Part shown: in pieces, positions 1 to 64,000 of the stretch
Layout: every line of letters begins with the position of its first letter
How positions within the stretch are numbered: the stretch's first letter is position 1
Source of the DNA: Fundidesulfovibrio agrisoli
GTDB taxonomy: Bacteria > Desulfobacterota > Desulfovibrionia > Desulfovibrionales > Desulfovibrionaceae
NCBI RefSeq assembly: GCF_022808715.1
Contig: NZ_JAKZKX010000002.1
Location: 64,580 to 128,579 of the forward strand
Direction: 5' to 3'
DNA length: 64,000 nt
Translations under genes and position numbers: made by a program
The notes under the pieces: model-generated
Told to the model about the DNA's origin: nothing
What the model saw: only the letters and a program-made list of their open reading frames with translations
The model's database searches: none

Positions 1-40
1 GCGGGGGGCGGGTCATTTTTGCGGGGATCCGCCGGCCCCC

Positions 41-83
41 AGGGGCGGGGGGGGCCCCCCGCCCCGCGGGGGGGGGGCCCCCC
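41..83. repeat. Duplicated G-run/C-run tract
   Basis: Two near-identical blocks of a G run followed directly by six C's lie side by side: G8C6 at 47-60 and G10C6 at 68-83, separated by a short GCCCCGC spacer. Each block is self-complementary, so the tract can fold or slip during replication. It lies about 80 bases upstream of the flgO-like start codon. It may be the end of an upstream terminator, a slippage-prone region, or partly a sequencing artefact. Bases 1-166 contain no convincing gene. Confidence 0.5.
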
Positions 84-166
84 ACGGACATGGCAACACA
101 CGGCACGGACCCTGCATGGTTGCGCCCAAGGCAACTCCTGCACTCTGACCGGCCGAGGATACGACC

Positions 167-880
167 ATGAGATACGCCGCCCTGCTCATCCTGCTCTCCA
201 TCAGCGCCTGCGCCCCCATGGCCAACGGCGAGATGGCTTCGCTCATCCCCTCCTGGGGCGGCGACAAGCCGGACATGAACGAATACTACCCCCAGGCCGC
301 CCGCATCATGGCCGACGAACTCGACGCCCAGATGGCCCCGCGCCTGGGGGTGGGCCAGTCCACCACGCGCGGCCTGCAGTGGCTGGTGGTCACCACCCCG
401 TCGGACCTGAACAACATGGGCCAGGCCACCCCGCTCGCCAGGGTGCTCGCGGAGGAGCTGGGCTCGGCCATGACAGCCAAGGGCTACTACGTGCAGGAGA
501 TCAGGAAGACGTCCGAGGTGGTCTTCAACAAGGCCCAGGGTGAGTTCATGCTCTCGCGCGACGTGCGCCAGTTGGTCACCAGGCAGTTCCAGAGCACCCT
601 GGTGCTCACCGGCACCTATGTGAGCACACCTTACGGCGTGCGCTTCAACATCGAGGTGGTGGACGCCCGCAACAACGACGTGCTGGCCAAGTCCAGCAAG
701 GTCATCCCCATGAGCCGCCCCGTGGCCTACCTGAACCAGACCCAGACGCCCGGCCAGAGCAACGTGCGGCCCACCGTGGTCACCACTCCCGGCACCGACA
801 CCAGCGTGGACCCGTACACGACCCCCCAGGGCGACTGGCGCACCACCCGGCAGAAGGTGCCCAACTTCCTGCTGCCCTAG
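167..880 (+). CDS. flgO: FlgO-family outer-membrane lipoprotein
   Basis: A 237-residue protein with a short hydrophobic N-terminus ending in the lipobox I-S-A-C (Cys15), so it is probably lipidated and outer-membrane anchored. The body, from about residue 40 to 190, has the FlgO-domain pattern. A helix with paired 'MADELDAQM' and 'LAEELGSAM' segments precedes 'YVQEIRK', a FxLSRDVRQL-type stretch and a beta-rich end ('VLTGTY', 'FNIEVVDARNNDVLAKS'). FlgO proteins help retain the flagellum in Vibrio; in other groups the role is unclear. The C-terminal 45 residues are Thr/Pro-rich and probably disordered. A GAGG eight bases upstream supports the ATG. It stands alone and is followed by a hairpin. 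Confidence 0.7.
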   Translation: MRYAALLILLSISACAPMANGEMASLIPSWGGDKPDMNEYYPQAARIMADELDAQMAPRLGVGQSTTRGLQWLVVTTPSDLNNMGQATPLARVLAEELGSAMTAKGYYVQEIRKTSEVVFNKAQGEFMLSRDVRQLVTRQFQSTLVLTGTYVSTPYGVRFNIEVVDARNNDVLAKSSKVIPMSRPVAYLNQTQTPGQSNVRPTVVTTPGTDTSVDPYTTPQGDWRTTRQKVPNFLLP

Positions 881-924
881 TAAGCCGGGCCCAATCGTAT
901 CGCTTTCCCGCCCTGAAACGCGAC

Positions 925-956
925 GGGTCCCGCCGGGGCCTGCGCCGGCGGGACCC
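925..956 (+). terminator. Hairpin after flgO-like gene
   Basis: A perfect 12-bp stem (GGGTCCCGCCGG / CCGGCGGGACCC) with an 8-base loop lies 44 bases past the flgO-like stop and between convergent genes. No clear T run follows, so rho-independent activity is likely but not certain. It could serve both strands. Confidence 0.55.
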
Positions 957-1027
957 TCCAACCACATTTCAAATGCTCTCGGCATCCCATCCGCCACAGG
1001 CGGGCGTCACACCATTGACGCCTCCCG

Positions 1028-2989
1028 CTACTCAGCCTTGAACAGCCAGGACTTGTCCACCACGTCCTCCTGGCTGCCGAACACGTAGACCAGGTCGCCC
1101 ACTCCCAGGGTGAACTCCCCGTCGGGGTTCATGTGCATCTTCCCGTCGCGGTCCACGGCCACCACGGTCAGGGCGTGCTCCTTGCGGATGTTCGACTCCA
1201 TCAGCGATTTACCCTGCACCGGAGCCCCCTCCTCCACGCCGAACACGGCCAGGTCCATGCCGGAGAGGTGCGGCGTCATGAGCTTCTGGCCGTCCGTGGG
1301 CAGGTCCGGGGTGCGCAGCATCCGGTAGTTTTTGCCCCGCGCCTCCAGGATGAAGCGCTCGATCATCTGGTTGGGCACCAGATACTCCACCAGCACCCGG
1401 GTGAAGATCTCGATGGAGGTCTCGAACTCCTCGGGAACAACTTCGCAGGCTCCCACGTGCAGCAGTTCCTCGGTTTCACCTATGAAGCGCGTGCGGACGA
1501 TGATGCGCAGGTTCTGGTTCATCCCCCTGGCCGTGCCCACCATGCGCCGCACCGCCGTCGGGTCGGAGACCACGATCACCATCACCCGCGCGCTGTGGAT
1601 GCCCGCATGCTCAAGCACCGCCGGGTAGGAGGCGTCGCCGTAGCGGATGGGCTCCCCGGCCTTGCGCTCGCGCTTCACGGTGTCGATGTTCATCTCCAGG
1701 ATCAGGTAGGGGATGCCCGCGCGCTTGGCCGCATGGGCTATCTGGCGGCCGCCAGGGCCGAAACCGGCGATGATGAGGTGGTCGGTGAGCTCCGTATGGT
1801 CCTGGGGCTTCCCGCCCTTGCCCTTGGGCGTGCCGCAGATGCGGTTGGCCACCACCGGGGCCAGCTGGATCAGCCAGGGCGTCACGGCCATGGTGATGAC
1901 GCTGGAGGCCAGGAAGAGCTGATACCCGAACCCGGTGATGAGTTCCTCCTTCAAGCCCACCTTGACCAGCACGAAGGAGAACTCGCCCACCTGGGCCAGC
2001 CCCAGGCCGCCCAGGATCGCCGTGCGCAGGGGGTAGCCAAGGGACATGACTGCCCCGCCAGCGGCCAATGATTTCAGCAGGATGACAGCAACCGCCGCCC
2101 CCAGCACCATCAACGGGTATTGCAGCAGGAAACTCACGTCCACCAGCATGCCGACGGAGACGAAGAACAGGCTGGTGAACACGTCCTTGAAGGGCAGCAC
2201 GCCCTCCAGGGCGTTCTGGGCGTATTCCGACTCTGAGAGCATGAGCCCCGCCAGGAAGGCCCCCAGCGAAAGCGACAGCCCCACCCCGGCCGTGAGCATG
2301 GCCACGGAGAGGCAGAACACGATGGAGGCCATCAGGAACAGTTCCCGGCTGCGAGCCCTGGCCACGGCCAGGAACAGCCTGGGCACCACGTAGCGCGTAA
2401 GCAGCAGCACCAGCGCGATCACCGCGCCGCCCTTGAGCAGCATCATGCCCAGGGAGCTGACCAGGTCGCCCCCGGTGCTGCCCAGGAAGGGCGTGAGCAG
2501 CATCATGGGCACGATGGCCAGGTCCTGGAAGATCAGGATGGCCAGGGCCACCCGGCCGTGGGGGCTTTCAAGCTCGGCGCGGGTCTGGAGCTGCTTGAGC
2601 ACGATGGCCGTGGAGGACAGCGCGGCCAGGAAGCCCAGGAACACAGCCTTCTTGAACCCGAAGCCCACTGCCACGCTGAGCAGCACGAACAAGCCGATGG
2701 TCGCCCCGATCTGTATGGAGCCGCCCATGAACACCGGGCGCTTGAGCCGCATGAGCTCAGAGGCCGAGAGCTCCACGCCGATGGAGAACAGCAGCAGAAT
2801 GACGCCGATTTCCGCCATCATTTCGACCTGGTGCACGGACCCAACCAGCTTGAAGCCGCCAGGGCCGCAGACCACGCCCGCCACAAGAAAACCCACTATC
2901 GGCGGCAGGCCCATCTTCAAACAGAGGAACATGACGCCGCCGCTCATGGCGAGAATCAAAACGAGATCGGAAAGGAACGACATATCCAT
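1028..2989 (-). CDS. CPA2-family cation:proton antiporter with RCK/TrkA domains (KefB/KefC-like)
   Basis: A 653-residue inner-membrane transporter. About residues 1-385 form 12-13 hydrophobic segments of the Na_H_Exchanger fold, with the family signature 'FSIGVELS' near residue 85 and 'LLLFLAGLMLSES'-like helices. Residues about 400-520 form a TrkA-N (RCK) Rossmann domain with the nucleotide loop G-F-G-P-G-G. The last 100 residues form a TrkA-C ligand domain. KefB/KefC-type proteins exchange K+ or Na+ for H+, gated by NAD(H) or glutathione ligands; the ion cannot be told from sequence. The ATG at 2989 is preferred over one 30 bases further out because GGTGGAG sits seven bases before it. Monocistronic. 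Confidence 0.85.
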   Translation of the reverse strand: MDMSFLSDLVLILAMSGGVMFLCLKMGLPPIVGFLVAGVVCGPGGFKLVGSVHQVEMMAEIGVILLLFSIGVELSASELMRLKRPVFMGGSIQIGATIGLFVLLSVAVGFGFKKAVFLGFLAALSSTAIVLKQLQTRAELESPHGRVALAILIFQDLAIVPMMLLTPFLGSTGGDLVSSLGMMLLKGGAVIALVLLLTRYVVPRLFLAVARARSRELFLMASIVFCLSVAMLTAGVGLSLSLGAFLAGLMLSESEYAQNALEGVLPFKDVFTSLFFVSVGMLVDVSFLLQYPLMVLGAAVAVILLKSLAAGGAVMSLGYPLRTAILGGLGLAQVGEFSFVLVKVGLKEELITGFGYQLFLASSVITMAVTPWLIQLAPVVANRICGTPKGKGGKPQDHTELTDHLIIAGFGPGGRQIAHAAKRAGIPYLILEMNIDTVKRERKAGEPIRYGDASYPAVLEHAGIHSARVMVIVVSDPTAVRRMVGTARGMNQNLRIIVRTRFIGETEELLHVGACEVVPEEFETSIEIFTRVLVEYLVPNQMIERFILEARGKNYRMLRTPDLPTDGQKLMTPHLSGMDLAVFGVEEGAPVQGKSLMESNIRKEHALTVVAVDRDGKMHMNPDGEFTLGVGDLVYVFGSQEDVVDKSWLFKAE

Positions 2990-3336
2990 GCAATGACTCC
3001 ACCAGTTTCTTGCGTGCAAGGATAGCGTAGCGGCCAGCCGCTGTCACCCCAGGGAGGAATGAAGCATGAATTCGTGTGGGAGGCTTCATTGTGCCGGCTG
3101 GAGCATTCGCCGCGCACCTCGCTGCAATGCAGTCTTGGCGTTCGCCTGGGAGTGCCCATGAAGCACGGGAGCGGTCCAGAACGTGGAAGGAATTGAACTG
3201 GCCCCTCCGGGATGCTGTGCCTGGGTCGGCATAGGAGGGTATCACCCCATCCGGGCTCGCCCCGATGAGCGGGCTCAGGCCGGAAGGCAAACCCACGGAG
3301 CCTTGGCGCGGCCAAGGCTCCGGGGGGAGGATCAGG
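2990..3336. other. Intergenic region, no gene seen
   Basis: This 347-base stretch separates two genes read on the minus strand. It holds the promoter region of the antiporter and, near 3297-3321, the hairpin following the dehydrogenase gene. Short open frames exist but have no ribosome site or family-like sequence. Confidence 0.5.
3297..3321 (-). terminator. Hairpin after FAD/Fe-S dehydrogenase gene
   Basis: A perfect 11-bp stem (GGAGCCTTGGC / GCCAAGGCTCC) with a 3-base loop, 15 bases past the stop codon of the dehydrogenase on the minus strand. Only a short TTTG follows, so the U tract is weak. Confidence 0.5.
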
Positions 3337-6189
<2,853 letters not shown>

Positions 6190-6230
6190 GAGGTGCTCCT
6201 TGTAGAGTCGGAAGAAGCCGACGGGGGTTG

Positions 6231-6253
6231 TTTTCAGTAATCTATCCTGAAAA
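6231..6253. promoter_or_regulatory. Inverted repeat upstream of D-lactate dehydrogenase-like gene
   Basis: TTTTCAG and CTGAAAA form a perfect 7-bp inverted repeat with a 9-base AT-rich spacer, 42-64 bases upstream of the dehydrogenase start on the minus strand. Size and position fit a dimeric repressor or activator site. I do not recognise the motif as a known Rex, FNR or GntR box. Confidence 0.4.
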
Positions 6254-6432
6254 ACCCGCCCTGGGAAGCGGCCCATAGAGAAACCGGAGTAGGCAACTCC
6301 GCTGGGCCCTGCACATCACGGCCCCTCCACGGGCTCTGGCCGGAAAAGCCCCAATGGCTGCCCATCCGCCCGGTGGGATCCGGTGCGAAGCTGAGCCCAA
6401 GGCATGCCGAGCCCAGGCCTGGCTGTTCAGGA

Positions 6433-6452
6433 GCAGGGGCTGACGCCCCTGC
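6433..6452 (-). terminator. Hairpin downstream of ferredoxin gene
   Basis: An 8-bp perfect stem (GCAGGGGC / GCCCCTGC) with a TGAC loop, 23 bases past the ferredoxin stop codon. It has no T run, so it is only a candidate. The remaining gap to 6190 holds the upstream region of the dehydrogenase and no gene. Confidence 0.35.
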
Positions 6453-6474
6453 CCGCCTGGAGCACTCTCCTCGA

Positions 6475-6990
6475 TCAACCCTCTATGTTCTGCCCCTTGA
6501 GGAAGTTGCGCATCATGAACTTCTGCGCGTACTCCTCCCTGCCCTCGCGGGAGAGCTGCTGCACGCGCACCAGGCGCAGAGCATCGTGCGGGCAGGTTTT
6601 GACGCACTCCGGGGTGTCGCCCAGGGCGGCCGTGCCGTCGCAGAGATTGCACTTCACCGTGGGCGTGTCGCCGAGCACCCTGGGTACGTGCCAGGGGCAG
6701 GCATGGGCGCAGCTGGCGCAGCCGTGGCAGTTCTCCTCGGAGACGCGCACCACTCCGGTCTCGGTGCGCTGCATGGCCCCGTGGGGGCAGGCGGCGACGC
6801 ACTTGGGGTCCTCGCAGTGGTGGCAGGAGAGGAAGGCGAAATGGTGCGTGCCGACCTTGGTATGGTGCGGCGACACCATGTCCGTCATTCGCACGCGCGC
6901 TGGAAAATGGTTCGACTTCATGCACTTGGCCACGCATACTTCGCAATGGCCGCACTTGTCCGCGTCCTGAATGATGATGTAGTTACTCAT
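6475..6990 (-). CDS. Four-cluster 4Fe-4S ferredoxin-like electron-transfer protein
   Basis: A 171-residue cytoplasmic iron-sulfur protein of the CooF/HycB/DmsB type. Cysteines occur in four groups: C13-x2-C-x2-C-x3-C at the N-terminus, CHHCEDPKCVAACP in the middle, CHGCASCAHACP, then CNLCDG with CVKTCP near the C-terminus. Such subunits wire catalytic oxidoreductases to hydrogenases, quinone reductases or formate/CO dehydrogenases. No catalytic partner is next to it on its own strand except the D-lactate dehydrogenase-like gene 285 bases downstream, so the partner is unknown. A G-rich site (GGGGGGATC) precedes the ATG. It appears to have its own promoter. Confidence 0.8.
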   Translation of the reverse strand: MSNYIIIQDADKCGHCEVCVAKCMKSNHFPARVRMTDMVSPHHTKVGTHHFAFLSCHHCEDPKCVAACPHGAMQRTETGVVRVSEENCHGCASCAHACPWHVPRVLGDTPTVKCNLCDGTAALGDTPECVKTCPHDALRLVRVQQLSREGREEYAQKFMMRNFLKGQNIEG

Positions 6991-7011
6991 TACAGATCCC
7001 CCCTATCATCA

Positions 7012-7039
7012 ACAATACAACATCGAAGAAACTTGTAAA
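7012..7039 (-). promoter_or_regulatory. Sigma70-like promoter for ferredoxin gene
   Basis: On the minus strand TTTACA and TATTGT are separated by 16 bases (5/6 and 4/6 matches to -35 and -10). The -10 ends 22 bases before the ferredoxin start. The surrounding DNA is AT-richer than the genes. Confidence 0.45.
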
Positions 7040-7149
7040 TGAATACCGGCAACGTCCGGAATTTATCCACGGGATACAGCATATCAGACTGAGGCAGGCA
7101 GGTTGGCGAAATGATGGACCAAAGCTTGTGAAACGAGCGACAAGCGCAA

Positions 7150-7181
7150 AAGGCCCGCGACGGCGAACCGTCGCGGGCCTT
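7150..7181 (-). terminator. Terminator of lon
   Basis: A perfect 14-bp stem (AAGGCCCGCGACGG / CCGTCGCGGGCCTT) with a 4-base loop, 26 bases past the lon stop. On the minus strand it is followed by a T-rich TTTTGCGCTT, as expected of a rho-independent terminator. Confidence 0.8.
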
Positions 7182-7206
7182 GCTTCTTCAAGTGACGCTT
7201 GAGGTT

Positions 7207-9663
7207 CTAGTGGCGGGTCTGATCCTGGAACTGGGCCTTGAGCAGGCTCAGGGCCAGGGGCTGCACGCCCTCGTCCCTGCCGCAGAACAGCTTGGTGGCG
7301 TCGTTGCAGAGGATGGCCTGCTCCAGCACCTGGTCCATGTGCTTGACCTCCACGATCTCCAGCCCGTTCAGGATGGCTTCGGGCACGTCCTTCAGGTCCT
7401 TGGCGTTCTCCTCGGGGATGAGCACCTTCTTGATGAGCCCCCGGTGCGCGGCCAGCAGCTTCTCGCGCAGGCCGCCGATGGGCAGCACGCGCCCGCGCAG
7501 GGTGATCTCGCCGGTCATGGCCAGGTCGTTGCGCACAGGCAGGTTCAGGAGGGCCGAGACCATGGCCGTGGCCAGGGTGATGCCGGCGGAGGGGCCGTCC
7601 TTGGGGGTGGCGCCTTCGGGCACGTGGATGTGGATGTCGATCTCCTTGTGGAAGTCCGGCTTGAGCCCGAAGGTGGCCGAGCGCGAGCGGATGTAGGAGA
7701 GCGCGGCCCGGGCCGACTCCTGCATCACGTCGCCCAGCTTGCCGGTGATCTCCACCTTGCCGGAGCCGGGCATCAGCGCCGTCTCCACCAGGAGCATCTC
7801 GCCGCCCACGTCGGTGTAGGCCAGGCCGGTGGAGACGCCCACCTGGGGCTCCTCCTCCATTTCGCCGTGGCGGAACTTGGGCACGCCCAGCAGTTCGGGC
7901 AGCTCCTTGTCCGTGATGGTGAAGTTGGCCTCGCGGTCGCCGCCTTCCACCAGCTTGCGCGCGGTCTTGCGGCACAGGGAGGCCAGCTCGCGCTCCACGT
8001 TGCGCACGCCCGCCTCGCGGGTGTAGCGCCGGATGACTTCGAGGATGGCGTCCTCGGTGATGGTCACGTTCTCGGGCTTGAGCCCGTTCTCCTTGATCTT
8101 CTTGGGGGCCAGGTACTGCTTGGCGATGGAGAGCTTCTCCGTCTCCAGGTAGCCGGGGATGCGGATGATCTCCATGCGGTCCTGCAGCGGCAGCGGGATG
8201 GTGTGCAGCGCGTTGGCCGTGGTGATGAAGAAGATCTTGGAAAGGTCGTAATCAAGGTCGAGGTAGTGGTCCCCGAAGGAGGAGTTCTGCTCGGGGTCGA
8301 GCACCTCCAGCAGCGCGGCGGACGGGTCGCCCCGGAAGTCGGTGGACATCTTGTCCACTTCGTCCAGGCAGAACACGGGGTTGTTGTACTTCACCCGCTT
8401 GAGCGACTGGATGATCTTGCCGGGCAGCGCCCCCACGTAGGTGCGGCGGTGGCCCCTGATCTCGGCCTCGTCGCGCACGCCGCCCAGGGAGAGGCGCACG
8501 AACTCGCGGCCCATGGCCCTGGCGATGGACTTGGCCAGCGAGGTCTTGCCCACGCCGGGGGGGCCCACCAGGCAGAGGATGGGGCCCTTGATCTGCTCCA
8601 CCAGGCTCTGCACGGCCAGATACTCCAGGATGCGCTCCTTGGGCTTTTCCAGGCCGTAGTGGTCCGCGTCGAGGATCTCCTTGGCCTTGGCCACGTCGAT
8701 GTCCACGGGCTGCAGCACGTTCCAGGGCAGGTCCAGGATCCACTCCACGTAGTTGCGCACCACGGTGTACTCCGCCGAGGAGGGCGGGGTGTGCTTCATC
8801 TTCTTGAGCTCGCGCAGGGCCTTTTCCCGGGCTTCTTCGGGCATGTCCTTCTCGGCCAGGCGCTGCTCGAATTCGGCCACTTCGGCCAGGGGGTCCTCGT
8901 CGCGGCCCATTTCCTTGTGGATGGCCTTGAGCTGCTCGTTGAGGTAATATTCGCGCTGGTTCTTCTCCATCTGCTGCTTCACGCGGCTCTTGATCTTCTT
9001 CTCGATGGAGGAGATCTCGATCTCGCCCTGCAGCAGGGCGAAGGCTTCTTCCAGGCGCTTGTTGGGGTCGAGCTGCTCGAGGATTTCCTGCTTCTTGATG
9101 TAGTCCACCTTCAGGTGGGGCATCACGGCGTCGGCCAGGCGGCCGGGCGCGGTCTGGGCGTTGATGGCCAGGATGGTCTCGGGCGCGAGCTTCTTGTTGA
9201 TGCGGCCGTAGTGCTCCATGGCCTCGTGCGCGGTGCGCACCAGGGCCTCGGCCTCGCTGCCCTCGCCGTCGTCCTCCTGCATGCGGGTGACGCGGGCGGT
9301 GGGGAAGTCGTCCTCGAAGCCCTCCATGCCGTCTTCGTCCCACTCGGCGCGGTACAGGCCCTCGAAGAGCACCTTGATGGTGCCGTCGGGCAGGCGCAGC
9401 ATCTGGAGGATCTTGCTCACGGTGCCCACGCGGAACAGGTCTTCCGGCTGGGGCTTTTCGGTTTCGGGGGCGCGCTGCGCCACCAGGAAGATCTTCTTGT
9501 CGTAGCTCGATACGGCGTTCTCGATCGCCTTGATGGAGGCTTCCCGGCCCACAAACAAGGGCACGATGGAGCGGGGGAACATGACCACCTCGCGCAGGCT
9601 CATCACCGGAAGGCGAAGGCGCTCCATGCGACGGGGCTGGTCATCGGAGAAAAAGCTGGTCAT
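7207..9663 (-). CDS. lon: ATP-dependent protease Lon
   Basis: An 818-residue cytoplasmic AAA+ serine protease that degrades misfolded and regulatory proteins. In order: the N-terminal substrate-binding LON domain (about 20-220), a coiled-coil region, the AAA+ domain with Walker [10 protein letters not shown] and Walker B-type 'VFCLDEVDK', and the C-terminal protease domain with [10 protein letters not shown], which holds the catalytic Ser near residue 690, and '[10 protein letters not shown]' with the catalytic Lys. GGAGG five bases before the ATG at 9663 sets the start; a more distal in-frame ATG lies inside the leader. It is the last gene of the tig-clpP-clpX-lon block but has its own promoter and leader. 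Confidence 0.97.
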
Positions 9664-9685
9664 GCATGCCTCCTGGGCAGTGTTG

Positions 9686-9710
9686 TCCGCCGGATGAAAG
9701 TACCGGCGGA
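9686..9710. promoter_or_regulatory. Inverted repeat with 9-base spacer in the lon leader
   Basis: TCCGCCGG and CCGGCGGA form a perfect 8-bp inverted repeat around a 9-base spacer, just upstream of the lon ribosome-binding site and downstream of its likely -10. The 9-base spacer recalls a CIRCE operator, but the arm sequence differs from CIRCE. It could be a protein operator or an RNA hairpin controlling lon. Confidence 0.4.
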
Positions 9711-9732
9711 GCAGCGTAACTCGCAAGGGCTG

Positions 9733-9760
9733 AGAGTAAGACAGGCGGGGAAAATGTCAA
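9733..9760 (-). promoter_or_regulatory. Sigma70-like promoter for lon
   Basis: A perfect TTGACA -35 (9755-9760, minus strand), a 16-base spacer and TACTCT as -10 (9733-9738), about 70 bases before the lon start and past the clpX terminator. The -10 is weak (3/6), which could mean an alternative heat-shock sigma or an activator. Confidence 0.45.
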
Positions 9761-9810
9761 ATCGCGCCGGTTGGCGGGCACCCGGCCGGAGCGTGGCACC
9801 AGTTTCGAAA

Positions 9811-9841
9811 AAGCCCCTCCCGCAGTTCGCGGGAGGGGCTT
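9811..9841 (-). terminator. Terminator of clpX
   Basis: A perfect 13-bp stem (AAGCCCCTCCCGC / GCGGGAGGGGCTT) with a 5-base loop lies 26 bases past the clpX stop. On the minus strand it runs into TTTTTCG, a good U tract. Confidence 0.85.
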
Positions 9842-9866
9842 CAGGTTCGTTACGCGGCACGGTCGG

Positions 9867-11120
<1,254 letters not shown>

Positions 11121-11177
11121 GGCGTATTCCCTGATGTCCCTCGGGCGGCAGGTTCTGCCGTCCCGGAGAAACAGAGC

Positions 11178-11786
11178 CTAGGTTGATTCGACAGCCAGGG
11201 TTTCGCGGGCGACGATGACCTTGTCGATGAGGCCGTATTTGCAGGCGTCTTCAGCGGTCATGAAGTAGTCGCGCTCGGTGTCTTCCCTGATTTTTTCAAT
11301 ATCCGTGCCAGTATGTTTGGCCAGGATTTCGTTGAGCCTCTCACGCATGCGAATAATCTCGCGCGCGTGGATGTCAATATCCGTGGTCTGCCCCTGGAAG
11401 CCGCCGGAAGGCTGGTGGATCATGATCCTGGCGTTGGGCAGGGCCGAGCGCATGCCCTTGGCCCCGGCCGCCAGAAGCAGCGCGCCCATGCTGGCGGCCT
11501 GCCCCATGCACAGGGTCGATACCGGGCAGGAGATGAACTGCATGGTGTCGTAGATGGCCATCCCGGCGGTCACGGAACCGCCGGGAGAGTTGATGTAGAG
11601 CGAGACTTCCTTCTTGGGGTCCTCGGACTCCAGGAAGAGGAGCTGCGCGCAGATGACGTTGGCCACGTGGTCGTCTATGGGCGTGCCCAGGAGGATGATC
11701 CTGTCCCGGAGCAGGCGCGAATAGATGTCGTAGGCGCGTTCGGTGCGGCCGGTGGTCTCGATGACGATAGGGATCTGAGCGAACAC
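11178..11786 (-). CDS. clpP: ATP-dependent Clp protease proteolytic subunit ClpP
   Basis: A 202-residue serine peptidase forming the tetradecameric chamber used by ClpX. The catalytic triad is visible as Ser99 ([10 protein letters not shown]), His124 (MIHQPSGG) and Asp173 (TERDYFM). The '[21 protein letters not shown]' region, which shapes the oxyanion pocket, is intact. The start codon lies one base past the stop of trigger factor, so the two are translationally coupled. The order tig-clpP-clpX-lon is conserved in many bacteria. Confidence 0.98.
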
Positions 11787-11787
11787 C

Positions 11788-13110
11788 CTACTCTCCTTTG
11801 GCTCCCTCGGCCTCGGCCTTGGCGGGAACCTTCGTGATTTTGGCCTGAGAATAGATGAACTCCATGGCCTTGTCCGCCAGAATCTTGTCGCGCACGGGCA
11901 CGATGAGGCCCTGCTGCTCGTAATGCTGCTTCACGGCCAGCACGTCCTGCCCGGTGCGGGAGGCGACCTGCATGAAGTAGGCGTCCATCTCCTGCGGGGT
12001 GGTCTCGATGCCTTCCTTGTCGGAGAGCTTCAGCAGGAAGAGCTGGGCCTTGACGATCTCCTTGGCCTTGGGCTCCATCTCCTGGCGGAGTTCCTCGTCG
12101 GTCTTGCCCAGGGCCTCGGGGGCCTTGCCCTGACGCTCGATCTTGTGCTTGGCGTCGCCAACCAGCAGGTTGATCTGCTCTTCCACCAGGGCGGGCGGCA
12201 GCTCGAACTCGACGCCGGCCAGCAGCCCGTCCAGAAGCTTCTTCTGCGCCGCGGCGCGGTGCAGCTGCTGGCGGCTCTGCACGTAGGACTTGGAGATGGC
12301 TTCGCGCAGCTTCTCCACGGTCTCGAAGTTGCCGGCCTGCTTGGCCAGCTCGTCGGTCATCTCGGGCAGCACGCGCTCCTTGGTGATGTGGAGGGTGATG
12401 TGCATGTCCACGGTCTTGCCGGCGAGCTCCTGGTTGATGAAGTCGGCCGGGAAGCTGATCTTGCCGGAGTTGGAGGCCCCGGGCATGGTGGCCTTCACCA
12501 GCTCCTCGAATTCGGGCAGGGCCTGGTTGTCGCCAAGCACGAGCTGGAAGTTCTCGGCGCTGACGCCGGGCACCTCGGCGCCGTTCTCGTCGGTGGCGCG
12601 GAAGCTCACGATGGCGACCTCGCCGTCCTTGGGCAGGTGGGCGTCGGTGATGACCTTGAGCTCGGCCATGTTGGTGCGGATGCGATCAATGACCTGCACG
12701 ATCTCATCTTCGCTGGCGGCGGCCTCCTCTTCCTCGACGGCCAGGCCCTTGTAGGAGGGCAGGTCGAAGTTGGGGGCGTGCTCGAAGGTGATCGTGTACT
12801 CGATTTCCTTGTTCTTCTCGAGCTCAACGGGAGTCACGTCCAGCTTGGCGATGGCCAGGTACTTCAGGGTGGACATGATCTCGTTGATGTGCACGTTCAT
12901 TAGATCGTTGGCCGCTTCGCGCAGGATCTGCTTGCGGAACTTGGATTCCACCAGGCTGGAGGGGACCTTGCCCTTGCGGAAGCCGCGAAGATCCAGGTTC
13001 TGGCGATAGATGGCCGTGGTGGCCGCGAGGGCGGCGTTGATCTCTTCTGCCGGAACCTTGACCTCGATCTTGGTTTCGACCGGGGATACTTCGGTGACGT
13101 TGTAATCCAT
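11788..13110 (-). CDS. tig: Trigger factor (ribosome-associated chaperone/PPIase)
   Basis: A 440-residue chaperone acting at the ribosomal exit tunnel. The N-terminal ribosome-binding domain contains the signature GFRKGKVP near residue 45. A FKBP-like PPIase domain follows at about 150-250 ('[16 protein letters not shown]', '[13 protein letters not shown]'), then a long helical C-terminal substrate cradle. The ATG at 13110 begins '[17 protein letters not shown]', the usual family start, with GGAG upstream; an earlier in-frame ATG at 13176 lies in the leader. The Lys/Glu/Ala-rich tail is normal. First gene of the proteolysis operon. Confidence 0.97.
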
Positions 13111-13134
13111 GGGACCCTGTCTCCTCAAAATATG

Positions 13135-13166
13135 ACTATACGGATAAAGGGGCTTGTGTAGAGCAA
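13135..13166 (-). promoter_or_regulatory. Possible promoter of tig-clpP-clpX
   Basis: On the minus strand a strong -10 hexamer TATAGT (5/6) ends 24 bases before the tig start. The best -35 candidate, TTGCTC, is 20 bases away, longer than usual, so only the -10 is persuasive. Confidence 0.3.
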
Positions 13167-13175
13167 TTCCCCGCA

Positions 13176-13213
13176 AAAGGAAACCCCCCTCCCCGGCGGG
13201 ACGGCGAGGGAGG
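13176..13213 (-). terminator. Possible terminator of histidine kinase operon
   Basis: CCTCCC and GGGAGG (13188-13193 and 13208-13213) can pair across a GC-rich loop ten bases past the kinase stop. On the minus strand they are followed by TTTCCTTTTG. The stem is imperfect inside. Confidence 0.4.
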
Positions 13214-13222
13214 CCGGAAGGG

Positions 13223-14908
13223 TCAGTCGGCGGCGCCCGAAGAAGGCTGCGGAGAATCGAACGGCAGCCTGATGCTCACCGTGGTGCCGACGCCCGGGTC
13301 GCTGCGCACGCCCACCCTTCCACCGTGCTGCTCCACCACGATGTAGTAGACAACCGAGAGGCCCAGGCCGGTGCCCTCCCCCGGGGCCTTGGTGGTGAAG
13401 AACGGCTCGAAGACCCGCTCGCGGGTGGCCTCGTCCATGCCGGGGCCGTTGTCGGTGACGTCGATGCAGGCCATGCCTTCGGCCGCGTGGGTGCTCACGG
13501 TGATCGCCGGGTCCGGCGTTCTTGCGGTCGCCATGGACTGGGCCGCGTTCTTGAGCAGGTTGAGCACCACCTGCTCGATCTGGGTGGGCACGCACCAGAC
13601 GGATGGAAGATCCTGAGCGTCCTGGCGGATGATCTCGATGTGCCTGAAATCGTATTTCTTCTTCAGGTCGAACTCGCTCACGGCCAGTTCCATGGCCTTG
13701 TCCACGATGGAGGCGAGCTGCACGTTGGCCTTGCTGGCGTCGGAGCGGCGGCTGAACTCCAGGATGTTGGAGACGATGCGCGAGGCCCGGACCCCGGAGG
13801 ACTGGATCGACTCCAGCAGGTCCGTGACGCCCCTGTCCTCCATGTAGGCCTTGAGGGCGGCCAGGTCGATCCCGGCGCGCTCGGCGCTGCGGCGGTTGGG
13901 CTCCAACTCCTGCGAGAGCCTGCGCGTGACGGACTGCACCCCTTGCAGGATGCCCGCCAGGGGGTTGTTGATCTCGTGGGCCATGCCCGCGGCCAACGCC
14001 CCCACCGAGAGCATCTTCTCGGTCTGCATGAGCATCTCCTCCATGCGCACGCGGGAGGTCACGTCGTCCAGGCGCGCGGCGGCCTCGGCCTCGGCTCCGT
14101 CGCCAAGCCTGAACAGGGTGGCGTCGTACCAGGCGGTCTCCTTGCCGCGCCTGCCGGGCATCTTGCGCAGCACACGGTGCTTGCCGTCCTCCAGGGTGCG
14201 GCCCAGGGCAGGCCCGAGCTCCGGCAGCCAGGGGAGCACCTCGTCGAGGGGACGGCCCTGGATGTCGGTGGTGTGCAGGCCGAGCAGCAGCGAACCGTGC
14301 GCGTTGACCATGGTCACCATGCCTTCCGCGTCCACCACCAGCAGCGCTGAGGGCATGGCGTCCACAACGGTGCGCAGCAGGTCGCGGGCGCGCCTGAGTT
14401 CGGCCTGGGCCCGCAGGCGCACGGTGACGTCGCGGGCCACCACCACGGCAAAGGTCTGCGCGCCGACCCCGAGCACGCTCACGCTCACTTCCACGGGAAA
14501 GCGCCCGCCGCCGGGCCGGGGCAGGCTGGAGATGAAGGCCGCGCCTCCACCGGGCTCCAGCGGGTTTTTCAGTCCGGTCAGGGAGGAAAAGGAGCGCTCC
14601 CCCAGCAGGGAGGAGAGTCTGGAGCCCAGCAGCTCATCGCGGCTGAGGCCCGTCTTGGCGCAGGCGGTCCGGTTGAGGTCCTCGATGCGGGTGGTGTCGG
14701 CGTCGACGAGGAATATCAGGTCGCTGGCGATGTCGAGCAGCAGCCGGAAGCGCTCCAACTGCTCCATGCGTTCGCGCAGTTCCGGGTAGTAGCTTTTGCG
14801 CATGGAGCGCTCGCCCAGCCCGATGAGCTTGTCGCGCAGCGCGTCGCGGCCGCCCGGAGCCTCCACCCCAGGTCCGCCCTGCTCGTCTTCATCAAAGGGC
14901 AGACTCAT
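13223..14908 (-). CDS. Soluble PAS-domain sensor histidine kinase
   Basis: A 561-residue histidine kinase without transmembrane segments, so it probably senses a cytoplasmic signal. Order: short N-terminal helix; PAS 1 (about 50-165, '[12 protein letters not shown]'); PAS 2 (about 175-290, '[14 protein letters not shown]'); HisKA with the phospho-acceptor His near residue 310 ([16 protein letters not shown]); HATPase_c with N box '[14 protein letters not shown]', G1 'DNGPGMDE' and G2 [12 protein letters not shown]. The NtrB/AtoS-like H box suggests a response regulator of the NtrC class, but none is adjacent. The ATG at 14908 overlaps the end of the alcohol dehydrogenase gene by 17 bases, with GAGG upstream, so the two are cotranscribed. 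Confidence 0.88.
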
Positions 14909-16058
14909 AGATCGCCTCGATGTCCGCCTTGCTCGGCTTGCGGGGGTTGGTGAGCAGGCAGGGGTCCTGCATGGCCAACTCCGCAAGCCTGGGGATTTCC
15001 TCCCGGGTGACGCCCAGGTCGCCCAGGGTCTGCCCCATGCCCACGCTTTTGTTGAGGGAGCGCAACGCGCCGTCCAGGGCATCGAGCACCTCGTTGTCCG
15101 CGCCGTGGGGCACGTCGCAGCCAAGGGCCACGGCGATGTCGCGGTAGCGCAGCGGTGCCGAATGGAAGTTGAAGCGCACCACCGGCGCCAGCAGAATGGC
15201 GTTGCACTGGCCGTGGGGCAGGTCAAGCAGGCCGCCCAGGCTGTGCGCCATGCCGTGCACGGCGCCCAGGATGGCGTTGGAGAAGGCCAGGCCCGCATCG
15301 AGGCTGGCCAGGCACATCTGGGTTCGGGCCTCCATGTCGGATGGGTCCGCCACGGCCTGGGGCAGGTGCTTGCCCACAAGGCGCACGGCCTCGAGGGCGA
15401 AGAGGTCGGTCACGGGGGCGCTGGCGTTGGAGACGTAGGCCTCGATGGCGTGGGTCAGGGCGTCGAGGCCGGTGTTGGCCGTGAGGTCCGGCGACATGGT
15501 GGCGGTCAGCCTGGGGTCGATGAGCGATACGTCGGGCACGAGCATCTTGCTGACCAGGGCGATCTTCACCTTGCGCTTGGTGTCCGAGATGATGGCGAAC
15601 TGCGAGACGTCGGCCGAACTGCCGGAGGTGGTGGGCACGCAGACCAGGGGAGGCAGGGCGCGGGGCACGGTGTCCACGCCTTCGTAATCCAGGATGTTGC
15701 CGCCGTTGGCCTGGACCACGCCCACGCCCTTGGCGCAATCCATGGCGCTGCCGCCGCCAAGGCCGACCAGCGCGTCGCAGCCCTTGTCCCGGTAGATTTC
15801 AGCCGCGGCCATCACCTCGTAATCCTTGGGGTTGGCCGTCACGTTGCTGAACACGACGCAGTCAAGCCCCGCGGCGCGCAACGATGCTTCCACCATGCCG
15901 GCCCAGCCGATGTCCACAACACCCTGGTCGGTGACCAGCATGGGACGTCTTGCACCGAGATTCTGGGCGTATTGCGCCGCCAATTCCGACGCGCCGAGTC
16001 CGAAAACGAATTCGGGGGCGACGAACTTCCGCAGCTCCAGCCCGGGTGCGCATTCCAT
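14892..16058 (-). CDS. Iron-containing alcohol dehydrogenase (group III)
   Basis: A 388-residue Fe-ADH, the usual length. It oxidises alcohols or reduces aldehydes with NAD(P). The N-terminal dinucleotide domain has GGGSAMDCAKGVG near residue 100. The metal-binding C-terminal domain carries the second Fe-ADH signature around 'GLAFSNAILGAVHGMAHSLGG', with the metal histidines in 'HGMAH' and 'LPHGQCNAILL'. Ethanol and related alcohols are common electron donors in Desulfovibrio. The ATG at 16058 is chosen because GAGGGGTGG precedes it; a further in-frame ATG 90 bases upstream would add a non-homologous leader. Overlaps the downstream histidine kinase. Confidence 0.9.
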   Translation of the reverse strand: MECAPGLELRKFVAPEFVFGLGASELAAQYAQNLGARRPMLVTDQGVVDIGWAGMVEASLRAAGLDCVVFSNVTANPKDYEVMAAAEIYRDKGCDALVGLGGGSAMDCAKGVGVVQANGGNILDYEGVDTVPRALPPLVCVPTTSGSSADVSQFAIISDTKRKVKIALVSKMLVPDVSLIDPRLTATMSPDLTANTGLDALTHAIEAYVSNASAPVTDLFALEAVRLVGKHLPQAVADPSDMEARTQMCLASLDAGLAFSNAILGAVHGMAHSLGGLLDLPHGQCNAILLAPVVRFNFHSAPLRYRDIAVALGCDVPHGADNEVLDALDGALRSLNKSVGMGQTLGDLGVTREEIPRLAELAMQDPCLLTNPRKPSKADIEAIYESAL

Positions 16059-16093
16059 GGTCCACCCCTCGTTACAGGTGACTGGCTGATTTT

Positions 16094-16123
16094 TAGATAC
16101 CACGGATGCTCTCGGAGAGTCAA
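16094..16123 (-). promoter_or_regulatory. Sigma70-like promoter of Fe-ADH/kinase operon
   Basis: On the minus strand TTGACT (16118-16123), an 18-base spacer and TATCTA (16094-16099) lie about 35 bases before the Fe-ADH start. The -35 is a 5/6 match; the -10 is weak. Confidence 0.4.
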
Positions 16124-16242
16124 AACAATGTCCCGTTGCAGCGGTCATTTAATGGCGGGGACATGCTCAAGCGAAAGGGGATACGCGAGTAAGGACGGCG
16201 GAGCTTCGCAAGCCCGCCGCGAACTGGAAGCGAGGGGTGAAA

Positions 16243-16272
16243 GCGCGGGCCGGAGCGGCGTCCGGCCCGCGC
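16243..16272 (-). terminator. Hairpin after small coiled-coil gene
   Basis: A perfect 12-bp stem (GCGCGGGCCGGA / TCCGGCCCGCGC) with a 6-base loop, starting eight bases past the stop at 16281. Only a short TTTC follows on the minus strand. Confidence 0.55.
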
Positions 16273-16280
16273 GGTGCGAA

Positions 16281-16631
16281 TCAGCCGACCTTGTCAACGA
16301 ACCTGCTGCCGAGAGGAGAGACGCGAAGCGACGAGCGATATCCCGTCAGCCGCTGGTTCTCCTGCTTGGCCTTCAGCAGGTCGCGCTTGATGGCCTCGTG
16401 AAGCCTGCGGGCTTCCGAGGTTATCTGCCCCTGAAGGCTTTGGAGCTGGAGCAGCTTCTCCTTGAGTTCGCCGATGCGCTTCGGGTCGCGCATGCGCCAG
16501 GCCTCCTCCATGAGGGAGAACCGCTCATGGGCCAGGCGCTCCGCCTCCTCGACTTCGCCTTCGCAGAGCTGGCCGAGTTCCAGGCGTCCGGTTTCAAGGG
16601 CCTGATCGAGGATGTCGATCTCGTCCTTCAT
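16281..16631 (-). CDS. Small coiled-coil protein, possibly FlgN/FliT-like
   Basis: A 116-residue acidic, almost wholly helical protein with heptad-like Leu/Glu patterning ('LGQLCEGEVEEAERLAHERF', 'LKEKLLQLQSLQGQI'). Its C-terminus, 'SPLGSRFVDKVG', resembles the end of FlgN-type export chaperones. Size and fold suit a flagellar export chaperone, but I cannot identify the family firmly. The ATG at 16631 is preferred to an upstream in-frame ATG that would read through the preceding gene. It follows the 202-residue protein by 17 bases and is probably cotranscribed with it. Confidence 0.5.
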   Translation of the reverse strand: MKDEIDILDQALETGRLELGQLCEGEVEEAERLAHERFSLMEEAWRMRDPKRIGELKEKLLQLQSLQGQITSEARRLHEAIKRDLLKAKQENQRLTGYRSSLRVSPLGSRFVDKVG

Positions 16632-16648
16632 AGCGATGCCGCCTTTGG

Positions 16649-17257
16649 TTACGCCGCGCGGGCGACGTCCTTGATGTCCTCGCGCAGCTGGGCGACGATC
16701 TTCTTCCACCTTTCGACGGCGGGAGTGAACTCGTACTCCAGCAGGTCCGCAAGGAGGATCCAGTCCTCGCTTTCGATGACTTCGAGCATCTCCGAGAACA
16801 GTCCGGAGAGGTCGTCGGCGGCCTCGTTGAACTGGCGGGAGCGCTTCAGGCTGAACTCGTCGCGCAGCACGCCCACCATGCCCAGGAAGTCGCGGGTGAC
16901 GTCCATGAGGTCCTGGTAGACCTCGAGGGCCTCGCCGTCGTCGGCCTTGCGGAACAGGTCCGCAACGCGGCGCGCGCCGTGGTCCATGAGGGTGATGACC
17001 TTGTAGAGCTCGCGCGTGATGTTCACGGCCATCTCGGTGGTGGCCACGGTGATGAGCTCGACGGACTCGATGTCCGACGCTTCCACATCCTCGGCCTGGT
17101 GGGGGTAAATTTCGGAGAAAGGTTCGCTGTTGACCAGCACGTCGGTGACGATGCGGCCTTCATACTGCTTGTCTTCCATCACTTTGACGAGAATCTGCTC
17201 CAGGTTCTCGAAGTCCTGGATGTTCAATCCGGTTTCCCGGCCGTCCACGGCGATCAT
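16649..17257 (-). CDS. Conserved helical protein of unknown function
   Basis: A 202-residue soluble acidic protein not recognised with confidence. The N-terminal 70 residues are mixed alpha/beta ('EGRIVTDVLVNSEPFSE'); the rest is a predicted helical bundle rich in Asp/Glu/Leu. There are no membrane segments, signal peptide or cysteine motifs. A strong GGAGGGAGA site precedes the ATG. It lies between a GT9 glycosyltransferase and a FlgN-like small protein on the same strand. I recall similar groupings near flagellar genes in Desulfovibrio, so a motility-related role is a guess only. Confidence 0.6.
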   Translation of the reverse strand: MIAVDGRETGLNIQDFENLEQILVKVMEDKQYEGRIVTDVLVNSEPFSEIYPHQAEDVEASDIESVELITVATTEMAVNITRELYKVITLMDHGARRVADLFRKADDGEALEVYQDLMDVTRDFLGMVGVLRDEFSLKRSRQFNEAADDLSGLFSEMLEVIESEDWILLADLLEYEFTPAVERWKKIVAQLREDIKDVARAA

Positions 17258-17339
17258 GTCTCTCCCTCCTCAAGGATGTGACGGTGTGGAAAAAAATTCC
17301 TGCACCGGACCACATACAAGGAGCATGCCAACGGGCACT

Positions 17340-18902
17340 TCAGGAGCGGGGGGAGACGACGGCGGACAGCGCGGCCACCAGGGAGGCGGTGCGGGCGGCG
17401 AAATCCTGGATGTGTCCCAGGCCCGTGGCCCCCTCCTGGGAGAGGCGCAGCCAGAGGTGGGAGAGCGGCAGCAGCAAGGGGTGGGAGGCGAACACCGTCT
17501 CCAGGCGCTGCCATGTGGCCATGAATTTGGTGCGCATGGCCGGACGCGGCACGGCCCCAAGCACCCGGGCCTGCTGGATGAGCACGGCCAGCAGCCCCCC
17601 GGCCTGCTCCAGCACGGGGCGCAGGGACGCCTTCAGCGATTCGGGCAGGCATCCGGCTTCGCCCGGGGCCGGCTCCACGGGCGCGGCGTCAAGAAACTGC
17701 CGCCAGAAGGTGCGCTGCACGCGGTTCCAGGCGGCGCGCTCGCCTTCGCCGTGCCCGCTGAGGGAGCGAAGGTCCAGGTAGCCGTGTTCGTCCAGAACGG
17801 TCTCCCAGGCCCGCACCCCGAGCCCCCGGGCCTCGGGCCAAGCGCCGCCGCGCAGGTATGCGCCCAGGAAGTGGAGCACCGCCGCCGGGGTGACCTCGCC
17901 GTGGCATGCCCAGGACTGGGCGCACTCATGCGAGAAGGAGCACGGGTGGCAGGCCATGTCGGGCTCCAGCGAGCAGGAGCCGGGGCGGTAGGGCCCCGTG
18001 TCGATAGGCTGCGCCGTGGAGAGGAAGATGCCCAGCACCGGCACGCCCAGCCCGGCGGCCAAGTGCAGGGTGCCCGTATCGTTGCTGAGCAGCAGGCGCA
18101 GGCCGGAGACAGCGGCGGCAAGCTGCGGCAGACTGGTCTGGCCCACCAGGCTGGCGTGGGGGACGTCCGTGGCGGCGGCGAAGGCTTCGGCCAGGGGCTT
18201 GTCTTCCTTGGAGCCCAGCAGCACCGGCAGCAGGCGGTGTTCCCGCCAGACGGCCGAGGCCACCTCCGCGAAGCTGGCCGCGGGCCACTGGCGCTTGGGC
18301 GCGCTGGCCCCCAGTTGCAGCCCCAGGAGCCCCGCGTGCTCCACTCCCGCCTGGGCGGCGATCAGCCCGGCCACGTGCGCCGCATCGGCCGGGTCAGGGG
18401 CGGCCAGCTCGAAGCGCCCGCCCGCGCTCTCCAGGTGGGCGGCGCGCCGGAAGAGGTCCACCACGTTGAAGGGGCTGGAGCCCCTGTGCAGGGCGGAGGC
18501 CTCCAGGAAGGCGGCCCAGGGCGTGGAGTAGGTGCCGAAGCCCAGTTCGTCCAGGCCGAAGCCCAGGATTTCATCGGCGTTCATGGCCCGGGCGATGAGC
18601 CGGGAGGGCAGCGAGGGCGTCAGGTTCACAACGCGCTGCGGGGCGAAATCCCGCCGGACTGCGTCCATCCAGGCCAGGCAGCCGCCCAGGGCCTGAGGCC
18701 AGTCCTGGTCCAGGGCGGCCAGCAGGCTCGCGCCCGGCACGTCGTACACGGCGTCCACATGGCGCAGGAGCCCCGTGGCCTGCCGGAAGTTCTGCAAGCA
18801 CATGACACCTGTGACGTCACCGGCCTGCTTGAAGCCTGCAATCACGGGCTGCGTCTGGAGCAGGTCGCCGAAGCGCGTCAGGTTGATGACGAGGGTGCGC
18901 AT
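17340..18902 (-). CDS. Glycosyltransferase family 9 (heptosyltransferase-like)
   Basis: A 520-residue GT-B glycosyltransferase of the ADP-heptose:LPS heptosyltransferase family (GT9). The N-terminal 'LVINLTRFGDLLQTQPVI' is the family's opening motif. The C-terminal half of the catalytic core carries 'LGLQLGASAPKRQWP' and the nucleotide-sugar site 'LLLSNDTGTLHLAAGLGVP' followed by 'DTGPYRPG'. The protein is about 150 residues longer than a standard WaaC/WaaF; the extra C-terminal part is helical and Leu-rich. It may act on LPS core or on surface/flagellar protein. No clear Shine-Dalgarno precedes the ATG. Confidence 0.85.
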   Translation of the reverse strand: MRTLVINLTRFGDLLQTQPVIAGFKQAGDVTGVMCLQNFRQATGLLRHVDAVYDVPGASLLAALDQDWPQALGGCLAWMDAVRRDFAPQRVVNLTPSLPSRLIARAMNADEILGFGLDELGFGTYSTPWAAFLEASALHRGSSPFNVVDLFRRAAHLESAGGRFELAAPDPADAAHVAGLIAAQAGVEHAGLLGLQLGASAPKRQWPAASFAEVASAVWREHRLLPVLLGSKEDKPLAEAFAAATDVPHASLVGQTSLPQLAAAVSGLRLLLSNDTGTLHLAAGLGVPVLGIFLSTAQPIDTGPYRPGSCSLEPDMACHPCSFSHECAQSWACHGEVTPAAVLHFLGAYLRGGAWPEARGLGVRAWETVLDEHGYLDLRSLSGHGEGERAAWNRVQRTFWRQFLDAAPVEPAPGEAGCLPESLKASLRPVLEQAGGLLAVLIQQARVLGAVPRPAMRTKFMATWQRLETVFASHPLLLPLSHLWLRLSQEGATGLGHIQDFAARTASLVAALSAVVSPRS

Positions 18903-18947
18903 GGTGGTTCGGGGTATGTGAAGAAAAGTTCAGCTTTATGAAAGAAG

Positions 18948-18976
18948 TTGCAATGTGGCCGGGACTCACCTATTTT
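18948..18976 (+). promoter_or_regulatory. Sigma70-like promoter of malic enzyme
   Basis: TTGCAA (18948-18953), an exact 17-base spacer and TATTTT (18971-18976), ending 59 bases before the malic enzyme start. Both hexamers match at 4/6. It lies in the divergent gap shared with the GT9 gene. Confidence 0.5.
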
Positions 18977-19035
18977 GCGCCCGTTCGCCAACTCGCCCGT
19001 TCCTTAACGCATGAGCCGCTTTTTGGAGGTCGCTG

Positions 19036-20361
<1,326 letters not shown>

Positions 20362-20386
20362 CCCCGGATGCCAACATCGCCTTCAC

Positions 20387-20417
20387 GGGGCGCGCCGCAA
20401 GGCGCGCCCCTTTTTTT
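20387..20417 (+). terminator. Terminator of malic enzyme gene
   Basis: GGGGCGCGCC / GGCGCGCCCC 10-bp stem with a GCAA tetraloop, followed immediately by seven T's; 25 bases past the stop. Textbook rho-independent form. Confidence 0.95.
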
Positions 20418-20543
20418 GCGTTGCGGCGCTTCGGCCGGGCTCCCCTCGCCGCCCGCCTTCCCTGGCCTGAGCTGCCCCACATGCGCGGTGCGTATTCCGT
20501 TCCCGCCCGGCATCGTGTAGTGTCGCGCACAGAGGGAGTCCGC

Positions 20544-22220
20544 ATGAAACTCTATCCTATCGCCCTGTTCGCGCTTGCCCTGCTCGTAGGCCCGCTCTCA
20601 CCCGCTCCGGCCCGCGCGGCCGAACCGTCCCCCGACGCCCTGCTCGCCTCCATGAGCCTGGAGCAGAAGATCGGCCAGATGATGCTGGTGGCCTTCAAGG
20701 GGCCGGGCCTGTCTCCCGAAATATCCGAGATGATCCGGCAACGCGGGCTGGGCGGGGTGATCCTCTATTCCTCCTGGGGCAACGTGGAGAACGTGCAGCA
20801 GGTGGCCGCGTTGAACGCCGCGCTCCAGGCGGACGCCGCCAAAACCCCCACGGGCGTCGGCCTGTTCGTTGGCATCGACCAGGAAGGCGGCCCGGTGGTG
20901 CGCCTGCGCGAAGGCGTGACGGTCCTCCCCAGCCAGATGGCCATCGCGGCCACGGGCAACCGCGAGCACGCCCGCACCGCCGCGCGGATCATGGCCAAGG
21001 AGCTCACCGCCCTGGGCATCAACACCACCTTCTCTCCAGTGGCTGACGTCAACTCCAACCCGGCCAACCCCATCATCGGCATCCGCTCCTTCGGCTCTGA
21101 CCCCAACATCGTCTCCAGGCTCACGGCGGCCACGGTGGAGGCCTACGCGCAGGCCCGGATGATCTGCACGCCCAAGCACTTCCCCGGCCACGGCGACACC
21201 TCCGTGGACTCCCACCTGGGCCTGCCCCTGAGCGGCCACGACAAGCGGACCCTGGAGCGAGTGGACTTCGCCCCCTTCGCCGCGGCCTTCGCGGCCAAGG
21301 CCCCGGCGGTGATGACCGCCCACGTGGAGGTCCCCGCGCTGGACCCGCGCCCGGACACGCCCGCGACCCTCTCCCAGCCGGTGCTGGAGGGCGTGCTGCG
21401 GCGTCAGATGCGCTTCGAGGGGCTCATCGTCACGGATTCGCTGGGCATGGGCGCGCTCTCCAAGGGCGTGGGCACCGTGCGGGCCGCCGTGCTGGCGGCC
21501 AAGGCCGGGGCGGACGTGCTGCTCTTCGGGGCGGACATCGGACACGAGCCGCAGCAGCAGATCGAGGCCTACGAGGCCCTGCTGGCCGCCGCCCGCTCCG
21601 GCGAGCTGCCCCAGGCCCGCATCGACCAGGCCGTGGGCCGCATCCTGGCCGTGAAGCAACGCTACGGCATCCTCCAGGCCGCCTCCATCGGGGACACCAG
21701 CGCCGCCGTGGCCTTCCAGGTGGGCCTCCCGGAGGACCGGCAGGCCGCCCTGGAGATCGCGCAGGACAGCATCACCCTGCTGCGCGACCGCACCCGCATG
21801 TTGCCGCTCAAGCCCTCCGACAAGGCACTGGTGCTCTGGCCGGAACGCAACGCCTTCGACCCCGTGGCCTCGCTCACGTTGCCCAAGGGGGCCGCGCTCA
21901 TGCGCACATCGCGCGAGCCATCGGCCCAGGAGCTGCGGGAAGCCGCCGACGCCGCGGCGGGAATGGACAAGGTGGTGGTGTTCACCTACGACGCCACGCG
22001 CAACCAGGCCCAGCAGAACCTGGTGCGCACCATGCTGGCCATGAAACCCCAGAACGTGATCCACGTCTCCCTGGGCGGGCCTTACGACGCGGGCCTTTTC
22101 CCGGCCGCGCCCACCAGCCTGGCCACCTACGGCGACGTGCCCGTCTCCATCGAGGCCCTCTCCCGCGCCCTGGCCGGGGCCTCCCCCATGCCTGGGCGGC
22201 TGCCGGTGCGCCTGCAGTGA
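20544..22220 (+). CDS. nagZ: Secreted beta-N-acetylhexosaminidase (GH3, NagZ-like)
   Basis: A 558-residue glycoside hydrolase family 3 enzyme. An N-terminal signal peptide of about 28 residues ends in A-R-A, so it is exported. The GH3 catalytic domain (about 35-380) has '[10 protein letters not shown]', '[11 protein letters not shown]' and the NagZ hallmark [14 protein letters not shown], which holds the His/Asp general acid dyad. The nucleophile Asp lies in '[12 protein letters not shown]'. A further domain of about 170 residues follows, as in the longer two-domain relatives rather than cytoplasmic E. coli NagZ. Likely role: removal of GlcNAc from peptidoglycan fragments in the periplasm. 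GGGAG lies upstream of the ATG. The stop overlaps the next gene. Confidence 0.88.
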
Positions 22221-23131
22221 TCGTCAGCGCCACCCGGCGCGCCGATCTGCCCGCGCACTACGCCGCGTGGTTCCTGGAGCGGGCGCGGGCCGGGTGGTGC
22301 GCCGTGCCCAACCCCTTCAACGCCCGCCAGGTGAGCCGGGTGAGCCTGGCCGCCCGGGACGTGGAGGCCGTGGTCTTCTGGACGCGCGACCCCAGGCCCA
22401 TGATCCCGCATCTGGCGGAGTTGGACCGGCTGGGCCTGCCAAGCGTCTTCCAGTTCACCCTGCTGGAGTACCCCGCCTCCATCCACCCTGGCATGCTACC
22501 CCTGGCCGAGCGCATCGAAGCCTTCCGGCGGCTGGCGGGCGAAATCGGCCCGGATCGCGTGCTCTGGCGCTACGACCCCATATTGCTCTGCGCCTCGGCC
22601 GGACCGGACTACCACCTGCGCATGTTCGAGGCCCTCTGCCGGAAGCTGGAAGGATGCACCCGGCGGGTCACGGTGAGCCTGATGGAGCCCTATCGCAAGG
22701 CGCGGCGCAGGCTGGCGGCGGCAGGGGTGGACATGCTCGCCCCTGATGAGGATGCCTTGGGCGCGATGTTCAATGATATGGCGGCAATGGCGCGCGCTGT
22801 CGGCATGGAGCCCGCCTCCTGCGCGGACGAGGCCGGGCTGGATGAGCTGGGGTTCGTTCCGGGGGCCTGCATCGACGCGGCCCTCATCAAGCGATTGTTC
22901 GGAGTTGATGCGACTACGGGCAAGGACGCCAGCCAGCGCCCGGCCTGCCGCTGCGCCCCCAGCCGCGACATCGGCATGTACGACGCCTGCCAGGCGGGCT
23001 GCGCCTACTGCTACGCCACGCGGGATTTCGCCCTGGCCCGGCGCAACCGCGCCGCTCACGACCCGGCCTCGCCATCCATGCTGGGCCGGTGGGAGCCTGA
23101 AGAGGACCGCCCGCGCCTGCCCGGGATCTGA
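22217..23131 (+). CDS. DUF1848 family protein with C-terminal cysteine cluster
   Basis: A 304-residue protein of the DUF1848 family. It opens with '[18 protein letters not shown]' and shows '[14 protein letters not shown]' and 'FQFTLLEYP', typical of the family. The C-terminal 60 residues contain C-x-C, then C-x3-GC-x2-CYA ('[11 protein letters not shown]'), which looks like a metal or Fe-S site. The family is uncharacterised and often described as radical-SAM-like. Start is GTG, with its GTGA overlapping the nagZ stop, which indicates translational coupling. Confidence 0.75.
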
Positions 23132-23167
23132 AAGGCGGCGGGCTGTACAACCACGCTTGCATTCGGC

Positions 23168-24970
23168 ATGGTCCGCCGCATGTTCCCAGCCGACACCACG
23201 GAATCGCCGGCGCGCCCCGGGCTGGCCGTCTTCCGCAGCTTCTCGCCCTGGGGCGGCTGGTCCATGGCCTTCGATTCGCCCCGGGAGGTCATCGCCGCGC
23301 ACGACGCTGCGGGCGTGCTGTCAGGCATCGAGCGCGTCCAGGCGGCCACGGAGGGAGGCGCATGGGCAGTGCTGGCCCTGGCCTACGAGGCGGCCAGCGC
23401 CTTCAATCCAGCCTTTCCCGTCAGAGACACCGCTCCTCTGCCCCTTCTCTGGGCCGCCATCTACCCCCGCCCCGCGCGATTGCCGGAAGCGGACCCGGCC
23501 TTGTCCCGGAGCGACACGCCCTGGAATATCGGCCCATGGCGGGCGGCCATCGACCCGGATGAGTACGCCGACAACATCGGCCGCATCCGCGAATACATCC
23601 GCCAAGGCGAGACATATCAGGTCAACTACACCTTTCCGCTGGAGGCCGACTTCCAGGGCGACGCCCTCTCCTGGTTCCAGGCGGCGGGCAGGGCCCAGGG
23701 CGCTCCCTGGTCCGCATACGTGGACATGGGCCGTTTCGCGCTTCTGAGCTTCTCGCCCGAGCTGTTTTTCCGGCGCAAAGGCCGCGCCATCCTGACGCGA
23801 CCCATGAAAGGCACCGCCCCCAAGGGCCGCTTTCGCCAGGAGACCGTGGAAGCCATGCGCCGCCTGGCCGCCTGCCCCAAGAACAGGGCCGAGAACGTGA
23901 TGATCGTGGATCTGCTGCGCAGCGACCTGGGCAGGATCGCCGTGCCGGGCGGGGTGAAGGTGGAACGGCTGTTCCAGGTGAGCGAATACCCCACGGTGCT
24001 GCAGATGACCTCCAGCGTGCGCGCGCGCCTCAAGCCCGGTACGGGCCTGGCGGACATCTTCGGCGCGCTGTTCCCCTGCGGCTCGGTCACGGGCGCGCCC
24101 AAACTGCGCACAATGGGCCTCATCGGCGAGTTGGAGCCGCACCCGCGCGGCGTCTATTGCGGGGCGCTTGGCTATGTGGGGCCGGGGGGCGACGCGGTGT
24201 TCAACGTCCCCATCCGCACCGTGCAGTTGGACCGGGAGCGCGGCAAGGCCGTGTTCCACGTGGGCAGCGGCGTCACCTTCGATTCAACCCCGGAGGGCGA
24301 ATACGGGGAGTGCCTGCACAAGGCCCGCTTCCTCACCGAGCCGAGCCCGGAGGTCACCCTGCTGGAGACGCTGCTGCTGGAAAACGGCCGCCTGGCCTAC
24401 CTGCGCGGGCACTTGGACCGGCTGGCCCGCAGTGCGCGGCACTTCGGCTTCGCCTTCAGGCGGGAGGCCGTGCTGACGGAACTGCGAGGAGCCGTCGCCG
24501 GGCATCCGTCGGGTTCCTGGCGGGTGAGGCTGCTGTACGGGCGCAACGGGGATACGACGGTCGAAGTCCACCACCTGGACCCCACCCCGGCGACGGTCAC
24601 GCTGGGCTTCTGCCCGACGCCAGTGAACAGCGCGGATGTACGCCTCTTCCACAAGACCACTGACCGGTACATGTACGATGCAGCCCTGCGCGGCGTGACG
24701 GACGCCTGGGACATGCTGCTCTTCAACGAGCGGGGCGAACTGACGGAAAGCACGCGCGCCAACGTGGTGCTGGACGACGGCCAGCGTCTCTGGACACCGC
24801 CGGTGGAATGCGGGCTGCTCGGGGGCGTGTTCCGGGAGCGGCTGCTGGCCTCGGGGCGAGTACGGGAGCGCGTTCTGCACGCGGAGGACGTGCGCGGGGC
24901 GAAGCGGCTCTATCTGGTCAATTCCCTGCGCCGCTGGATGCCCGCCGTGCTACGCGAGCGGGACCGCTGA
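23168..24970 (+). CDS. pabB: PabB-PabC fusion: aminodeoxychorismate synthase component I / aminodeoxychorismate lyase
   Basis: A 600-residue bifunctional folate-pathway enzyme for p-aminobenzoate. Residues about 110-375 form the chorismate-binding domain ('IREYIRQGETYQVNYTFPL', 'ARPMKGTAPKG'-type, 'LRSDLGRIAVPGGV', 'FPCGSVTGAPKLRTM', 'GVYCGALGYVGPGG'). From about residue 395 to the end is a fold-type IV PLP lyase/aminotransferase domain ('LLLENGRLAYLRGHLDRL', 'FNERGELTESTRANVVL', 'CGLLGGVFRERLL'). The glutamine amidotransferase PabA is not in the window. The gene follows the DUF1848 gene by 36 bases. The ribosome site is weak, so a nearby alternative ATG 12 bases downstream is possible. Confidence 0.9.
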   Translation: MVRRMFPADTTESPARPGLAVFRSFSPWGGWSMAFDSPREVIAAHDAAGVLSGIERVQAATEGGAWAVLALAYEAASAFNPAFPVRDTAPLPLLWAAIYPRPARLPEADPALSRSDTPWNIGPWRAAIDPDEYADNIGRIREYIRQGETYQVNYTFPLEADFQGDALSWFQAAGRAQGAPWSAYVDMGRFALLSFSPELFFRRKGRAILTRPMKGTAPKGRFRQETVEAMRRLAACPKNRAENVMIVDLLRSDLGRIAVPGGVKVERLFQVSEYPTVLQMTSSVRARLKPGTGLADIFGALFPCGSVTGAPKLRTMGLIGELEPHPRGVYCGALGYVGPGGDAVFNVPIRTVQLDRERGKAVFHVGSGVTFDSTPEGEYGECLHKARFLTEPSPEVTLLETLLLENGRLAYLRGHLDRLARSARHFGFAFRREAVLTELRGAVAGHPSGSWRVRLLYGRNGDTTVEVHHLDPTPATVTLGFCPTPVNSADVRLFHKTTDRYMYDAALRGVTDAWDMLLFNERGELTESTRANVVLDDGQRLWTPPVECGLLGGVFRERLLASGRVRERVLHAEDVRGAKRLYLVNSLRRWMPAVLRERDR

Positions 24971-24985
24971 GGCTAACGTCGCAAT

Positions 24986-25013
24986 TTTGAAAAACATGAA
25001 TATGTTTTTCAAA
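24986..25013. terminator. AT-rich hairpin between convergent pabBC and thyX
   Basis: A perfect 12-bp inverted repeat (TTTGAAAAACAT / ATGTTTTTCAAA) with a GAAT loop, 15 bases past the pabBC stop and 66 past the thyX stop. It stands out in a GC-rich genome. It could act as a bidirectional terminator, although such stems are usually GC-rich, or as a protein-binding palindrome. Confidence 0.45.
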
Positions 25014-25078
25014 TTATAACCAATGGTTTTGGCGTGTTGCCTTACCAGGTCATAAAGACGAATTTCGAGGACACCACA

Positions 25079-25819
25079 CTAAAGCCTCGCGGCCTTGGGG
25101 TCGGTGGGGTACTTGCCGCAGCAGAACTTCTCGCCCTCGGGGCAATAGCCCAGCTTCTCGCACTTGGCCCCGGCGGTGCGGAACACTTCGGGCAGCACGT
25201 AGCGGCAGAGGGTGAGCATCTTGTCGGCCAGGGCGCGGATCTCCCACTGGGCGCGACGGCAGCAGCGGTGCTCGAAGAAGTTGAACAGCGACCGGCAGTT
25301 CAGGGTGGCCACGATGCGCGTTTCGGCGGCCTGGGGCAGCACGAAGCGGGCGTCCTCCTTGGCTTTCGCGCCCTTCCCGGCGGACTCGAGCATGTCCTTC
25401 AGGTCGCGGTAGGCGCTGCCTACCTCGCCCATGAAGGCCTCGAAGCGGGCCTTGGCCTCGGGGATGGCCGCGATGGCAGGGGGCAGGATGTAATCGAAGT
25501 TGGAGGCGTCCACGTAGCGCTGGGACTGCTGGGAGTAGCTGGCGATGCGGTGGCGCACCAACTGATGGGTCAGGGCGCGGGACACGCCTTCGATGGCGAA
25601 GGTGAAGCTCACGTGCTCCACCGGGCTCACGTGGCCCGAGAGCACCACCTTGTCCACGAACTCGGCCTGCTGCTCGCGGCTGATCTCCCCGGCCATGAGC
25701 CTGGGCCACATGTCGCCCACGAAACCGGCGTGGTAGCACTGGCGGAAGGCCGCGTAGATTACGGAAAGAGGTTCGGGGGTGTGGGCCAGGAGCGTGACGT
25801 CCAGGGATTTGGCAGGCAT
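25079..25819 (-). CDS. thyX: FAD-dependent thymidylate synthase ThyX
   Basis: A 246-residue flavin-dependent thymidylate synthase making dTMP from dUMP with methylene-THF and NAD(P)H. The ThyX motif is present as RHRIASYSQQSQRY near residue 80 (canonical RHRxxSxNxxSxRY, with Ser in place of the Asn). The FAD/dUMP region 'RIVATLNCRSLFNFFEHRCC' follows. The Cys-rich C-terminal tail (CEKLGYCPEGEKFCCGKYP) is a variation seen in some relatives. The ATG at 25819 lies five bases after the ruvB stop, so it is the last gene of the rlmE-yebC-ruvCAB operon. Confidence 0.95.
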   Translation of the reverse strand: MPAKSLDVTLLAHTPEPLSVIYAAFRQCYHAGFVGDMWPRLMAGEISREQQAEFVDKVVLSGHVSPVEHVSFTFAIEGVSRALTHQLVRHRIASYSQQSQRYVDASNFDYILPPAIAAIPEAKARFEAFMGEVGSAYRDLKDMLESAGKGAKAKEDARFVLPQAAETRIVATLNCRSLFNFFEHRCCRRAQWEIRALADKMLTLCRYVLPEVFRTAGAKCEKLGYCPEGEKFCCGKYPTDPKAARL

Positions 25820-25824
25820 GTAGG

Positions 25825-26802
25825 TCAACCCAGGAAATTGGTTTTGAGGTGCTGGTGGGCCTTGGCCGTGGCCACGCGCCCGCGCGGGGTGCGCTTTATC
25901 AGCCCGCACTGGATCAGGTAGGGCTCGTAGATGTCCTCGATGGTGCGCACTTCCTCGGAGCAGGCCACGGCCAGGGTCTTCACGCCCACGGGGCCGCCGC
26001 CGAACTGCTCGATGAGGCAACCCAGGATCTTGCGGTCCATCTGGTCCAGGCCGTGGTCGTCCACGTCCATGCGGCCCAGGGCCTGGCGGGCCAGCTCCTT
26101 GTCCACCACCGGGCAGGACTGCACCACCGCGAAGTCCCGCACGCGCCTGAGCAGCCTGCCCGCGATGCGCGGGGTGCCGCGCGAGCGTTTGCCGATCTCC
26201 AGGGCGGCCTCCGGGGTGAGCGTGACCCCGATGATGCCCGCCGCGCGGGTGACGATGGTGGAAAGCTCCCTGGGGGTGTAGAAATCCAGCCGGAAGATGA
26301 CCCCGAAACGGTCCCGCAGGGGCGAGGTGAGCAGGCCCAGGCGGGTGGTGGCCCCCACCAGGGTGAAGGGCTCCAGCTCGATCTTCACGGTGCGCGCGCC
26401 CGGACCCTGGCCGATGATGAGGTCCAGCTTGAAGTCTTCCATGGCCGGGTAGAGGATCTCCTCCACGGCCGGGGGCATGCGGTGGATCTCGTCGATGAAG
26501 AGCACGTCGTGGCGGCCCAGGTTGGTCAGGATGGCCGCCAGGTCGCCCCCGCGCTCCAGCACCGGGCCGGAGGTGGTGATGAGGTTCACGCCCAGCTCCG
26601 AGGCCATGATCTGGGCCAGGGTGGTCTTGCCCAGGCCCGGAGGGCCGTAGAACAGGGTGTGGTCCAGGGCCTTGCCGCGCTCCGCCGCGCTGGAGAGGTA
26701 GACCTGCAGGTTGGCGCGCAGGTCGTCCTGCCCGATGAAGTCGGCGAGCCGTCTGGGGCGGATGGTGTCGTCGCCGCGATTATCTTGTGGGGGTGTGCTC
26801 AT
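25825..26802 (-). CDS. ruvB: Holliday junction branch migration helicase RuvB
   Basis: A 325-residue AAA+ motor driving Holliday junction migration with RuvA. '[23 protein letters not shown]' begins the family signature. Walker A is [11 protein letters not shown] near residue 55, Walker B '[10 protein letters not shown]', sensor 1 'LVGATTRLG'. The C-terminal winged helix follows ('[22 protein letters not shown]', 'RTPRGR'). The ATG overlaps the ruvA stop by 4 bases. Confidence 0.98.
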
Positions 26803-27407
26803 GCTTTCATGGCCGCGATTTTCTTGAGGCTCGTGCGGATGGCCTGGGCCACGTCCAGGTCCGGCTCGGCCTCCAGGACCTCGCGCAGCATCTGGCCCGC
26901 CTCGGCCTCCGCATATCCCAGATTCGTCAGCGCCGCCAGGGCGTCGCGGTACACGGACCCGGCCGGGGCCTTGCCCGAGGGGATGGACACGGCGGAGGAG
27001 AAGTCCGCCAAGGCGTATTTCAGCTCCAAAATCATGCGCTGGGCGCTCTTCTTGCCGATGCCCGGCACCTGGGAGAGGGCCGTGGCGTCCTCCCGGGCGG
27101 CGATGGAGGCCAGCTCGTGCACGGAAAAGCAGGAGAGCATGGAGAGCGCGGTCTTGGGCCCGAGCTTGGGGATCTCGATCATGGCCCGGAAGACCCTTCT
27201 GTCTTCGCTGGTGTCGAAGCCGAAGAGGCGCGTTCCGTCCTCTCCGGTCTGGGCGTGCACGAAGAGCGACACCTGCCCGCCCTTGCCCGGCAGGTTGGCC
27301 GCCGTGCCCGTGGAGACGGTCAGCTCGTAGCCCACGCCCGACGACGTGAGGATCAGGCAGCCCTTGTCCGTCTTCTCCAGCAGCTCGCCGCGCAGGTAGG
27401 CTATCAT
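26799..27407 (-). CDS. ruvA: Holliday junction DNA helicase subunit RuvA
   Basis: A 202-residue junction-recognition protein. It has an OB fold (1-65, '[20 protein letters not shown]'), tandem helix-hairpin-helix motifs ('[14 protein letters not shown]', '[16 protein letters not shown]'), and a C-terminal RuvB-contact domain ('[16 protein letters not shown]'). The start overlaps the ruvC stop as ATGA. Confidence 0.97.
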
Positions 27408-27904
27408 GGCTCCCCGGAGAGGCGCCTGAAGCGCCTCTGGTTGAGATGGCACACGGCCACGGCCAAAGCGTCCGTGGCGTCGGCGGGCATATCCTTTCGG
27501 CATGAGAGCACCTGGGCCACCATGAAGGCCACCTGCGATTTCTCGGCCCGGCCCACTCCCACCAGGCTCTTCTTGACCACCGAGGGCTCGTAGGCGTGCA
27601 CCCGCAGCCCGGCCACGGAGCACCCGGCCATGGCCGCGCCGCGCGCCTGGCCCAGCTTGAGCGCGGAGGACGGATTGCGCGAGACGAACACGTCCTCCAT
27701 GGCGGCCTCCTGGGGCGAGAGCCGGGCCACCAGCTCGGCCACGCCCTTGTAGATGGCCCCCAGGCGCAGGTCCATGTCGCCCAGCGACTGCACCCGGAGC
27801 ACCCCGGCGTCCACCAGGGTGAGCACGCCGGACTCCTCCCGGACCACGCCCCAGCCCGTGAAGCGCGAGCCGGGGTCCAGCCCGAGAACGGTCAGCGAGG
27901 CCAC
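27404..27904 (-). CDS. ruvC: Crossover junction endodeoxyribonuclease RuvC
   Basis: A 166-residue RNase H-fold resolvase. The first catalytic Asp lies in '[15 protein letters not shown]'. The Glu lies in '[23 protein letters not shown]', and the C-terminal Asp in '[14 protein letters not shown]'. Start codon is GTG, giving the usual N-terminus. It follows yebC by seven bases and overlaps ruvA. Confidence 0.97.
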
Positions 27905-27911
27905 GCGGCCA

Positions 27912-28658
27912 CTAGCCCATCTCCGCCAGGAGTTCTTCGGGCAGGTCGAAGTTGGCGTGGGTCTTCTGCACGTCGTCGTAATCTTCCAGGGCGTCCAGGA
28001 GCTTGAGCAGCTTGCGCCCGGTCTCGGCGTCCACGGCCACGGTGTTCTTGGGGACCATGGTCAGCTCCGCGGAGAGGAGCTCCATCCCGGCGTACTCCAG
28101 GGCCTGGCGCACGGCGTACAGGCTCTCGGGGGCCGTGGTGACCTCCCAGTTCTCGCCGTCGCCGGAGACGTCCTCGGCGCCGGCCTCCAGGGCGGCCTCC
28201 ATGACCTGGTCCTCGGCGTACTTGGCCTTATCCAGCTCGATGACGCCCTTCTTGTCGAACATCCAGCCCACGCTTCCGGCCTCGCCCAGGCTGCCGCCGT
28301 TCTTGCTCATGATGGAGCGCACGTCGGCCACGGTGCGGTTGCGGTTGTCCGTGGCGGCCTCGACCAGGATGGCCGCGCCGCCCGGGCCGTAGCCCTCATA
28401 GGTGATCTCGTCCAGGTTGCCGCCCGCCAGTTCGCCGGTGCCCTTCTTGATGGCCTGCTCGATCTTGTCCTTGGGCAGGTTCACGGCCTTTGCCGCCGCG
28501 ATGGCGGAGCGCAGGCGCGCGTTGATGTTGGGGTCGCCCCCGCCCGCCTTGGCCGCCAGCATGAGCTCCTTGGTGACCTTGGTGAAAACCTTGCCCTTCT
28601 TGGCGTCCTGGGCGCCCTTGCGCACCTGGATGTTCTTCCATTTCGAATGCCCAGCCAT
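27912..28658 (-). CDS. yebC: YebC/PmpR family transcriptional regulator (TACO1-like)
   Basis: A 248-residue three-domain protein of the YebC/TACO1 family, with the standard opening '[25 protein letters not shown]' and the '[14 protein letters not shown]' and 'FDKKGVIEL' segments. Members act as DNA-binding regulators or as translation factors for proline stretches. Strong GGAGG site. The start is one base after the rlmE stop. The yebC-ruvC-ruvA-ruvB order is widely conserved. Confidence 0.95.
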
Positions 28659-28659
28659 T

Positions 28660-29271
28660 CTATCCTCCGGCTATGTCTGGAAGGCCCCGGAAACCGAGGC
28701 CCACGATGAACTGTTCGAAGCTCTCCGAGCGGGAGCTTTTGGGTTTGGCGGTCTTGACCTTTTCGAAGCTGCCGCGCATGGAGTCGGTGAAGGCCTTGAC
28801 GTCAGGCCCCATGAATATCTTGGCGACGAAGTGGCCGCCGTGTATCAGGCAAGTCCCGGCCAATGCAAGGGCCTGCTCCACCAGCTCCAGGGAGCGGGCC
28901 TGGTCCGTTATGCGCTGCCCCGTGGTTTTGGGGGCCATGTCGCTTATGACCAGGTCGAAGGGCTTCACGGAGTCCAGCAGGGCCTTGAACTCTGGGCCGG
29001 GCTCAAGGGCGTCGGCCACCAGAAAAGTGACGTTCTCCGGGAAGGCGGTCTCGGTGGGGTTCAAATCCACCGCGATCACCCGGCCCGAAGGTCCCACCTT
29101 CTTGGCGGCGTAGAGCGTCCAGGAGCCGGGGGTGGCCCCCAGGTCCAGCACTTTCTGCCCAGGGCGCAGCAGCTTGAAGTTGCTGTCCATCTCCTGGAGC
29201 TTGTACACGGAGCGCGCGGGATAGTTTTCCTGCTTGGCTCGCTTGAAGTAGTGGTCTTGAACTTTTTTCAT
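28660..29271 (-). CDS. rlmE: 23S rRNA 2'-O-methyltransferase RlmE (FtsJ)
   Basis: A 203-residue SAM methyltransferase modifying U2552 of 23S rRNA. The N-terminus is '[20 protein letters not shown]', motif I '[20 protein letters not shown]', and the catalytic K-D-K-E set is suggested by 'RSVYKL', '[13 protein letters not shown]', 'FVAKIFMG' and '[11 protein letters not shown]'. GGAGG lies three bases upstream of the ATG at 29271; a longer open frame upstream has no coding character. First gene of the rlmE-yebC-ruvCAB-thyX operon and divergent from the CgeB-like gene. Confidence 0.95.
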
Positions 29272-29313
29272 GGGCCTCCCCGAAAGAAGAACCTGTAGCA
29301 AGGCTCCCAACAC

Positions 29314-30777
29314 ATGCCAAGCCCTCCCCGGCGCCTGCGCCTGACGGACGAACTGGGCCAGCTGAAAACGCCCGGCACCGCGCGGGAGCTTCTCGCCGGC
29401 GCCGACTCGCCGGACTGGCTGCTGCTCGGGCTCGGGCCGGACCCGGCCGCCCTGGCTGACGAACTGCCCGCCGGGGCGCGCGTGGCCTGGATCGAATGCC
29501 CGGACTTCGAGGCCCAGGCCGGGCCGGATTGGCGGGCCGCCATCCCGCCGCACTGGACGCGCCTGGAGGGGCTGCCCTCCTCGCCCGGCGGCAATATCTC
29601 ACTATCGACGTCCGGCCTGCGCCTGTTCCCGGGGTTCTGGGGTCCGCTGCTGGCCCGGCTGCGCCTGCCCTCGCCCGCCGCCGCATCACCGAAGCCCACG
29701 GTGCTCATGCCCGCCTCCTCCGGGCGGCTGCTGCGCCGCGAACTGATACTGGCCTTCAAGGCGCGGGGCTTCCGCATCCTGGAGGTACAGCCCGGGGAAT
29801 TGGCGGCCGTGCTGCGCCGGGAGAGCCCTTCCCTGTTCCTGAGCGTCAATTTCGACGGCCTGGATGAGCTTGGCTTCGACTTCCACCTGCTCAGACGCGC
29901 CGGGGTGCCCGTGGCCGTCTGGTGCGTGGACAACCCCTTCCACGCCCTGAGCCGCCTGAAGGGCGTGTTCTGGCGGGACATCCATATCTTCGTCACCGAC
30001 AGCTGGTTTCTGGAGCCCCTGCGCCGACACGGAGCAAATCACGCGTACCATCTGCCCTTGGCCGCCTGCCAGTCCTTCTTCGACGCGAAGCCCGATGCCC
30101 CACACCTAGAGAACAAGCTGCTCTTCGTGGGCCGCAGCGGCTTTCCCGGGCGGGACGACTTCTTCGCGGGCCTGCGCCCGCCGCAAGCGCTCTTGGATGA
30201 AGCCCTGGCCATGCTGCGCCGGGGCCAGCGGCCCGACTACGCCTGGTGGCTTGAGCGCCTGGGCTGCGAAACCCTCTGGCCCGGCAGGCAGGCCCGGCTG
30301 GCCGGGCTGGGCGCGGAGCTGTGCGGCCAGGCCTGGCGCGCCGCCGTGATCGAGGGCGCGGCAGCGGCCGGCCCTCTTTCCGTCTGTGGCGACGAGCGCT
30401 GGCCGGAGTTGGCCAGGGCCGCCTTCGAGCTGCTGCCGCCCGTGGACTACTACGGCCCCCTGGCCGGGATGTACGCCTCCTGCCGCTGCGTCGTCGGGGC
30501 CACCAGCCCCCTGTTGCCGCGCGGCCTGACCCAGCGGCACTTCGACGTGTGGGCCTCGGGCGGGCTCCTGCTCTCGGACGCCGCACCTGGGCTGGACATC
30601 TTCCCCGCCGAGCTCACGCGGGAGATCGTCTTCCGCACGCCCGCAGAAATCCCCCAGGCCCTGCGCCGCCTGGAATCGGCAGGCGAGACCCTTCGCGCGG
30701 CCTGGCGGGAGCATATCGCCGCCCGGCACATCTACGCCGCCCGGGTGGAAACCATATTGAATCACGCCGCCTCTTGA
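29314..30777 (+). CDS. CgeB-like glycosyltransferase (DUF3880 / GT1-type C-terminus)
   Basis: A 487-residue protein. Its N-terminal 130 residues are not recognised. From about residue 130 it resembles CgeB-type spore/flagellar glycosyltransferases: '[23 protein letters not shown]', '[13 protein letters not shown]', '[14 protein letters not shown]', '[16 protein letters not shown]', '[10 protein letters not shown]'. Near residues 370-440 is the C-terminal donor-binding half ('[44 protein letters not shown]'-like region). In Desulfovibrio such genes often lie near flagellin glycosylation functions. The ribosome site is weak. The gene directly precedes a tRNA. Confidence 0.75.
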
Positions 30778-30815
30778 CCGCCCACGCAAAAACGCTTAAC
30801 TACGCTGCCTCGCAC

Positions 30816-30891
30816 GGGGGCGTAGCTCAGCTGGGAGAGCGCAGCGTTCGCAATGCTGAGGTCGTGAGTTCGATCCTCATCGCCTCCACCA
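30816..30891 (+). tRNA. tRNA-Ala (anticodon CGC)
   Basis: A 76-base cloverleaf. Acceptor stem GGGGGCG pairs with CGCCTCC (one G-U). The D stem is GCTC/GAGC. The anticodon stem CAGCG/TGCTG has loop TTCGCAA, giving anticodon CGC. The T stem is GTGAG/CTCAT with loop TTCGATC. Discriminator A and an encoded CCA end the gene. It decodes GCG. Confidence 0.96.
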
Positions 30892-30899
30892 AAAGAAAC

Positions 30900-30939
30900 A
30901 GGGCCTTACGGATCCTTCCGCAAGGCCCTGATCTTTTTT
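30900..30939 (+). terminator. Terminator after tRNA-Ala
   Basis: A 13-bp stem with one mismatch (AGGGCCTTACGGA / TCCGCAAGGCCCT), loop TCCT-like, followed by GATCTTTTTT. It starts nine bases after the tRNA 3' end. Confidence 0.85.
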
Positions 30940-31803
30940 GGAAACTACATCCTGAGCGCGACCCTACAAATAGCCCCCCGTGGCCGGACTCAACCTGTCG
31001 GCTCTTTACGCTCCACGCGAAGCTATCCGAACCATCCTTCCATATCTCCCCTCCGCCAAGAGCCCATGCCCCCGCGGTCGGGTTCCTTCTCAATGGAACC
31101 ATAACGTCAAGGCGACACGCCAACGGCACCGTTTCCATATCGATAATTGTGCCGCCAGCCCCGTCAGCAACGGCTGTCCCCTTTTGACCCATTCACAGCT
31201 TTCCGCTGGTTCATTATTTCTCTCCTTGCGCAACACCTCATAATTAAATGGCAAATGCAGGCATACGGCCTGCTGCCGGTCACCATTTCCCACTTTACAG
31301 GGACTTATGACCCTGTTTTCAGACCCGATCGCAGGGCACCTGCGGCCAACACACTTGAATTAAAGAATTTTATATGCGGCCCGGTTCTTGCTCTTTTTAT
31401 GTGAGAGCGCTTGCATGTTATTTTTAACATATATGCACTTGTTTGATGGTGCGGCGGATGAAGAGGTGAATCCATCCATGCGATGGAACTTCATACCCCA
31501 ATGGTATATCTCTCATAAACCAGGAAACAGAGTCGGCATGAATCTCTTTCGTACCCCATCCTCGATCCAGGTTTATTTTTTGTTTTCCGTGCTTCCGCTG
31601 TAAATTCCAAACCACAAAGGAATGATTTTTAAATTCTTGACTTCACATCGGACTAAAGCCATGCCCCTATATATGCCAATTTTGATATATGTCGAAAATG
31701 ACACACTTTCGGGGTCAATAACCGCTCGGCCGGATACCGGGCGGGGCCCTGACGTGCGGCGTGTGGGCCTGGCGGCATCCGCCCAACTCCAAGGAGAACG
31801 TCC
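30940..31803. other. AT-rich intergenic stretch, no gene recognised
   Basis: Between the tRNA terminator and the MoeA-like gene lie 864 bases. From about 31130 to 31720 they are clearly AT-richer than the rest of the window. Both strands have open frames of 60-90 codons, but none has a convincing ribosome site, codon bias or family-like product. A small palindrome occurs at 31415-31430 (ATGTTA TTTT TAACAT). Candidate regulatory repeats lie near 31669-31691. The stretch may be degraded foreign DNA next to a tRNA, or a long regulatory region. Confidence 0.6.
31669..31691. promoter_or_regulatory. ATATAT-flanked repeat upstream of the Mop cluster
   Basis: ATATATG occurs twice, starting at 31669 and 31685. 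The interval also reads as an imperfect palindrome: ATATAT-GC-CAA-TT-TTG-ATATAT. It is about 115 bases upstream of the MoeA-like start, a position suited to an operator of a metal- or redox-responsive regulator. I do not recognise the motif firmly. TTGACT at 31637-31642 may belong to a promoter, but no well-spaced -10 was found. Confidence 0.3.
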
Positions 31804-32844
31804 ATGACCATGATGAAAGGCATGAAGGCCATCCCCGTCCGGGAGGCCGTGGGCACGGTCCTGGGGCACGACATCACCCGCATAGTGCCGGGTCAGTCCA
31901 AAGGTCCGGCCTACCGCAAGGGCCACGTCATCACCCGGGAGGACATCCCGGGCCTGCTCACCGTTGGCAAGGAGCACATCTACGTCTTCGACCTGAGCCT
32001 GGGCATGGTCCACGAGGACGACGCGGCCCTTCGCCTGGCGCACTGCGCCAAGGGGCGCGGCATCACGCTCTCCTCCCCTTCGGAGGGCAAGGTGACGCTG
32101 CGGGCGGCCCACGACGGCCTGCTCAAGGTGGACGCGGAGCGCCTGACCACCCTCAACACCATCCCGGACATCGTTTTCGCCACGGCCCACTCCAACCAGC
32201 AGGTGCGCGCGGGCCAGCCCGTGGCCGGAACCCGCGTGGTGCCCCTGGTCATCGAGGAGGAGAAGTTGAGCCGCGCCGAGCTGGTGCTCGAAGGCCCGCC
32301 GCTGGTGGAGGTGAAGCCCTTCCGGCCCACGCGGGTGGGCATGGTGACCACCGGCAGCGAGGTGTTCACCGGGCGCATCCAGGACGGCTTCGGCCCCGTG
32401 GTGCGCCGCAAGTTCGAGGCCCTGGGCAGCGATGTGTTCCGCCAGATCATCGTCAATGACGAGATCCCCATGTGCGTGAACGCCATCCGCGAGCTGCTGT
32501 CCCAGGGGGCGGAGATGATCGTGGTCACGGGCGGCATGTCCGTGGACCCCGACGACCAGACGCCCTCCTCCATCCGCGAGGCCGGGGGCAAGGTGGTGGG
32601 CTACGGGGCACCGGTGCTGCCCGGGGCCATGTTCCTGCTGGCCAGCATCGGCAAGGTGCCCGTGCTCGGGCTGCCCGGGTGCGTCATGTACCACAAGGCC
32701 AGCATCTTCGACCTGATCGTGCCCCGGCTCCTGGCTGGCGACACCATCGAAAAGCGCGACATCGCGGCGCTGGGCCACGGCGGGCTGTGCATGGCCTGCC
32801 CCGAGTGCCGCTATCCCATCTGTCCGTTCGGAAAAGGCCACTGA
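31804..32844 (+). CDS. MoeA/MogA-type molybdopterin-binding protein with Cys-rich tail
   Basis: A 346-residue protein. Residues about 1-175 look like the N-terminal MoeA-like region ('VREAVGTVLGHDITRI', 'GKVTLRAAHDGLLKVD'). Residues about 180-310 form the MoCF_biosynth (MogA/MoaB-like) domain with 'VGMVTTGSEVFTG', 'IVVTGGMSVDPDDQTP' and 'LGLPGCVMYH', the molybdopterin-binding loops. The C-terminus ends in a distinctive CMACPECRYPICPFGKG, with four cysteines, not present in standard MoeA. Likely role: molybdenum insertion or cofactor handling for the aldehyde oxidoreductase encoded 72 bases downstream. AAGGAG precedes the ATG. Confidence 0.82.
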   Translation: MTMMKGMKAIPVREAVGTVLGHDITRIVPGQSKGPAYRKGHVITREDIPGLLTVGKEHIYVFDLSLGMVHEDDAALRLAHCAKGRGITLSSPSEGKVTLRAAHDGLLKVDAERLTTLNTIPDIVFATAHSNQQVRAGQPVAGTRVVPLVIEEEKLSRAELVLEGPPLVEVKPFRPTRVGMVTTGSEVFTGRIQDGFGPVVRRKFEALGSDVFRQIIVNDEIPMCVNAIRELLSQGAEMIVVTGGMSVDPDDQTPSSIREAGGKVVGYGAPVLPGAMFLLASIGKVPVLGLPGCVMYHKASIFDLIVPRLLAGDTIEKRDIAALGHGGLCMACPECRYPICPFGKGH

Positions 32845-32916
32845 TCCCGGGACGCTGGAGCGCACCCGGGCCATACGCGACACACGACCTCAACCCATGC
32901 GAGAAGGAGGCAGGGA

Positions 32917-35640
32917 ATGATCAAGCGGAGCCTGATTATCAACGGCAAACCCCAGACCGTGGTGGTGGACCAGGAAGAGACCCTGGCCAACGTGCTGCGC
33001 AAGCAGCTCAAGCTCACCGGCACCAAGGTCGGTTGCGGCGAAGGCCAGTGCGGCGCCTGCAACGTGATCGTCAGCGGCAAGCTTACGCGCTCCTGCGTGA
33101 CCAAGATGAAGCGCGTGGCCGACGGGGCCAACATCTACACCATCGAAGGCCTGGGCCAGCCCGGCAACCTGCACCCGCTGCAACTCGCCTGGATGGTGCA
33201 CGGCGCGGCGCAGTGCGGTTTCTGCTCCCCCGGCTTCATCGTCTCCGCCAAGGCCCTGCTCGACGCCAACGCCGACCCCACCCGCGAGGAAGTGCGCGAG
33301 TGGTTCCAGAAGAACCGCAACGCCTGCCGCTGCACCGGCTACAAGCCCCTGGTGGACGCCGTGATGGACGCCGCCAAGGTGCTCCAGGGCAAGCTGAAGA
33401 TGAGCGACCTGGCCTTCAAGCTGCCCAAGGACGGCCGCATCTGGGGCACCAACTATCCCCGCCCCTCCGCCGAGGCCAAGGTCACCGGCACCTGCGACTA
33501 CGGCGCGGACCTGGGCGTGAAGATGCCCTGCGGCACCCTGAAGCTGGCCCTGGTGCAGGCCACCGTGTCCCACGCCAACATCAAGGGCATCGACACCTCC
33601 GAAGCCCTGAAGATGCCCGGCGTGCACAGCGTGCTCACCCACAAGGACGTCAAGGGCAAGAACCGCATCACCGGCCTCATCACCTTCCCCACCAACAAGG
33701 GCGACGGCTGGGACCGCCCCATCCTCTGCGACGAGAAGGTCTTCCAGTACGGCGACGCCATCGCCATCGTCTGCGCGGACACCGAGGCCCAGGCCAAGGC
33801 GGCCGCCGCCAAGGTGAAGGTCGACCTCGAGGAGCTGCCCGCCTACATGAGCGCCCCGGCGGCCATGGCAGACGACGCCATCGAGATCCACCCCGGCACC
33901 CCCAACGTCTACTTCGAGCAGAAGATCGTCAAAGGCCCGGACACCAAGCCCGTGTTCGCCTCCGCCCCCGTGGTGGTGGAGGACGACTTCTACGTGGGCC
34001 GCCAGCCCCACCTGCCCATCGAGCCGGACGTCGGCTTCGCCTACGTCAACGACGAGGGCAAGCTGGTGATCCACTCCAAGTCCATCGGCCTGCACCTGCA
34101 CCTGTACATGATCGCCCCGGGCCTGGGCGTGGAAGCCGACAAGCTGGTGATGATCCAGAACCCGGCGGGCGGCACCTTCGGCTACAAGTTCAGCCCGACC
34201 ATGGAAGCCCTGGTGGGCGTGGCCGCGCTGGCCACCGGCCGCCCGGTGTTCCTCTGCTACGACTACCACCAGCAGCAGACCTACACCGGCAAGCGCTCCC
34301 CGTTCTTCATGAACGTGCGCATGGCCGCTGACAAGAGCGGCAAGCTCCTGGGCATGGAGACCGACTGGTCCGTCGACCACGGCCCCTACTCCGAGTTCGG
34401 CGACCTGCTCACCCTGCGCGGCGCGCAGTTCATCGGCGCTGGCTACTCCATCCCGAGCATCCGGGGCGAGGGCCGCACCGTGTGCACCAACCACGCCTGG
34501 GGCTCGGCCTTCCGGGGCTACGGCTCCCCGCAGAGCGAGTTCGCCTCCGAAGTGCTCATGGACGAGCTGTCCGAAAAGCTCGGCATGGACCCCCTGGAGC
34601 TGCGCTACCTCAACTGCTACCGCAAGGGCGACACCACCCCCAACGGCCAGGACCCCGAGGTCTACAGCCTGCCCGAGATGATCGACAAGCTGCGCCCCAA
34701 GTACGAGGCGGCCAAAGCCAAGGCCAGGAAGGACTCCACCGCCGCGATCAAGCGCGGCGTGGGCGTCTCCCTTGGCGTGTACGGCGCGGGCCTGGACGGC
34801 CCCGACGCCTCCGAAGCTTACGTGGAGCTCAACCCCGACAACACCATCACCATCTTCAACACCTGGGAAGACCACGGCCAGGGCGCGGACATGGGCACCC
34901 TGGCCACCGCCCACGAGGCCCTGCGCCCCATGGGCGTGAAGCCCGAGCAGATCAGGCTGGTGATGAACGACACCAGCGTGGCCCCCAACTCCGGCCCGGC
35001 GGGCGGCAGCCGCTCCCAGGTCATGGTGGGCAAGGCCATCGTGGCGGGCTGCGAGCTGCTCATGGCCGGGATGCGCAAGGCCGACAAGACATACCGCACC
35101 TACGACGAAATGGTGGCCGAGAAGATCCCCACCAAGTACACCGGGCAGTGGACCGCCCCGGCCACCCACTGCGACACCAACGGCGTGGGCAACCCCTTCA
35201 GCTGCTACATGTACGGCCTGTTCATGTCCGAAGTGGCCGTTGAAGTGGCCACCGGCAAGGTGACCGTGGAGAAGATGACCCTCGTGGCGGACCTGGGCAC
35301 CCTGGCCAACAAGCTCGTGGTGGACGGCCAGATGTACGGCGGCATCGCCCAGGGCATCGGCTTGGCCCTCACCGAGGACTTCGAGGACATCAAGAAACAC
35401 TCCACCCTGGTGGGCGCGGGCTTCCCCTACGCCCTGCAGATCCCGGACGACATCGAGCTCATGTACGTGGAGACCCCGCGCGAGTTCGGCCCCCACGGCG
35501 CGTCCGGCTCGGGCGAGCTGCCCCTGACCTGCCCGCACGCGGCGGTCATCAACGCCATCTACAACGCCTGCGGCGTGCGCATCACCAAGCTGCCCGCCCT
35601 GCCCGAAAAGGTGCTGGCCGGGCTCAAGGCCGCGAAGTAG
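32917..35640 (+). CDS. mop: Molybdenum aldehyde oxidoreductase (Mop, xanthine oxidase family)
   Basis: A 907-residue enzyme oxidising aldehydes to carboxylic acids. The plant-type [2Fe-2S] cluster uses C40, C45, C48 and C60. The second cluster uses C100, C103, C137 and C139. Length and these positions match the D. gigas Mop numbering as I remember it. The molybdenum domain runs from about residue 180 and includes 'GGTFGYKFSP', 'GSAFRGYGSPQSEFA', 'GGSRSQVMVG' and the active-site 'GSGELPL' with the catalytic Glu near residue 867. There is no FAD domain, as in D. gigas Mop, so electrons must leave through the Fe-S clusters to flavodoxin, ferredoxin or another partner. The cofactor should be molybdopterin cytosine dinucleotide. 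GAAGGAGG precedes the ATG. Confidence 0.97.
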   Translation: MIKRSLIINGKPQTVVVDQEETLANVLRKQLKLTGTKVGCGEGQCGACNVIVSGKLTRSCVTKMKRVADGANIYTIEGLGQPGNLHPLQLAWMVHGAAQCGFCSPGFIVSAKALLDANADPTREEVREWFQKNRNACRCTGYKPLVDAVMDAAKVLQGKLKMSDLAFKLPKDGRIWGTNYPRPSAEAKVTGTCDYGADLGVKMPCGTLKLALVQATVSHANIKGIDTSEALKMPGVHSVLTHKDVKGKNRITGLITFPTNKGDGWDRPILCDEKVFQYGDAIAIVCADTEAQAKAAAAKVKVDLEELPAYMSAPAAMADDAIEIHPGTPNVYFEQKIVKGPDTKPVFASAPVVVEDDFYVGRQPHLPIEPDVGFAYVNDEGKLVIHSKSIGLHLHLYMIAPGLGVEADKLVMIQNPAGGTFGYKFSPTMEALVGVAALATGRPVFLCYDYHQQQTYTGKRSPFFMNVRMAADKSGKLLGMETDWSVDHGPYSEFGDLLTLRGAQFIGAGYSIPSIRGEGRTVCTNHAWGSAFRGYGSPQSEFASEVLMDELSEKLGMDPLELRYLNCYRKGDTTPNGQDPEVYSLPEMIDKLRPKYEAAKAKARKDSTAAIKRGVGVSLGVYGAGLDGPDASEAYVELNPDNTITIFNTWEDHGQGADMGTLATAHEALRPMGVKPEQIRLVMNDTSVAPNSGPAGGSRSQVMVGKAIVAGCELLMAGMRKADKTYRTYDEMVAEKIPTKYTGQWTAPATHCDTNGVGNPFSCYMYGLFMSEVAVEVATGKVTVEKMTLVADLGTLANKLVVDGQMYGGIAQGIGLALTEDFEDIKKHSTLVGAGFPYALQIPDDIELMYVETPREFGPHGASGSGELPLTCPHAAVINAIYNACGVRITKLPALPEKVLAGLKAAK

Positions 35641-35654
35641 TATAGGCTGTGTAC

Positions 35655-35681
35655 AGGCTCCCCGCCCAGGCGGGGAGCCTT
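35655..35681 (+). terminator. Hairpin after mop
   Basis: AGGCTCCCCGCC / GGCGGGGAGCCT inverted repeat starting 15 bases after the mop stop, with a very short loop and no T run. It may attenuate rather than end transcription, because the next gene follows on the same strand. Confidence 0.5.
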
Positions 35682-35747
35682 GAACCACAAATCCAAGGCG
35701 GGGGCGGGCGGGAAACCGTCCGCTCCCGCAATACGCATGGAAGACGC

Positions 35748-38276
35748 ATGGACCAGCAGGAATTGCGAGACTGGGAAAACCGTTGCATCCAGGAGGAGCC
35801 GCCCTACTGCCAGGCGGCCTGCCCCATCCACGTGGACGCCCGCGCCTTCATGGCCCAGATGAAGGCCGGAAACGCGGACGCCGCACGCAAGATTCTCGAA
35901 AAGACCATGCCCCTGCCCGGGGTGCTGGGCTCCATCTGCGACCACCCCTGCGAGCTGGTTTGCAAGCGGCGCGAGGCGGGCGAGCCCCTGGCCATCGGCG
36001 CGCTGGAGCGCGCCTGCGTGCGCCTGGGCAGACCCGGCCCCAAACCCCTGGTGCTTCCATCCAAGGCCGGAAAGGCGGCTGTGCTGGCCGGTGGGCCGGG
36101 CGGCGGGCTGGCGGGCCTTACCTGCGCCTGGGACCTGGCCCGCAAGGGCTACGCCGTCACCGTGTTCACGCCCGAGGAACATGTGGGCGGCAGGCTGGCC
36201 GCGCTGCCGGAGCATGAGCTCCCCGCCCTGACACTTAAACTGGAACTTGAACGTTTGCGGGGCATGGGCGTGGAGTTCCTCACCAGGCAGGATTTTTCGC
36301 CCTGGGCACTGGACACGGTGCTCACGAATTTCGACGCCGTGTTCGCCGAATACGGCGCCCCCCTCTGCCCGCCCGCCAGGGAGGACGCCGACCCGCTGAC
36401 CCTCTCCGCCGGGCGCGAGAAATTATACTGCGGCGGCTGGCCCGGCCCGGACGGCAAGCCCTCCTCAATCTCCGAGGCGGCGGACGGCAGGCGCGCCGGG
36501 GCCTCCATGGACAGGACCATGTCCGGCGCGTCGCTCACGGCCTCGCGCGAGAAGGAAGGCCCCGTCCCCACGCGGCTGTTCACCTCCCTCAAGGGCGTGG
36601 AGCCAGCCCCACGCGTGGCCCCCTCCGGTGAGCACGGCCAGTACGCCGCGCCGGACGCCGCCGCCGAGGCCGCGCGCTGCCTGGACTGCCAGTGCCTGGA
36701 GTGCGTCAAGGTCTGCGCCTACCTGGAGCACTACAAGGGCTACCCCAAGAAGTACGCCCGCCAGATCTACAACAACGCGGCCATCGTGCAGGGCGTGCAC
36801 CAGGCCAACACCATGATCGACTCCTGCATGCTCTGCGGGCTGTGCACCGAGGTCTGCCCGGAGCGTTTCTCCATGGCGGATTTCTGCCTGGAGGCCCGGC
36901 GGGACATGGTGGAGCGCGGCAAAATGCCGCCCTCAGCCCACGAATTCGCCCTGGAGGACATGGCCTTCAACAACAGCCCGGCCTTCCGCCTGGCCGCAAG
37001 CGAGCCCGGCGCGACGGCCAGCGCCTACGCCTTCTTCCCAGGCTGCCAGCTGGCCGCCTCCCACCCGCACCACGCGGCCTCGGTTTACGCCTTCTTGCGC
37101 TCGCGCCTCAGCGGCGGGGTGGGCCTGATGCTGCGCTGCTGCGCCATCCCCGCCAAATGGGCCGGGCGGGAGGACCTGTTCGCGCAGGCCTGCGAGGAGT
37201 TGCTGGCGGACTGGCGCTCCCTTGGCTCCCCGGAGGTCGTCACGGCCTGCTCCTCCTGCCTGGCGGTGTTCAAGGAGCGCCTGCCGGAGCTCAAGGCCCG
37301 CTCCATCTGGGAGGTCTTCGCCGAAGCGGGCGCGCCGGAACCGGCCGGGATCAAGCCCGAAGCCCCGGTGGCCCTGCACGACCCCTGCACCCTGCGCCAC
37401 GACGCCCCGGCCCGCGAAGCCGTGCGCACCGTGCTGCGCGGCGCGGGCGTGCCCTTCGAGGAGCTGGAACTCACGGGCCTCTCCACCGAGTGCTGCGGCT
37501 ACGGCGGGCTCATGGGCAACGCCAACCCCGATCTCGCCAGGAAGGTCGCGGCCCGGCGCGCCTCGGAGACGCCCCTGGACATGGCGGCCTCCTGCTCCAT
37601 GTGCCGCGACAGGCTGGCCGCCGAGGGCAAGCGCGTCCGCCATGTTCTGGACTACCTCTTCCCCGCGCCGGATATGGCGGCCGACCCGGCAGCCAAAGGG
37701 CCGGGCTATTCCCAGCGGCACGAGAACCGCGCCCGGCTCAAGGCCGCCCTGCTGCGCGACATCTGGGGCGAGGAGCCCCCGGCCGGACCCGAAGCCCCGC
37801 AGGTGGACTACGCCCCGGGCGTGCCCGAGCTCATGGAGTCCCGGCGCATCCTGCGGGAGGACGTGCAGGCCGTGCTGGCCGAAGCCCGGCGCACGGGCAA
37901 ACGCATGGTGGATCACACAACGGGCCGCTACCTGGCAGGGCATAGGCCCCGCCGGGTGCAGTACTGGGTGGAGTACGCCGAGGAGGGCGGGCGCGTCACC
38001 GTGACCCGCGCCTGGAGCCACCGCATGGAATTGACCGGCCCCACGGGCACGGCCTCGGGCGAGGCGCCCACGCAGCACGTGTACATGCCCGAATCCGGCG
38101 ACTGGGCCTGCACCTGCGGGGAGCCGCTTGTTCCCGGCCCGGTGGTGGCGGGCTACCTGGGCAGCGCCTTCACCATCACCCTGCTGACCTGCGCGAAGTG
38201 CGGGCTGGAGCTGGTTCCCGAGGGCCTGGCCCTGGGCAAGATGGCCGAAGTGGAGCAACTGCTTGAGGACAAGTAG
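35748..38276 (+). CDS. Multidomain Fe-S/NAD-fold/CCG redox protein associated with Mop
   Basis: An 842-residue protein. Residues 1-95: a dicluster-binding Fer4_20-like helical domain with C13, C21, C25 and C64-x3-C-x3-C. About 108-300: a dinucleotide-binding segment starting 'AAVLAGGPGGGLAGLTCAWDLA', with a glycine insertion compared with a normal GxGPAG loop, and an apparently shortened reductase domain. About 310-370: two ferredoxin-like motifs (CLDCQCLECVKVC, CMLCGLCTEVCP). About 425-640: HdrB/HdrD-type CCG domain ('FFPGCQ', 'CSSCLAVF', 'DPCTLRHD', 'TECCGYGG', 'CSMCRDRL'). About 718-842: a separate domain with WACTCGE and CAKCG cysteines. Probably an electron-transfer hub for the aldehyde oxidoreductase. 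The ATG at 35748 gives the conserved 'WENRC' start. Confidence 0.82.
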   Translation: MDQQELRDWENRCIQEEPPYCQAACPIHVDARAFMAQMKAGNADAARKILEKTMPLPGVLGSICDHPCELVCKRREAGEPLAIGALERACVRLGRPGPKPLVLPSKAGKAAVLAGGPGGGLAGLTCAWDLARKGYAVTVFTPEEHVGGRLAALPEHELPALTLKLELERLRGMGVEFLTRQDFSPWALDTVLTNFDAVFAEYGAPLCPPAREDADPLTLSAGREKLYCGGWPGPDGKPSSISEAADGRRAGASMDRTMSGASLTASREKEGPVPTRLFTSLKGVEPAPRVAPSGEHGQYAAPDAAAEAARCLDCQCLECVKVCAYLEHYKGYPKKYARQIYNNAAIVQGVHQANTMIDSCMLCGLCTEVCPERFSMADFCLEARRDMVERGKMPPSAHEFALEDMAFNNSPAFRLAASEPGATASAYAFFPGCQLAASHPHHAASVYAFLRSRLSGGVGLMLRCCAIPAKWAGREDLFAQACEELLADWRSLGSPEVVTACSSCLAVFKERLPELKARSIWEVFAEAGAPEPAGIKPEAPVALHDPCTLRHDAPAREAVRTVLRGAGVPFEELELTGLSTECCGYGGLMGNANPDLARKVAARRASETPLDMAASCSMCRDRLAAEGKRVRHVLDYLFPAPDMAADPAAKGPGYSQRHENRARLKAALLRDIWGEEPPAGPEAPQVDYAPGVPELMESRRILREDVQAVLAEARRTGKRMVDHTTGRYLAGHRPRRVQYWVEYAEEGGRVTVTRAWSHRMELTGPTGTASGEAPTQHVYMPESGDWACTCGEPLVPGPVVAGYLGSAFTITLLTCAKCGLELVPEGLALGKMAEVEQLLEDK

Positions 38277-38970
38277 CGCCGCCGCCCCGCCCCTGTTCGA
38301 GCGGGAGGACTTCCGCGCCGTGGCCGGGCCCGCCCTGCGTCCCGGGGGCGAGGCCCTCACCGCCCGGCTGCTGGACCTGGCCCGGGAGCAAGCGCCTGGG
38401 CTGCTCGGGCCGGGCGCATCCGTGGCGGACATCGGCTGCGGCCGGGGCGCGAGCCTGCGTTTGCTGGCCGCACGCGGCTTCAGGCCCATTGGTCTGGAAC
38501 CGTCGGCCGAACTGCTGAACGAAGCACGATCACTGGCACCCGAAGCTCTTTTGCTGCGGGGCCGGGCCGAGGCTGTCCCCCTGCGCGGGGGGACTTGCCA
38601 GGCCGCGCTCTGCGAGTGCGCCCTCTCCGTCACCTCCGACCCGGACGCAGCCCTGGCCGAGATGCGCCGCATCCTCGCGCCCGGCGGTCTTCTGCTGCTC
38701 TCCGACCTGTATCTGCGCCAGTCCGGGGGCGGCTGCGGCAATCCGGCCCCCGGCTGCGCCTCGGGGGCCGTCACCCGCCTGGAGCTGGAATCCCGCCTGG
38801 AGCGCGCCGGGTTCGCCCTGATCGTTTTCGAGGACCACAGCCGACTCCTGGCCGAGCTGGCCGCCCGCCTGCTCTTCGCCGGGTTCGAGCGTGCAGAGCT
38901 TGGGCTCGGCTGCCAAGGCGGGGCGCGGCCCGGCTATTTCCTGTGCATCGCCCGAAAGGAGGCCCCATGA
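38263..38970 (+). CDS. Class I SAM-dependent methyltransferase of the Mop cluster
   Basis: A 235-residue methyltransferase. The SAM motif I is 'VADIGCGRGASLRLLAARG' near residue 55. The acidic end of beta2 is 'PIGLEPS', and the post-motif region 'ALCECALSVTSDPDAALAEMRRILAPGGLLLLSDLY' is that of the Methyltransf_11 group. The substrate is unknown. The likely start is TTG at 38263, overlapping the previous gene by 14 bases with GGAG seven bases before it. I recall an NCBI family named for D. vulgaris DVU_1556 with this neighbourhood. The stop overlaps the next start as ATGA. Confidence 0.8.
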   Translation: MRTSSAAAPPLFEREDFRAVAGPALRPGGEALTARLLDLAREQAPGLLGPGASVADIGCGRGASLRLLAARGFRPIGLEPSAELLNEARSLAPEALLLRGRAEAVPLRGGTCQAALCECALSVTSDPDAALAEMRRILAPGGLLLLSDLYLRQSGGGCGNPAPGCASGAVTRLELESRLERAGFALIVFEDHSRLLAELAARLLFAGFERAELGLGCQGGARPGYFLCIARKEAP

Positions 38971-39416
38971 GCCAATACATGCTGGACATCCTGCCCCTGG
39001 CCGCCAGGGGCTACTGCTGCAGCCAGATGCTGGGGCTGCTGGCGCTCCAGGCCCAGGGCGTGGAGAACCCCGGCCTCGTGCGGGCATTGGGCGGGCTGTG
39101 CCACGGCATGGGCCAGTGCGGGCGCACCTGCGGGGTGCTCACCGGCGGGGCCTGCGTGCTCGGCTACCACCTGGGCAAGGGCGCGGACCACGAGACCGCC
39201 TCGGACAAGGCCGACCTGGCCATTTCGGAATTCGTGGACTGGTTCACGGAGCGCACCGCGCCCTACGGCGGCACGGCCTGCGCCGACATCCTGGGCGAAT
39301 GCTTCGACGCCAAGCCGGACATGAGCCGCTGCGCGGACCTGATCGGCGAGGCCTGGGGCCGGATACTGACCATCCTGAACGATATCGGCGTGGACCCTTC
39401 CGAGGCCAGGGAGTAG
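38967..39416 (+). CDS. C_GCAxxG_C_C family redox protein
   Basis: A 149-residue protein of the C_GCAxxG_C_C family. Its ordered cysteines include C17-C18 ('ARGYCCSQMLGLL'), the helix 'LGGLCHGMGQCGRTCGVLTGGACVLG' and late cysteines in 'GTACADILGECFD' and 'MSRCADLIG'. The conserved cysteines in this family are thought to bind a cofactor or form redox disulfides; function is unproven. AGGAGG precedes the ATG, which overlaps the methyltransferase stop. I recall the name DVU_1555 family for homologues in the same context. Confidence 0.85.
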   Translation: MSQYMLDILPLAARGYCCSQMLGLLALQAQGVENPGLVRALGGLCHGMGQCGRTCGVLTGGACVLGYHLGKGADHETASDKADLAISEFVDWFTERTAPYGGTACADILGECFDAKPDMSRCADLIGEAWGRILTILNDIGVDPSEARE

Positions 39417-39421
39417 GCGGC

Positions 39422-40807
39422 GTGACCCAGCCCCATTACGGCGAGACGCAGAGCCTCTGCCCCGTCTGCCTCAAGCGCCTGCCCGCACGCCGGGTGCAGC
39501 GGGACGGATTCGTCCTGCTGGAGCGCGAGTGCCCGGAGCACGGCCCCGTCAGCGTGCCCGTCTGGGTGGGCGGGCCGGACATGGACTCCTGGCGGCGGCC
39601 CAAGAAGCCCTCGCCGCCCAACCCCGAAGGCGGGCGCGCGCGTGGCTGCCCCTTCGACTGCGGGCTCTGCTCCGGCCACGCCCAGCACACCTGCACCGCC
39701 CTGGTGGAGATCACCCAGCGCTGCGGCCTGGGCTGCCCGGTCTGCTTCGCCGGGGCGGGCGGGGAGGCCTCGCCCCCCGACCCCGGGCTGGGCGATCTGG
39801 AGCGCATGTTCCGGGAACTGCGGGCCAAGGCCGGGCGCTGCAACCTGCAGCTCTCCGGCGGGGAGCCCACCATGCGCGACGACCTGGAGCAGGTGGTGCG
39901 CCTGGCCGTGGCCGCCGGGTTCCCCTTCGTGCAGCTGAACACCAACGGGCTGCGCCTGGGCGGCGAGCAAGGCTACGCCGAGAAGCTGGCCGCAGCGGGG
40001 CTCTCCTCGGTGTTCCTGCAGTTCGACGGCTCGGACGAGGCCTGTACGGCCCTGCGCGGCCGCCCGTTGCTCGCGAGAAAGCTGGCGGCCATCGAGGTCT
40101 GCGCGCGCGCCGGGCTGGGCGTGGTGCTGGTGCCCACCCTGGCGCGCGGCGTCAACGAGCGCGAATGCGGCGACATCCTGCGCCTGGCGTTGTCTTTTGG
40201 GCCGACGGTGCGCGGGGTGCACTTCCAGCCCATGGCCGCCTTCGGCAGGCGACCGAACACAGGTGAGGAGCGCGGCCTGCACGGCCCCACCCTGCCCGAG
40301 GTGCTCACCGCGCTGGAGGCCCAGAGCGGCGGCCTGGTCCGCGCTCGGGACTTCCACCCCCCCGGCTGCGAGCACGCGTTGTGCTCCTTCTCAGGCACGT
40401 TCCTGCGCCGGGGAGACGGCCTGGAGCCACTGGCCGGGCAGGCGTCCTGCTGCGACACCGGCCCAGGAGCGGACCGTGAGGCCCCCGCCGCCCTGGATGG
40501 AGCCATCAAATCCCGCGCCTTCACCGCCAGGCAGTGGGCAGCCTCCCCCGCTCCGCACGGAGGGATACCGGCCGACGACTTCGACCGCTTCCTGGCCCAG
40601 TCCGGAGCGCACAACCGCTTCTCCATCTCCTGCATGGCCTTCCAGGACGCCTGGACCGTTGACCTGGAGCGCCTCCAGGGCTGCTGCATCCATGTGCTGG
40701 CCCCGGACGGGGGCCTCGTCCCCTTCTGCGCCTACAACTTGACCTCGGCGCGGGGCCGGGCGCTGCACAGGGGCCGCCAACGTGAGCACACAGGGGGGGC
40801 CGGATGA
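39422..40807 (+). CDS. Radical SAM protein (TrsS-like) of the Mop cluster
   Basis: A 461-residue radical SAM enzyme. The N-terminal 75 residues carry a C-x2-C zinc-ribbon-like segment (LCPVCLKRLP) and 'ERECPEHG'. Then comes GCPFDCGLCSGHAQHTC, and the radical SAM cluster motif is C-G-L-G-C-P-V-C (CxxxCxxC) near residue 105. 'LQLSGGEPTMRDDLE' is the usual GGE motif, and 'FVQLNTNGLRL' follows. C-terminal cysteines include 'PPGCEHALCSF', 'ASCCDTG' and 'GCCIHV', suggesting auxiliary metal or Fe-S binding. Family relatives sometimes have selenocysteine; here all positions read Cys. Start is GTG at 39422. It overlaps the next gene as ATGA. Confidence 0.85.
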   Translation: MTQPHYGETQSLCPVCLKRLPARRVQRDGFVLLERECPEHGPVSVPVWVGGPDMDSWRRPKKPSPPNPEGGRARGCPFDCGLCSGHAQHTCTALVEITQRCGLGCPVCFAGAGGEASPPDPGLGDLERMFRELRAKAGRCNLQLSGGEPTMRDDLEQVVRLAVAAGFPFVQLNTNGLRLGGEQGYAEKLAAAGLSSVFLQFDGSDEACTALRGRPLLARKLAAIEVCARAGLGVVLVPTLARGVNERECGDILRLALSFGPTVRGVHFQPMAAFGRRPNTGEERGLHGPTLPEVLTALEAQSGGLVRARDFHPPGCEHALCSFSGTFLRRGDGLEPLAGQASCCDTGPGADREAPAALDGAIKSRAFTARQWAASPAPHGGIPADDFDRFLAQSGAHNRFSISCMAFQDAWTVDLERLQGCCIHVLAPDGGLVPFCAYNLTSARGRALHRGRQREHTGGAG

Positions 40808-41895
40808 TCTTCGCCCCGTCCCGCCCGGCCATGCGCAGCCCGCTGGACGCCTGGGTCTCCCTGGCCACGGGGCTGCACGGCCCCGAGCCGGACGCCCTGC
40901 GCCGCTGGCAGGCCCTGCGGCTGCTGGAGGCTGCCCGCTGGGCCAGGGAGCGCAGCCCCTTCTACGCCCGGCTGCTCAAGCACCTGCCCGACCCCATCCC
41001 GGACGACCCGGCCTGGGCCGCACGCCTGCCCTTCGTCACCACCCATGACTTGCGCGAGCACCACGAAGCCATGCTCTGCGTCTCGCAAGGCGAAGTGGAG
41101 CGCGTGGTCACGCTGAACACCTCGGGCACGACGGGCAAGCCCAAACGCCTCTTCTTCACCGGGGAGGACCTCGACGCCACCCTGGACTTCTTCCGGGTGG
41201 GCATGGCCAGTTTCACCGGCGTGGGGGACGTGGTGCTCATCCTGCTGCCCGGCCGGACGGAGCACGGGGCCGCCATGCTGCTGGCCAAGGCGTTGGCGGA
41301 GATCGGGGTGCGCCCGGTGCTCGCACCGCAGCCCTGCCCGCCGGAAGTGGCGGCCCGGCTCATCGCGGAGGAAGGCGTCACGTGCCTGGCCGCCCTGCCC
41401 TCCCAGCTTCGTGCCCTGCTGGAGCATTCTCCCGGCCCGCCACCCTGGTCTCCTGCCCCGGACCGGGCCCTGGACCGGGCCCTCCTCTCCGGCGAGCCCG
41501 TGGATGACGGCCTGCGCCAGGCCGCCGCCAAGGCCGGGATCGAGATTTTCGCCCACTACGGCCTCACGGAGACCTGCTTCGGCGGCGGCGTTGAATGCGG
41601 GGCGCACCAGGGCTACCATCTGCGCGAGGCCGACCTGCTGGTCGAGGTGGTCGAACCCGTCAGCGGCGACCCCGTGGCCAACGGCCGCCAGGGCGAGGTG
41701 GTGTTGAGCACCCTCAACCGGCGCGGCATGCCCCTGCTGCGTTACCGCACCGGGGACATGGGCCGGATGTTGCCCGGCCCCTGCGCCTGCGGCAGCCCGC
41801 TCAGGAGGCTCGGCCCCGTGGCCGGGCGGATCGTAACCGACGGGGGGGCCATCCAGGTGCTCACCCCGGAAAAAGGAACAGCGAACACGCCATGA
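40804..41895 (+). CDS. AMP-dependent CoA-ligase-like protein (PaaK type)
   Basis: A 363-residue adenylate-forming enzyme resembling phenylacetate-CoA ligase but shorter (PaaK is about 440). The P-loop-like 'TLNTSGTTGKPKRLFFT' near residue 105 and 'FAHYGLTETCFGGGVEC' near residue 250 are the A3 and A5-type motifs. 'GEVVLSTLNRRGMPLLRYRTGDMG' follows. The C-terminal lid domain is nearly absent, so it may adenylate or bind a substrate without forming a CoA ester. Position in the cluster suggests activation of a carboxylate in Mop maturation or of the product acid; both are guesses. The start overlaps the radical SAM stop and the end overlaps xdhC. Confidence 0.82.
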   Translation: MIFAPSRPAMRSPLDAWVSLATGLHGPEPDALRRWQALRLLEAARWARERSPFYARLLKHLPDPIPDDPAWAARLPFVTTHDLREHHEAMLCVSQGEVERVVTLNTSGTTGKPKRLFFTGEDLDATLDFFRVGMASFTGVGDVVLILLPGRTEHGAAMLLAKALAEIGVRPVLAPQPCPPEVAARLIAEEGVTCLAALPSQLRALLEHSPGPPPWSPAPDRALDRALLSGEPVDDGLRQAAAKAGIEIFAHYGLTETCFGGGVECGAHQGYHLREADLLVEVVEPVSGDPVANGRQGEVVLSTLNRRGMPLLRYRTGDMGRMLPGPCACGSPLRRLGPVAGRIVTDGGAIQVLTPEKGTANTP

Positions 41896-42914
41896 CAGAC
41901 CTGCTCAAGACGCTCAGCCTCTGGCTTTCGGAAGGCAAGCCCGTCGCATCGGCCACCATCGTCACCCATGAGGGCTCCACGCCCCGCTCCGCCGGGAGCA
42001 AGATGATCGTGCGCCCGGGCGGGGAGATGTTCGGCACGGTGGGCGGCGGCCTGGTGGAGGCCAGGGTGCTCCAGGCCGCCGCCCGGGTGCTCAGCGACGG
42101 GGTGCCGGGAATCATGGATTTCGACCTCACCGGGGAACTGGCGGCCGGGGCGGACATGGTCTGCGGCGGCAAGCTGCGGGTATTCCTGGAGCGCATCGAA
42201 CCCGGGGCCGAGGGCGCGCTCTACGCCGAGCTGCTGCGCAGGGTGGAGCGTGGCGAGCGCATGCTGCTGGCCGTGCCCATGGGCGGCGGGCCGCGCGCCC
42301 TGGTGCCCGCGCGCGGCGAGGCCTTGGGCGCACGGCTGCCCCAGGGGCTGCTGGAGGGCGCGCGCCAGGCCGGGAGGGACATCCGCGCCCCGGTCGTCTT
42401 TGAAGCCCTGGAGGAGCGCTGGTTCCTGGAGCCCTGGGCCGGGCCGTCGCCGCTCTACATCGCCGGGGCGGGGCACGTGTCGCGCCCCACGGCCAGGGTG
42501 GCGTCCATGACCGGGTTTCGCGTCACGGTCATGGACGACAGGCCCGAGTTCGCCAACCGGGACCGCTTCCCCGAAGCGCACGAGCTCATCGTGGAGGACA
42601 TGCGCACCTGCCTGCGCAGCAAGGCGATAGGCCCGGACGCCTCCGTGGTGATCGTCACGCGGGGGCACGTGGGCGACGCCGACGTGCTGGCCCAGGCCCT
42701 GCGCACCCAGGCGGGCTACATCGGCATGATCGGCAGCCGCCGCAAGCGCGACAGCGTGTACGGCAAGCTGCGCGCCCAGGGCTTCACGGACGCCGATTTC
42801 GAGCGCGTGCGCTGCCCCATCGGGCTTGATATCGGGGCCGAGACCCCGGAGGAGATCGCTGTGAGCATCCTGGCCGAGCTCATCCAGGCCAGGGCCGCCA
42901 GGGGAGCCGCATGA
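41892..42914 (+). CDS. xdhC: XdhC/CoxI family molybdoenzyme maturation protein
   Basis: A 340-residue protein. It has an N-terminal XdhC_CoxI domain ('VTHEGSTPRSAGSKMIV', 'GTVGGGLVEARV') and a C-terminal Rossmann domain ('LYIAGAGHVSRPTARVASMTGFRVTVMDDR', 'VVIVTRGHVGDADVL', 'YIGMIGSRRKR'). XdhC proteins bind the molybdenum cofactor and mediate its sulfuration and insertion into xanthine-oxidase-family enzymes, here most plausibly Mop. Full length. Coupled by ATGA overlap to the gene before it. Confidence 0.93.
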   Translation: MTDLLKTLSLWLSEGKPVASATIVTHEGSTPRSAGSKMIVRPGGEMFGTVGGGLVEARVLQAAARVLSDGVPGIMDFDLTGELAAGADMVCGGKLRVFLERIEPGAEGALYAELLRRVERGERMLLAVPMGGGPRALVPARGEALGARLPQGLLEGARQAGRDIRAPVVFEALEERWFLEPWAGPSPLYIAGAGHVSRPTARVASMTGFRVTVMDDRPEFANRDRFPEAHELIVEDMRTCLRSKAIGPDASVVIVTRGHVGDADVLAQALRTQAGYIGMIGSRRKRDSVYGKLRAQGFTDADFERVRCPIGLDIGAETPEEIAVSILAELIQARAARGAA

Positions 42915-43035
42915 CAAGGCCGGCGAACCTCGGGGGGCGGGCCGCGACACGGCGATGGACTGGGCCAAGCACATACCGCATGGCAACGCCGATGAAATCC
43001 CGTGCGCGGGGAAACTCCGCGCTTCTCTCAAGACC

Positions 43036-43701
43036 ATGGGCCTGACAGTCCACCTGCTGCGCCACGGCAAGACCGCCAGGGAGGAGCCCTGGCGCTTCCT
43101 GGGCCAGCGCGACGCCCCCCTCTCGGATGCCGGGCGGGAGCAGATGCGCCGCTGGCGCGACGAATTCTCCTGCCTGGACTTCGCCGGAGCCTGGTGCTCT
43201 GACCTGGCCCGCTGCCGGGAAAGCGCCGAACTGGTGCTGGCGGGCCGGGGACTCGCGGCCACTCCCGTGCCCGGTTTGCGGGAGATCTCGCTTGGGGAGT
43301 GGGATGGCCTGAGCGTCGAGGAGGTGCGCCGCGGCTACCCCGGCCTCTATGAGGCCCGCGGCGCGGACATCGCCGGTTTCAGGCCCCCCGGCGGCGAGAG
43401 TTTCGAGGATCTTGCGCTAAGGGCTGGCCAGGCCCTGGCCGACATCCTGCGGGAGGCGGCTGCCCGCCCGGCCGGCTGCCCCGAGGATGTTCGTTCGGGG
43501 GCGGGCAACGCCAACATCCTGCTGGTGGCCCACGCCGGGGTGAACCGCGCGCTCATCTGCGGGCTTCTGGGCCTTCCCCTGGGAAGGCTCTTCAACCTCG
43601 GCCAGGATCACGGCTGCCTGAACGTGCTGCGCTTCGGCCACGGCGAGCCGGTGCTGCATGCCCTCAACCGCCGCGCCGGTTGCGAGCGCCGCGCGACCTG
43701 A
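43036..43701 (+). CDS. Histidine phosphatase family protein
   Basis: A 221-residue phosphoglycerate-mutase-like phosphatase. The catalytic 'HLLRHGKTARE' begins at residue 5. 'WCSDLARCRESAELVL', 'LREISLGEWDGLSVEEV' and the second catalytic His in 'LLVAHAGVNRALICGLLGLP' are present. The sequence resembles CobC-type alpha-ribazole phosphatases, but no cobalamin genes are nearby. The ATG at 43036 puts the RHG at the usual depth; an in-frame ATG at 42955 would add 27 residues. Last gene of the Mop cluster. Confidence 0.85.
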   Translation: MGLTVHLLRHGKTAREEPWRFLGQRDAPLSDAGREQMRRWRDEFSCLDFAGAWCSDLARCRESAELVLAGRGLAATPVPGLREISLGEWDGLSVEEVRRGYPGLYEARGADIAGFRPPGGESFEDLALRAGQALADILREAAARPAGCPEDVRSGAGNANILLVAHAGVNRALICGLLGLPLGRLFNLGQDHGCLNVLRFGHGEPVLHALNRRAGCERRAT

Positions 43702-43733
43702 GCCGCCTTGAAACTCGCCGCGCATGACGTCCG

Positions 43734-43768
43734 GGGGCGCCGGAAGTCAGCCTCCCGGCGCCCCTTCA
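43734..43768 (+). terminator. Terminator of the Mop cluster
   Basis: A perfect 10-bp GGGGCGCCGG / CCGGCGCCCC stem with an 11-base loop, followed by TTCAATT. It lies 33 bases after the last gene of the cluster. Confidence 0.65.
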
Positions 43769-43799
43769 ATTCATGCCGCACCTTTCTCCCCGCGAGACG

Positions 43800-43828
43800 T
43801 TGCCTTTTTTTCTCCCTGGCTGTTATAT
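43800..43828 (+). promoter_or_regulatory. Sigma70-like promoter for FAD oxidoreductase
   Basis: TTGCCT (43800-43805), a 17-base spacer and TTATAT (43823-43828), or an 18-base spacer to TATATC. It lies 110 bases before the start codon, in a short AT-rich patch. Confidence 0.4.
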
Positions 43829-43937
43829 CCTGCCCCAAACCCGTTCGTTTGCGTGTCCCTGACGTCTGACCGCATCATGGCCGCATGAGGCCCGGCCTCT
43901 GCCGTGTTCCCGTGCGCTCCACAACCAGGAGGATGCT

Positions 43938-45362
43938 ATGGACAACGTGCGTTTGCAGACTCTCTCCGGCGCTCACGCGCTCGTGGATGGAACCGAAGTC
44001 GAGGCCCTGCGCGCCGCCCTGCGCGGCGGCCTGCTGCTGCCCGGCGATCCCGGCTATGACGCCGCCCGGTCGATCTGGAACGCCATGATCGACCGCAAGC
44101 CCGCCATGATCGTCCAGGCCCTTGGGGCCGTGGACGTGAAGGCAGCCGTGGACTTCGCCCGCAAACACGAGGCGGTCCTGGCCGTGCGCGGCGGGGGGCA
44201 CAACATCGCGGGCAACGCCGTCTGCGATGGGGGCGTCATGATCGACCTTTCACGCATGCGCTCCGTGCGCGTGGACCCGGAATCGCGCAGGGTGCGGGTC
44301 GAGGGCGGCGCGCTGCTCTCCGACCTGGATAAGGAGACGCAGGCCTTCGGGCTCGTCGTGCCGATCGGGATCAACTCCACCACCGGCATCGCCGGTCTCA
44401 CGCTGGGCGGCGGGTTCGGGTGGACCAGCCGGACCTTCGGCCTGACCATCGACAACCTGCTCTCAGTGGACATCGTCACCGCCGACGGGGAGCTGCGCCG
44501 GGCGGACGGCAGGCAGAACCCCGACCTTTTCTGGGCGGTGCGCGGGGGCGGCGGGAACTTCGGGGTGGTGACATCCTTCGAGTTCGGGCTGCACCCCCTC
44601 GGCCCGATGGTCGTCGCCGGGCTGCTGCTGCACCCCATCGCCGAAGCGCCGGCCCTGATGCGCGAATACCGCCGGTTGGCGGCCGAAGCCCCTGACGAGT
44701 TGAGCGCCTGGCTGGTGCTGCGCAAGGCCCCTCCGGCACCGTTCGTGCCCGCGGAGTGGCACGGCAAGGAGGTCATCATCATCGCGCTGTGCCACACCGG
44801 CACGCTCACGGCCGGAGAAAAGGACGCCCTCCCCTTCCGCAAGCTGGGCAAACCCATCGTGGATCTGGTCGGGCCGCATCCCTTCACCGGCTGGCAGGCC
44901 GCGTTCGACCCCCTGCTGACCCCTGGAGCCCGCAATTACTGGAAAAGCCACGATTTCAAGGAGCTCAGCGACGGGGCCTGCGACGCGCTCCTCGACGCCG
45001 CCAAGCGCTTGCCTACGGACGAATGCGAGCTGTTCGTGGGCCAACTGGGCGGACGGGTCAACCGCATCGCGCCCGAGGCCACGGCCTACCCGCGCCGCGA
45101 CGTGCGGTTCATCGTGAACATGCACACCCGCTGGCGCGACCCGGCCCAGGACGAAACCTGCATCGGCTGGGCGCGCGGCCTGTTCAAGGCGCTGGCGCCC
45201 CACGCCCTGGGGTCGGTGTACGTCAACTTCATGCCCTCGGACGAGAAGGACCGCATCCACGGGGCCTTCGGCTCCAACTACGAGCGGTTGGCCGAGGTGA
45301 AACGCCGCTACGACCCCATAAATCTGTTCAGGCTGAACCAGAACATTTCCCAGACGGGCTGA
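43938..45362 (+). CDS. FAD-binding oxidoreductase, berberine-bridge-enzyme type
   Basis: A 474-residue flavoprotein. The PCMH-type FAD domain (about 45-220) carries 'LAVRGGGHNIAG', whose His is the usual 8-alpha-histidyl FAD attachment. The second attachment site of doubly linked BBE oxidases is a Cys in a GxCPxVG motif; here it reads 'GINSTTGIAGLTLGGGFG', so FAD is probably linked by the His only. The BBE C-terminal motif 'YERLAEVKRRYDPINLFRLNQNI' is intact. No signal peptide. The substrate is unknown (sugars or aromatic alcohols in relatives). A GGAGG site precedes the ATG. Monocistronic. Confidence 0.85.
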   Translation: MDNVRLQTLSGAHALVDGTEVEALRAALRGGLLLPGDPGYDAARSIWNAMIDRKPAMIVQALGAVDVKAAVDFARKHEAVLAVRGGGHNIAGNAVCDGGVMIDLSRMRSVRVDPESRRVRVEGGALLSDLDKETQAFGLVVPIGINSTTGIAGLTLGGGFGWTSRTFGLTIDNLLSVDIVTADGELRRADGRQNPDLFWAVRGGGGNFGVVTSFEFGLHPLGPMVVAGLLLHPIAEAPALMREYRRLAAEAPDELSAWLVLRKAPPAPFVPAEWHGKEVIIIALCHTGTLTAGEKDALPFRKLGKPIVDLVGPHPFTGWQAAFDPLLTPGARNYWKSHDFKELSDGACDALLDAAKRLPTDECELFVGQLGGRVNRIAPEATAYPRRDVRFIVNMHTRWRDPAQDETCIGWARGLFKALAPHALGSVYVNFMPSDEKDRIHGAFGSNYERLAEVKRRYDPINLFRLNQNISQTG

Positions 45363-45424
45363 AAAGGCGGCCCGCTGGAAACCAGGCCCGGCGCGGGAGC
45401 GCCCAGGGTGGCTCCGCCAAATAC

Positions 45425-45456
45425 AAGCGCCGGAGGGATGCCCTCCGGCGCTTTCG
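45425..45456. terminator. Bidirectional terminator between convergent genes
   Basis: A perfect 13-bp stem (AAGCGCCGGAGGG / CCCTCCGGCGCTT) with a 3-base loop, followed by TCGCTTT on the plus strand. It lies between the FAD oxidoreductase stop and the convergent small secreted protein gene. Confidence 0.75.
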
Positions 45457-45481
45457 CTTTGCCACGGGGGCCTTTCGGGCC

Positions 45482-45976
45482 TCAGTTGACGGTCATGGGC
45501 ACCACGGCCACGCTGCGGGCCGTTGCGTAGCTCAGGGGCAGTTGCAGGGGCACGGTGAAGGGCAGCGGCGTGAGGTACTCGCTCACGACGGCATAGGTTC
45601 CTGCCGTGGGCGAGCCGTAAACCCCGCAGGTGCCGTCCAGGTTCCTGTAGCTGCGCGGCGTGGCCGCCTTGTTGGAGACGATTTCATAGTTCTTCGGGCC
45701 GAAGGCGTACACCACCCCTGGCGGGGCAGCCGTCAGATGCAGCGCCTGGCCCGTGCAGTCCGTGGATTCGAAGATCAGGCTGCCGGTGACGAGGGTTCCG
45801 TCGAGATTGAAGGAGAGGAACCGTTTGATCTTCTCATTATAAAACGCATACCCGCCGAACTTGAGCAGGACCCCGACCTTCACCCCCGTGGCGTCGTAGG
45901 CGTAGAGCTGCGCCCGCGCAGGGGCCGCCGCGCAAACAAACGTCAGCAAACAGGCCAAGATGGCGATGTTCTTCAT
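45482..45976 (-). CDS. Small secreted protein of unknown function
   Basis: A 164-residue protein with a clear signal peptide of about 22 residues ending in A-R-A, so the mature form is periplasmic or released. The mature part is beta-rich with two likely disulfide cysteines ('STDCTGQAL' and 'DGTCGVYG'). Its composition is Tyr/Ala/Val-rich, as in small outer-surface proteins. No family recognised. A G-rich site (GGGGGTG) precedes the ATG. Single gene. Confidence 0.7.
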   Translation of the reverse strand: MKNIAILACLLTFVCAAAPARAQLYAYDATGVKVGVLLKFGGYAFYNEKIKRFLSFNLDGTLVTGSLIFESTDCTGQALHLTAAPPGVVYAFGPKNYEIVSNKAATPRSYRNLDGTCGVYGSPTAGTYAVVSEYLTPLPFTVPLQLPLSYATARSVAVVPMTVN

Positions 45977-46524
45977 GGCCGCACCCCCTGGAAATTGGGG
46001 AATTCATATCATAGCGCCTTGCATATCCGCAATATGGGCGGATTGGGCATTGCGACATCTCTATCGAACTCAGAGTGTTACGGATATGTTCTCATCGTGC
46101 TGCGCCGGGCAGCGCATGCAGTTTGAGAGTATGTAGCGCTGCCGAGGCGTACCTTAGCAGGATCTTGCAGTACGTGAATATGTAAATATACTGCGTTTCC
46201 GATGTGTTAGAAATTACTGATTGAGAATGCCGACGAATAATCGGACAAGCTGATCCTTGGCCGGACCGGGGCCGAACCGGGGCCGGACCGGCGGCTTTGA
46301 GGCGCGCCTGACGAATTGGTAGCGGCGAGGGCACCGGTTGGAGCTGGGAGCTCATGGGCGCTATGCTTTGGCGGCTGCTGCGCGGGTGTGGAAGCGGGAT
46401 CATGGCCTCCTGCGCTGCGAAGCACCTTGAGGCGGCTGCTACCCGGATGTGGCGACACGGATGGCGAAGCCACGGGCAGCCGGGCAGGTTTCCCGCCTGC
46501 TGTGCGGTTTCAGGCCCGCAGAGC
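45977..46524. other. Intergenic region with AT-rich patch and short tandem repeat
   Basis: A 548-base stretch without a supported gene. It holds the upstream region of the small secreted protein (a TATGAT hexamer near 46010 on the minus strand could be a -10), an AT-rich patch around 46120-46230, and three 11-bp tandem repeats at 46259-46291. Confidence 0.5.
46259..46291. repeat. Three tandem 11-bp repeats
   Basis: GGCCGGACCGG, GGCCGAACCGG and GGCCGGACCGG follow each other without gaps. Each unit is close to self-complementary (CCGG-type arms). Confidence 0.7.
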
Positions 46525-47292
46525 CTAGCCGAAAACGGCGCTCCGCATGGAAAGCGAGGAGAGCTCGAACCCTTCGGCGAACCAGCGCGGCTTCTCGCCG
46601 TGGGCTGCCGCGCCCAGGGCGTAGAGCAGGGGCCAGTAATGCTCGCTGGTTGGCACCGAGAGCTTGCCTGCCTTGCCGAACACGGACGGATCAAAGAGCT
46701 CCTCGTCCGCGCGGCGCTCCACGGCCTCGCGCACGGCCTCGTCGAACTCCACGGCCCAGGCGTGGGGCGGCTCGGCGCGGCGCAGCATGCCCAGGTTGTG
46801 CACGATGTTGCCGCTGCAAAGGATCAGGATGCCTTCATCGCGCAGGGGGGCCAGCTCGCGGCCGACGGCATGGTGCGTCTCGGGTTCCGCGTGCATGTCG
46901 ATGCTCAGCTGGCAGACCGGGATGTCCGCCTCGGGGTACATGGCCCGCAGCACGCACCAGGCCCCGTGGTCCAGCCCCCATTCCGCGTCGGGGGCCACGC
47001 TGGCGGACTTCACGGCCCGCATGGCGGCAGCGGCCGTGTCCGGCGATCCGGGCGCGGGGTAGGCGATGTCGTAGAGGGCCTGGGGGAATCCCCAGAAGTC
47101 GTGGATGGTCTCCGGGCGCGCCGTGGTGGCGGCGAACGATCCTTCGGTCAGCCAGTGGGCGCTCACGCAGAGGATGGCCTCGGGCCTGGGAATTGACTGG
47201 GCGGCCTCGCTCCATTGGGGCGTGTAGGGGTTGTCCTCCACGGCGTTCATGGGGCTGCCGTGGCCGACGAAAATAACGGGCATGCGTCGCAT
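46525..47292 (-). CDS. DODA-type extradiol aromatic ring-opening dioxygenase (YgiD-like)
   Basis: A 255-residue class III extradiol dioxygenase (LigB fold) like E. coli 4,5-DOPA dioxygenase YgiD. The metal His are visible in 'VIFVGHGSPMNAV' and 'SAHWLTEG', the third near 'VPTSEHYWPLLYALGAA'. 'WGLDHGAWCVLRAMYPEADIPV' is the family signature. It probably acts on a catechol-type substrate; the true substrate is unknown. GAGG seven bases before the ATG at 47292 fixes the start. It is 11 bases downstream of the DMT transporter gene and probably cotranscribed with it. Confidence 0.9.
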   Translation of the reverse strand: MRRMPVIFVGHGSPMNAVEDNPYTPQWSEAAQSIPRPEAILCVSAHWLTEGSFAATTARPETIHDFWGFPQALYDIAYPAPGSPDTAAAAMRAVKSASVAPDAEWGLDHGAWCVLRAMYPEADIPVCQLSIDMHAEPETHHAVGRELAPLRDEGILILCSGNIVHNLGMLRRAEPPHAWAVEFDEAVREAVERRADEELFDPSVFGKAGKLSVPTSEHYWPLLYALGAAAHGEKPRWFAEGFELSSLSMRSAVFG

Positions 47293-47303
47293 AGTGCGTC
47301 CTC

Positions 47304-48209
47304 TCATTTCCCGGCCCGTAGCAGCCGGGTGTCCACGGTTGCGGCAAGGATGCCGCCCACCACCAGCACGCCGCCCAGCAGATGGGCCGGCCTGACCTCC
47401 TCCCCCAGGATCAGCAGCGAAGCCACGGCCGCGAACAGCGGCAGCGAGTAGTACACCACCCCCGCCATCACCGGGCCGATTGCCGCGATGGCCCTGGTCC
47501 AGAGCAGATAGGCCGCGAAGGAGCAGCCCACGCCCGCGTAGAGGATGGCGGTGATGACCGGCATGGTGAACTCCGGCCTGGGCATGACCAGGGCCTCCCA
47601 GATCACGAAGGGCACGGTGAAGGCCACACCCAGGGCGAAGGTGGCGGCGTTGAAGCCCTCCACGGATATCTCCGCCGGGCGGTTGCGCACCAGCAGCGAA
47701 TAGAGCGCGAAACAAGCCGCGCCCGCCAGGGCCCAGAAGTCGCCCGAGGTGAACTGCACGGAGGCCAGCCTGCTCCACTCACCACGGGAGATGAGCACCA
47801 GCACGCCCAGCAGCACCACGGCCAGCCCGAAGAGCCTGCGCCTTGTGATGGGCTCGCCGTAGAATATCCGCGACATGATGATGATCATGATGGGCGCGGT
47901 GGGCACCAGCAGGGCCATGTTCAGGCTCTCCGTGGTCTGCCCGGCCTTGTAGATGAGCGTGTTCAGGGCGCTGACGCCCACCAGGGCCATGACGCACAGG
48001 TAGCGCCAATGCAGGCGCATGGCGGGCAGGTCGGCGCGCAGCTTGGGCAGGGCGAAGGGCAGCAGGCAGGCCAGAGCCACGGCCCAGCGCCAGAAATTGA
48101 GCTGGAACGGAGGGATGTGATGGGCCACGCCCCTGGCCAGGACGAAGTTGCCCGCCCAGATGATGGTCGCCGCCAGCGCGGCCGCCATCCCGGCGTTTTT
48201 GCTTTTCAT
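47304..48209 (-). CDS. DMT-superfamily (EamA) transporter
   Basis: A 301-residue inner-membrane protein with ten predicted helices in two EamA repeats. Repeat one starts 'AATIIWAGNFVLARG' and ends near 'VLLGVLVLIS'. Repeat two starts 'GDFWALAGAACFALYSLLVR' and ends 'GVLVVGGILAA'. These proteins usually export amino acids or metabolites. The ATG at 48209 places the first helix at the N-terminus, but no strong ribosome site is seen, and an ATG 21 bases downstream is possible. It pairs with the dioxygenase gene. Confidence 0.88.
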   Translation of the reverse strand: MKSKNAGMAAALAATIIWAGNFVLARGVAHHIPPFQLNFWRWAVALACLLPFALPKLRADLPAMRLHWRYLCVMALVGVSALNTLIYKAGQTTESLNMALLVPTAPIMIIIMSRIFYGEPITRRRLFGLAVVLLGVLVLISRGEWSRLASVQFTSGDFWALAGAACFALYSLLVRNRPAEISVEGFNAATFALGVAFTVPFVIWEALVMPRPEFTMPVITAILYAGVGCSFAAYLLWTRAIAAIGPVMAGVVYYSLPLFAAVASLLILGEEVRPAHLLGGVLVVGGILAATVDTRLLRAGK

Positions 48210-48306
48210 GGAGGTTGCGGCTTCTTTGGGATTCGGGTCGGACGATGCTGTTTCGAAACGATGCGTTATGATAATCCCATCATCTGGGGGAGGCAAGGGC
48301 CGGACC

Positions 48307-49470
48307 TCACCCCCGCATCATGCCAAGCAGCGCCTTGAGCAGGATGGCGTCGTCCAGGCGCTTGGCGGGCTCCAGGCCGGTCAGGTCCCGCAGGCGGGCC
48401 AGGCGGTAGGCCAGGGTGTTGCGGTGGATGGACAGCGAATACGCCGCCTGGTCGCTCTCGAAATTGTTGGCCGCCAGGGCGTCCAGGGTGGGCAGCAGCT
48501 CGGGCTTGCGGGCCACGGCGTCCGCCAGGGCGGTGCTCAGCGGGCGCAAGGGCATGGCCGCTGGCCCGGCCGAGGTCTGGTCCAGGAGGTAGCCCACGCT
48601 GTGTGCGTGGTCGTAGATGGAGCGGAAGGCCCGGCCGTCCTTGGCATGCAAGCAGTACTTCGCCTGCCGGTAGGAGAGCGGGTATTCGTCCAGGCTCAGG
48701 GCCACGGCCCCGGCCCCGCAGGCCACGCGGCCCACATCCCAGGCCTCGAAGGCCCCTTTGAGTCTCTCGCCCCAGGCCCGCACCTCCCGCGGGGATTCCT
48801 CCATGCGCTTGAGCACCACCAGCCGCCTGTCCAGGATCACGGCCAGATCCTGCGGACCGGTGCCGCCGCAGGCCGCCAGGCCCTCCAAGATCGCTTCGGC
48901 CGAGCGCTCCAGCACCAGCTCGGACGGCCCGTACTCCGAGGAGAAGCCCCGCAGCAGGGCCGAAACGTCCACCACGGCCACCAGCCTGGGGATGTCCAGG
49001 TCGAAATCCAGGGTCTTGGCAGCGCGGGTGATGCGCCGCCGGTAGTGCTCGCCCCCGCCCACCAGCATCTCCACCACCTGTTCGGCCAGGCGCTGGCGGC
49101 TCTGCATCTCCTGGTGGGTGAACTCGCGTTCCAGAATGAGCTCGGTGATCATCTTGATGAGGCGCGCCGGGCCGCGCACCGCGCCGGGATCGCCCGTGAC
49201 GCCGATGACCCCTATCACCTGCCCCTCCAGCACGATGGGCAGGTTCACGCCCTGCAAGGCGCCGGGGTAGCGGCTCACGTCCTGCGGCTGGATCTCCACC
49301 CCCACGCCGGACTCGATGACGTCGCGCGCGCCCTTGTGGAAGGTCCTGTAGCGCTCGGGCTGGGCCGTGCCGATGATGATGCCTTCGCGGTCCATGATGT
49401 TGACGTTGCAGCGCACTATCTCCTGGGCCGAGTCCACGATGTGCTGCGCCAGGGCGTCGGGGATGATCAT
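48307..49470 (-). CDS. CdaR/SdaR-type sugar-diacid (hydroxyacid) transcriptional regulator
   Basis: A 387-residue regulator. Residues about 1-135: Diacid_rec ligand domain ('LAQHIVDSAQEIVRCNVNIMDREGIIIG', 'LPIVLEGQVIGVIGVTGDP'). Middle: a GGDEF-like CdaR spacer. C-terminus: PucR-type HTH_30 ('YSLSIHRNTLAYRLARLRDLTGLEP'). E. coli CdaR (SdaR) activates garPLRK and gud genes for galactarate, glucarate and glycerate. Here it is divergent from an LctP permease and a glycerate kinase, so glycerate or a related hydroxyacid is a reasonable ligand. AGGA lies upstream of the ATG at 49470, and a perfect palindrome begins 11 bases upstream. Confidence 0.88.
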   Translation of the reverse strand: MIIPDALAQHIVDSAQEIVRCNVNIMDREGIIIGTAQPERYRTFHKGARDVIESGVGVEIQPQDVSRYPGALQGVNLPIVLEGQVIGVIGVTGDPGAVRGPARLIKMITELILEREFTHQEMQSRQRLAEQVVEMLVGGGEHYRRRITRAAKTLDFDLDIPRLVAVVDVSALLRGFSSEYGPSELVLERSAEAILEGLAACGGTGPQDLAVILDRRLVVLKRMEESPREVRAWGERLKGAFEAWDVGRVACGAGAVALSLDEYPLSYRQAKYCLHAKDGRAFRSIYDHAHSVGYLLDQTSAGPAAMPLRPLSTALADAVARKPELLPTLDALAANNFESDQAAYSLSIHRNTLAYRLARLRDLTGLEPAKRLDDAILLKALLGMMRG

Positions 49471-49480
49471 GGGGCGTCCT

Positions 49481-49498
49481 TTTGTGCACCTGCACAAA
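49481..49498. promoter_or_regulatory. Perfect palindromic operator candidate in cdaR-lctP region
   Basis: TTTGTGCA-CC-TGCACAAA: an 8-bp perfect inverted repeat with a 2-base centre, ending 11 bases upstream of the cdaR ATG. It fits autoregulation by the CdaR-type protein. A second copy nearer the permease promoter was not found by eye. Confidence 0.6.
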
Positions 49499-49538
49499 TG
49501 CATGCGGCGCGCTGAAGGAAATTCCGTCAAGATGTCAA

Positions 49539-49567
49539 TTGAAACACCTCATAATCCAAAGTTAAAT
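49539..49567 (+). promoter_or_regulatory. Sigma70-like promoter for permease/kinase operon
   Basis: TTGAAA (49539-49544), an exact 17-base spacer and TTAAAT (49562-49567), followed by a leader of about 170 bases. The hexamers match at 5/6 and 4/6, in an AT-rich part of the divergent gap. A strong AAGGAGGAA site marks the permease start. Confidence 0.5.
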
Positions 49568-49744
49568 GCTTCACAATCAGTTCTGTTTCCGGGCCTGCCT
49601 CTCGGCCGATTTGTGCCGCCTCTCCAACCGCCCGGACCTCTCCAGCCGGCGGTGGCGTCAGGGGACTCACCCTCCCCTGGCCCCTGGGACAAGGCAGCGC
49701 AACGACACCCGGCACAGCCGGGTTGCATACGTAAGGAGGAAGGT

Positions 49745-51388
49745 ATGGATTGGAAACAGATTTACGATCCCCTGGGCAACATCTGGCTTTCGGCCTTCGT
49801 GGCCGGCATCCCGCTCTACATCCTCTTCTACCTGCTCGCGGTGAAGCGGGCCAAGGGGCATGTGGCGGCGTTCTGCGCGGTCACAACGGCGCTGCTGCTC
49901 TCCATCTTCGTCTGGAAGATGCCCGTCACCCTGGCGCTGAACTCGTTCGCCTTCGGCGCGCTGTTCGGCATCTTCCCCATCGTCTGGATCGTTATCTGCG
50001 GCGTGTGGGTCTACTTCATGACCGTCGAATCAGGCGAGTTCGAGATCATCAAGAATTCGCTGGCCTCCATCACCGATGACAGGCGGCTCCAGGCGCTGTT
50101 CATCGCCTTCGCCTTCGGCGCCTTCATCGAAGGCACGGCGGGCTTCGGCACCCCTGTGGCCATCACGGCGGCCATGCTGGTGGGCCTGGGCTTCAACCCC
50201 ACCTACGCGGCGGCCATCTGCCTGATCGCCAACACCGCGCCCGTGGCCTTCGGCTCCATCGGCATCCCGCTGGTCACGGCGGCCAACGTAACCGGGCTCG
50301 ACCTGATGACCCTCTCCAAGATCGCCGGACGCCAGCTCCCCCTGCTCTCCATCATCGTGCCCATGTGGCTCTCGGTGACCATGTGCGGGTTCAAGCGCTC
50401 CTTCGAGATCATGCCCGCGATCCTGGTGGCGGGCTTCGCCTTCGCCGCCGCGCAGTTCGCGTTCTCCAACTACCACGGGCCGTACCTGCCGGACATCATG
50501 TCCGCCATCGTGACCATCCTGGCCCTGTTGACCCTGCTCAAATTCTGGAAGCCCAAGGTGACCTGGCACTTCCCGGACGAGCCCGCGCCCACCGGCAAGG
50601 CCTGCTGCGACTACCCCGCCGGGCAGGTGCTGCGCGCCTGGGGCCCCTACATCGTGCTGGCCATCATGGTGCTGCTCTGGGGCCTTCAGGACATCAAGGC
50701 CCTGCTGGCGCCCTTCGGCTTCACCTTCCAGTGGCCCGGCCTGCACAACCTGGTCACCAAGATGCCCCCCATCGTCCCCGAGGGCATCCCGGCGGCCAAG
50801 GCGCTCTACCCGGCCGTGTACAACTTCAACTTCGGCCAGGCGGCCGGCACGGCCGTGCTCATCGGCGGCCTGATCTCCGTCTCCTTCATGCCCAACTACG
50901 GCTACGGCAAGGCCATCGCCTGCCTGGGCAGCACCATCAAGAAGATGGTCTTCCCCATCATCACCATCGCCATGATCCTGGCCATCGCCTACGTGTACAA
51001 CTACTCCGGCCTGTCGGCCACCATGGGCCTGGCCTTCGCCAACACCGGGGCCTTCTTCCCCTTCTTCGCGCCCATCCTGGGCTGGCTGGGCGTGTTCCTC
51101 ACCGGTTCGGACACCTCCTCCAACGCCCTGTTCGGCAACCTGCAGAAGACCACCGCCCAGCAGATCGGCGTCAGCCCCGAGCTGTGCGTGGCCGCCAACT
51201 CCACCGGCGGCGTCACCGGCAAGATGATCTCGCCCCAGTCCATCTCAGTGGCCACGGCGGCCACCGGTCTGGTGGGCCACGAGGGCGACATCTTCCGCTT
51301 CAACCTGTTCCACTCCCTGGCCATGGTCCTGGTGCTTTGCCTGCTGACCATCGCCCAGGCATACGTGCTCAAGTGGATGCTGCCCTAA
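49745..51388 (+). CDS. lctP: L-lactate permease family (LctP) transporter
   Basis: A 547-residue inner-membrane permease with about 13 hydrophobic helices. Family motifs 'FGAFIEGTAGFGTPVAI', 'NTAPVAFGSIGIPLVT' and 'FLTGSDTSSNALFGNLQ' are intact. 'STGGVTGKMISPQSISVA' near the C-terminus is the Lactate_perm signature. LctP carriers import lactate or glycolate with protons. The neighbouring CdaR-type regulator and glycerate 2-kinase suggest this copy may take up glycerate or serve several 2-hydroxyacids. AAGGAGG precedes the ATG at 49745. Confidence 0.93.
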   Translation: MDWKQIYDPLGNIWLSAFVAGIPLYILFYLLAVKRAKGHVAAFCAVTTALLLSIFVWKMPVTLALNSFAFGALFGIFPIVWIVICGVWVYFMTVESGEFEIIKNSLASITDDRRLQALFIAFAFGAFIEGTAGFGTPVAITAAMLVGLGFNPTYAAAICLIANTAPVAFGSIGIPLVTAANVTGLDLMTLSKIAGRQLPLLSIIVPMWLSVTMCGFKRSFEIMPAILVAGFAFAAAQFAFSNYHGPYLPDIMSAIVTILALLTLLKFWKPKVTWHFPDEPAPTGKACCDYPAGQVLRAWGPYIVLAIMVLLWGLQDIKALLAPFGFTFQWPGLHNLVTKMPPIVPEGIPAAKALYPAVYNFNFGQAAGTAVLIGGLISVSFMPNYGYGKAIACLGSTIKKMVFPIITIAMILAIAYVYNYSGLSATMGLAFANTGAFFPFFAPILGWLGVFLTGSDTSSNALFGNLQKTTAQQIGVSPELCVAANSTGGVTGKMISPQSISVATAATGLVGHEGDIFRFNLFHSLAMVLVLCLLTIAQAYVLKWMLP

Positions 51389-51480
51389 CCCCTGGACAGG
51401 CCGCGCCACATTGAGGAAAACTTCCCGGGGCCGAGCCGGCCGGCGCGGCCCCGGGACATTACGTGCAAAGAGAGGAGCCC

Positions 51481-52848
51481 ATGAAAGAATTCGACCATTT
51501 GACCCAGATGTTCACCGCCGCCCTGGAGCGGGTGGACCCCTACAAGATGATCGTGAACCATGTGCGGCTGGAGGGCTCCCGGCTGGCCGTCGACTTCGAG
51601 GGCGAACACCACGACGTCAACCTGGACGACTACAACCGAGTGCTGGTGCTGGGCGCGGGCAAGGCGTCAGCGCGCATGGGCAAGGCCCTGGAGGACATCC
51701 TGGCCGACCGCATCACCAAGGGCCTCATCTCGGTGAAGTACGGCCACGCGGAGCCGCTCAAGCACATCGAGGTGGTGGAGTCCGGCCACCCCACCCCCGA
51801 CGAGCAGGGCGTGGGCGCGGCCCAGCGCATCGCCGACCTGGTGCGCGGCGCGGACGAGAAGACCCTCATCCTCAACCTGATCTCCGGCGGCGGCTCGGCC
51901 CTGCTGCCCTGCCCCCTGGTGCTGGACCACCCCGACGGCCCCATCAACCTGACCCTGTCCGACAAACAGAACATGACCAAGGCCCTGCTGGCCTGCGGCG
52001 CGGACATCGGGGAGATCAACTGCATCCGCAAGCACATCTCCGGCGTGAAGGGCGGCAGGCTCCTGCGCCTGATGCAGCCCGCGCGCAGCCTGAACTTCAT
52101 CCTCTCCGACGTGGTGGGCGACCGGCTGGACACCATCGCCTCCGGCCTGACCAGCTTCGACGAGACCACCTTCGAAGACGCCATGTCCATCATCGAGAAG
52201 TACCAGCTCTACGACAAGGCCCCCCCGGGCGTGATGCGCACCCTGACGCTAGGCGTGCAGGGCAAGATCGAGGAGACCCCCAAGCCCGGCGACCCGGCCA
52301 CGGAGCTGGCCACCAACATCCTCATCGGCTCCAACCAGGCCGCGCTGCTGGCCGCCTGCGAAACGGCAAGGGGCCTGGGCTACAACACCACCGCCCTGAC
52401 CTGCGCCCTCACCGGCGAATCCCGCGAGGCCGCCAAGTTCCTCTGGGGCATCGCCAAGGACGTGCGCAAGTCCGAGCTGCTGGTGAAGAAGCCCGCCTGC
52501 ATCATCGCCGGGGGCGAGACCGTGGTGACGCTCAAGGGCGAAGGCAAGGGCGGCCGCAACCAGGAGATGGCCCTGGCCTTCCTGGCCGAGATCGCCCGCG
52601 ACGAGCTCAAGGGCAGGGACATCTACTTCCTGTCGGCCTCCACCGACGGCACCGACGGCCCCACGGACGCGGCAGGGGCCTACGCCTCGGCCGAGCTGAT
52701 CGAACTGGCCGCCAAGGCCGGGCTCTCCATCAACGGATCGCTCAAGAACAACGACTCCTACCACTTCTTCGACAAGATCGGCTACCTGCTGAAAACCGGG
52801 CCGACCATGACCAACGTGTGCGATTTGCACATGATGATCGTGATCTAG
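51481..52848 (+). CDS. Glycerate 2-kinase (GckA/MOFRL family)
   Basis: A 455-residue kinase phosphorylating glycerate to 2-phosphoglycerate. The N-terminal DUF4147 domain has 'VLVLGAGKASARMGKALEDIL', 'GHPTPDEQGVGAAQRI' and 'LISGGGSALLPCP'. The C-terminal MOFRL domain has 'IIAGGETVVTLKGEGKGGRNQEMAL' and 'STDGTDGPTDAAGAYA'. It feeds glycerate into lower glycolysis. GAGG lies five bases before the ATG. It follows the permease by 92 bases. Confidence 0.93.
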   Translation: MKEFDHLTQMFTAALERVDPYKMIVNHVRLEGSRLAVDFEGEHHDVNLDDYNRVLVLGAGKASARMGKALEDILADRITKGLISVKYGHAEPLKHIEVVESGHPTPDEQGVGAAQRIADLVRGADEKTLILNLISGGGSALLPCPLVLDHPDGPINLTLSDKQNMTKALLACGADIGEINCIRKHISGVKGGRLLRLMQPARSLNFILSDVVGDRLDTIASGLTSFDETTFEDAMSIIEKYQLYDKAPPGVMRTLTLGVQGKIEETPKPGDPATELATNILIGSNQAALLAACETARGLGYNTTALTCALTGESREAAKFLWGIAKDVRKSELLVKKPACIIAGGETVVTLKGEGKGGRNQEMALAFLAEIARDELKGRDIYFLSASTDGTDGPTDAAGAYASAELIELAAKAGLSINGSLKNNDSYHFFDKIGYLLKTGPTMTNVCDLHMMIVI

Positions 52849-52871
52849 GCTCCCGCGCGCTTCAAAACAAG

Positions 52872-52900
52872 ACGGCCCGGACGAAAGTCCGGGCCGTTTT
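52872..52900 (+). terminator. Terminator of permease/kinase operon
   Basis: ACGGCCCGGAC / GTCCGGGCCGT 11-bp stem with a GAAA tetraloop, followed by TTTTCGTT; preceded by AAAACA, so it may also serve the convergent peptidase gene. Confidence 0.85.
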
Positions 52901-52924
52901 CGTTCGATGCACGGACGAGAAGGC

Positions 52925-55711
52925 TTACGGTTCGATGCTGAACAAATACGCCTTGCTGGCGTCCAGATACTTGGCCGCCACCTTGGCCACCTGCTCGGGG
53001 CTCAGCGCGGCCACCTTGTTAAGCATCTCGCGGTCGTAGTTGAGGGGCAGGTCCATGATGAGGTTGCCCGCCGCCTCCAGGCTGCGGCTGGCGATGCTCT
53101 GGTGCCCCTGGTAGTAGTCGCCCTCGATGGAGTTGCTGGCCCTGTCCAGCTCATCCTTGTCCAGGCCCTTGGCCGCAACCTGCCCGGCGATGCGCTTGAA
53201 GCCCTCCAGGGCCTCGCCGGTCTTGTCCGGGGTGGTGCCGATGTAGAAGGCCAGGAAGCCCGCCTTGGGCGCCTGCCAAAGGAAGGCCGTCACCGTGTAG
53301 CCCAGCCCGCGCTGATCGCGCAGGTCCTGGAAGAGCAGCCCGCCCTGGCCGGCCAGCGCGGTCTTGAGCACCTCCAGCGCGGCGGTGTCCTCGCTGTCGC
53401 GCCCCTCCACGGGAAAGACCATGAACAGGTGCGACTGCGTCCTATCCGGCAGCTTCATGACCTTGGAGCGTTCTGCACCCCAGGCCGGTGAAATGATGGC
53501 CGGGGCTTTGGCCGCCGGGGCCTTGGCCAGGCGCGTGGCCGTCTCCAGCACGGCCTTGCGGTCGAACACGCCGCACACGGACATGACCCAGGGCATGGAG
53601 CGCTGCTTCTCCCAGTAGGCGCGGGCCTGTTCCCGGGTGAAGGCCGCCACGGTGTCGGGCAGTCCGGCCCGGAAGTAGCCGTAGTGGCTGCCGGGGAACA
53701 GGAAGGGATAGATGTTGCGGAAGGCCAGGCTGGTGGGCTTGTCGGCGGCCTGGTCGATCTGTGCCAGCTGGAGCTTCTTGGCCCGCTCCAGCTCGGCGGG
53801 GTCGAAGGCTGGCTCAAGCACGGCGTCCCCGAACAGCCCGAGCACGTCGCGCTCGAACCTTGAGGGGTAGCGCGCGCTGACGAGGAAGGCGTCGCGCCCT
53901 GCGGTGGCGCCCAGGGAGGCGGCCCGGTTGCCCAGGAAGTCGTCGATCTCGGGGGCCTGGCGCTTGCCTACGGAGCGGGCCAGCGTCTTGGCGACCAGCT
54001 CGGAAAGCCCTTGCTCCTCCGGGGTGAGCAGGCCGTCGCCGCCCCGGTAGGCCAGGGTCACGGAGGCGTAGGGCATGGTGGGGTCGGGCTGCAGCACCAG
54101 GATGTGCCCGCCGCCCAGCTCCACCACTTCGGGGGCGGAAGCCTTGCCGCCCTGCCCCGCCGCCTGGGCGGCCACGGGCGCGGCGGGCCAGGACGCCTTC
54201 AGACCCGCGAGCATCTTGGTGGCCAGGGCGTCGGCCTGGGCCTGCTCCTTGCCGGGGACCAGCAGGGAGAGCGCCGCGTTGCCGGGCTGGACGTACTCCG
54301 TGAGCAGGCCCTGCAGCTGGGCGCGGTCCACGTTGCGCACGTCGTAGACCACGTTGGCCTCGCCGTCCGGGCCGTAGCCGTTGAACTGGTAGTAGGCCAG
54401 CTTGGTGGCCAGGCCGCCTATGGTCTCCTTGGCGCGGAAGAGGTGGTCCTCGATGTTGAGCTTGGCCCGGTCCAGCTCCTCGTCGGTGAAGCGGTCGGCC
54501 TTGAGCGTGGCCAGGTCGCGGCCGAGCTCCGCCCAGAAGGCCTCCAGCTTGTCCTGCTTGAGGGTGGCGTCGATGGTGAACATGCCGCCGCGCTCCAGCG
54601 TGCTGGAGGAGACGTCGATGTCGTTGGCCAGTTGGAGCTCATAGACGTACTTGCGGTAGAATTTCGAGGTCTTGCCGCCGCCAAGCAGGTCCGAGAGCAC
54701 CTCCAGGGGCACGTCCTTGGCGGAGTGCAGGCCCGGCACGGCGAAGCTCACGCGCAGGTAGCAGGTGTTCCAGTTGCCGGGCACGGCGCGGGCCACGGGG
54801 CCGCCGGTGTTGGCTGGCATGTCGCGCGTGTCGGGGGGGGTGACGGTGCGGTCGTTCTCCAGGGAGCCGAACACGGCCTGGGCCTCGCGGTAGACCTGCT
54901 GGGCGTCCACGTCGCCCACCACCACCAGCAGCATGGACTGGGGCTGGTAGTGCTTGGCGATGTAGTCCTTGAGGTCCTGCGAGGTCACGGCGTTGATCGT
55001 CTCTGGCGAGCCGATGATGGGGTGCTCGTAGGGGGTGCCTTTCCAGGTCAGGGCCTGGCTCAGCTTGAACAGGCGCTGGCCCGGGTCGTCCTGGCCGCGC
55101 TCCAGCTCGGAGATGACGACCTTCTTCTCCTGCTCCAGCTCCTCGGGCAGGAACCTGGCCCCGAAGATCATGTCTTGGAAGACGTCAAGGCCCAGCTTCC
55201 AGTGCTCGCTGGGCAGGTCGGCCATGTACTGGGTGTAGTCGAAGCTGGTGGCGGCGTTGGTGTCGCCGCCCACGCCCTCGATGTCGGAGGCCACGCCGCC
55301 CTTGGGGCGCTTGGCCGTGCTGTTGAAGACCATGTGCTCCAGCAGGTGGCTGATGCCCTCCTGGGCCTTGGTCTCGTAGGAGGACCCGGCATGCACGTAG
55401 AGCCGCTCCGCCACCAGGGGGAAGCGCTTGTCCTCCGCCACAAGCACGGTGAGCCCGTTGGGAAGCCTGGCCAGGAGGCGGCCGTCCGTGACGGGCAGTT
55501 CGAGGCTTTCGGTGACGGTGGGGATGGCCGCGGATTCGCCGGCCTTGGCCCGGGCGGCCTGCTTCGTGGGCTGGGCCTCAGTCTGGCCCTGAGCCTGAGT
55601 CTGGCCCTGCTCCTGGGGCTGTGGACGGCTGCCCAGGCGGAAGTGGTAGACCAGCCCCGACGCCAGGAGCACGGCCACGAGCAGGTATCCGAATAGTCTG
55701 CGGTTCATCAT
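52925..55711 (-). CDS. Exported M16-family zinc metallopeptidase
   Basis: A 928-residue pitrilysin-type peptidase. An N-terminal hydrophobic segment (about 8-22) serves as signal peptide or anchor. It is followed by a low-complexity Gln/Ala-rich linker (30-60). The active half begins near residue 80 ('LPNGLTVLVAEDKRFPLV'), with the inverted zinc motif H122-L-L-E125-H126 and the distal Glu in 'VVISELERGQDD'. Two further M16 repeats follow; the C-terminal half has no HxxEH and is the usual inactive partner. Likely role: degradation of peptides in the periplasm. Two adjacent ATGs begin the frame. Monocistronic. Confidence 0.92.
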   Translation of the reverse strand: MMNRRLFGYLLVAVLLASGLVYHFRLGSRPQPQEQGQTQAQGQTEAQPTKQAARAKAGESAAIPTVTESLELPVTDGRLLARLPNGLTVLVAEDKRFPLVAERLYVHAGSSYETKAQEGISHLLEHMVFNSTAKRPKGGVASDIEGVGGDTNAATSFDYTQYMADLPSEHWKLGLDVFQDMIFGARFLPEELEQEKKVVISELERGQDDPGQRLFKLSQALTWKGTPYEHPIIGSPETINAVTSQDLKDYIAKHYQPQSMLLVVVGDVDAQQVYREAQAVFGSLENDRTVTPPDTRDMPANTGGPVARAVPGNWNTCYLRVSFAVPGLHSAKDVPLEVLSDLLGGGKTSKFYRKYVYELQLANDIDVSSSTLERGGMFTIDATLKQDKLEAFWAELGRDLATLKADRFTDEELDRAKLNIEDHLFRAKETIGGLATKLAYYQFNGYGPDGEANVVYDVRNVDRAQLQGLLTEYVQPGNAALSLLVPGKEQAQADALATKMLAGLKASWPAAPVAAQAAGQGGKASAPEVVELGGGHILVLQPDPTMPYASVTLAYRGGDGLLTPEEQGLSELVAKTLARSVGKRQAPEIDDFLGNRAASLGATAGRDAFLVSARYPSRFERDVLGLFGDAVLEPAFDPAELERAKKLQLAQIDQAADKPTSLAFRNIYPFLFPGSHYGYFRAGLPDTVAAFTREQARAYWEKQRSMPWVMSVCGVFDRKAVLETATRLAKAPAAKAPAIISPAWGAERSKVMKLPDRTQSHLFMVFPVEGRDSEDTAALEVLKTALAGQGGLLFQDLRDQRGLGYTVTAFLWQAPKAGFLAFYIGTTPDKTGEALEGFKRIAGQVAAKGLDKDELDRASNSIEGDYYQGHQSIASRSLEAAGNLIMDLPLNYDREMLNKVAALSPEQVAKVAAKYLDASKAYLFSIEP

Positions 55712-55829
55712 GGTGCGACCTCTTTGGATAAACCGGCCGCCGCGGGGAGCCGGCGCCTAGGCGGCGCTGCCTCCCACGGGGCCACAATCGGCTATCCATA
55801 ATGCATTCGCACCCTTGCGGCTAGTGCGC

Positions 55830-55855
55830 CGAACATGAAACCTCGGTCATGTTCG
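55830..55855. promoter_or_regulatory. 9-bp inverted repeat between peptidase and radical SAM genes
   Basis: CGAACATGA and TCATGTTCG flank an 8-base spacer, 18 bases past the stop of the radical SAM fusion. No T run follows on the minus strand, so it may be either a weak terminator or an operator for the M16 gene 119 bases away. Confidence 0.4.
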
Positions 55856-55873
55856 CCGGCCAACCCGACGGGA

Positions 55874-58486
55874 TCATTCGAATATCTGGCGGATCTTGGT
55901 CAGGGTGAAGTCCTTGAAGGAGATGTCCTCGTTCACGGCCTTCACCAGCTTGAGGGGGCTGACGTAGCGGTTGCCCTCCCAGGAGAAGGTCAGGCGCAGG
56001 GTGTTGGGCGACTCTTCGGCCATGGCGGCGGCCAGTGGGCGGATGTCCACCGTGCGGGAGCCCTTCTTGGTCACGCTGAACCAGGGGAAGTGCTCCTGGG
56101 CCCAGAAGGCGCGCCACTGCTCCATGCGGGCGGCCAGTGCGTCGCCTTCCAGCAGGAATTCCAGCAGGAACTCCTCGGCCACGGGCTGGGCCACCTTCTT
56201 GCCCATGCCCAGCTCGTCCACGCGCGTCACGCGCAGGCCTTCGGGCAGCGCTCCGTCCAGGCGGGAGGCAACCTCGTCCGCCTCGGCCTGTTCGCGCAGG
56301 AACAGGGCGAACCACTCCTCCAGGCTTTCCACGCCAACGGGCAGGGCCCAGCCGAAAGTGATGAGCGGCATGGGGTGGAACCCGGCGGAGAAGGCGGGCT
56401 TGAGCCCGGAGCGGCGCAGGGCGCGCTCCAGCACGTTGGCCAGCTCCAGCTGGCTCAGGTAGGCCGCCGGGCCGGTCTTGGAGAACCAGACCCGGAAATG
56501 CGCGGCGCGGCGGGTCAGCTCCTCGCGGTGCTGGGGCGGGCCGGACCGTCCGGACGCGCGCTCACCAGCCTCCGCAGCCGTCAGATCCGCAGTCTCCCGG
56601 TCCCCGGCTACCTGGCTTTCAGCTTCCAGGGCGGCTTTCTCCGCTTCGAGGGAGGCCTTCCACTCGGGCTCGGGCAGGTTCAGGCGCGGGCGCACGCCGG
56701 GGGTGTGCAGCTCCGGCTCGGGGCACAGCTCGGGGCAGGCCCCGCACTGGCGGCAGGCGCCGAAGCGGCAGTCCTGGGTGTATTTCTCTTCCAGGGCGCG
56801 CTTGCGTTCGCGAAGCTGGTAGGCCTTGCCCACGCCGCAGCGCAGGTGGTCCCAGGGCAGGGGGCGGTCCGGGTCGCGGGCGTTCAGGTAGGCCGGAGCA
56901 TCGATGGCGCAGTCCGCGAAGGCCTGCTCCCAGAGCGAGACGTCGAGCATGTCCACCCAGCTGCAGAACAGCGCGCCCAGGCGGTAGGCGCGCTCAACCG
57001 CCGGGGCCAGCGCCCTGTCCCCGCGCGAGAACACGCCCTCGAGCCAGCTCATGCCCGGCTCGTGCCAGCGCATGGTGATCTTCTTGTAGGGGGCCAGCGC
57101 ATGGCGCACCAGGGCCAGCCTGCGCTCAGTCTCCTCCCTGTCGATCTGGGCCTCCCACTGGAAGGGGGTGTGCGGCTTGGGCACGAAGGTGGAGAGCGCC
57201 GCCGTGACCTGCAGGCGCTTGGCGCCCGGCGGAGCGCAGCGCAGCACCTTCACGGCCAGGTCGGCGATGGCCTGCAGGTCCTCGTCGGTCTCGGTGGGCA
57301 GGCCGATCATGAAATAGAGCTTGATGGACTGCCAGCCGGAGGCGAAGAGCCTCGTGGCGTGGGCCAGGATGTCCTCTTCGGTGATGCCCTTGTTGATGAC
57401 CGCGCGCAGCCTGGCGCTGCCCGCCTCCGGGGCCACGGTTGCGCCGGTGCGGCGCAGCTTGGCCATGAGCGAGAGCATCCTGGGCGTGAGCGTGCCCGCG
57501 CGCAGCGAGGGCAGGCTGATGGCCACCTGGTCGGCCAGGCAGCGCCCGGCGGACTGCTCGAACAGGCTCTCCAGCGCGGAAAAATCCCCCGTGGAGAGCG
57601 AGAGGAAGGAAAGCTCCTCGTAGCCGGAGGCCGTGAGCCCCTGGTCGGCCAGCCGCGCAAGTTCCGGCAGGCTGCGCTCGCGCACAGGGCGGTAGATCAT
57701 GCCCGCCTGGCAGAAGCGGCAGCCGCGCGTGCAGCCACGGGCGATCTCCAGGCTCAGGCGGTCGTGCACGGCCTGTCCGCAGGATACCGCGGGCAGCAGC
57801 GGGAAGGGCGCGGCGTCCAGGTCGGCAACCACCGCCTTCTCCACGCTGTCGTAGCCTTCGAGCAGGGGGTTGCCGTCCTCGAAGAAGGAGGGAACGTACA
57901 CCCCGCGCACCTTGGCCAGTTCCTCCAACTGCTCCCGGCGGCTGAGTCCGCGCGCCTTGAAGCCCGGGATCATCTCCAGGATGTCGGGCAGCACCTCCTC
58001 GCCGTCGCCCAGCACGAAGGCGTCCACGAAGGGGGCCAGGGGCTCGGCGTTGAAGGCGCAGCCGCCGCCCGCCAGCACCAGCGGATGGGAGGCGGCGCGC
58101 TCGGCGGCGCGCAAGGGCAGCCCGGCCATGTCGAGGATGAAGAGCACGTTGGTGTAGCAGAGCTCGTGGGTCAGGTGGAAGGCCAGGGCGTCGAGTTCGG
58201 CCAGTGGCGTGTCCGACTCCAGGGTGCACAGGGGCGCGCCGTGCGCGCGCATGATGGCGGCGGCTTCCCTGGAGGGGGCGTAGACGCGTTCGGCCCAGAG
58301 CCCCTCGCGGCGGTTGACCGCCTCGGAGAGGATCTTCTGGCCGAGGTAGCTCATGCCGACCTCGTACAGGTCGGGAAATGCGAGGGCGACGCGGGCCGAG
58401 ACCCCGGCGGGGTCCTTGCGGACCGCGCCCCATTCGGCCCCGGCGAAGTGGCTGGGCTTCGGAAGAAGGCGCAGGATGTGGCGCAT
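55874..58486 (-). CDS. B12-binding radical SAM protein fused to a DUF2344 domain (TIGR03960/TIGR03936 type)
   Basis: An 870-residue fusion. Residues about 15-200: a B12-binding-like N-terminal region ('VALAFPDLYEVGMSYLGQKIL', 'LVLAGGGCAFNAEPLAPFVDAFVLGDGEE'). About 250-480: radical SAM core with RGCTRGCRFCQAG (CxxxCxxC) and 'SLSTGDFSALESLF'. Near 590-605 a cysteine group CRFGACRQCGACPELC. After a Glu/Ala-rich linker, about 660-870 form the radical-SAM-linked DUF2344 domain ('FRVWFSKTGPAAYLSQLELANVLERALRRSGL', 'FSAGFHPMPLITFGWALPVGVES'). In many bacteria the two parts are separate adjacent genes next to RNase G/rpmA; the function is unknown, possibly RNA modification. The ATG at 58486 matches the usual short N-terminus. 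Confidence 0.9.
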   Translation of the reverse strand: MRHILRLLPKPSHFAGAEWGAVRKDPAGVSARVALAFPDLYEVGMSYLGQKILSEAVNRREGLWAERVYAPSREAAAIMRAHGAPLCTLESDTPLAELDALAFHLTHELCYTNVLFILDMAGLPLRAAERAASHPLVLAGGGCAFNAEPLAPFVDAFVLGDGEEVLPDILEMIPGFKARGLSRREQLEELAKVRGVYVPSFFEDGNPLLEGYDSVEKAVVADLDAAPFPLLPAVSCGQAVHDRLSLEIARGCTRGCRFCQAGMIYRPVRERSLPELARLADQGLTASGYEELSFLSLSTGDFSALESLFEQSAGRCLADQVAISLPSLRAGTLTPRMLSLMAKLRRTGATVAPEAGSARLRAVINKGITEEDILAHATRLFASGWQSIKLYFMIGLPTETDEDLQAIADLAVKVLRCAPPGAKRLQVTAALSTFVPKPHTPFQWEAQIDREETERRLALVRHALAPYKKITMRWHEPGMSWLEGVFSRGDRALAPAVERAYRLGALFCSWVDMLDVSLWEQAFADCAIDAPAYLNARDPDRPLPWDHLRCGVGKAYQLRERKRALEEKYTQDCRFGACRQCGACPELCPEPELHTPGVRPRLNLPEPEWKASLEAEKAALEAESQVAGDRETADLTAAEAGERASGRSGPPQHREELTRRAAHFRVWFSKTGPAAYLSQLELANVLERALRRSGLKPAFSAGFHPMPLITFGWALPVGVESLEEWFALFLREQAEADEVASRLDGALPEGLRVTRVDELGMGKKVAQPVAEEFLLEFLLEGDALAARMEQWRAFWAQEHFPWFSVTKKGSRTVDIRPLAAAMAEESPNTLRLTFSWEGNRYVSPLKLVKAVNEDISFKDFTLTKIRQIFE

Positions 58487-58498
58487 GGTGAAAATAAT

Positions 58499-58524
58499 GG
58501 ACCGGCGCACGGATGCGCCGGTCC
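58499..58524 (-). terminator. Terminator of the LSm-like gene
   Basis: A perfect 11-bp stem (GGACCGGCGCA / TGCGCCGGTCC) with a CGGA loop; on the minus strand it runs into ATTATTTTC. It separates the small gene from the radical SAM gene. Confidence 0.75.
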
Positions 58525-58540
58525 GGTAGAGGTCGGGGAG

Positions 58541-58888
58541 TTATTTCAGGATCAGGCCGGAGGGGCTCTTGCCGCCGGCGGCCATCTTGTTCAGGGCGCT
58601 GAGGTCGCGCGCGCTGGAGATCGTCAGGTTGGAGGTGGCCTCGATGTACTTGTTCTTCAGCTCTTCAGGGAAGGACTTGTACGTGTAGAGGATGTGGTCA
58701 GCCTTGATCTCCCCGGCGATCTCCGTCTCGAAGGGGTAGCCGAAGGGCATGAGCATCATCTGCACGCCCTGCTGGGTGGGCACGGTCTGGAGGATGGCCA
58801 GATCCTTGAGGCACTTGGTCTCTTCGTCCCATTTGCCCAGGACGGTCTCTCCGTTGATGAGCTTCACGAGGCGGATATCGTAGGACAT
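58541..58888 (-). CDS. Small conserved protein with LSm-like N-terminus
   Basis: A 115-residue cytoplasmic protein. The first 70 residues are beta-rich and start 'YDIRLVKLINGETVLGKWDEE', which resembles an Sm/LSm-like barrel; the rest is helical. I recall similar small proteins in Desulfovibrio genomes but know no function. AAGGAG precedes the ATG at 58888. It has its own terminator. Confidence 0.7.
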   Translation of the reverse strand: MSYDIRLVKLINGETVLGKWDEETKCLKDLAILQTVPTQQGVQMMLMPFGYPFETEIAGEIKADHILYTYKSFPEELKNKYIEATSNLTISSARDLSALNKMAAGGKSPSGLILK

Positions 58889-58974
58889 GTGCTGGTCTCC
58901 TTGGGGATAGGCCGGATGCGGCCGGAAAATCATAGCGAGAAACTGGTGTTAGGTATGTTCGCGGGCCGGGCATG

Positions 58975-60117
58975 TCAAGGCGCGGGATTGCGCTTGGGCA
59001 GCGAGAGCGCAGCCTTGTAGGCCTCGGAGGCCACGCGCGCGGCCTTGTCCCACCCGAATTGCGCGGCGCGCTCCAGGCTGCGGCGGGAGAGCGCGGCCCG
59101 AAGTTCCGGGTCGCTCTCCAGGCGGCGCATGGCCTCGGCGATGGATTCGGGGTCCAGCGGATCGGCCAACAGCGCGGCCCCGCCAGCCACTTCCGGCAGG
59201 GAGGAGACGTTGGAGGTCACCACCGGCGCGCCCAGGCTCATGGCCTCGAGCACGGGCAGCCCGAAGCCCTCGAACAGCGAAGGGTACACGAAGCCCAGGC
59301 AGTTGGCGTAGAGCCAGGCCAGCTCCGCGTCGCCCACGTAGCCCGTGAGCCGCACCCGCGACCCGAGCCCCAGTTCCGCCACCAGCCGGGCCATGTCGTC
59401 CATGAGCCAGCCCTTGCCGCCAGCCAGCACCAGCGGAGCCGAGCCCCCCGCCCTGGCCAGGGCCTCCACCAGGCGGACCTGGTTCTTGCGCGGCTCGATG
59501 GTGCCCACGCTCAGCCAGAACTTGCCCGGCTCCACCCCGCGCAGGCGCTTGGGCTGCTCGGACGGGCATCCGGGCCCGAAACGGCTGGCCAGATGCATCA
59601 CCCAGGCCCGCTCGCGCGGGAAATGCGGGAACACCCTCAGAAAATGGTCCAACGTGGCCTGAGAGTTGGCCAGCAGGGCGTCGGCCAGCAGGCTGGCCCG
59701 GAACACGCCCTCCATGCAGCCCACGCGGTTCTGCTCCGTGCTCCACTCCGGGTTCGTAAGGAAGCTCAGGTCGTGCAGGGTGTAGACCAGCCGCGCCTTC
59801 CCGAGCCCCTTGGGGCAGAAGAAGTTGTTGGAGTGCACGATGTCCGGGTCGCCAAGGCGGGCCTCGAAATCCTGGGGAGGGTTTCGCCAGAAGCGCCTGG
59901 AGCTGTCCAGCCACTTGAACATGGGCCCGAGCGCGCCGCCGCCGGGCCGGGCGCAGGAGGCCGGGGCCGGCTCCCAGAACAGGTCGCCGAACTGGGGGTA
60001 GCAGACGAAGTCCGGGGGCTGCGGCCCCGCCGCCAGGGCGTGCACCAGGCCGTGGGCCAGGTAGCCGCAGCCGGTCTTGCCCGCGCCGGTCTGGCTGACG
60101 TCGAAGCCTACGCGCAT
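58975..60117 (-). CDS. Glycosyltransferase family 4
   Basis: A 380-residue GT-B transferase of the mannosyltransferase B-like type. 'MRVGFDVSQTGAGKTGCGYLAHGLVHAL' opens the acceptor domain, and 'VYTLHDLSFLTNPEWS' follows. The donor domain has 'FWLSVGTIEPRKNQVRLVEAL', 'VRLTGYVGDAELAWLYANC' and the EX7E signature in 'PSLFEGFGLPVLEAMSLGAPV'. It is first in a run of polysaccharide genes on the minus strand. The ATG at 60117 is preferred; a GTG nine bases further out is possible. Confidence 0.9.
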   Translation of the reverse strand: MRVGFDVSQTGAGKTGCGYLAHGLVHALAAGPQPPDFVCYPQFGDLFWEPAPASCARPGGGALGPMFKWLDSSRRFWRNPPQDFEARLGDPDIVHSNNFFCPKGLGKARLVYTLHDLSFLTNPEWSTEQNRVGCMEGVFRASLLADALLANSQATLDHFLRVFPHFPRERAWVMHLASRFGPGCPSEQPKRLRGVEPGKFWLSVGTIEPRKNQVRLVEALARAGGSAPLVLAGGKGWLMDDMARLVAELGLGSRVRLTGYVGDAELAWLYANCLGFVYPSLFEGFGLPVLEAMSLGAPVVTSNVSSLPEVAGGAALLADPLDPESIAEAMRRLESDPELRAALSRRSLERAAQFGWDKAARVASEAYKAALSLPKRNPAP

Positions 60118-60214
60118 GGGCCGCACCGCCGACAGTTCAAGCGCAACATGAGATTATTTCCAATATCAGGAACAGTTACGGCACGTTCCCGGCCAAGTTC
60201 CCCACCGGCGAGGC

Positions 60215-61069
60215 TCACCACCCCATCCAGGAGCGCACCGTGCGCCACAGCGTGCGGGAGACGCCCTTGTTCCACCACAGGCTGGCCCCCAGGGTGAACA
60301 GCGAGATGAGCGCCGTGGTGGATTTGCGCTCCGGCTTCAGGCCCCAGGAGTCGCGCAGCAGGGCGTGGGCCCAGTTGGCCAGCCAGCGGTCCGGCACGTA
60401 GCCCAGGGTGTCGGCCATCATGGAGTTGATCTCGGCGTGCACCTGCAGGCGCTGGCCCAGGGTCTTGGTGTCGGGGTAGAAGCGCGACCCGGCCAGCTTC
60501 ACGGGGATGAAGTCGAAGCGCGCCCCGCCCAGGCCCAGGCGCAGCCAGTATTCGTAGTCCATGCAGTAGCGCAGGTTCACGTCCGGCAGGCCCCAGCGGG
60601 CCACCACCCGGCGGCGGAAGAACAGCGCGGGCTGGCAGATGAAGCAGGTATCCTCCAGGCGGTCCATGTCGAAGGGCTCGGCGGGATAGGGCTCAATCAC
60701 ACCGTCGTTCACATCGATGTGGTCGGCCATGCCGTAGACCACGTCGCACTCCGGGTTTGCCTCGAAGTGCTCGAGCACCGCCTGGAAGGCCCCGGGGTAG
60801 TACACGTCGTCGGAGTTGAGCCAGCCGATGATCTCGCCAGTGGTCACGGCGATGCCCTTGTTCACGGCGTCGGTCTGGCCCTTGTCCCGCTCGGAGACGA
60901 AGTGCAGCCGCCCTTCGTAGGGCTTCACGTGGTCGGCGGTGTCGTCGCAGGAGTCGCCGTCCATTACCACGTATTCCACGGGCACGCCCTGGCCCAGCAC
61001 CGATTCGATGGTGCGCACGATGAACCGGCCCTGATTGAAGGAAGGGGTGACAACGCTCAGCGTCAGCAT
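60215..61069 (-). CDS. Glycosyltransferase family 2
   Basis: A 284-residue GT-A transferase. 'LSVVTPSFNQGRFIVRTIESVLGQ' starts the nucleotide-sugar domain. The metal-binding motif appears as 'GWLNSDDVYYPGAF' (DxD-type). 'ICQPALFFRRRVV' and 'YCMDYEYWLRLGL' hold the acceptor-side acidic residues. The Trp/Arg-rich C-terminus may touch the membrane. The start overlaps the end of the preceding gene by 7 bases; GGAG lies upstream. Confidence 0.9.
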   Translation of the reverse strand: MLTLSVVTPSFNQGRFIVRTIESVLGQGVPVEYVVMDGDSCDDTADHVKPYEGRLHFVSERDKGQTDAVNKGIAVTTGEIIGWLNSDDVYYPGAFQAVLEHFEANPECDVVYGMADHIDVNDGVIEPYPAEPFDMDRLEDTCFICQPALFFRRRVVARWGLPDVNLRYCMDYEYWLRLGLGGARFDFIPVKLAGSRFYPDTKTLGQRLQVHAEINSMMADTLGYVPDRWLANWAHALLRDSWGLKPERKSTTALISLFTLGASLWWNKGVSRTLWRTVRSWMGW

Positions 61070-62727
61070 TGGGAGCTCCGAAGCAGGTCGCAGGTTTGCC
61101 CGCCCGTGAGGCGCAGGGCCAGGCAGCGGATGCCGGGTACGGTATCATGGCCCGGGGGGATGTCGAAATTGATTTCCAGGCAGCCGCCGTAGGGGCTGGC
61201 CAGGCGGTCGAGTTTCCATTCGGAGCCGGGGGCGATCTCGCGGCGCGGCGAGACGAGCTTGCCGTCCAGCAGGGCTTCGCAGGCCACGGGCGCGGAGCCC
61301 TCGTTGCGGAAACGGGCCTCGATCCACTGCCTGCCCGGCGCGGGGCCGAAGGCGGCGAACACACGCCCGCCTACGCCGTCGGCGCTCACGCCCTCGCAGA
61401 CATGGCTCTGGACTCCAAGGCGACGCATGGCCTCGTCCAGCAGGTCCAGGTAGTCGCGCGCCATGCGCTGCGAACCGCCGAAGGAGGCCGCCCTGGCCCT
61501 GCCCTTCTGCGACAGCTCGGCGGCAAGCCCCGGCTCGACGGCGATGCGGGTCATGGCCGCGGCCACGTCCTCTGGCTTGCGCGGGTCGAAGAGCAGCACG
61601 GCCTCGCCGCCCACCTCGGGCAGGCTGGTCACGTTGGAGCACAGCACGGGCACGCCCATGGCCATGGCCTCGGCCACGGGCATCCCGTAGCCCTCGAAGA
61701 GCGAGGGGAAGATCAAGGCCAGGGCCCCGGAGGTGAGCGCGGCCAGGTCCTCATCGGAGACATACCCCGTGAACAGCACCCGCTCGCCCAGGTTCATGGC
61801 CTGGGCCGCCTGGCGCAGCTCGGCTGCCGCGCCCGTGTCCGCCCCAGTGAGCACCAGCTTGAGCCCGGAGCCCGGATTGGTCGCCGCGTGCAGGCCCAGG
61901 GCCGTAAGCAGCACCGCGTGGTTCTTGTGAGGCCAGAAGTTGGCCGGGTAGATCAGGTAGCCCTGGCGCGTCAGGCCCTGCCGGGCCAGCACGGCCTCGA
62001 TCTGGGCCTCGCCGGGCGGGTTCAGGCGCTCGGGCAGGCGGGTGAACACGGTGCGCACCTTGCGCGGGGGCAGGTTCGTGTAGTCGAGCACCGTCGCGCG
62101 CACATAGTCCGACACGCAGGCCACCAGCGTGGCCCGTCTGGCCACCAACTGGTAGGTCTGGTCGCGGCCCCGGCGCTCCTCCTCGCTGAAGAACTGCGGG
62201 TAGTAGTGGTGTTGCAGGTCGTGCACCAGGGAGACCAGGGGGGTTTCCGGGTGCTGGAAATAGGGGCGCGTGAAGGGGCAGAACCAGGCGTCCACGGGCC
62301 TGCCCAGGAGCCTGCGCGGCGGCTTCACCTGCCAGGAGCGCTGCGCGGGGATCACCTTGAGGTTGGCGCACTCCAGCTCCTTGAGCTCTGCCACGCTGGC
62401 CTCGCCCGTGACCAGCACGAAGGTCCAGTCGGGAGCCAGGGCGGCCATTGCCTCAAGGGCGTTGATCGCCAGCACCTTGGCCCCGCCGTTGGCCCCGCCG
62501 GGCAGCAGGGGCAAGAGGTCAACGCCGATCAGCGGGGTCTCGCCGGGCCTGCGGTCCACGGCCAGAGCCGGGACGAGGCGGCGCAAGGCGCGCCAGCCCA
62601 GATCCCACCAGCGCCAGAGCCGCTGGTTGAGCATGAGCAGCCTGTCGAACCAGGCGGGCAGCGGGGCTTCGGCGCGAAAGCCCGTGGTGATGTCGCGGAT
62701 GACGTCCTTGAAGGACTCGGTGTTCAT
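61063..62727 (-). CDS. Glycosyltransferase family 4 with C-terminal beta-sandwich-like extension
   Basis: A 554-residue protein. The first 60 residues are helical. A GT4 domain follows ('LIGVDLLPLLPGGANGGAKV', 'SLVHDLQHHYYPQFFSEEE', 'YPANFWPHKNHAVLLTAL', 'PSLFEGYGMPVAEAMAMGVPVLCSN' with the EX7E motif). After residue 440 come about 115 residues of beta-rich sequence ('QWIEARFRNEGSAPVACEALLDGKLV', 'LEINFDIPPG') that do not belong to GT4. The extension may be a carbohydrate-binding module. The ATG overlaps the ABC ATPase stop as ATGA. Confidence 0.85.
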   Translation of the reverse strand: MNTESFKDVIRDITTGFRAEAPLPAWFDRLLMLNQRLWRWWDLGWRALRRLVPALAVDRRPGETPLIGVDLLPLLPGGANGGAKVLAINALEAMAALAPDWTFVLVTGEASVAELKELECANLKVIPAQRSWQVKPPRRLLGRPVDAWFCPFTRPYFQHPETPLVSLVHDLQHHYYPQFFSEEERRGRDQTYQLVARRATLVACVSDYVRATVLDYTNLPPRKVRTVFTRLPERLNPPGEAQIEAVLARQGLTRQGYLIYPANFWPHKNHAVLLTALGLHAATNPGSGLKLVLTGADTGAAAELRQAAQAMNLGERVLFTGYVSDEDLAALTSGALALIFPSLFEGYGMPVAEAMAMGVPVLCSNVTSLPEVGGEAVLLFDPRKPEDVAAAMTRIAVEPGLAAELSQKGRARAASFGGSQRMARDYLDLLDEAMRRLGVQSHVCEGVSADGVGGRVFAAFGPAPGRQWIEARFRNEGSAPVACEALLDGKLVSPRREIAPGSEWKLDRLASPYGGCLEINFDIPPGHDTVPGIRCLALRLTGGQTCDLLRSSQC

Positions 62728-64000
62728 GCGGAAGTATCTCCGCCGGGCAGGAACGCGGCGCGCGCAGAGCCCGGCAGGTTGGCCACCCCGTGGTGCGTGA
62801 GCTGCACGGGGGAGGTGTCGGCGGTGCGGAAGGTCACGGCCAGGGAGCCCGCGTTGGAAAGCGTGGAGAGCACCGTGTTGCGCCCGTCCAGCTCGGGGTG
62901 GGTCATCTCGGAGCGGCGGGCGAAATCGGCGGCGCTCATGGCGGTCATGCCCGCGCCGAAGGTGTACTCGCCCACGGCGAGGTCCAGCTTGACCTCGTAG
63001 ACGAAGCGCAGCAGCGACCCGGCAGGCACGTATTCGGGCACCCGGCAGTCGTATTGCAGGGTGTTCTTGCCGAACACGATCACGCCCTTGTCGCTGACCA
63101 GCTCCACCCCGGCCACGGGTACTTCCAGAGGCTCGTGCACGCGGTATTCCACGTGGAAATAGGCCCTGTCTCCCTGCTCGAAAGCCCTTGCGGGAATACC
63201 CTGGGCGTCCAGCACGGCCACGCCCAGGCACTCCACCCGGCCGGACTCGGCCCGGCCCGCGCCGGAGATGTCCAGGAAGGCCGACGGTTCGGGCCAGAAG
63301 CCCTCGGTCCCGAAGCCCTCCACCGTCACGCCTTCGGGCAATCCGACTGAGGGTTCCCCTGCGGAGTCCCCGGCGGCGCGCAGCATGAAGAGCTTCACCG
63401 CGTCCATGGCCGAGCCCATGAAGATGGTCCGGCCGCGCTCCAGATAGAGGGCGCGGGTGCAGAACTGGGCCACGTCGTTCATGGCGTGGGAGACGAGCAC
63501 CACGGCCACACCCTTGTCCATGAGCGATTGCAGGCGCGCGTAGCATTTCTGGCGGAAGAACACGTCGCCCACGGCCAGGGCCTCGTCCACAATGAGCACC
63601 TCGGGCTCCAGGCAGATGGTCACGGCGAAGGCCAGGCGCAGGAACATGCCCGAGGAGTAGGTGCGCACGGGTTGGTCGATGTGCTCGCCGATGTCGGCGA
63701 AGTCGAGGATCTCGTCCATGCGCCGCTCGGCCACCTTGCGCGGCACGCCAAGCACCGCCGCGTTCACGAACACGTTCTGGCGGCCGGTGAAGTCGGGCTT
63801 GAAGCCGCTGCCCAGCTCCAGCAGGGCGGCCACGCGCCGGGGCGTCTCCACGCGGCCCGTGGTGGGCGAGAGCACCCCGGCCAGAATCTGCAGGAGCGTG
63901 CTCTTGCCCGCGCCGTTGCGCCCGATGATGCCGAAGGCCTCGCCCGGGTTGATCTCGAAGGAGACGTCGCGCAGGGCCCAGTGCTCCTTGTAGTAGGTGC
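62724..64000 (-). CDS. ABC transporter ATP-binding protein, Wzt-like (partial, cut by window edge)
   Basis: The 3' 425 codons of a polysaccharide-exporting ABC ATPase; the start lies beyond base 64000. The Walker A 'IIGRNGAGKSTLLQIL' is encoded near 63890-63940. The signature motif is 'RTYSSGMFLRLAFAV', Walker B 'EVLIVDEALAVGD', and H-loop 'VVLVSHAMNDV'. After residue about 250 of the visible part there is a C-terminal domain ('VAVLDAQGIPARAFEQGDRAYFHVEYRV', 'GEYTFGAGMTAMS') like the Wzt domain that recognises the terminal residue of the O-antigen. The family partner Wzm permease should lie outside the window. It overlaps the GT4 gene. Confidence 0.92.
   Translation of the reverse strand, partial: TYYKEHWALRDVSFEINPGEAFGIIGRNGAGKSTLLQILAGVLSPTTGRVETPRRVAALLELGSGFKPDFTGRQNVFVNAAVLGVPRKVAERRMDEILDFADIGEHIDQPVRTYSSGMFLRLAFAVTICLEPEVLIVDEALAVGDVFFRQKCYARLQSLMDKGVAVVLVSHAMNDVAQFCTRALYLERGRTIFMGSAMDAVKLFMLRAAGDSAGEPSVGLPEGVTVEGFGTEGFWPEPSAFLDISGAGRAESGRVECLGVAVLDAQGIPARAFEQGDRAYFHVEYRVHEPLEVPVAGVELVSDKGVIVFGKNTLQYDCRVPEYVPAGSLLRFVYEVKLDLAVGEYTFGAGMTAMSAADFARRSEMTHPELDGRNTVLSTLSNAGSLAVTFRTADTSPVQLTHHGVANLPGSARAAFLPGGDTSA

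Follow-up and report, generated by a model that had tools for sequence, protein, structure and literature searches.

Organization of the cluster

The window analysed here is a 64,000-nucleotide stretch of Fundidesulfovibrio agrisoli DNA (contig NZ_JAKZKX010000002.1, positions 64,580 to 128,579). Nine genes lie on its plus strand between positions 31804 and 43701, as the preliminary description had stated. They encode, in this order, a MoeA-like protein, the aldehyde oxidoreductase Mop, the multidomain protein Dicl, the methyltransferase TrsM, the C_GCAxxG_C_C protein DVU_1555, the radical SAM protein TrsS, the PaaK-like enzyme DVU_1553, an XdhC-family protein and a histidine phosphatase. Five neighbouring pairs (Dicl-TrsM, TrsM-C_GCAxxG, C_GCAxxG-TrsS, TrsS-DVU_1553 and DVU_1553-XdhC) overlap or are separated by 10 bases or fewer. 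Six such pairs had been described; the sixth, Mop-Dicl, depends on a GTG start at 35649, whereas the Dicl family match starts at ATG 35748.

Most families of the cluster already bear names in NCBIfam (TrsS, DVU_1553, DVU_1556, DVU_1557, aldehyde-oxidoreductase XdhC). Mop, Dicl, DVU_1557, TrsM, TrsS, DVU_1553 and XdhC of the window all score above the cut-offs of this set (NF045646, NF045663, NF045664, NF045666-NF045668, NF045645), with two peculiarities: DVU_1557 is fused to Dicl and DVU_1553 is devoid of its C-terminal domain. The family names DVU_1553, DVU_1556 and DVU_1557 agree with the D. vulgaris numbering of about DVU_1551-1559 given earlier, and the assignment of DVU_1559 as an aldehyde oxidoreductase in the available text of PMC10920352 is consistent with it. 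The names of the homologues are descriptive, as had been noted: no published function was found in the part of the literature surveyed. The available portion of the D. vulgaris mutant-fitness paper PMC10102598 contains no occurrence of DVU155, and a table row and a reference in the accessible part of PMC13188914 credit TrsS to Haft and Tolstoy (2025, mSystems).

The order Mop, Dicl, DVU_1557, TrsM, C_GCAxxG, TrsS, DVU_1553 recurs in Desulfobacterota, Bacillota, Chloroflexi and Synergistaceae. We compared 80 loci, the best ones among the matches listed; 49 TrsS loci are well covered, with 9 kb or more upstream and 3 kb or more downstream. Mop is found in 43 of these 49 and the seven-part core is complete and in order in 38, thus the clustering exceeds chance. 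The MoeA-like gene is matched in 21 of the 49 loci and the histidine phosphatase in 27. The cluster is real and old.

Mop and the supply of its cofactor

Mop (32917-35640, plus strand) belongs to NF045668 (1727 bits, cut-off 1100) and comprises the Pfam domains Fer2, Fer2_2, MoCoBD_1 and MoCoBD_2. Its best PDB matches are 1sij/1vlb (1543 bits, alike over the full length) and 1dgj (1466 bits), which we take to be the enzymes of D. gigas and D. desulfuricans, respectively. The D. gigas sequence is represented by 11 PDB entries, and the gene cluster is also present in the genome taken to be that of D. gigas. In the available parts of the literature the cofactors of D. gigas Mop are described as Mo-MCD (molybdopterin cytosine dinucleotide) and two [2Fe-2S] clusters only (PMC10223205, PMC12316806). 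The same text of PMC10223205 states that the enzyme needs no sulfido ligand, is activated unlike desulfo-xanthine oxidase, was used until 2000 as the structural model of xanthine oxidase and reduces flavodoxin in vitro; the case made there for its electron acceptor is built on docking of flavodoxin and on in vitro assays. Flavodoxin figures as the putative partner, and the cluster is unmentioned in the portions available of PMC10223205 and PMC4287179. No report of heterologous expression of D. gigas Mop was found in the literature surveyed, as far as its text was accessible.

The MoeA-like protein (31804-32844, plus strand) has MoCF_biosynth as its sole Pfam domain (PF00994, 76.9 bits) and a Cys-rich C-terminal tail. 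It is not MoeA itself, as it scores 21-40 bits in MoeA-type equivalog models with cut-offs of 440-536; it probably takes part in Mo-cofactor handling. The XdhC-family aldehyde oxidoreductase maturation factor is encoded at 41892-42914 on the plus strand (NF045664, 396.7 bits, cut-off 350). The role in Mo-cofactor supply suggested earlier fits both proteins, a MobA-like NTP transferase encoded elsewhere in the genome of the window, and the Mod-type transport genes that lie nearby in some relatives. The last gene (42955-43701, plus strand) encodes a CobC-like histidine phosphatase (PF00300, 167 bits), which stays below the cut-off of the CobC model (132 versus 163 bits).

Dicl and the DVU_1557 tail

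Dicl (35748-38276, plus strand; NF045663, 1005 bits) consists of a flavin-type GltD-like domain with a G-x-G motif, a 4Fe-4S part and two HdrB-type CCG motifs (residues 433-504 and 547-619), and is fused to DVU_1557. The motif C-X28-42-CC-X25-42-CXXC occurs twice in all 44 aligned rows, the window's included, which were drawn from 56 listed ORFs plus the window. The AF2 model (pLDDT 94.2) is matched by Foldseek to Nfn/StnABC, EtfD, LutA and HdrB. Dicl shares with electron-transfer proteins of the HdrABC, Nfn-StnABC and LutAB type the flavin-type domain, the 4Fe-4S part and two CCG motifs in one chain; it differs from them in its fusion to DVU_1557 and in that Pyr_redox_2 was not found in the Dicl of the window, though the Dicl of locus L141 has it. 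Mop probably has its electron partner in Dicl. A domain of about 90 residues (approximately 37800-38090, plus strand) separates the CCG part from DVU_1557; it forms a small ORF of its own beside DVU_1557 in the Mop-less loci L173, L174 and L176 and, by eye, L220. It gave no Pfam match in the two sequences tested.

The preliminary description had listed a multidomain Fe-S/CCG protein, which is indeed present, but a complete C-terminal DVU_1557/DUF7479 zinc-ribbon domain went unlisted. This overlooked domain is the most telling part of the cluster. It is encoded at 38100-38276 on the plus strand (NF045645, a family named as a redox protein; 78.2 bits, cut-off 60) and spans residues 818-875 of the Dicl ORF when counted from the start at 35649, reaching the last residue; DVU_1557 has a size of 60 residues. 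It ends in -LEDK (codons 38262-38273, stop 38274-38276). The C-terminal Lys is found in 108 of 109 DVU_1557 homologues and -LEDK in 97, whereas for none of ten other families in the same loci does the commonest last tetrapeptide exceed 10 of 98, or 7 of 48; this control covers matches above a minimum score (50 bits for DVU_1557), so that the most divergent Mop-less forms are left out. The tail is conserved at the protein level: all eight synonymous E-D-K codon combinations occur and GAGGA is absent in 33 of the 97, hence a downstream ribosome-binding site is ruled out as the cause. As in radical SAM RiPP or peptide-derived cofactor systems, a small protein whose end hardly varies is thus encoded close to TrsM/TrsS.

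Where Mop is in the locus (n=63), the tail reads LEDK in 60 cases, LEEK in 2 and MEDK in 1. In Mop-less genomes retaining TrsS it drifts to IEDK, LEGK, LSYK, ...AKME, ...GKLQ or LEAK (the latter in L141). This drift fits a tail docking to Mop or Dicl as well as a TrsS substrate. The tie between tail and Mop is imperfect, as LEDK is retained in G278, G439, G071 and G077, where no Mop above cut-off was found. LEDK or LEEK is also kept in loci L190-L193, where DVU_1553 and TrsM were not found alongside; hence these two are not clearly needed for the conservation of the tail.

TrsS and its partner enzymes

TrsS (39422-40807, plus strand; NF045646, 585 bits, cut-off 490) is a Tes-related radical SAM protein with an N-terminal zinc ribbon. 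Its profile matches PDB 7tol with E 1.5e-112 and its AF2 model matches 7tom with a TM of 0.72. TrsS shares with the tetraether lipid synthase Tes the zinc ribbon, the radical SAM core and the C-terminal CCIH..PFC segment, but it scores 309.6 bits in the Tes model NF045702 (cut-off 450), is located with Mop and has its own cysteines C316, C321 and C344. These are invariant in 12 aligned TrsS and lie roughly at the break between the two 7tol alignment blocks. Pfam (E 0.001) gives only the zinc ribbon and Radical_SAM for TrsS, with no RRE or SPASM domain. Selenocysteine is optional in NF045646, where Cys forms count as members, and was rejected for TrsS: the matches above cut-off in the Desulfovibrionales and Desulfobacterota samples, the window gene included, have no in-frame stop, and the single TGA of G728, at the end of the frame, looks like a stop codon.

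TrsM (38263-38970, plus strand) is a SAM methyltransferase of the DVU_1556 family (NF045667, 209.6 bits, cut-off 155). DVU_1555 (38967-39416, plus strand) is a C_GCAxxG_C_C family protein (PF09719, 83.5 bits, cut-off 27), whose relatives separate TrsM from TrsS in many loci. C_GCAxxG_C_C and DUF5714 adjoin TrsS or are fused to it in different loci; homology of DVU_1555 and DUF5714 is unsupported (hhalign probability 0.6 %). DVU_1553 (40804-41895, plus strand; NF045666, 394.8 bits, cut-off 300) is a PaaK-like adenylate-forming enzyme, and its truncation, observed earlier, holds: the C-terminal domain of about 100 residues is absent from the window and from L073 and L077, and in the other 22 of 25 rows the frame is open over a stretch as long as this domain. 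A hidden precursor peptide in the DVU_1553-XdhC gap of about 320 bases was considered and rejected, as the gap reads as the C-terminal part of a full-length DVU_1553.

Co-occurrence of Mop and TrsS

Among 59 Desulfovibrionales genomes, 21 contain both Mop and TrsS, 2 Mop only, 1 TrsS only and 35 neither; DVU_1557 is above cut-off in 22 of the 59, and 21 of these fall within the 23 Mop genomes. The respective numbers for 394 Desulfobacterota are 38, 1, 9 and 346, where a genome counts as Mop-less if it has no match at E <= 1e-250, G371 (TrsS cut at the contig end) is entered as TrsS, and G114, G439 (partial, sub-cut-off, no Mop match) and G115 (374 bits) are not. For 398 genomes of the phylum of G061 (Bacillota group) they are 28, 3, 0 and 367; the 28 TrsS genomes include three below cut-off, and genome kinship and completeness are not given for this sample. 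Genomes G286, G538 and G547, with a cut or partial Mop and no TrsS, were entered as Mop-only, and the Mop of G050, lying on two contigs, was counted once. The functional tie of the accessory genes to Mop is supported by this co-occurrence and the gene order. Frequent occurrence of the accessory genes without mop had been named as evidence against the tie, and here the picture is mixed: TrsS is found without Mop in 9 of the 47 TrsS genomes of the Desulfobacterota and in 0 of the 28 of the Bacillota group.

In G037 neither TrsS nor DVU_1557 accompanies the full-length Mop, so the enzyme can be retained in the absence of the module. DVU_1557 is absent from G047, where Mop, Dicl, TrsS and DVU_1553 are retained; in the G047 locus L081 DVU_1557, TrsM and DVU_1555 are jointly missing, and the part of about 90 residues by eye resembles a relic with stops. 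Locus L193 has Mop, Dicl, DVU_1557 and TrsS side by side, and neither TrsM nor C_GCAxxG is matched among them; in L191 and L192 TrsS directly adjoins DVU_1557, the other Trs matches being absent and Mop lying elsewhere in the genome. Mop is missing from G007 (estimated 100 % complete), which encodes TrsS together with a DVU_1553-type ligase and a DVU_1557-like protein; its TrsS is in tandem, adjoined by an HGD-D protein, and tandem TrsS, DVU_1553-type ligase and DUF5714 are found together both here and in L134. In Mop-less G147 the Trs genes lie beside a 2-hydroxyglutaryl-CoA dehydratase-type protein and a BcrA/D-type ATPase, and in Mop-less G381 beside corrinoid protein, RACo, TRAP-transporter and flavoprotein genes.

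Proposed role of the cluster

We suggest that the cluster may encode an aldehyde-oxidising electron-transfer machine that comprises more than the enzyme plus the chaperones of its cofactor. Mop would oxidise the aldehyde and, since it has no flavin domain, would hand the electrons to Dicl, as the domains, adjacency and co-inheritance indicate. The Mo cofactor would be served by the MoeA-like protein, XdhC and the MobA-like NTP transferase, and the Trs enzymes probably leave Mop itself unmodified. TrsS, as a Tes-like radical SAM enzyme usually accompanied by TrsM, DVU_1555 and the adenylating DVU_1553, may act on DVU_1557 or make a group that DVU_1557 handles. We infer from these patterns the role of DVU_1557 as target or carrier, the electron path and the chemistry, and we hold the combined proposal, electron flow from Mop to Dicl with TrsS and partners working on or for DVU_1557, as tentative: possible, at less than even confidence. 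It has to accommodate the Mop of G037 without TrsS or DVU_1557, the loss of DVU_1557 in G047, and the in vitro electron transfer from D. gigas Mop to flavodoxin described in the available text of PMC10223205. In a more specific form, the -LEDK end of DVU_1557 would be made by TrsS, with DVU_1553 and TrsM if present, into a protein-borne redox or carrier group shuttling electrons between the Mo hydroxylase and the HdrB-like protein, a related group serving other low-potential enzymes in Mop-less bacteria. This form is rather unlikely as it stands, and no modified residue is reported in the literature surveyed, as far as its text was available.

The same genes could instead direct the synthesis of a diffusible small molecule, a redox cofactor or electron carrier, for Mop and Dicl, or for other oxidoreductases in Mop-less bacteria, the DVU_1557 tail being a docking element only. 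Radical SAM pathways build PQQ and mycofactocin. The low-potential systems beside the Trs genes of G147, G381 and G007, the shared TrsS-ligase-DUF5714 arrangement of G007 and L134 and the strictest tail where Mop is in the locus all favour such a carrier, but in L191 and L192 neither a ligase nor a methyltransferase nor a C_GCAxxG match adjoins the TrsS-DVU_1557 pair, and the DVU_1553-XdhC gap holds no separate precursor gene. We regard it as somewhat unlikely. A metabolic pathway, in which one small molecule passes through Mop, DVU_1553 (acid activation), TrsM and TrsS, aldehyde oxidation being one step and maturation playing no part, is fairly improbable: Mop makes carboxylic acids, 22 of 25 DVU_1553 rows have room for a full-length ligase, and the G381 neighbourhood of transporter, corrinoid/RACo and flavoprotein genes suits such a pathway, but DVU_1553 is truncated in three loci including the window's, some TrsS/DVU_1557 pairs have no DVU_1553, TrsM or DVU_1555 alongside, and a nearly invariant protein tail is unexpected in a catabolic enzyme set.

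The main reading of the preliminary description took Mop or its molybdenum cofactor to be the object of modification by the Trs enzymes. The tight co-occurrence and gene order, the XdhC and MoeA-like genes in the same cluster, and the oddities of D. gigas Mop, which needs no sulfido ligand and is activated otherwise than desulfo-xanthine oxidase (PMC10223205, available text), speak for it. However, the genome taken to be that of D. gigas has the cluster and yet D. gigas Mop, which has 11 PDB entries, is described in the accessible literature with MCD and two [2Fe-2S] only, which makes direct modification of Mop by the Trs enzymes unlikely and leaves an extra group on Mop or its cofactor unsupported. 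The 9 of 47 Desulfobacterota TrsS genomes without a Mop match, together with Mop-less G007, argue against a role in Mop maturation only, and G037 has Mop without TrsS. Hence we consider this reading quite improbable, whereas the other half of the earlier suggestion, an unusual redox carrier for Mop, fits better. Very improbable is that TrsS makes tetraether-type lipids in bacteria and lies beside mop by accident: the closest solved structure is indeed the tetraether/macrocyclic archaeol synthase 7tol/7tom, but TrsS reaches 310 bits in the Tes model against 585 in its own, its invariant cysteines fall at about the 7tol alignment break, and it co-occurs with Mop.

Last but not least, if the proposed coupling of Mop, Dicl and DVU_1557 holds, Mop, a classic enzyme, may belong to a larger, unexplored machine. 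If Mop is nearly always accompanied by TrsS and usually by Dicl and DVU_1557, the partner that it really uses, and possibly a new product of radical-SAM chemistry, would be open to direct tests, and several families that now bear descriptive names would acquire a function.

Composition of the cluster

Domain and family profile matches and the gene models confirm, at 31804..43701, the nine genes that the preliminary description had placed there. Curated NCBIfam cut-offs are passed by six window products covering seven families: the aldehyde oxidoreductase Mop (NF045668), the Fe-S/CCG protein Dicl (NF045663) with the zinc-ribbon domain DVU_1557 (NF045645) in the same protein, the methyltransferase TrsM (NF045667), the radical SAM protein TrsS (NF045646), the PaaK-like ligase DVU_1553 (NF045666) and XdhC (NF045664). 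The C_GCAxxG_C_C protein DVU_1555 passes the Pfam cut-off (PF09719). The Fe-S/CCG protein is multidomain, as described, but the domain at its end had been overlooked; its order is a flavin-type domain, a 4Fe-4S part, two CCG motifs, a ~90-residue domain and a complete DVU_1557/DUF7479 domain. The neighbourhood is already catalogued, its families under descriptive names.

The names MoeA and CobC were rejected, both window proteins scoring below the respective equivalog cut-offs. The MoeA-like protein has a Cys-rich C-terminal tail (32780-32844), perhaps a metal site, and 14 of 48 relatives end exactly in PFGK or SFGK. The DVU_1553 ligase (40804-41895) lacks the C-terminal domain in the window and in loci L073 and L077, with an open frame of that length in 22 of 25 rows. 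Directly after the cluster lies an FAD/BBE oxidase related to BagK/FevA1 (43938-45362; 241 bits against a cut-off of 800).

Conservation of the gene order

A TrsS-alignment scan of a genome collection (84,980 species) gave 582 confirmed stretches, of which the best 80 were used. These come from Desulfobacterota, Bacillota (Acetobacterium, Sporomusa, Clostridium tyrobutyricum, Desulfosporosinus), Chloroflexi, Spirochaetes, Alphaproteobacteria (Pleomorphomonas) and Synergistaceae, and the order Mop-Dicl-DVU_1557-TrsM-DVU_1555-TrsS-DVU_1553 recurs among them. Among the 49 loci with at least 9 kb upstream and 3 kb downstream of TrsS, 38 keep the full core in order; Mop occurs in 43, Dicl in 44, DVU_1557 in 43, TrsM and DVU_1555 in 42 each and DVU_1553 in 43. 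XdhC (26), the MoeA-like gene (21) and an NTP transferase (30) are less frequent than Mop and the core, so that here Mop is more tightly associated with the Trs genes than with those for the Mo cofactor. The histidine phosphatase occurs in 27 and an additional aminotransferase class V gene in four. The NTP transferase is absent from the window; a 45 % identical relative lies elsewhere in the genome.

TrsS stands without any other core gene in five of the 49 loci (L100, L105, L115, L120, L125). A CobW-family GTPase gene immediately precedes it in Clostridium ragsdalei (L100:8234-9334), and in Desulfosporosinus it is fused to DUF5714 (L105:9968-12139). Other modules are partial: TrsS adjoins DVU_1557 with no match to TrsM, DVU_1555 or DVU_1553 (L191, L192); L193 holds Mop, Dicl, DVU_1557 and TrsS, where the contig stops; L190 holds these four and DUF5714, directly upstream of TrsS, with weak TrsM and DVU_1555 matches on the opposite strand only. 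In L081 (G047; 7514-10022) DVU_1557, TrsM and DVU_1555 are jointly absent, and the module is apparently decaying, a ~90-residue part of Dicl resembling a relic with stops.

Link to Mop

The proposed link between the accessory genes and Mop proves strong when co-occurrence is compared across Desulfovibrionales and two wider samples. Mop and TrsS occur together in 21 of 59 Desulfovibrionales genomes, Mop alone in two (G032, G037) and TrsS alone in one (G007); the G032 contig ends inside TrsM. The counts are 38, 1 and 9 (neither, 346) for 394 Desulfobacterota genomes and 28, 3 and 0 (neither, 367) for 398 genomes of the phylum of the Desulfosporosinus genome G061. Fisher tests give 4e-43, 6e-40 and 1e-12, treating as independent genomes that are not so. 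G037 is a genuine counter-example: its Mop is full length (1670 bits), and profile searches of the genome find no TrsS over cut-off and no DVU_1557. Where the TrsS locus was cut or without Mop, Mop over cut-off lies elsewhere in 11 of 21 genomes. The L002 genome has, elsewhere, a second MoCoBD_1 protein, which falls outside the Mop family at E 1e-100.

Is Mop the target?

That the Trs enzymes mature Mop directly, as had been proposed, is weakly supported. Genome G020, taken on sequence to be D. gigas, has a Mop that matches the crystallised enzyme (11 PDB entries) at all 412 residues compared, and the genes run in the order MoeA-like, Mop, Dicl, DVU_1557, TrsM, DVU_1555, TrsS, DVU_1553, XdhC. 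In the passages cited, D. gigas Mop carries molybdopterin cytosine dinucleotide (MCD) and two [2Fe-2S] clusters (PMC10223205, PMC12316806); it contains no flavin, does not require a sulfido ligand and has flavodoxin as its putative partner (PMC10223205). Since the presumed D. gigas genome has the module, yet D. gigas Mop is described with only MCD and [2Fe-2S] clusters, the Trs enzymes probably act on something other than Mop, though a labile group could go missing during purification.

DVU_1557 has a conspicuous end. This domain of ~60 residues has two Cys knuckles (the first is CxC in the window), and its 109 distinct homologues over 50 bits end in Lys in 108 cases and in -LEDK in 97; the commonest last tetrapeptide in ten other families of the same loci reaches at most 10/98 (Dicl) or 7/48 (MoeA-like, PFGK and SFGK). 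The last Glu and Lys are 100 % conserved in an alignment of 105 homologues (mean pairwise identity 50 %). All eight E-D-K codon combinations occur, and GAGGA is absent in 33/97. Such a near-invariant C-terminus argues for a tail with a function of its own, be it modification, docking or both.

With Mop in the same locus (n=63) the tails are LEDK (60), LEEK (2) and MEDK (1). The 53 tails with no Mop in the stretch are LEDK (38, many of them from stretches that are merely short), LEEK (4), IEDK (3), LEGK and LSYK (2 each), and LEAK, AKME, GKLQ and ETPC (1 each). The genomes behind IEDK, LEGK, LSYK, LEAK, AKME and GKLQ give no match to Mop, and ETPC belongs to an additional divergent copy in L110. 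LEDK is kept in G278 (a 4.9-kb contig), G439, G071 and G077 though no Mop over cut-off was found there, against a strict rule tying it to Mop.

Trs genes without Mop

Seven Mop-less stretches (G147, G173, G186, G192, G209, G348, G381) all have a DVU_1557 homologue (weak in G192, 22 bits), and all except G147 have DVU_1553. By profile, six of them encode an HdrD-like protein close to TrsM and TrsS; in that of G381, Pfam recognises CCG and 4Fe-4S domains but none of flavin type. G173 has TrsM, TrsS and only a Dicl fragment; the 15.4-kb contig of G395 likewise has a Dicl fragment and no Mop. Neighbours include 2-hydroxyglutaryl-CoA dehydratase-type and BcrA/D-type ATPase genes (G147), TRAP-transporter, corrinoid and RACo genes (G381), and RACo by test, the remainder judged by eye (G209).

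In G007, a 100 % complete genome without Mop, two TrsS genes stand in tandem, and a DVU_1553-type ligase and DUF5714 are also present. A separate contig encodes a DVU_1557-like protein (20 bits) whose last residues are LEGK; next to it lies a methyltransferase gene, together with what look by eye like a gene for the ~90-residue domain and one for an activase-like product. A Eubacterium MAG, with no Mop over cut-off in its genome, has the same tandem TrsS arrangement with a ligase of DVU_1553 type and DUF5714, and the run (L134:60-5367) is completed by a gene of lipoate-ligase type (PF21948), which at 275 bits falls short of the TIGR00545 cut-off of 280.

Proposed function

TrsS has as its nearest relative of solved structure the tetraether lipid synthase Tes (AF2 model, pLDDT 74, 12 sequences; TM 0.72 to 7tom). 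Unlike Tes, it has three invariant Cys of its own, and its score rules out Tes itself. Its target may be DVU_1557, Dicl or a small molecule, Mop being less likely. The confident AF2 model of the Dicl-DVU_1557 fusion (pLDDT 94.2) resembles Nfn/StnABC, EtfD, LutA and HdrB, and two CCG motifs are present in 44/44 aligned Dicl rows. Xanthine oxidase has a flavin domain, whereas Mop is without one, and a flavin-type domain is supplied by Dicl, encoded directly downstream; Dicl would accept electrons from Mop. We put first the reading that the cluster may encode an electron-transfer machine, in which DVU_1557 would be the target or the carrier.
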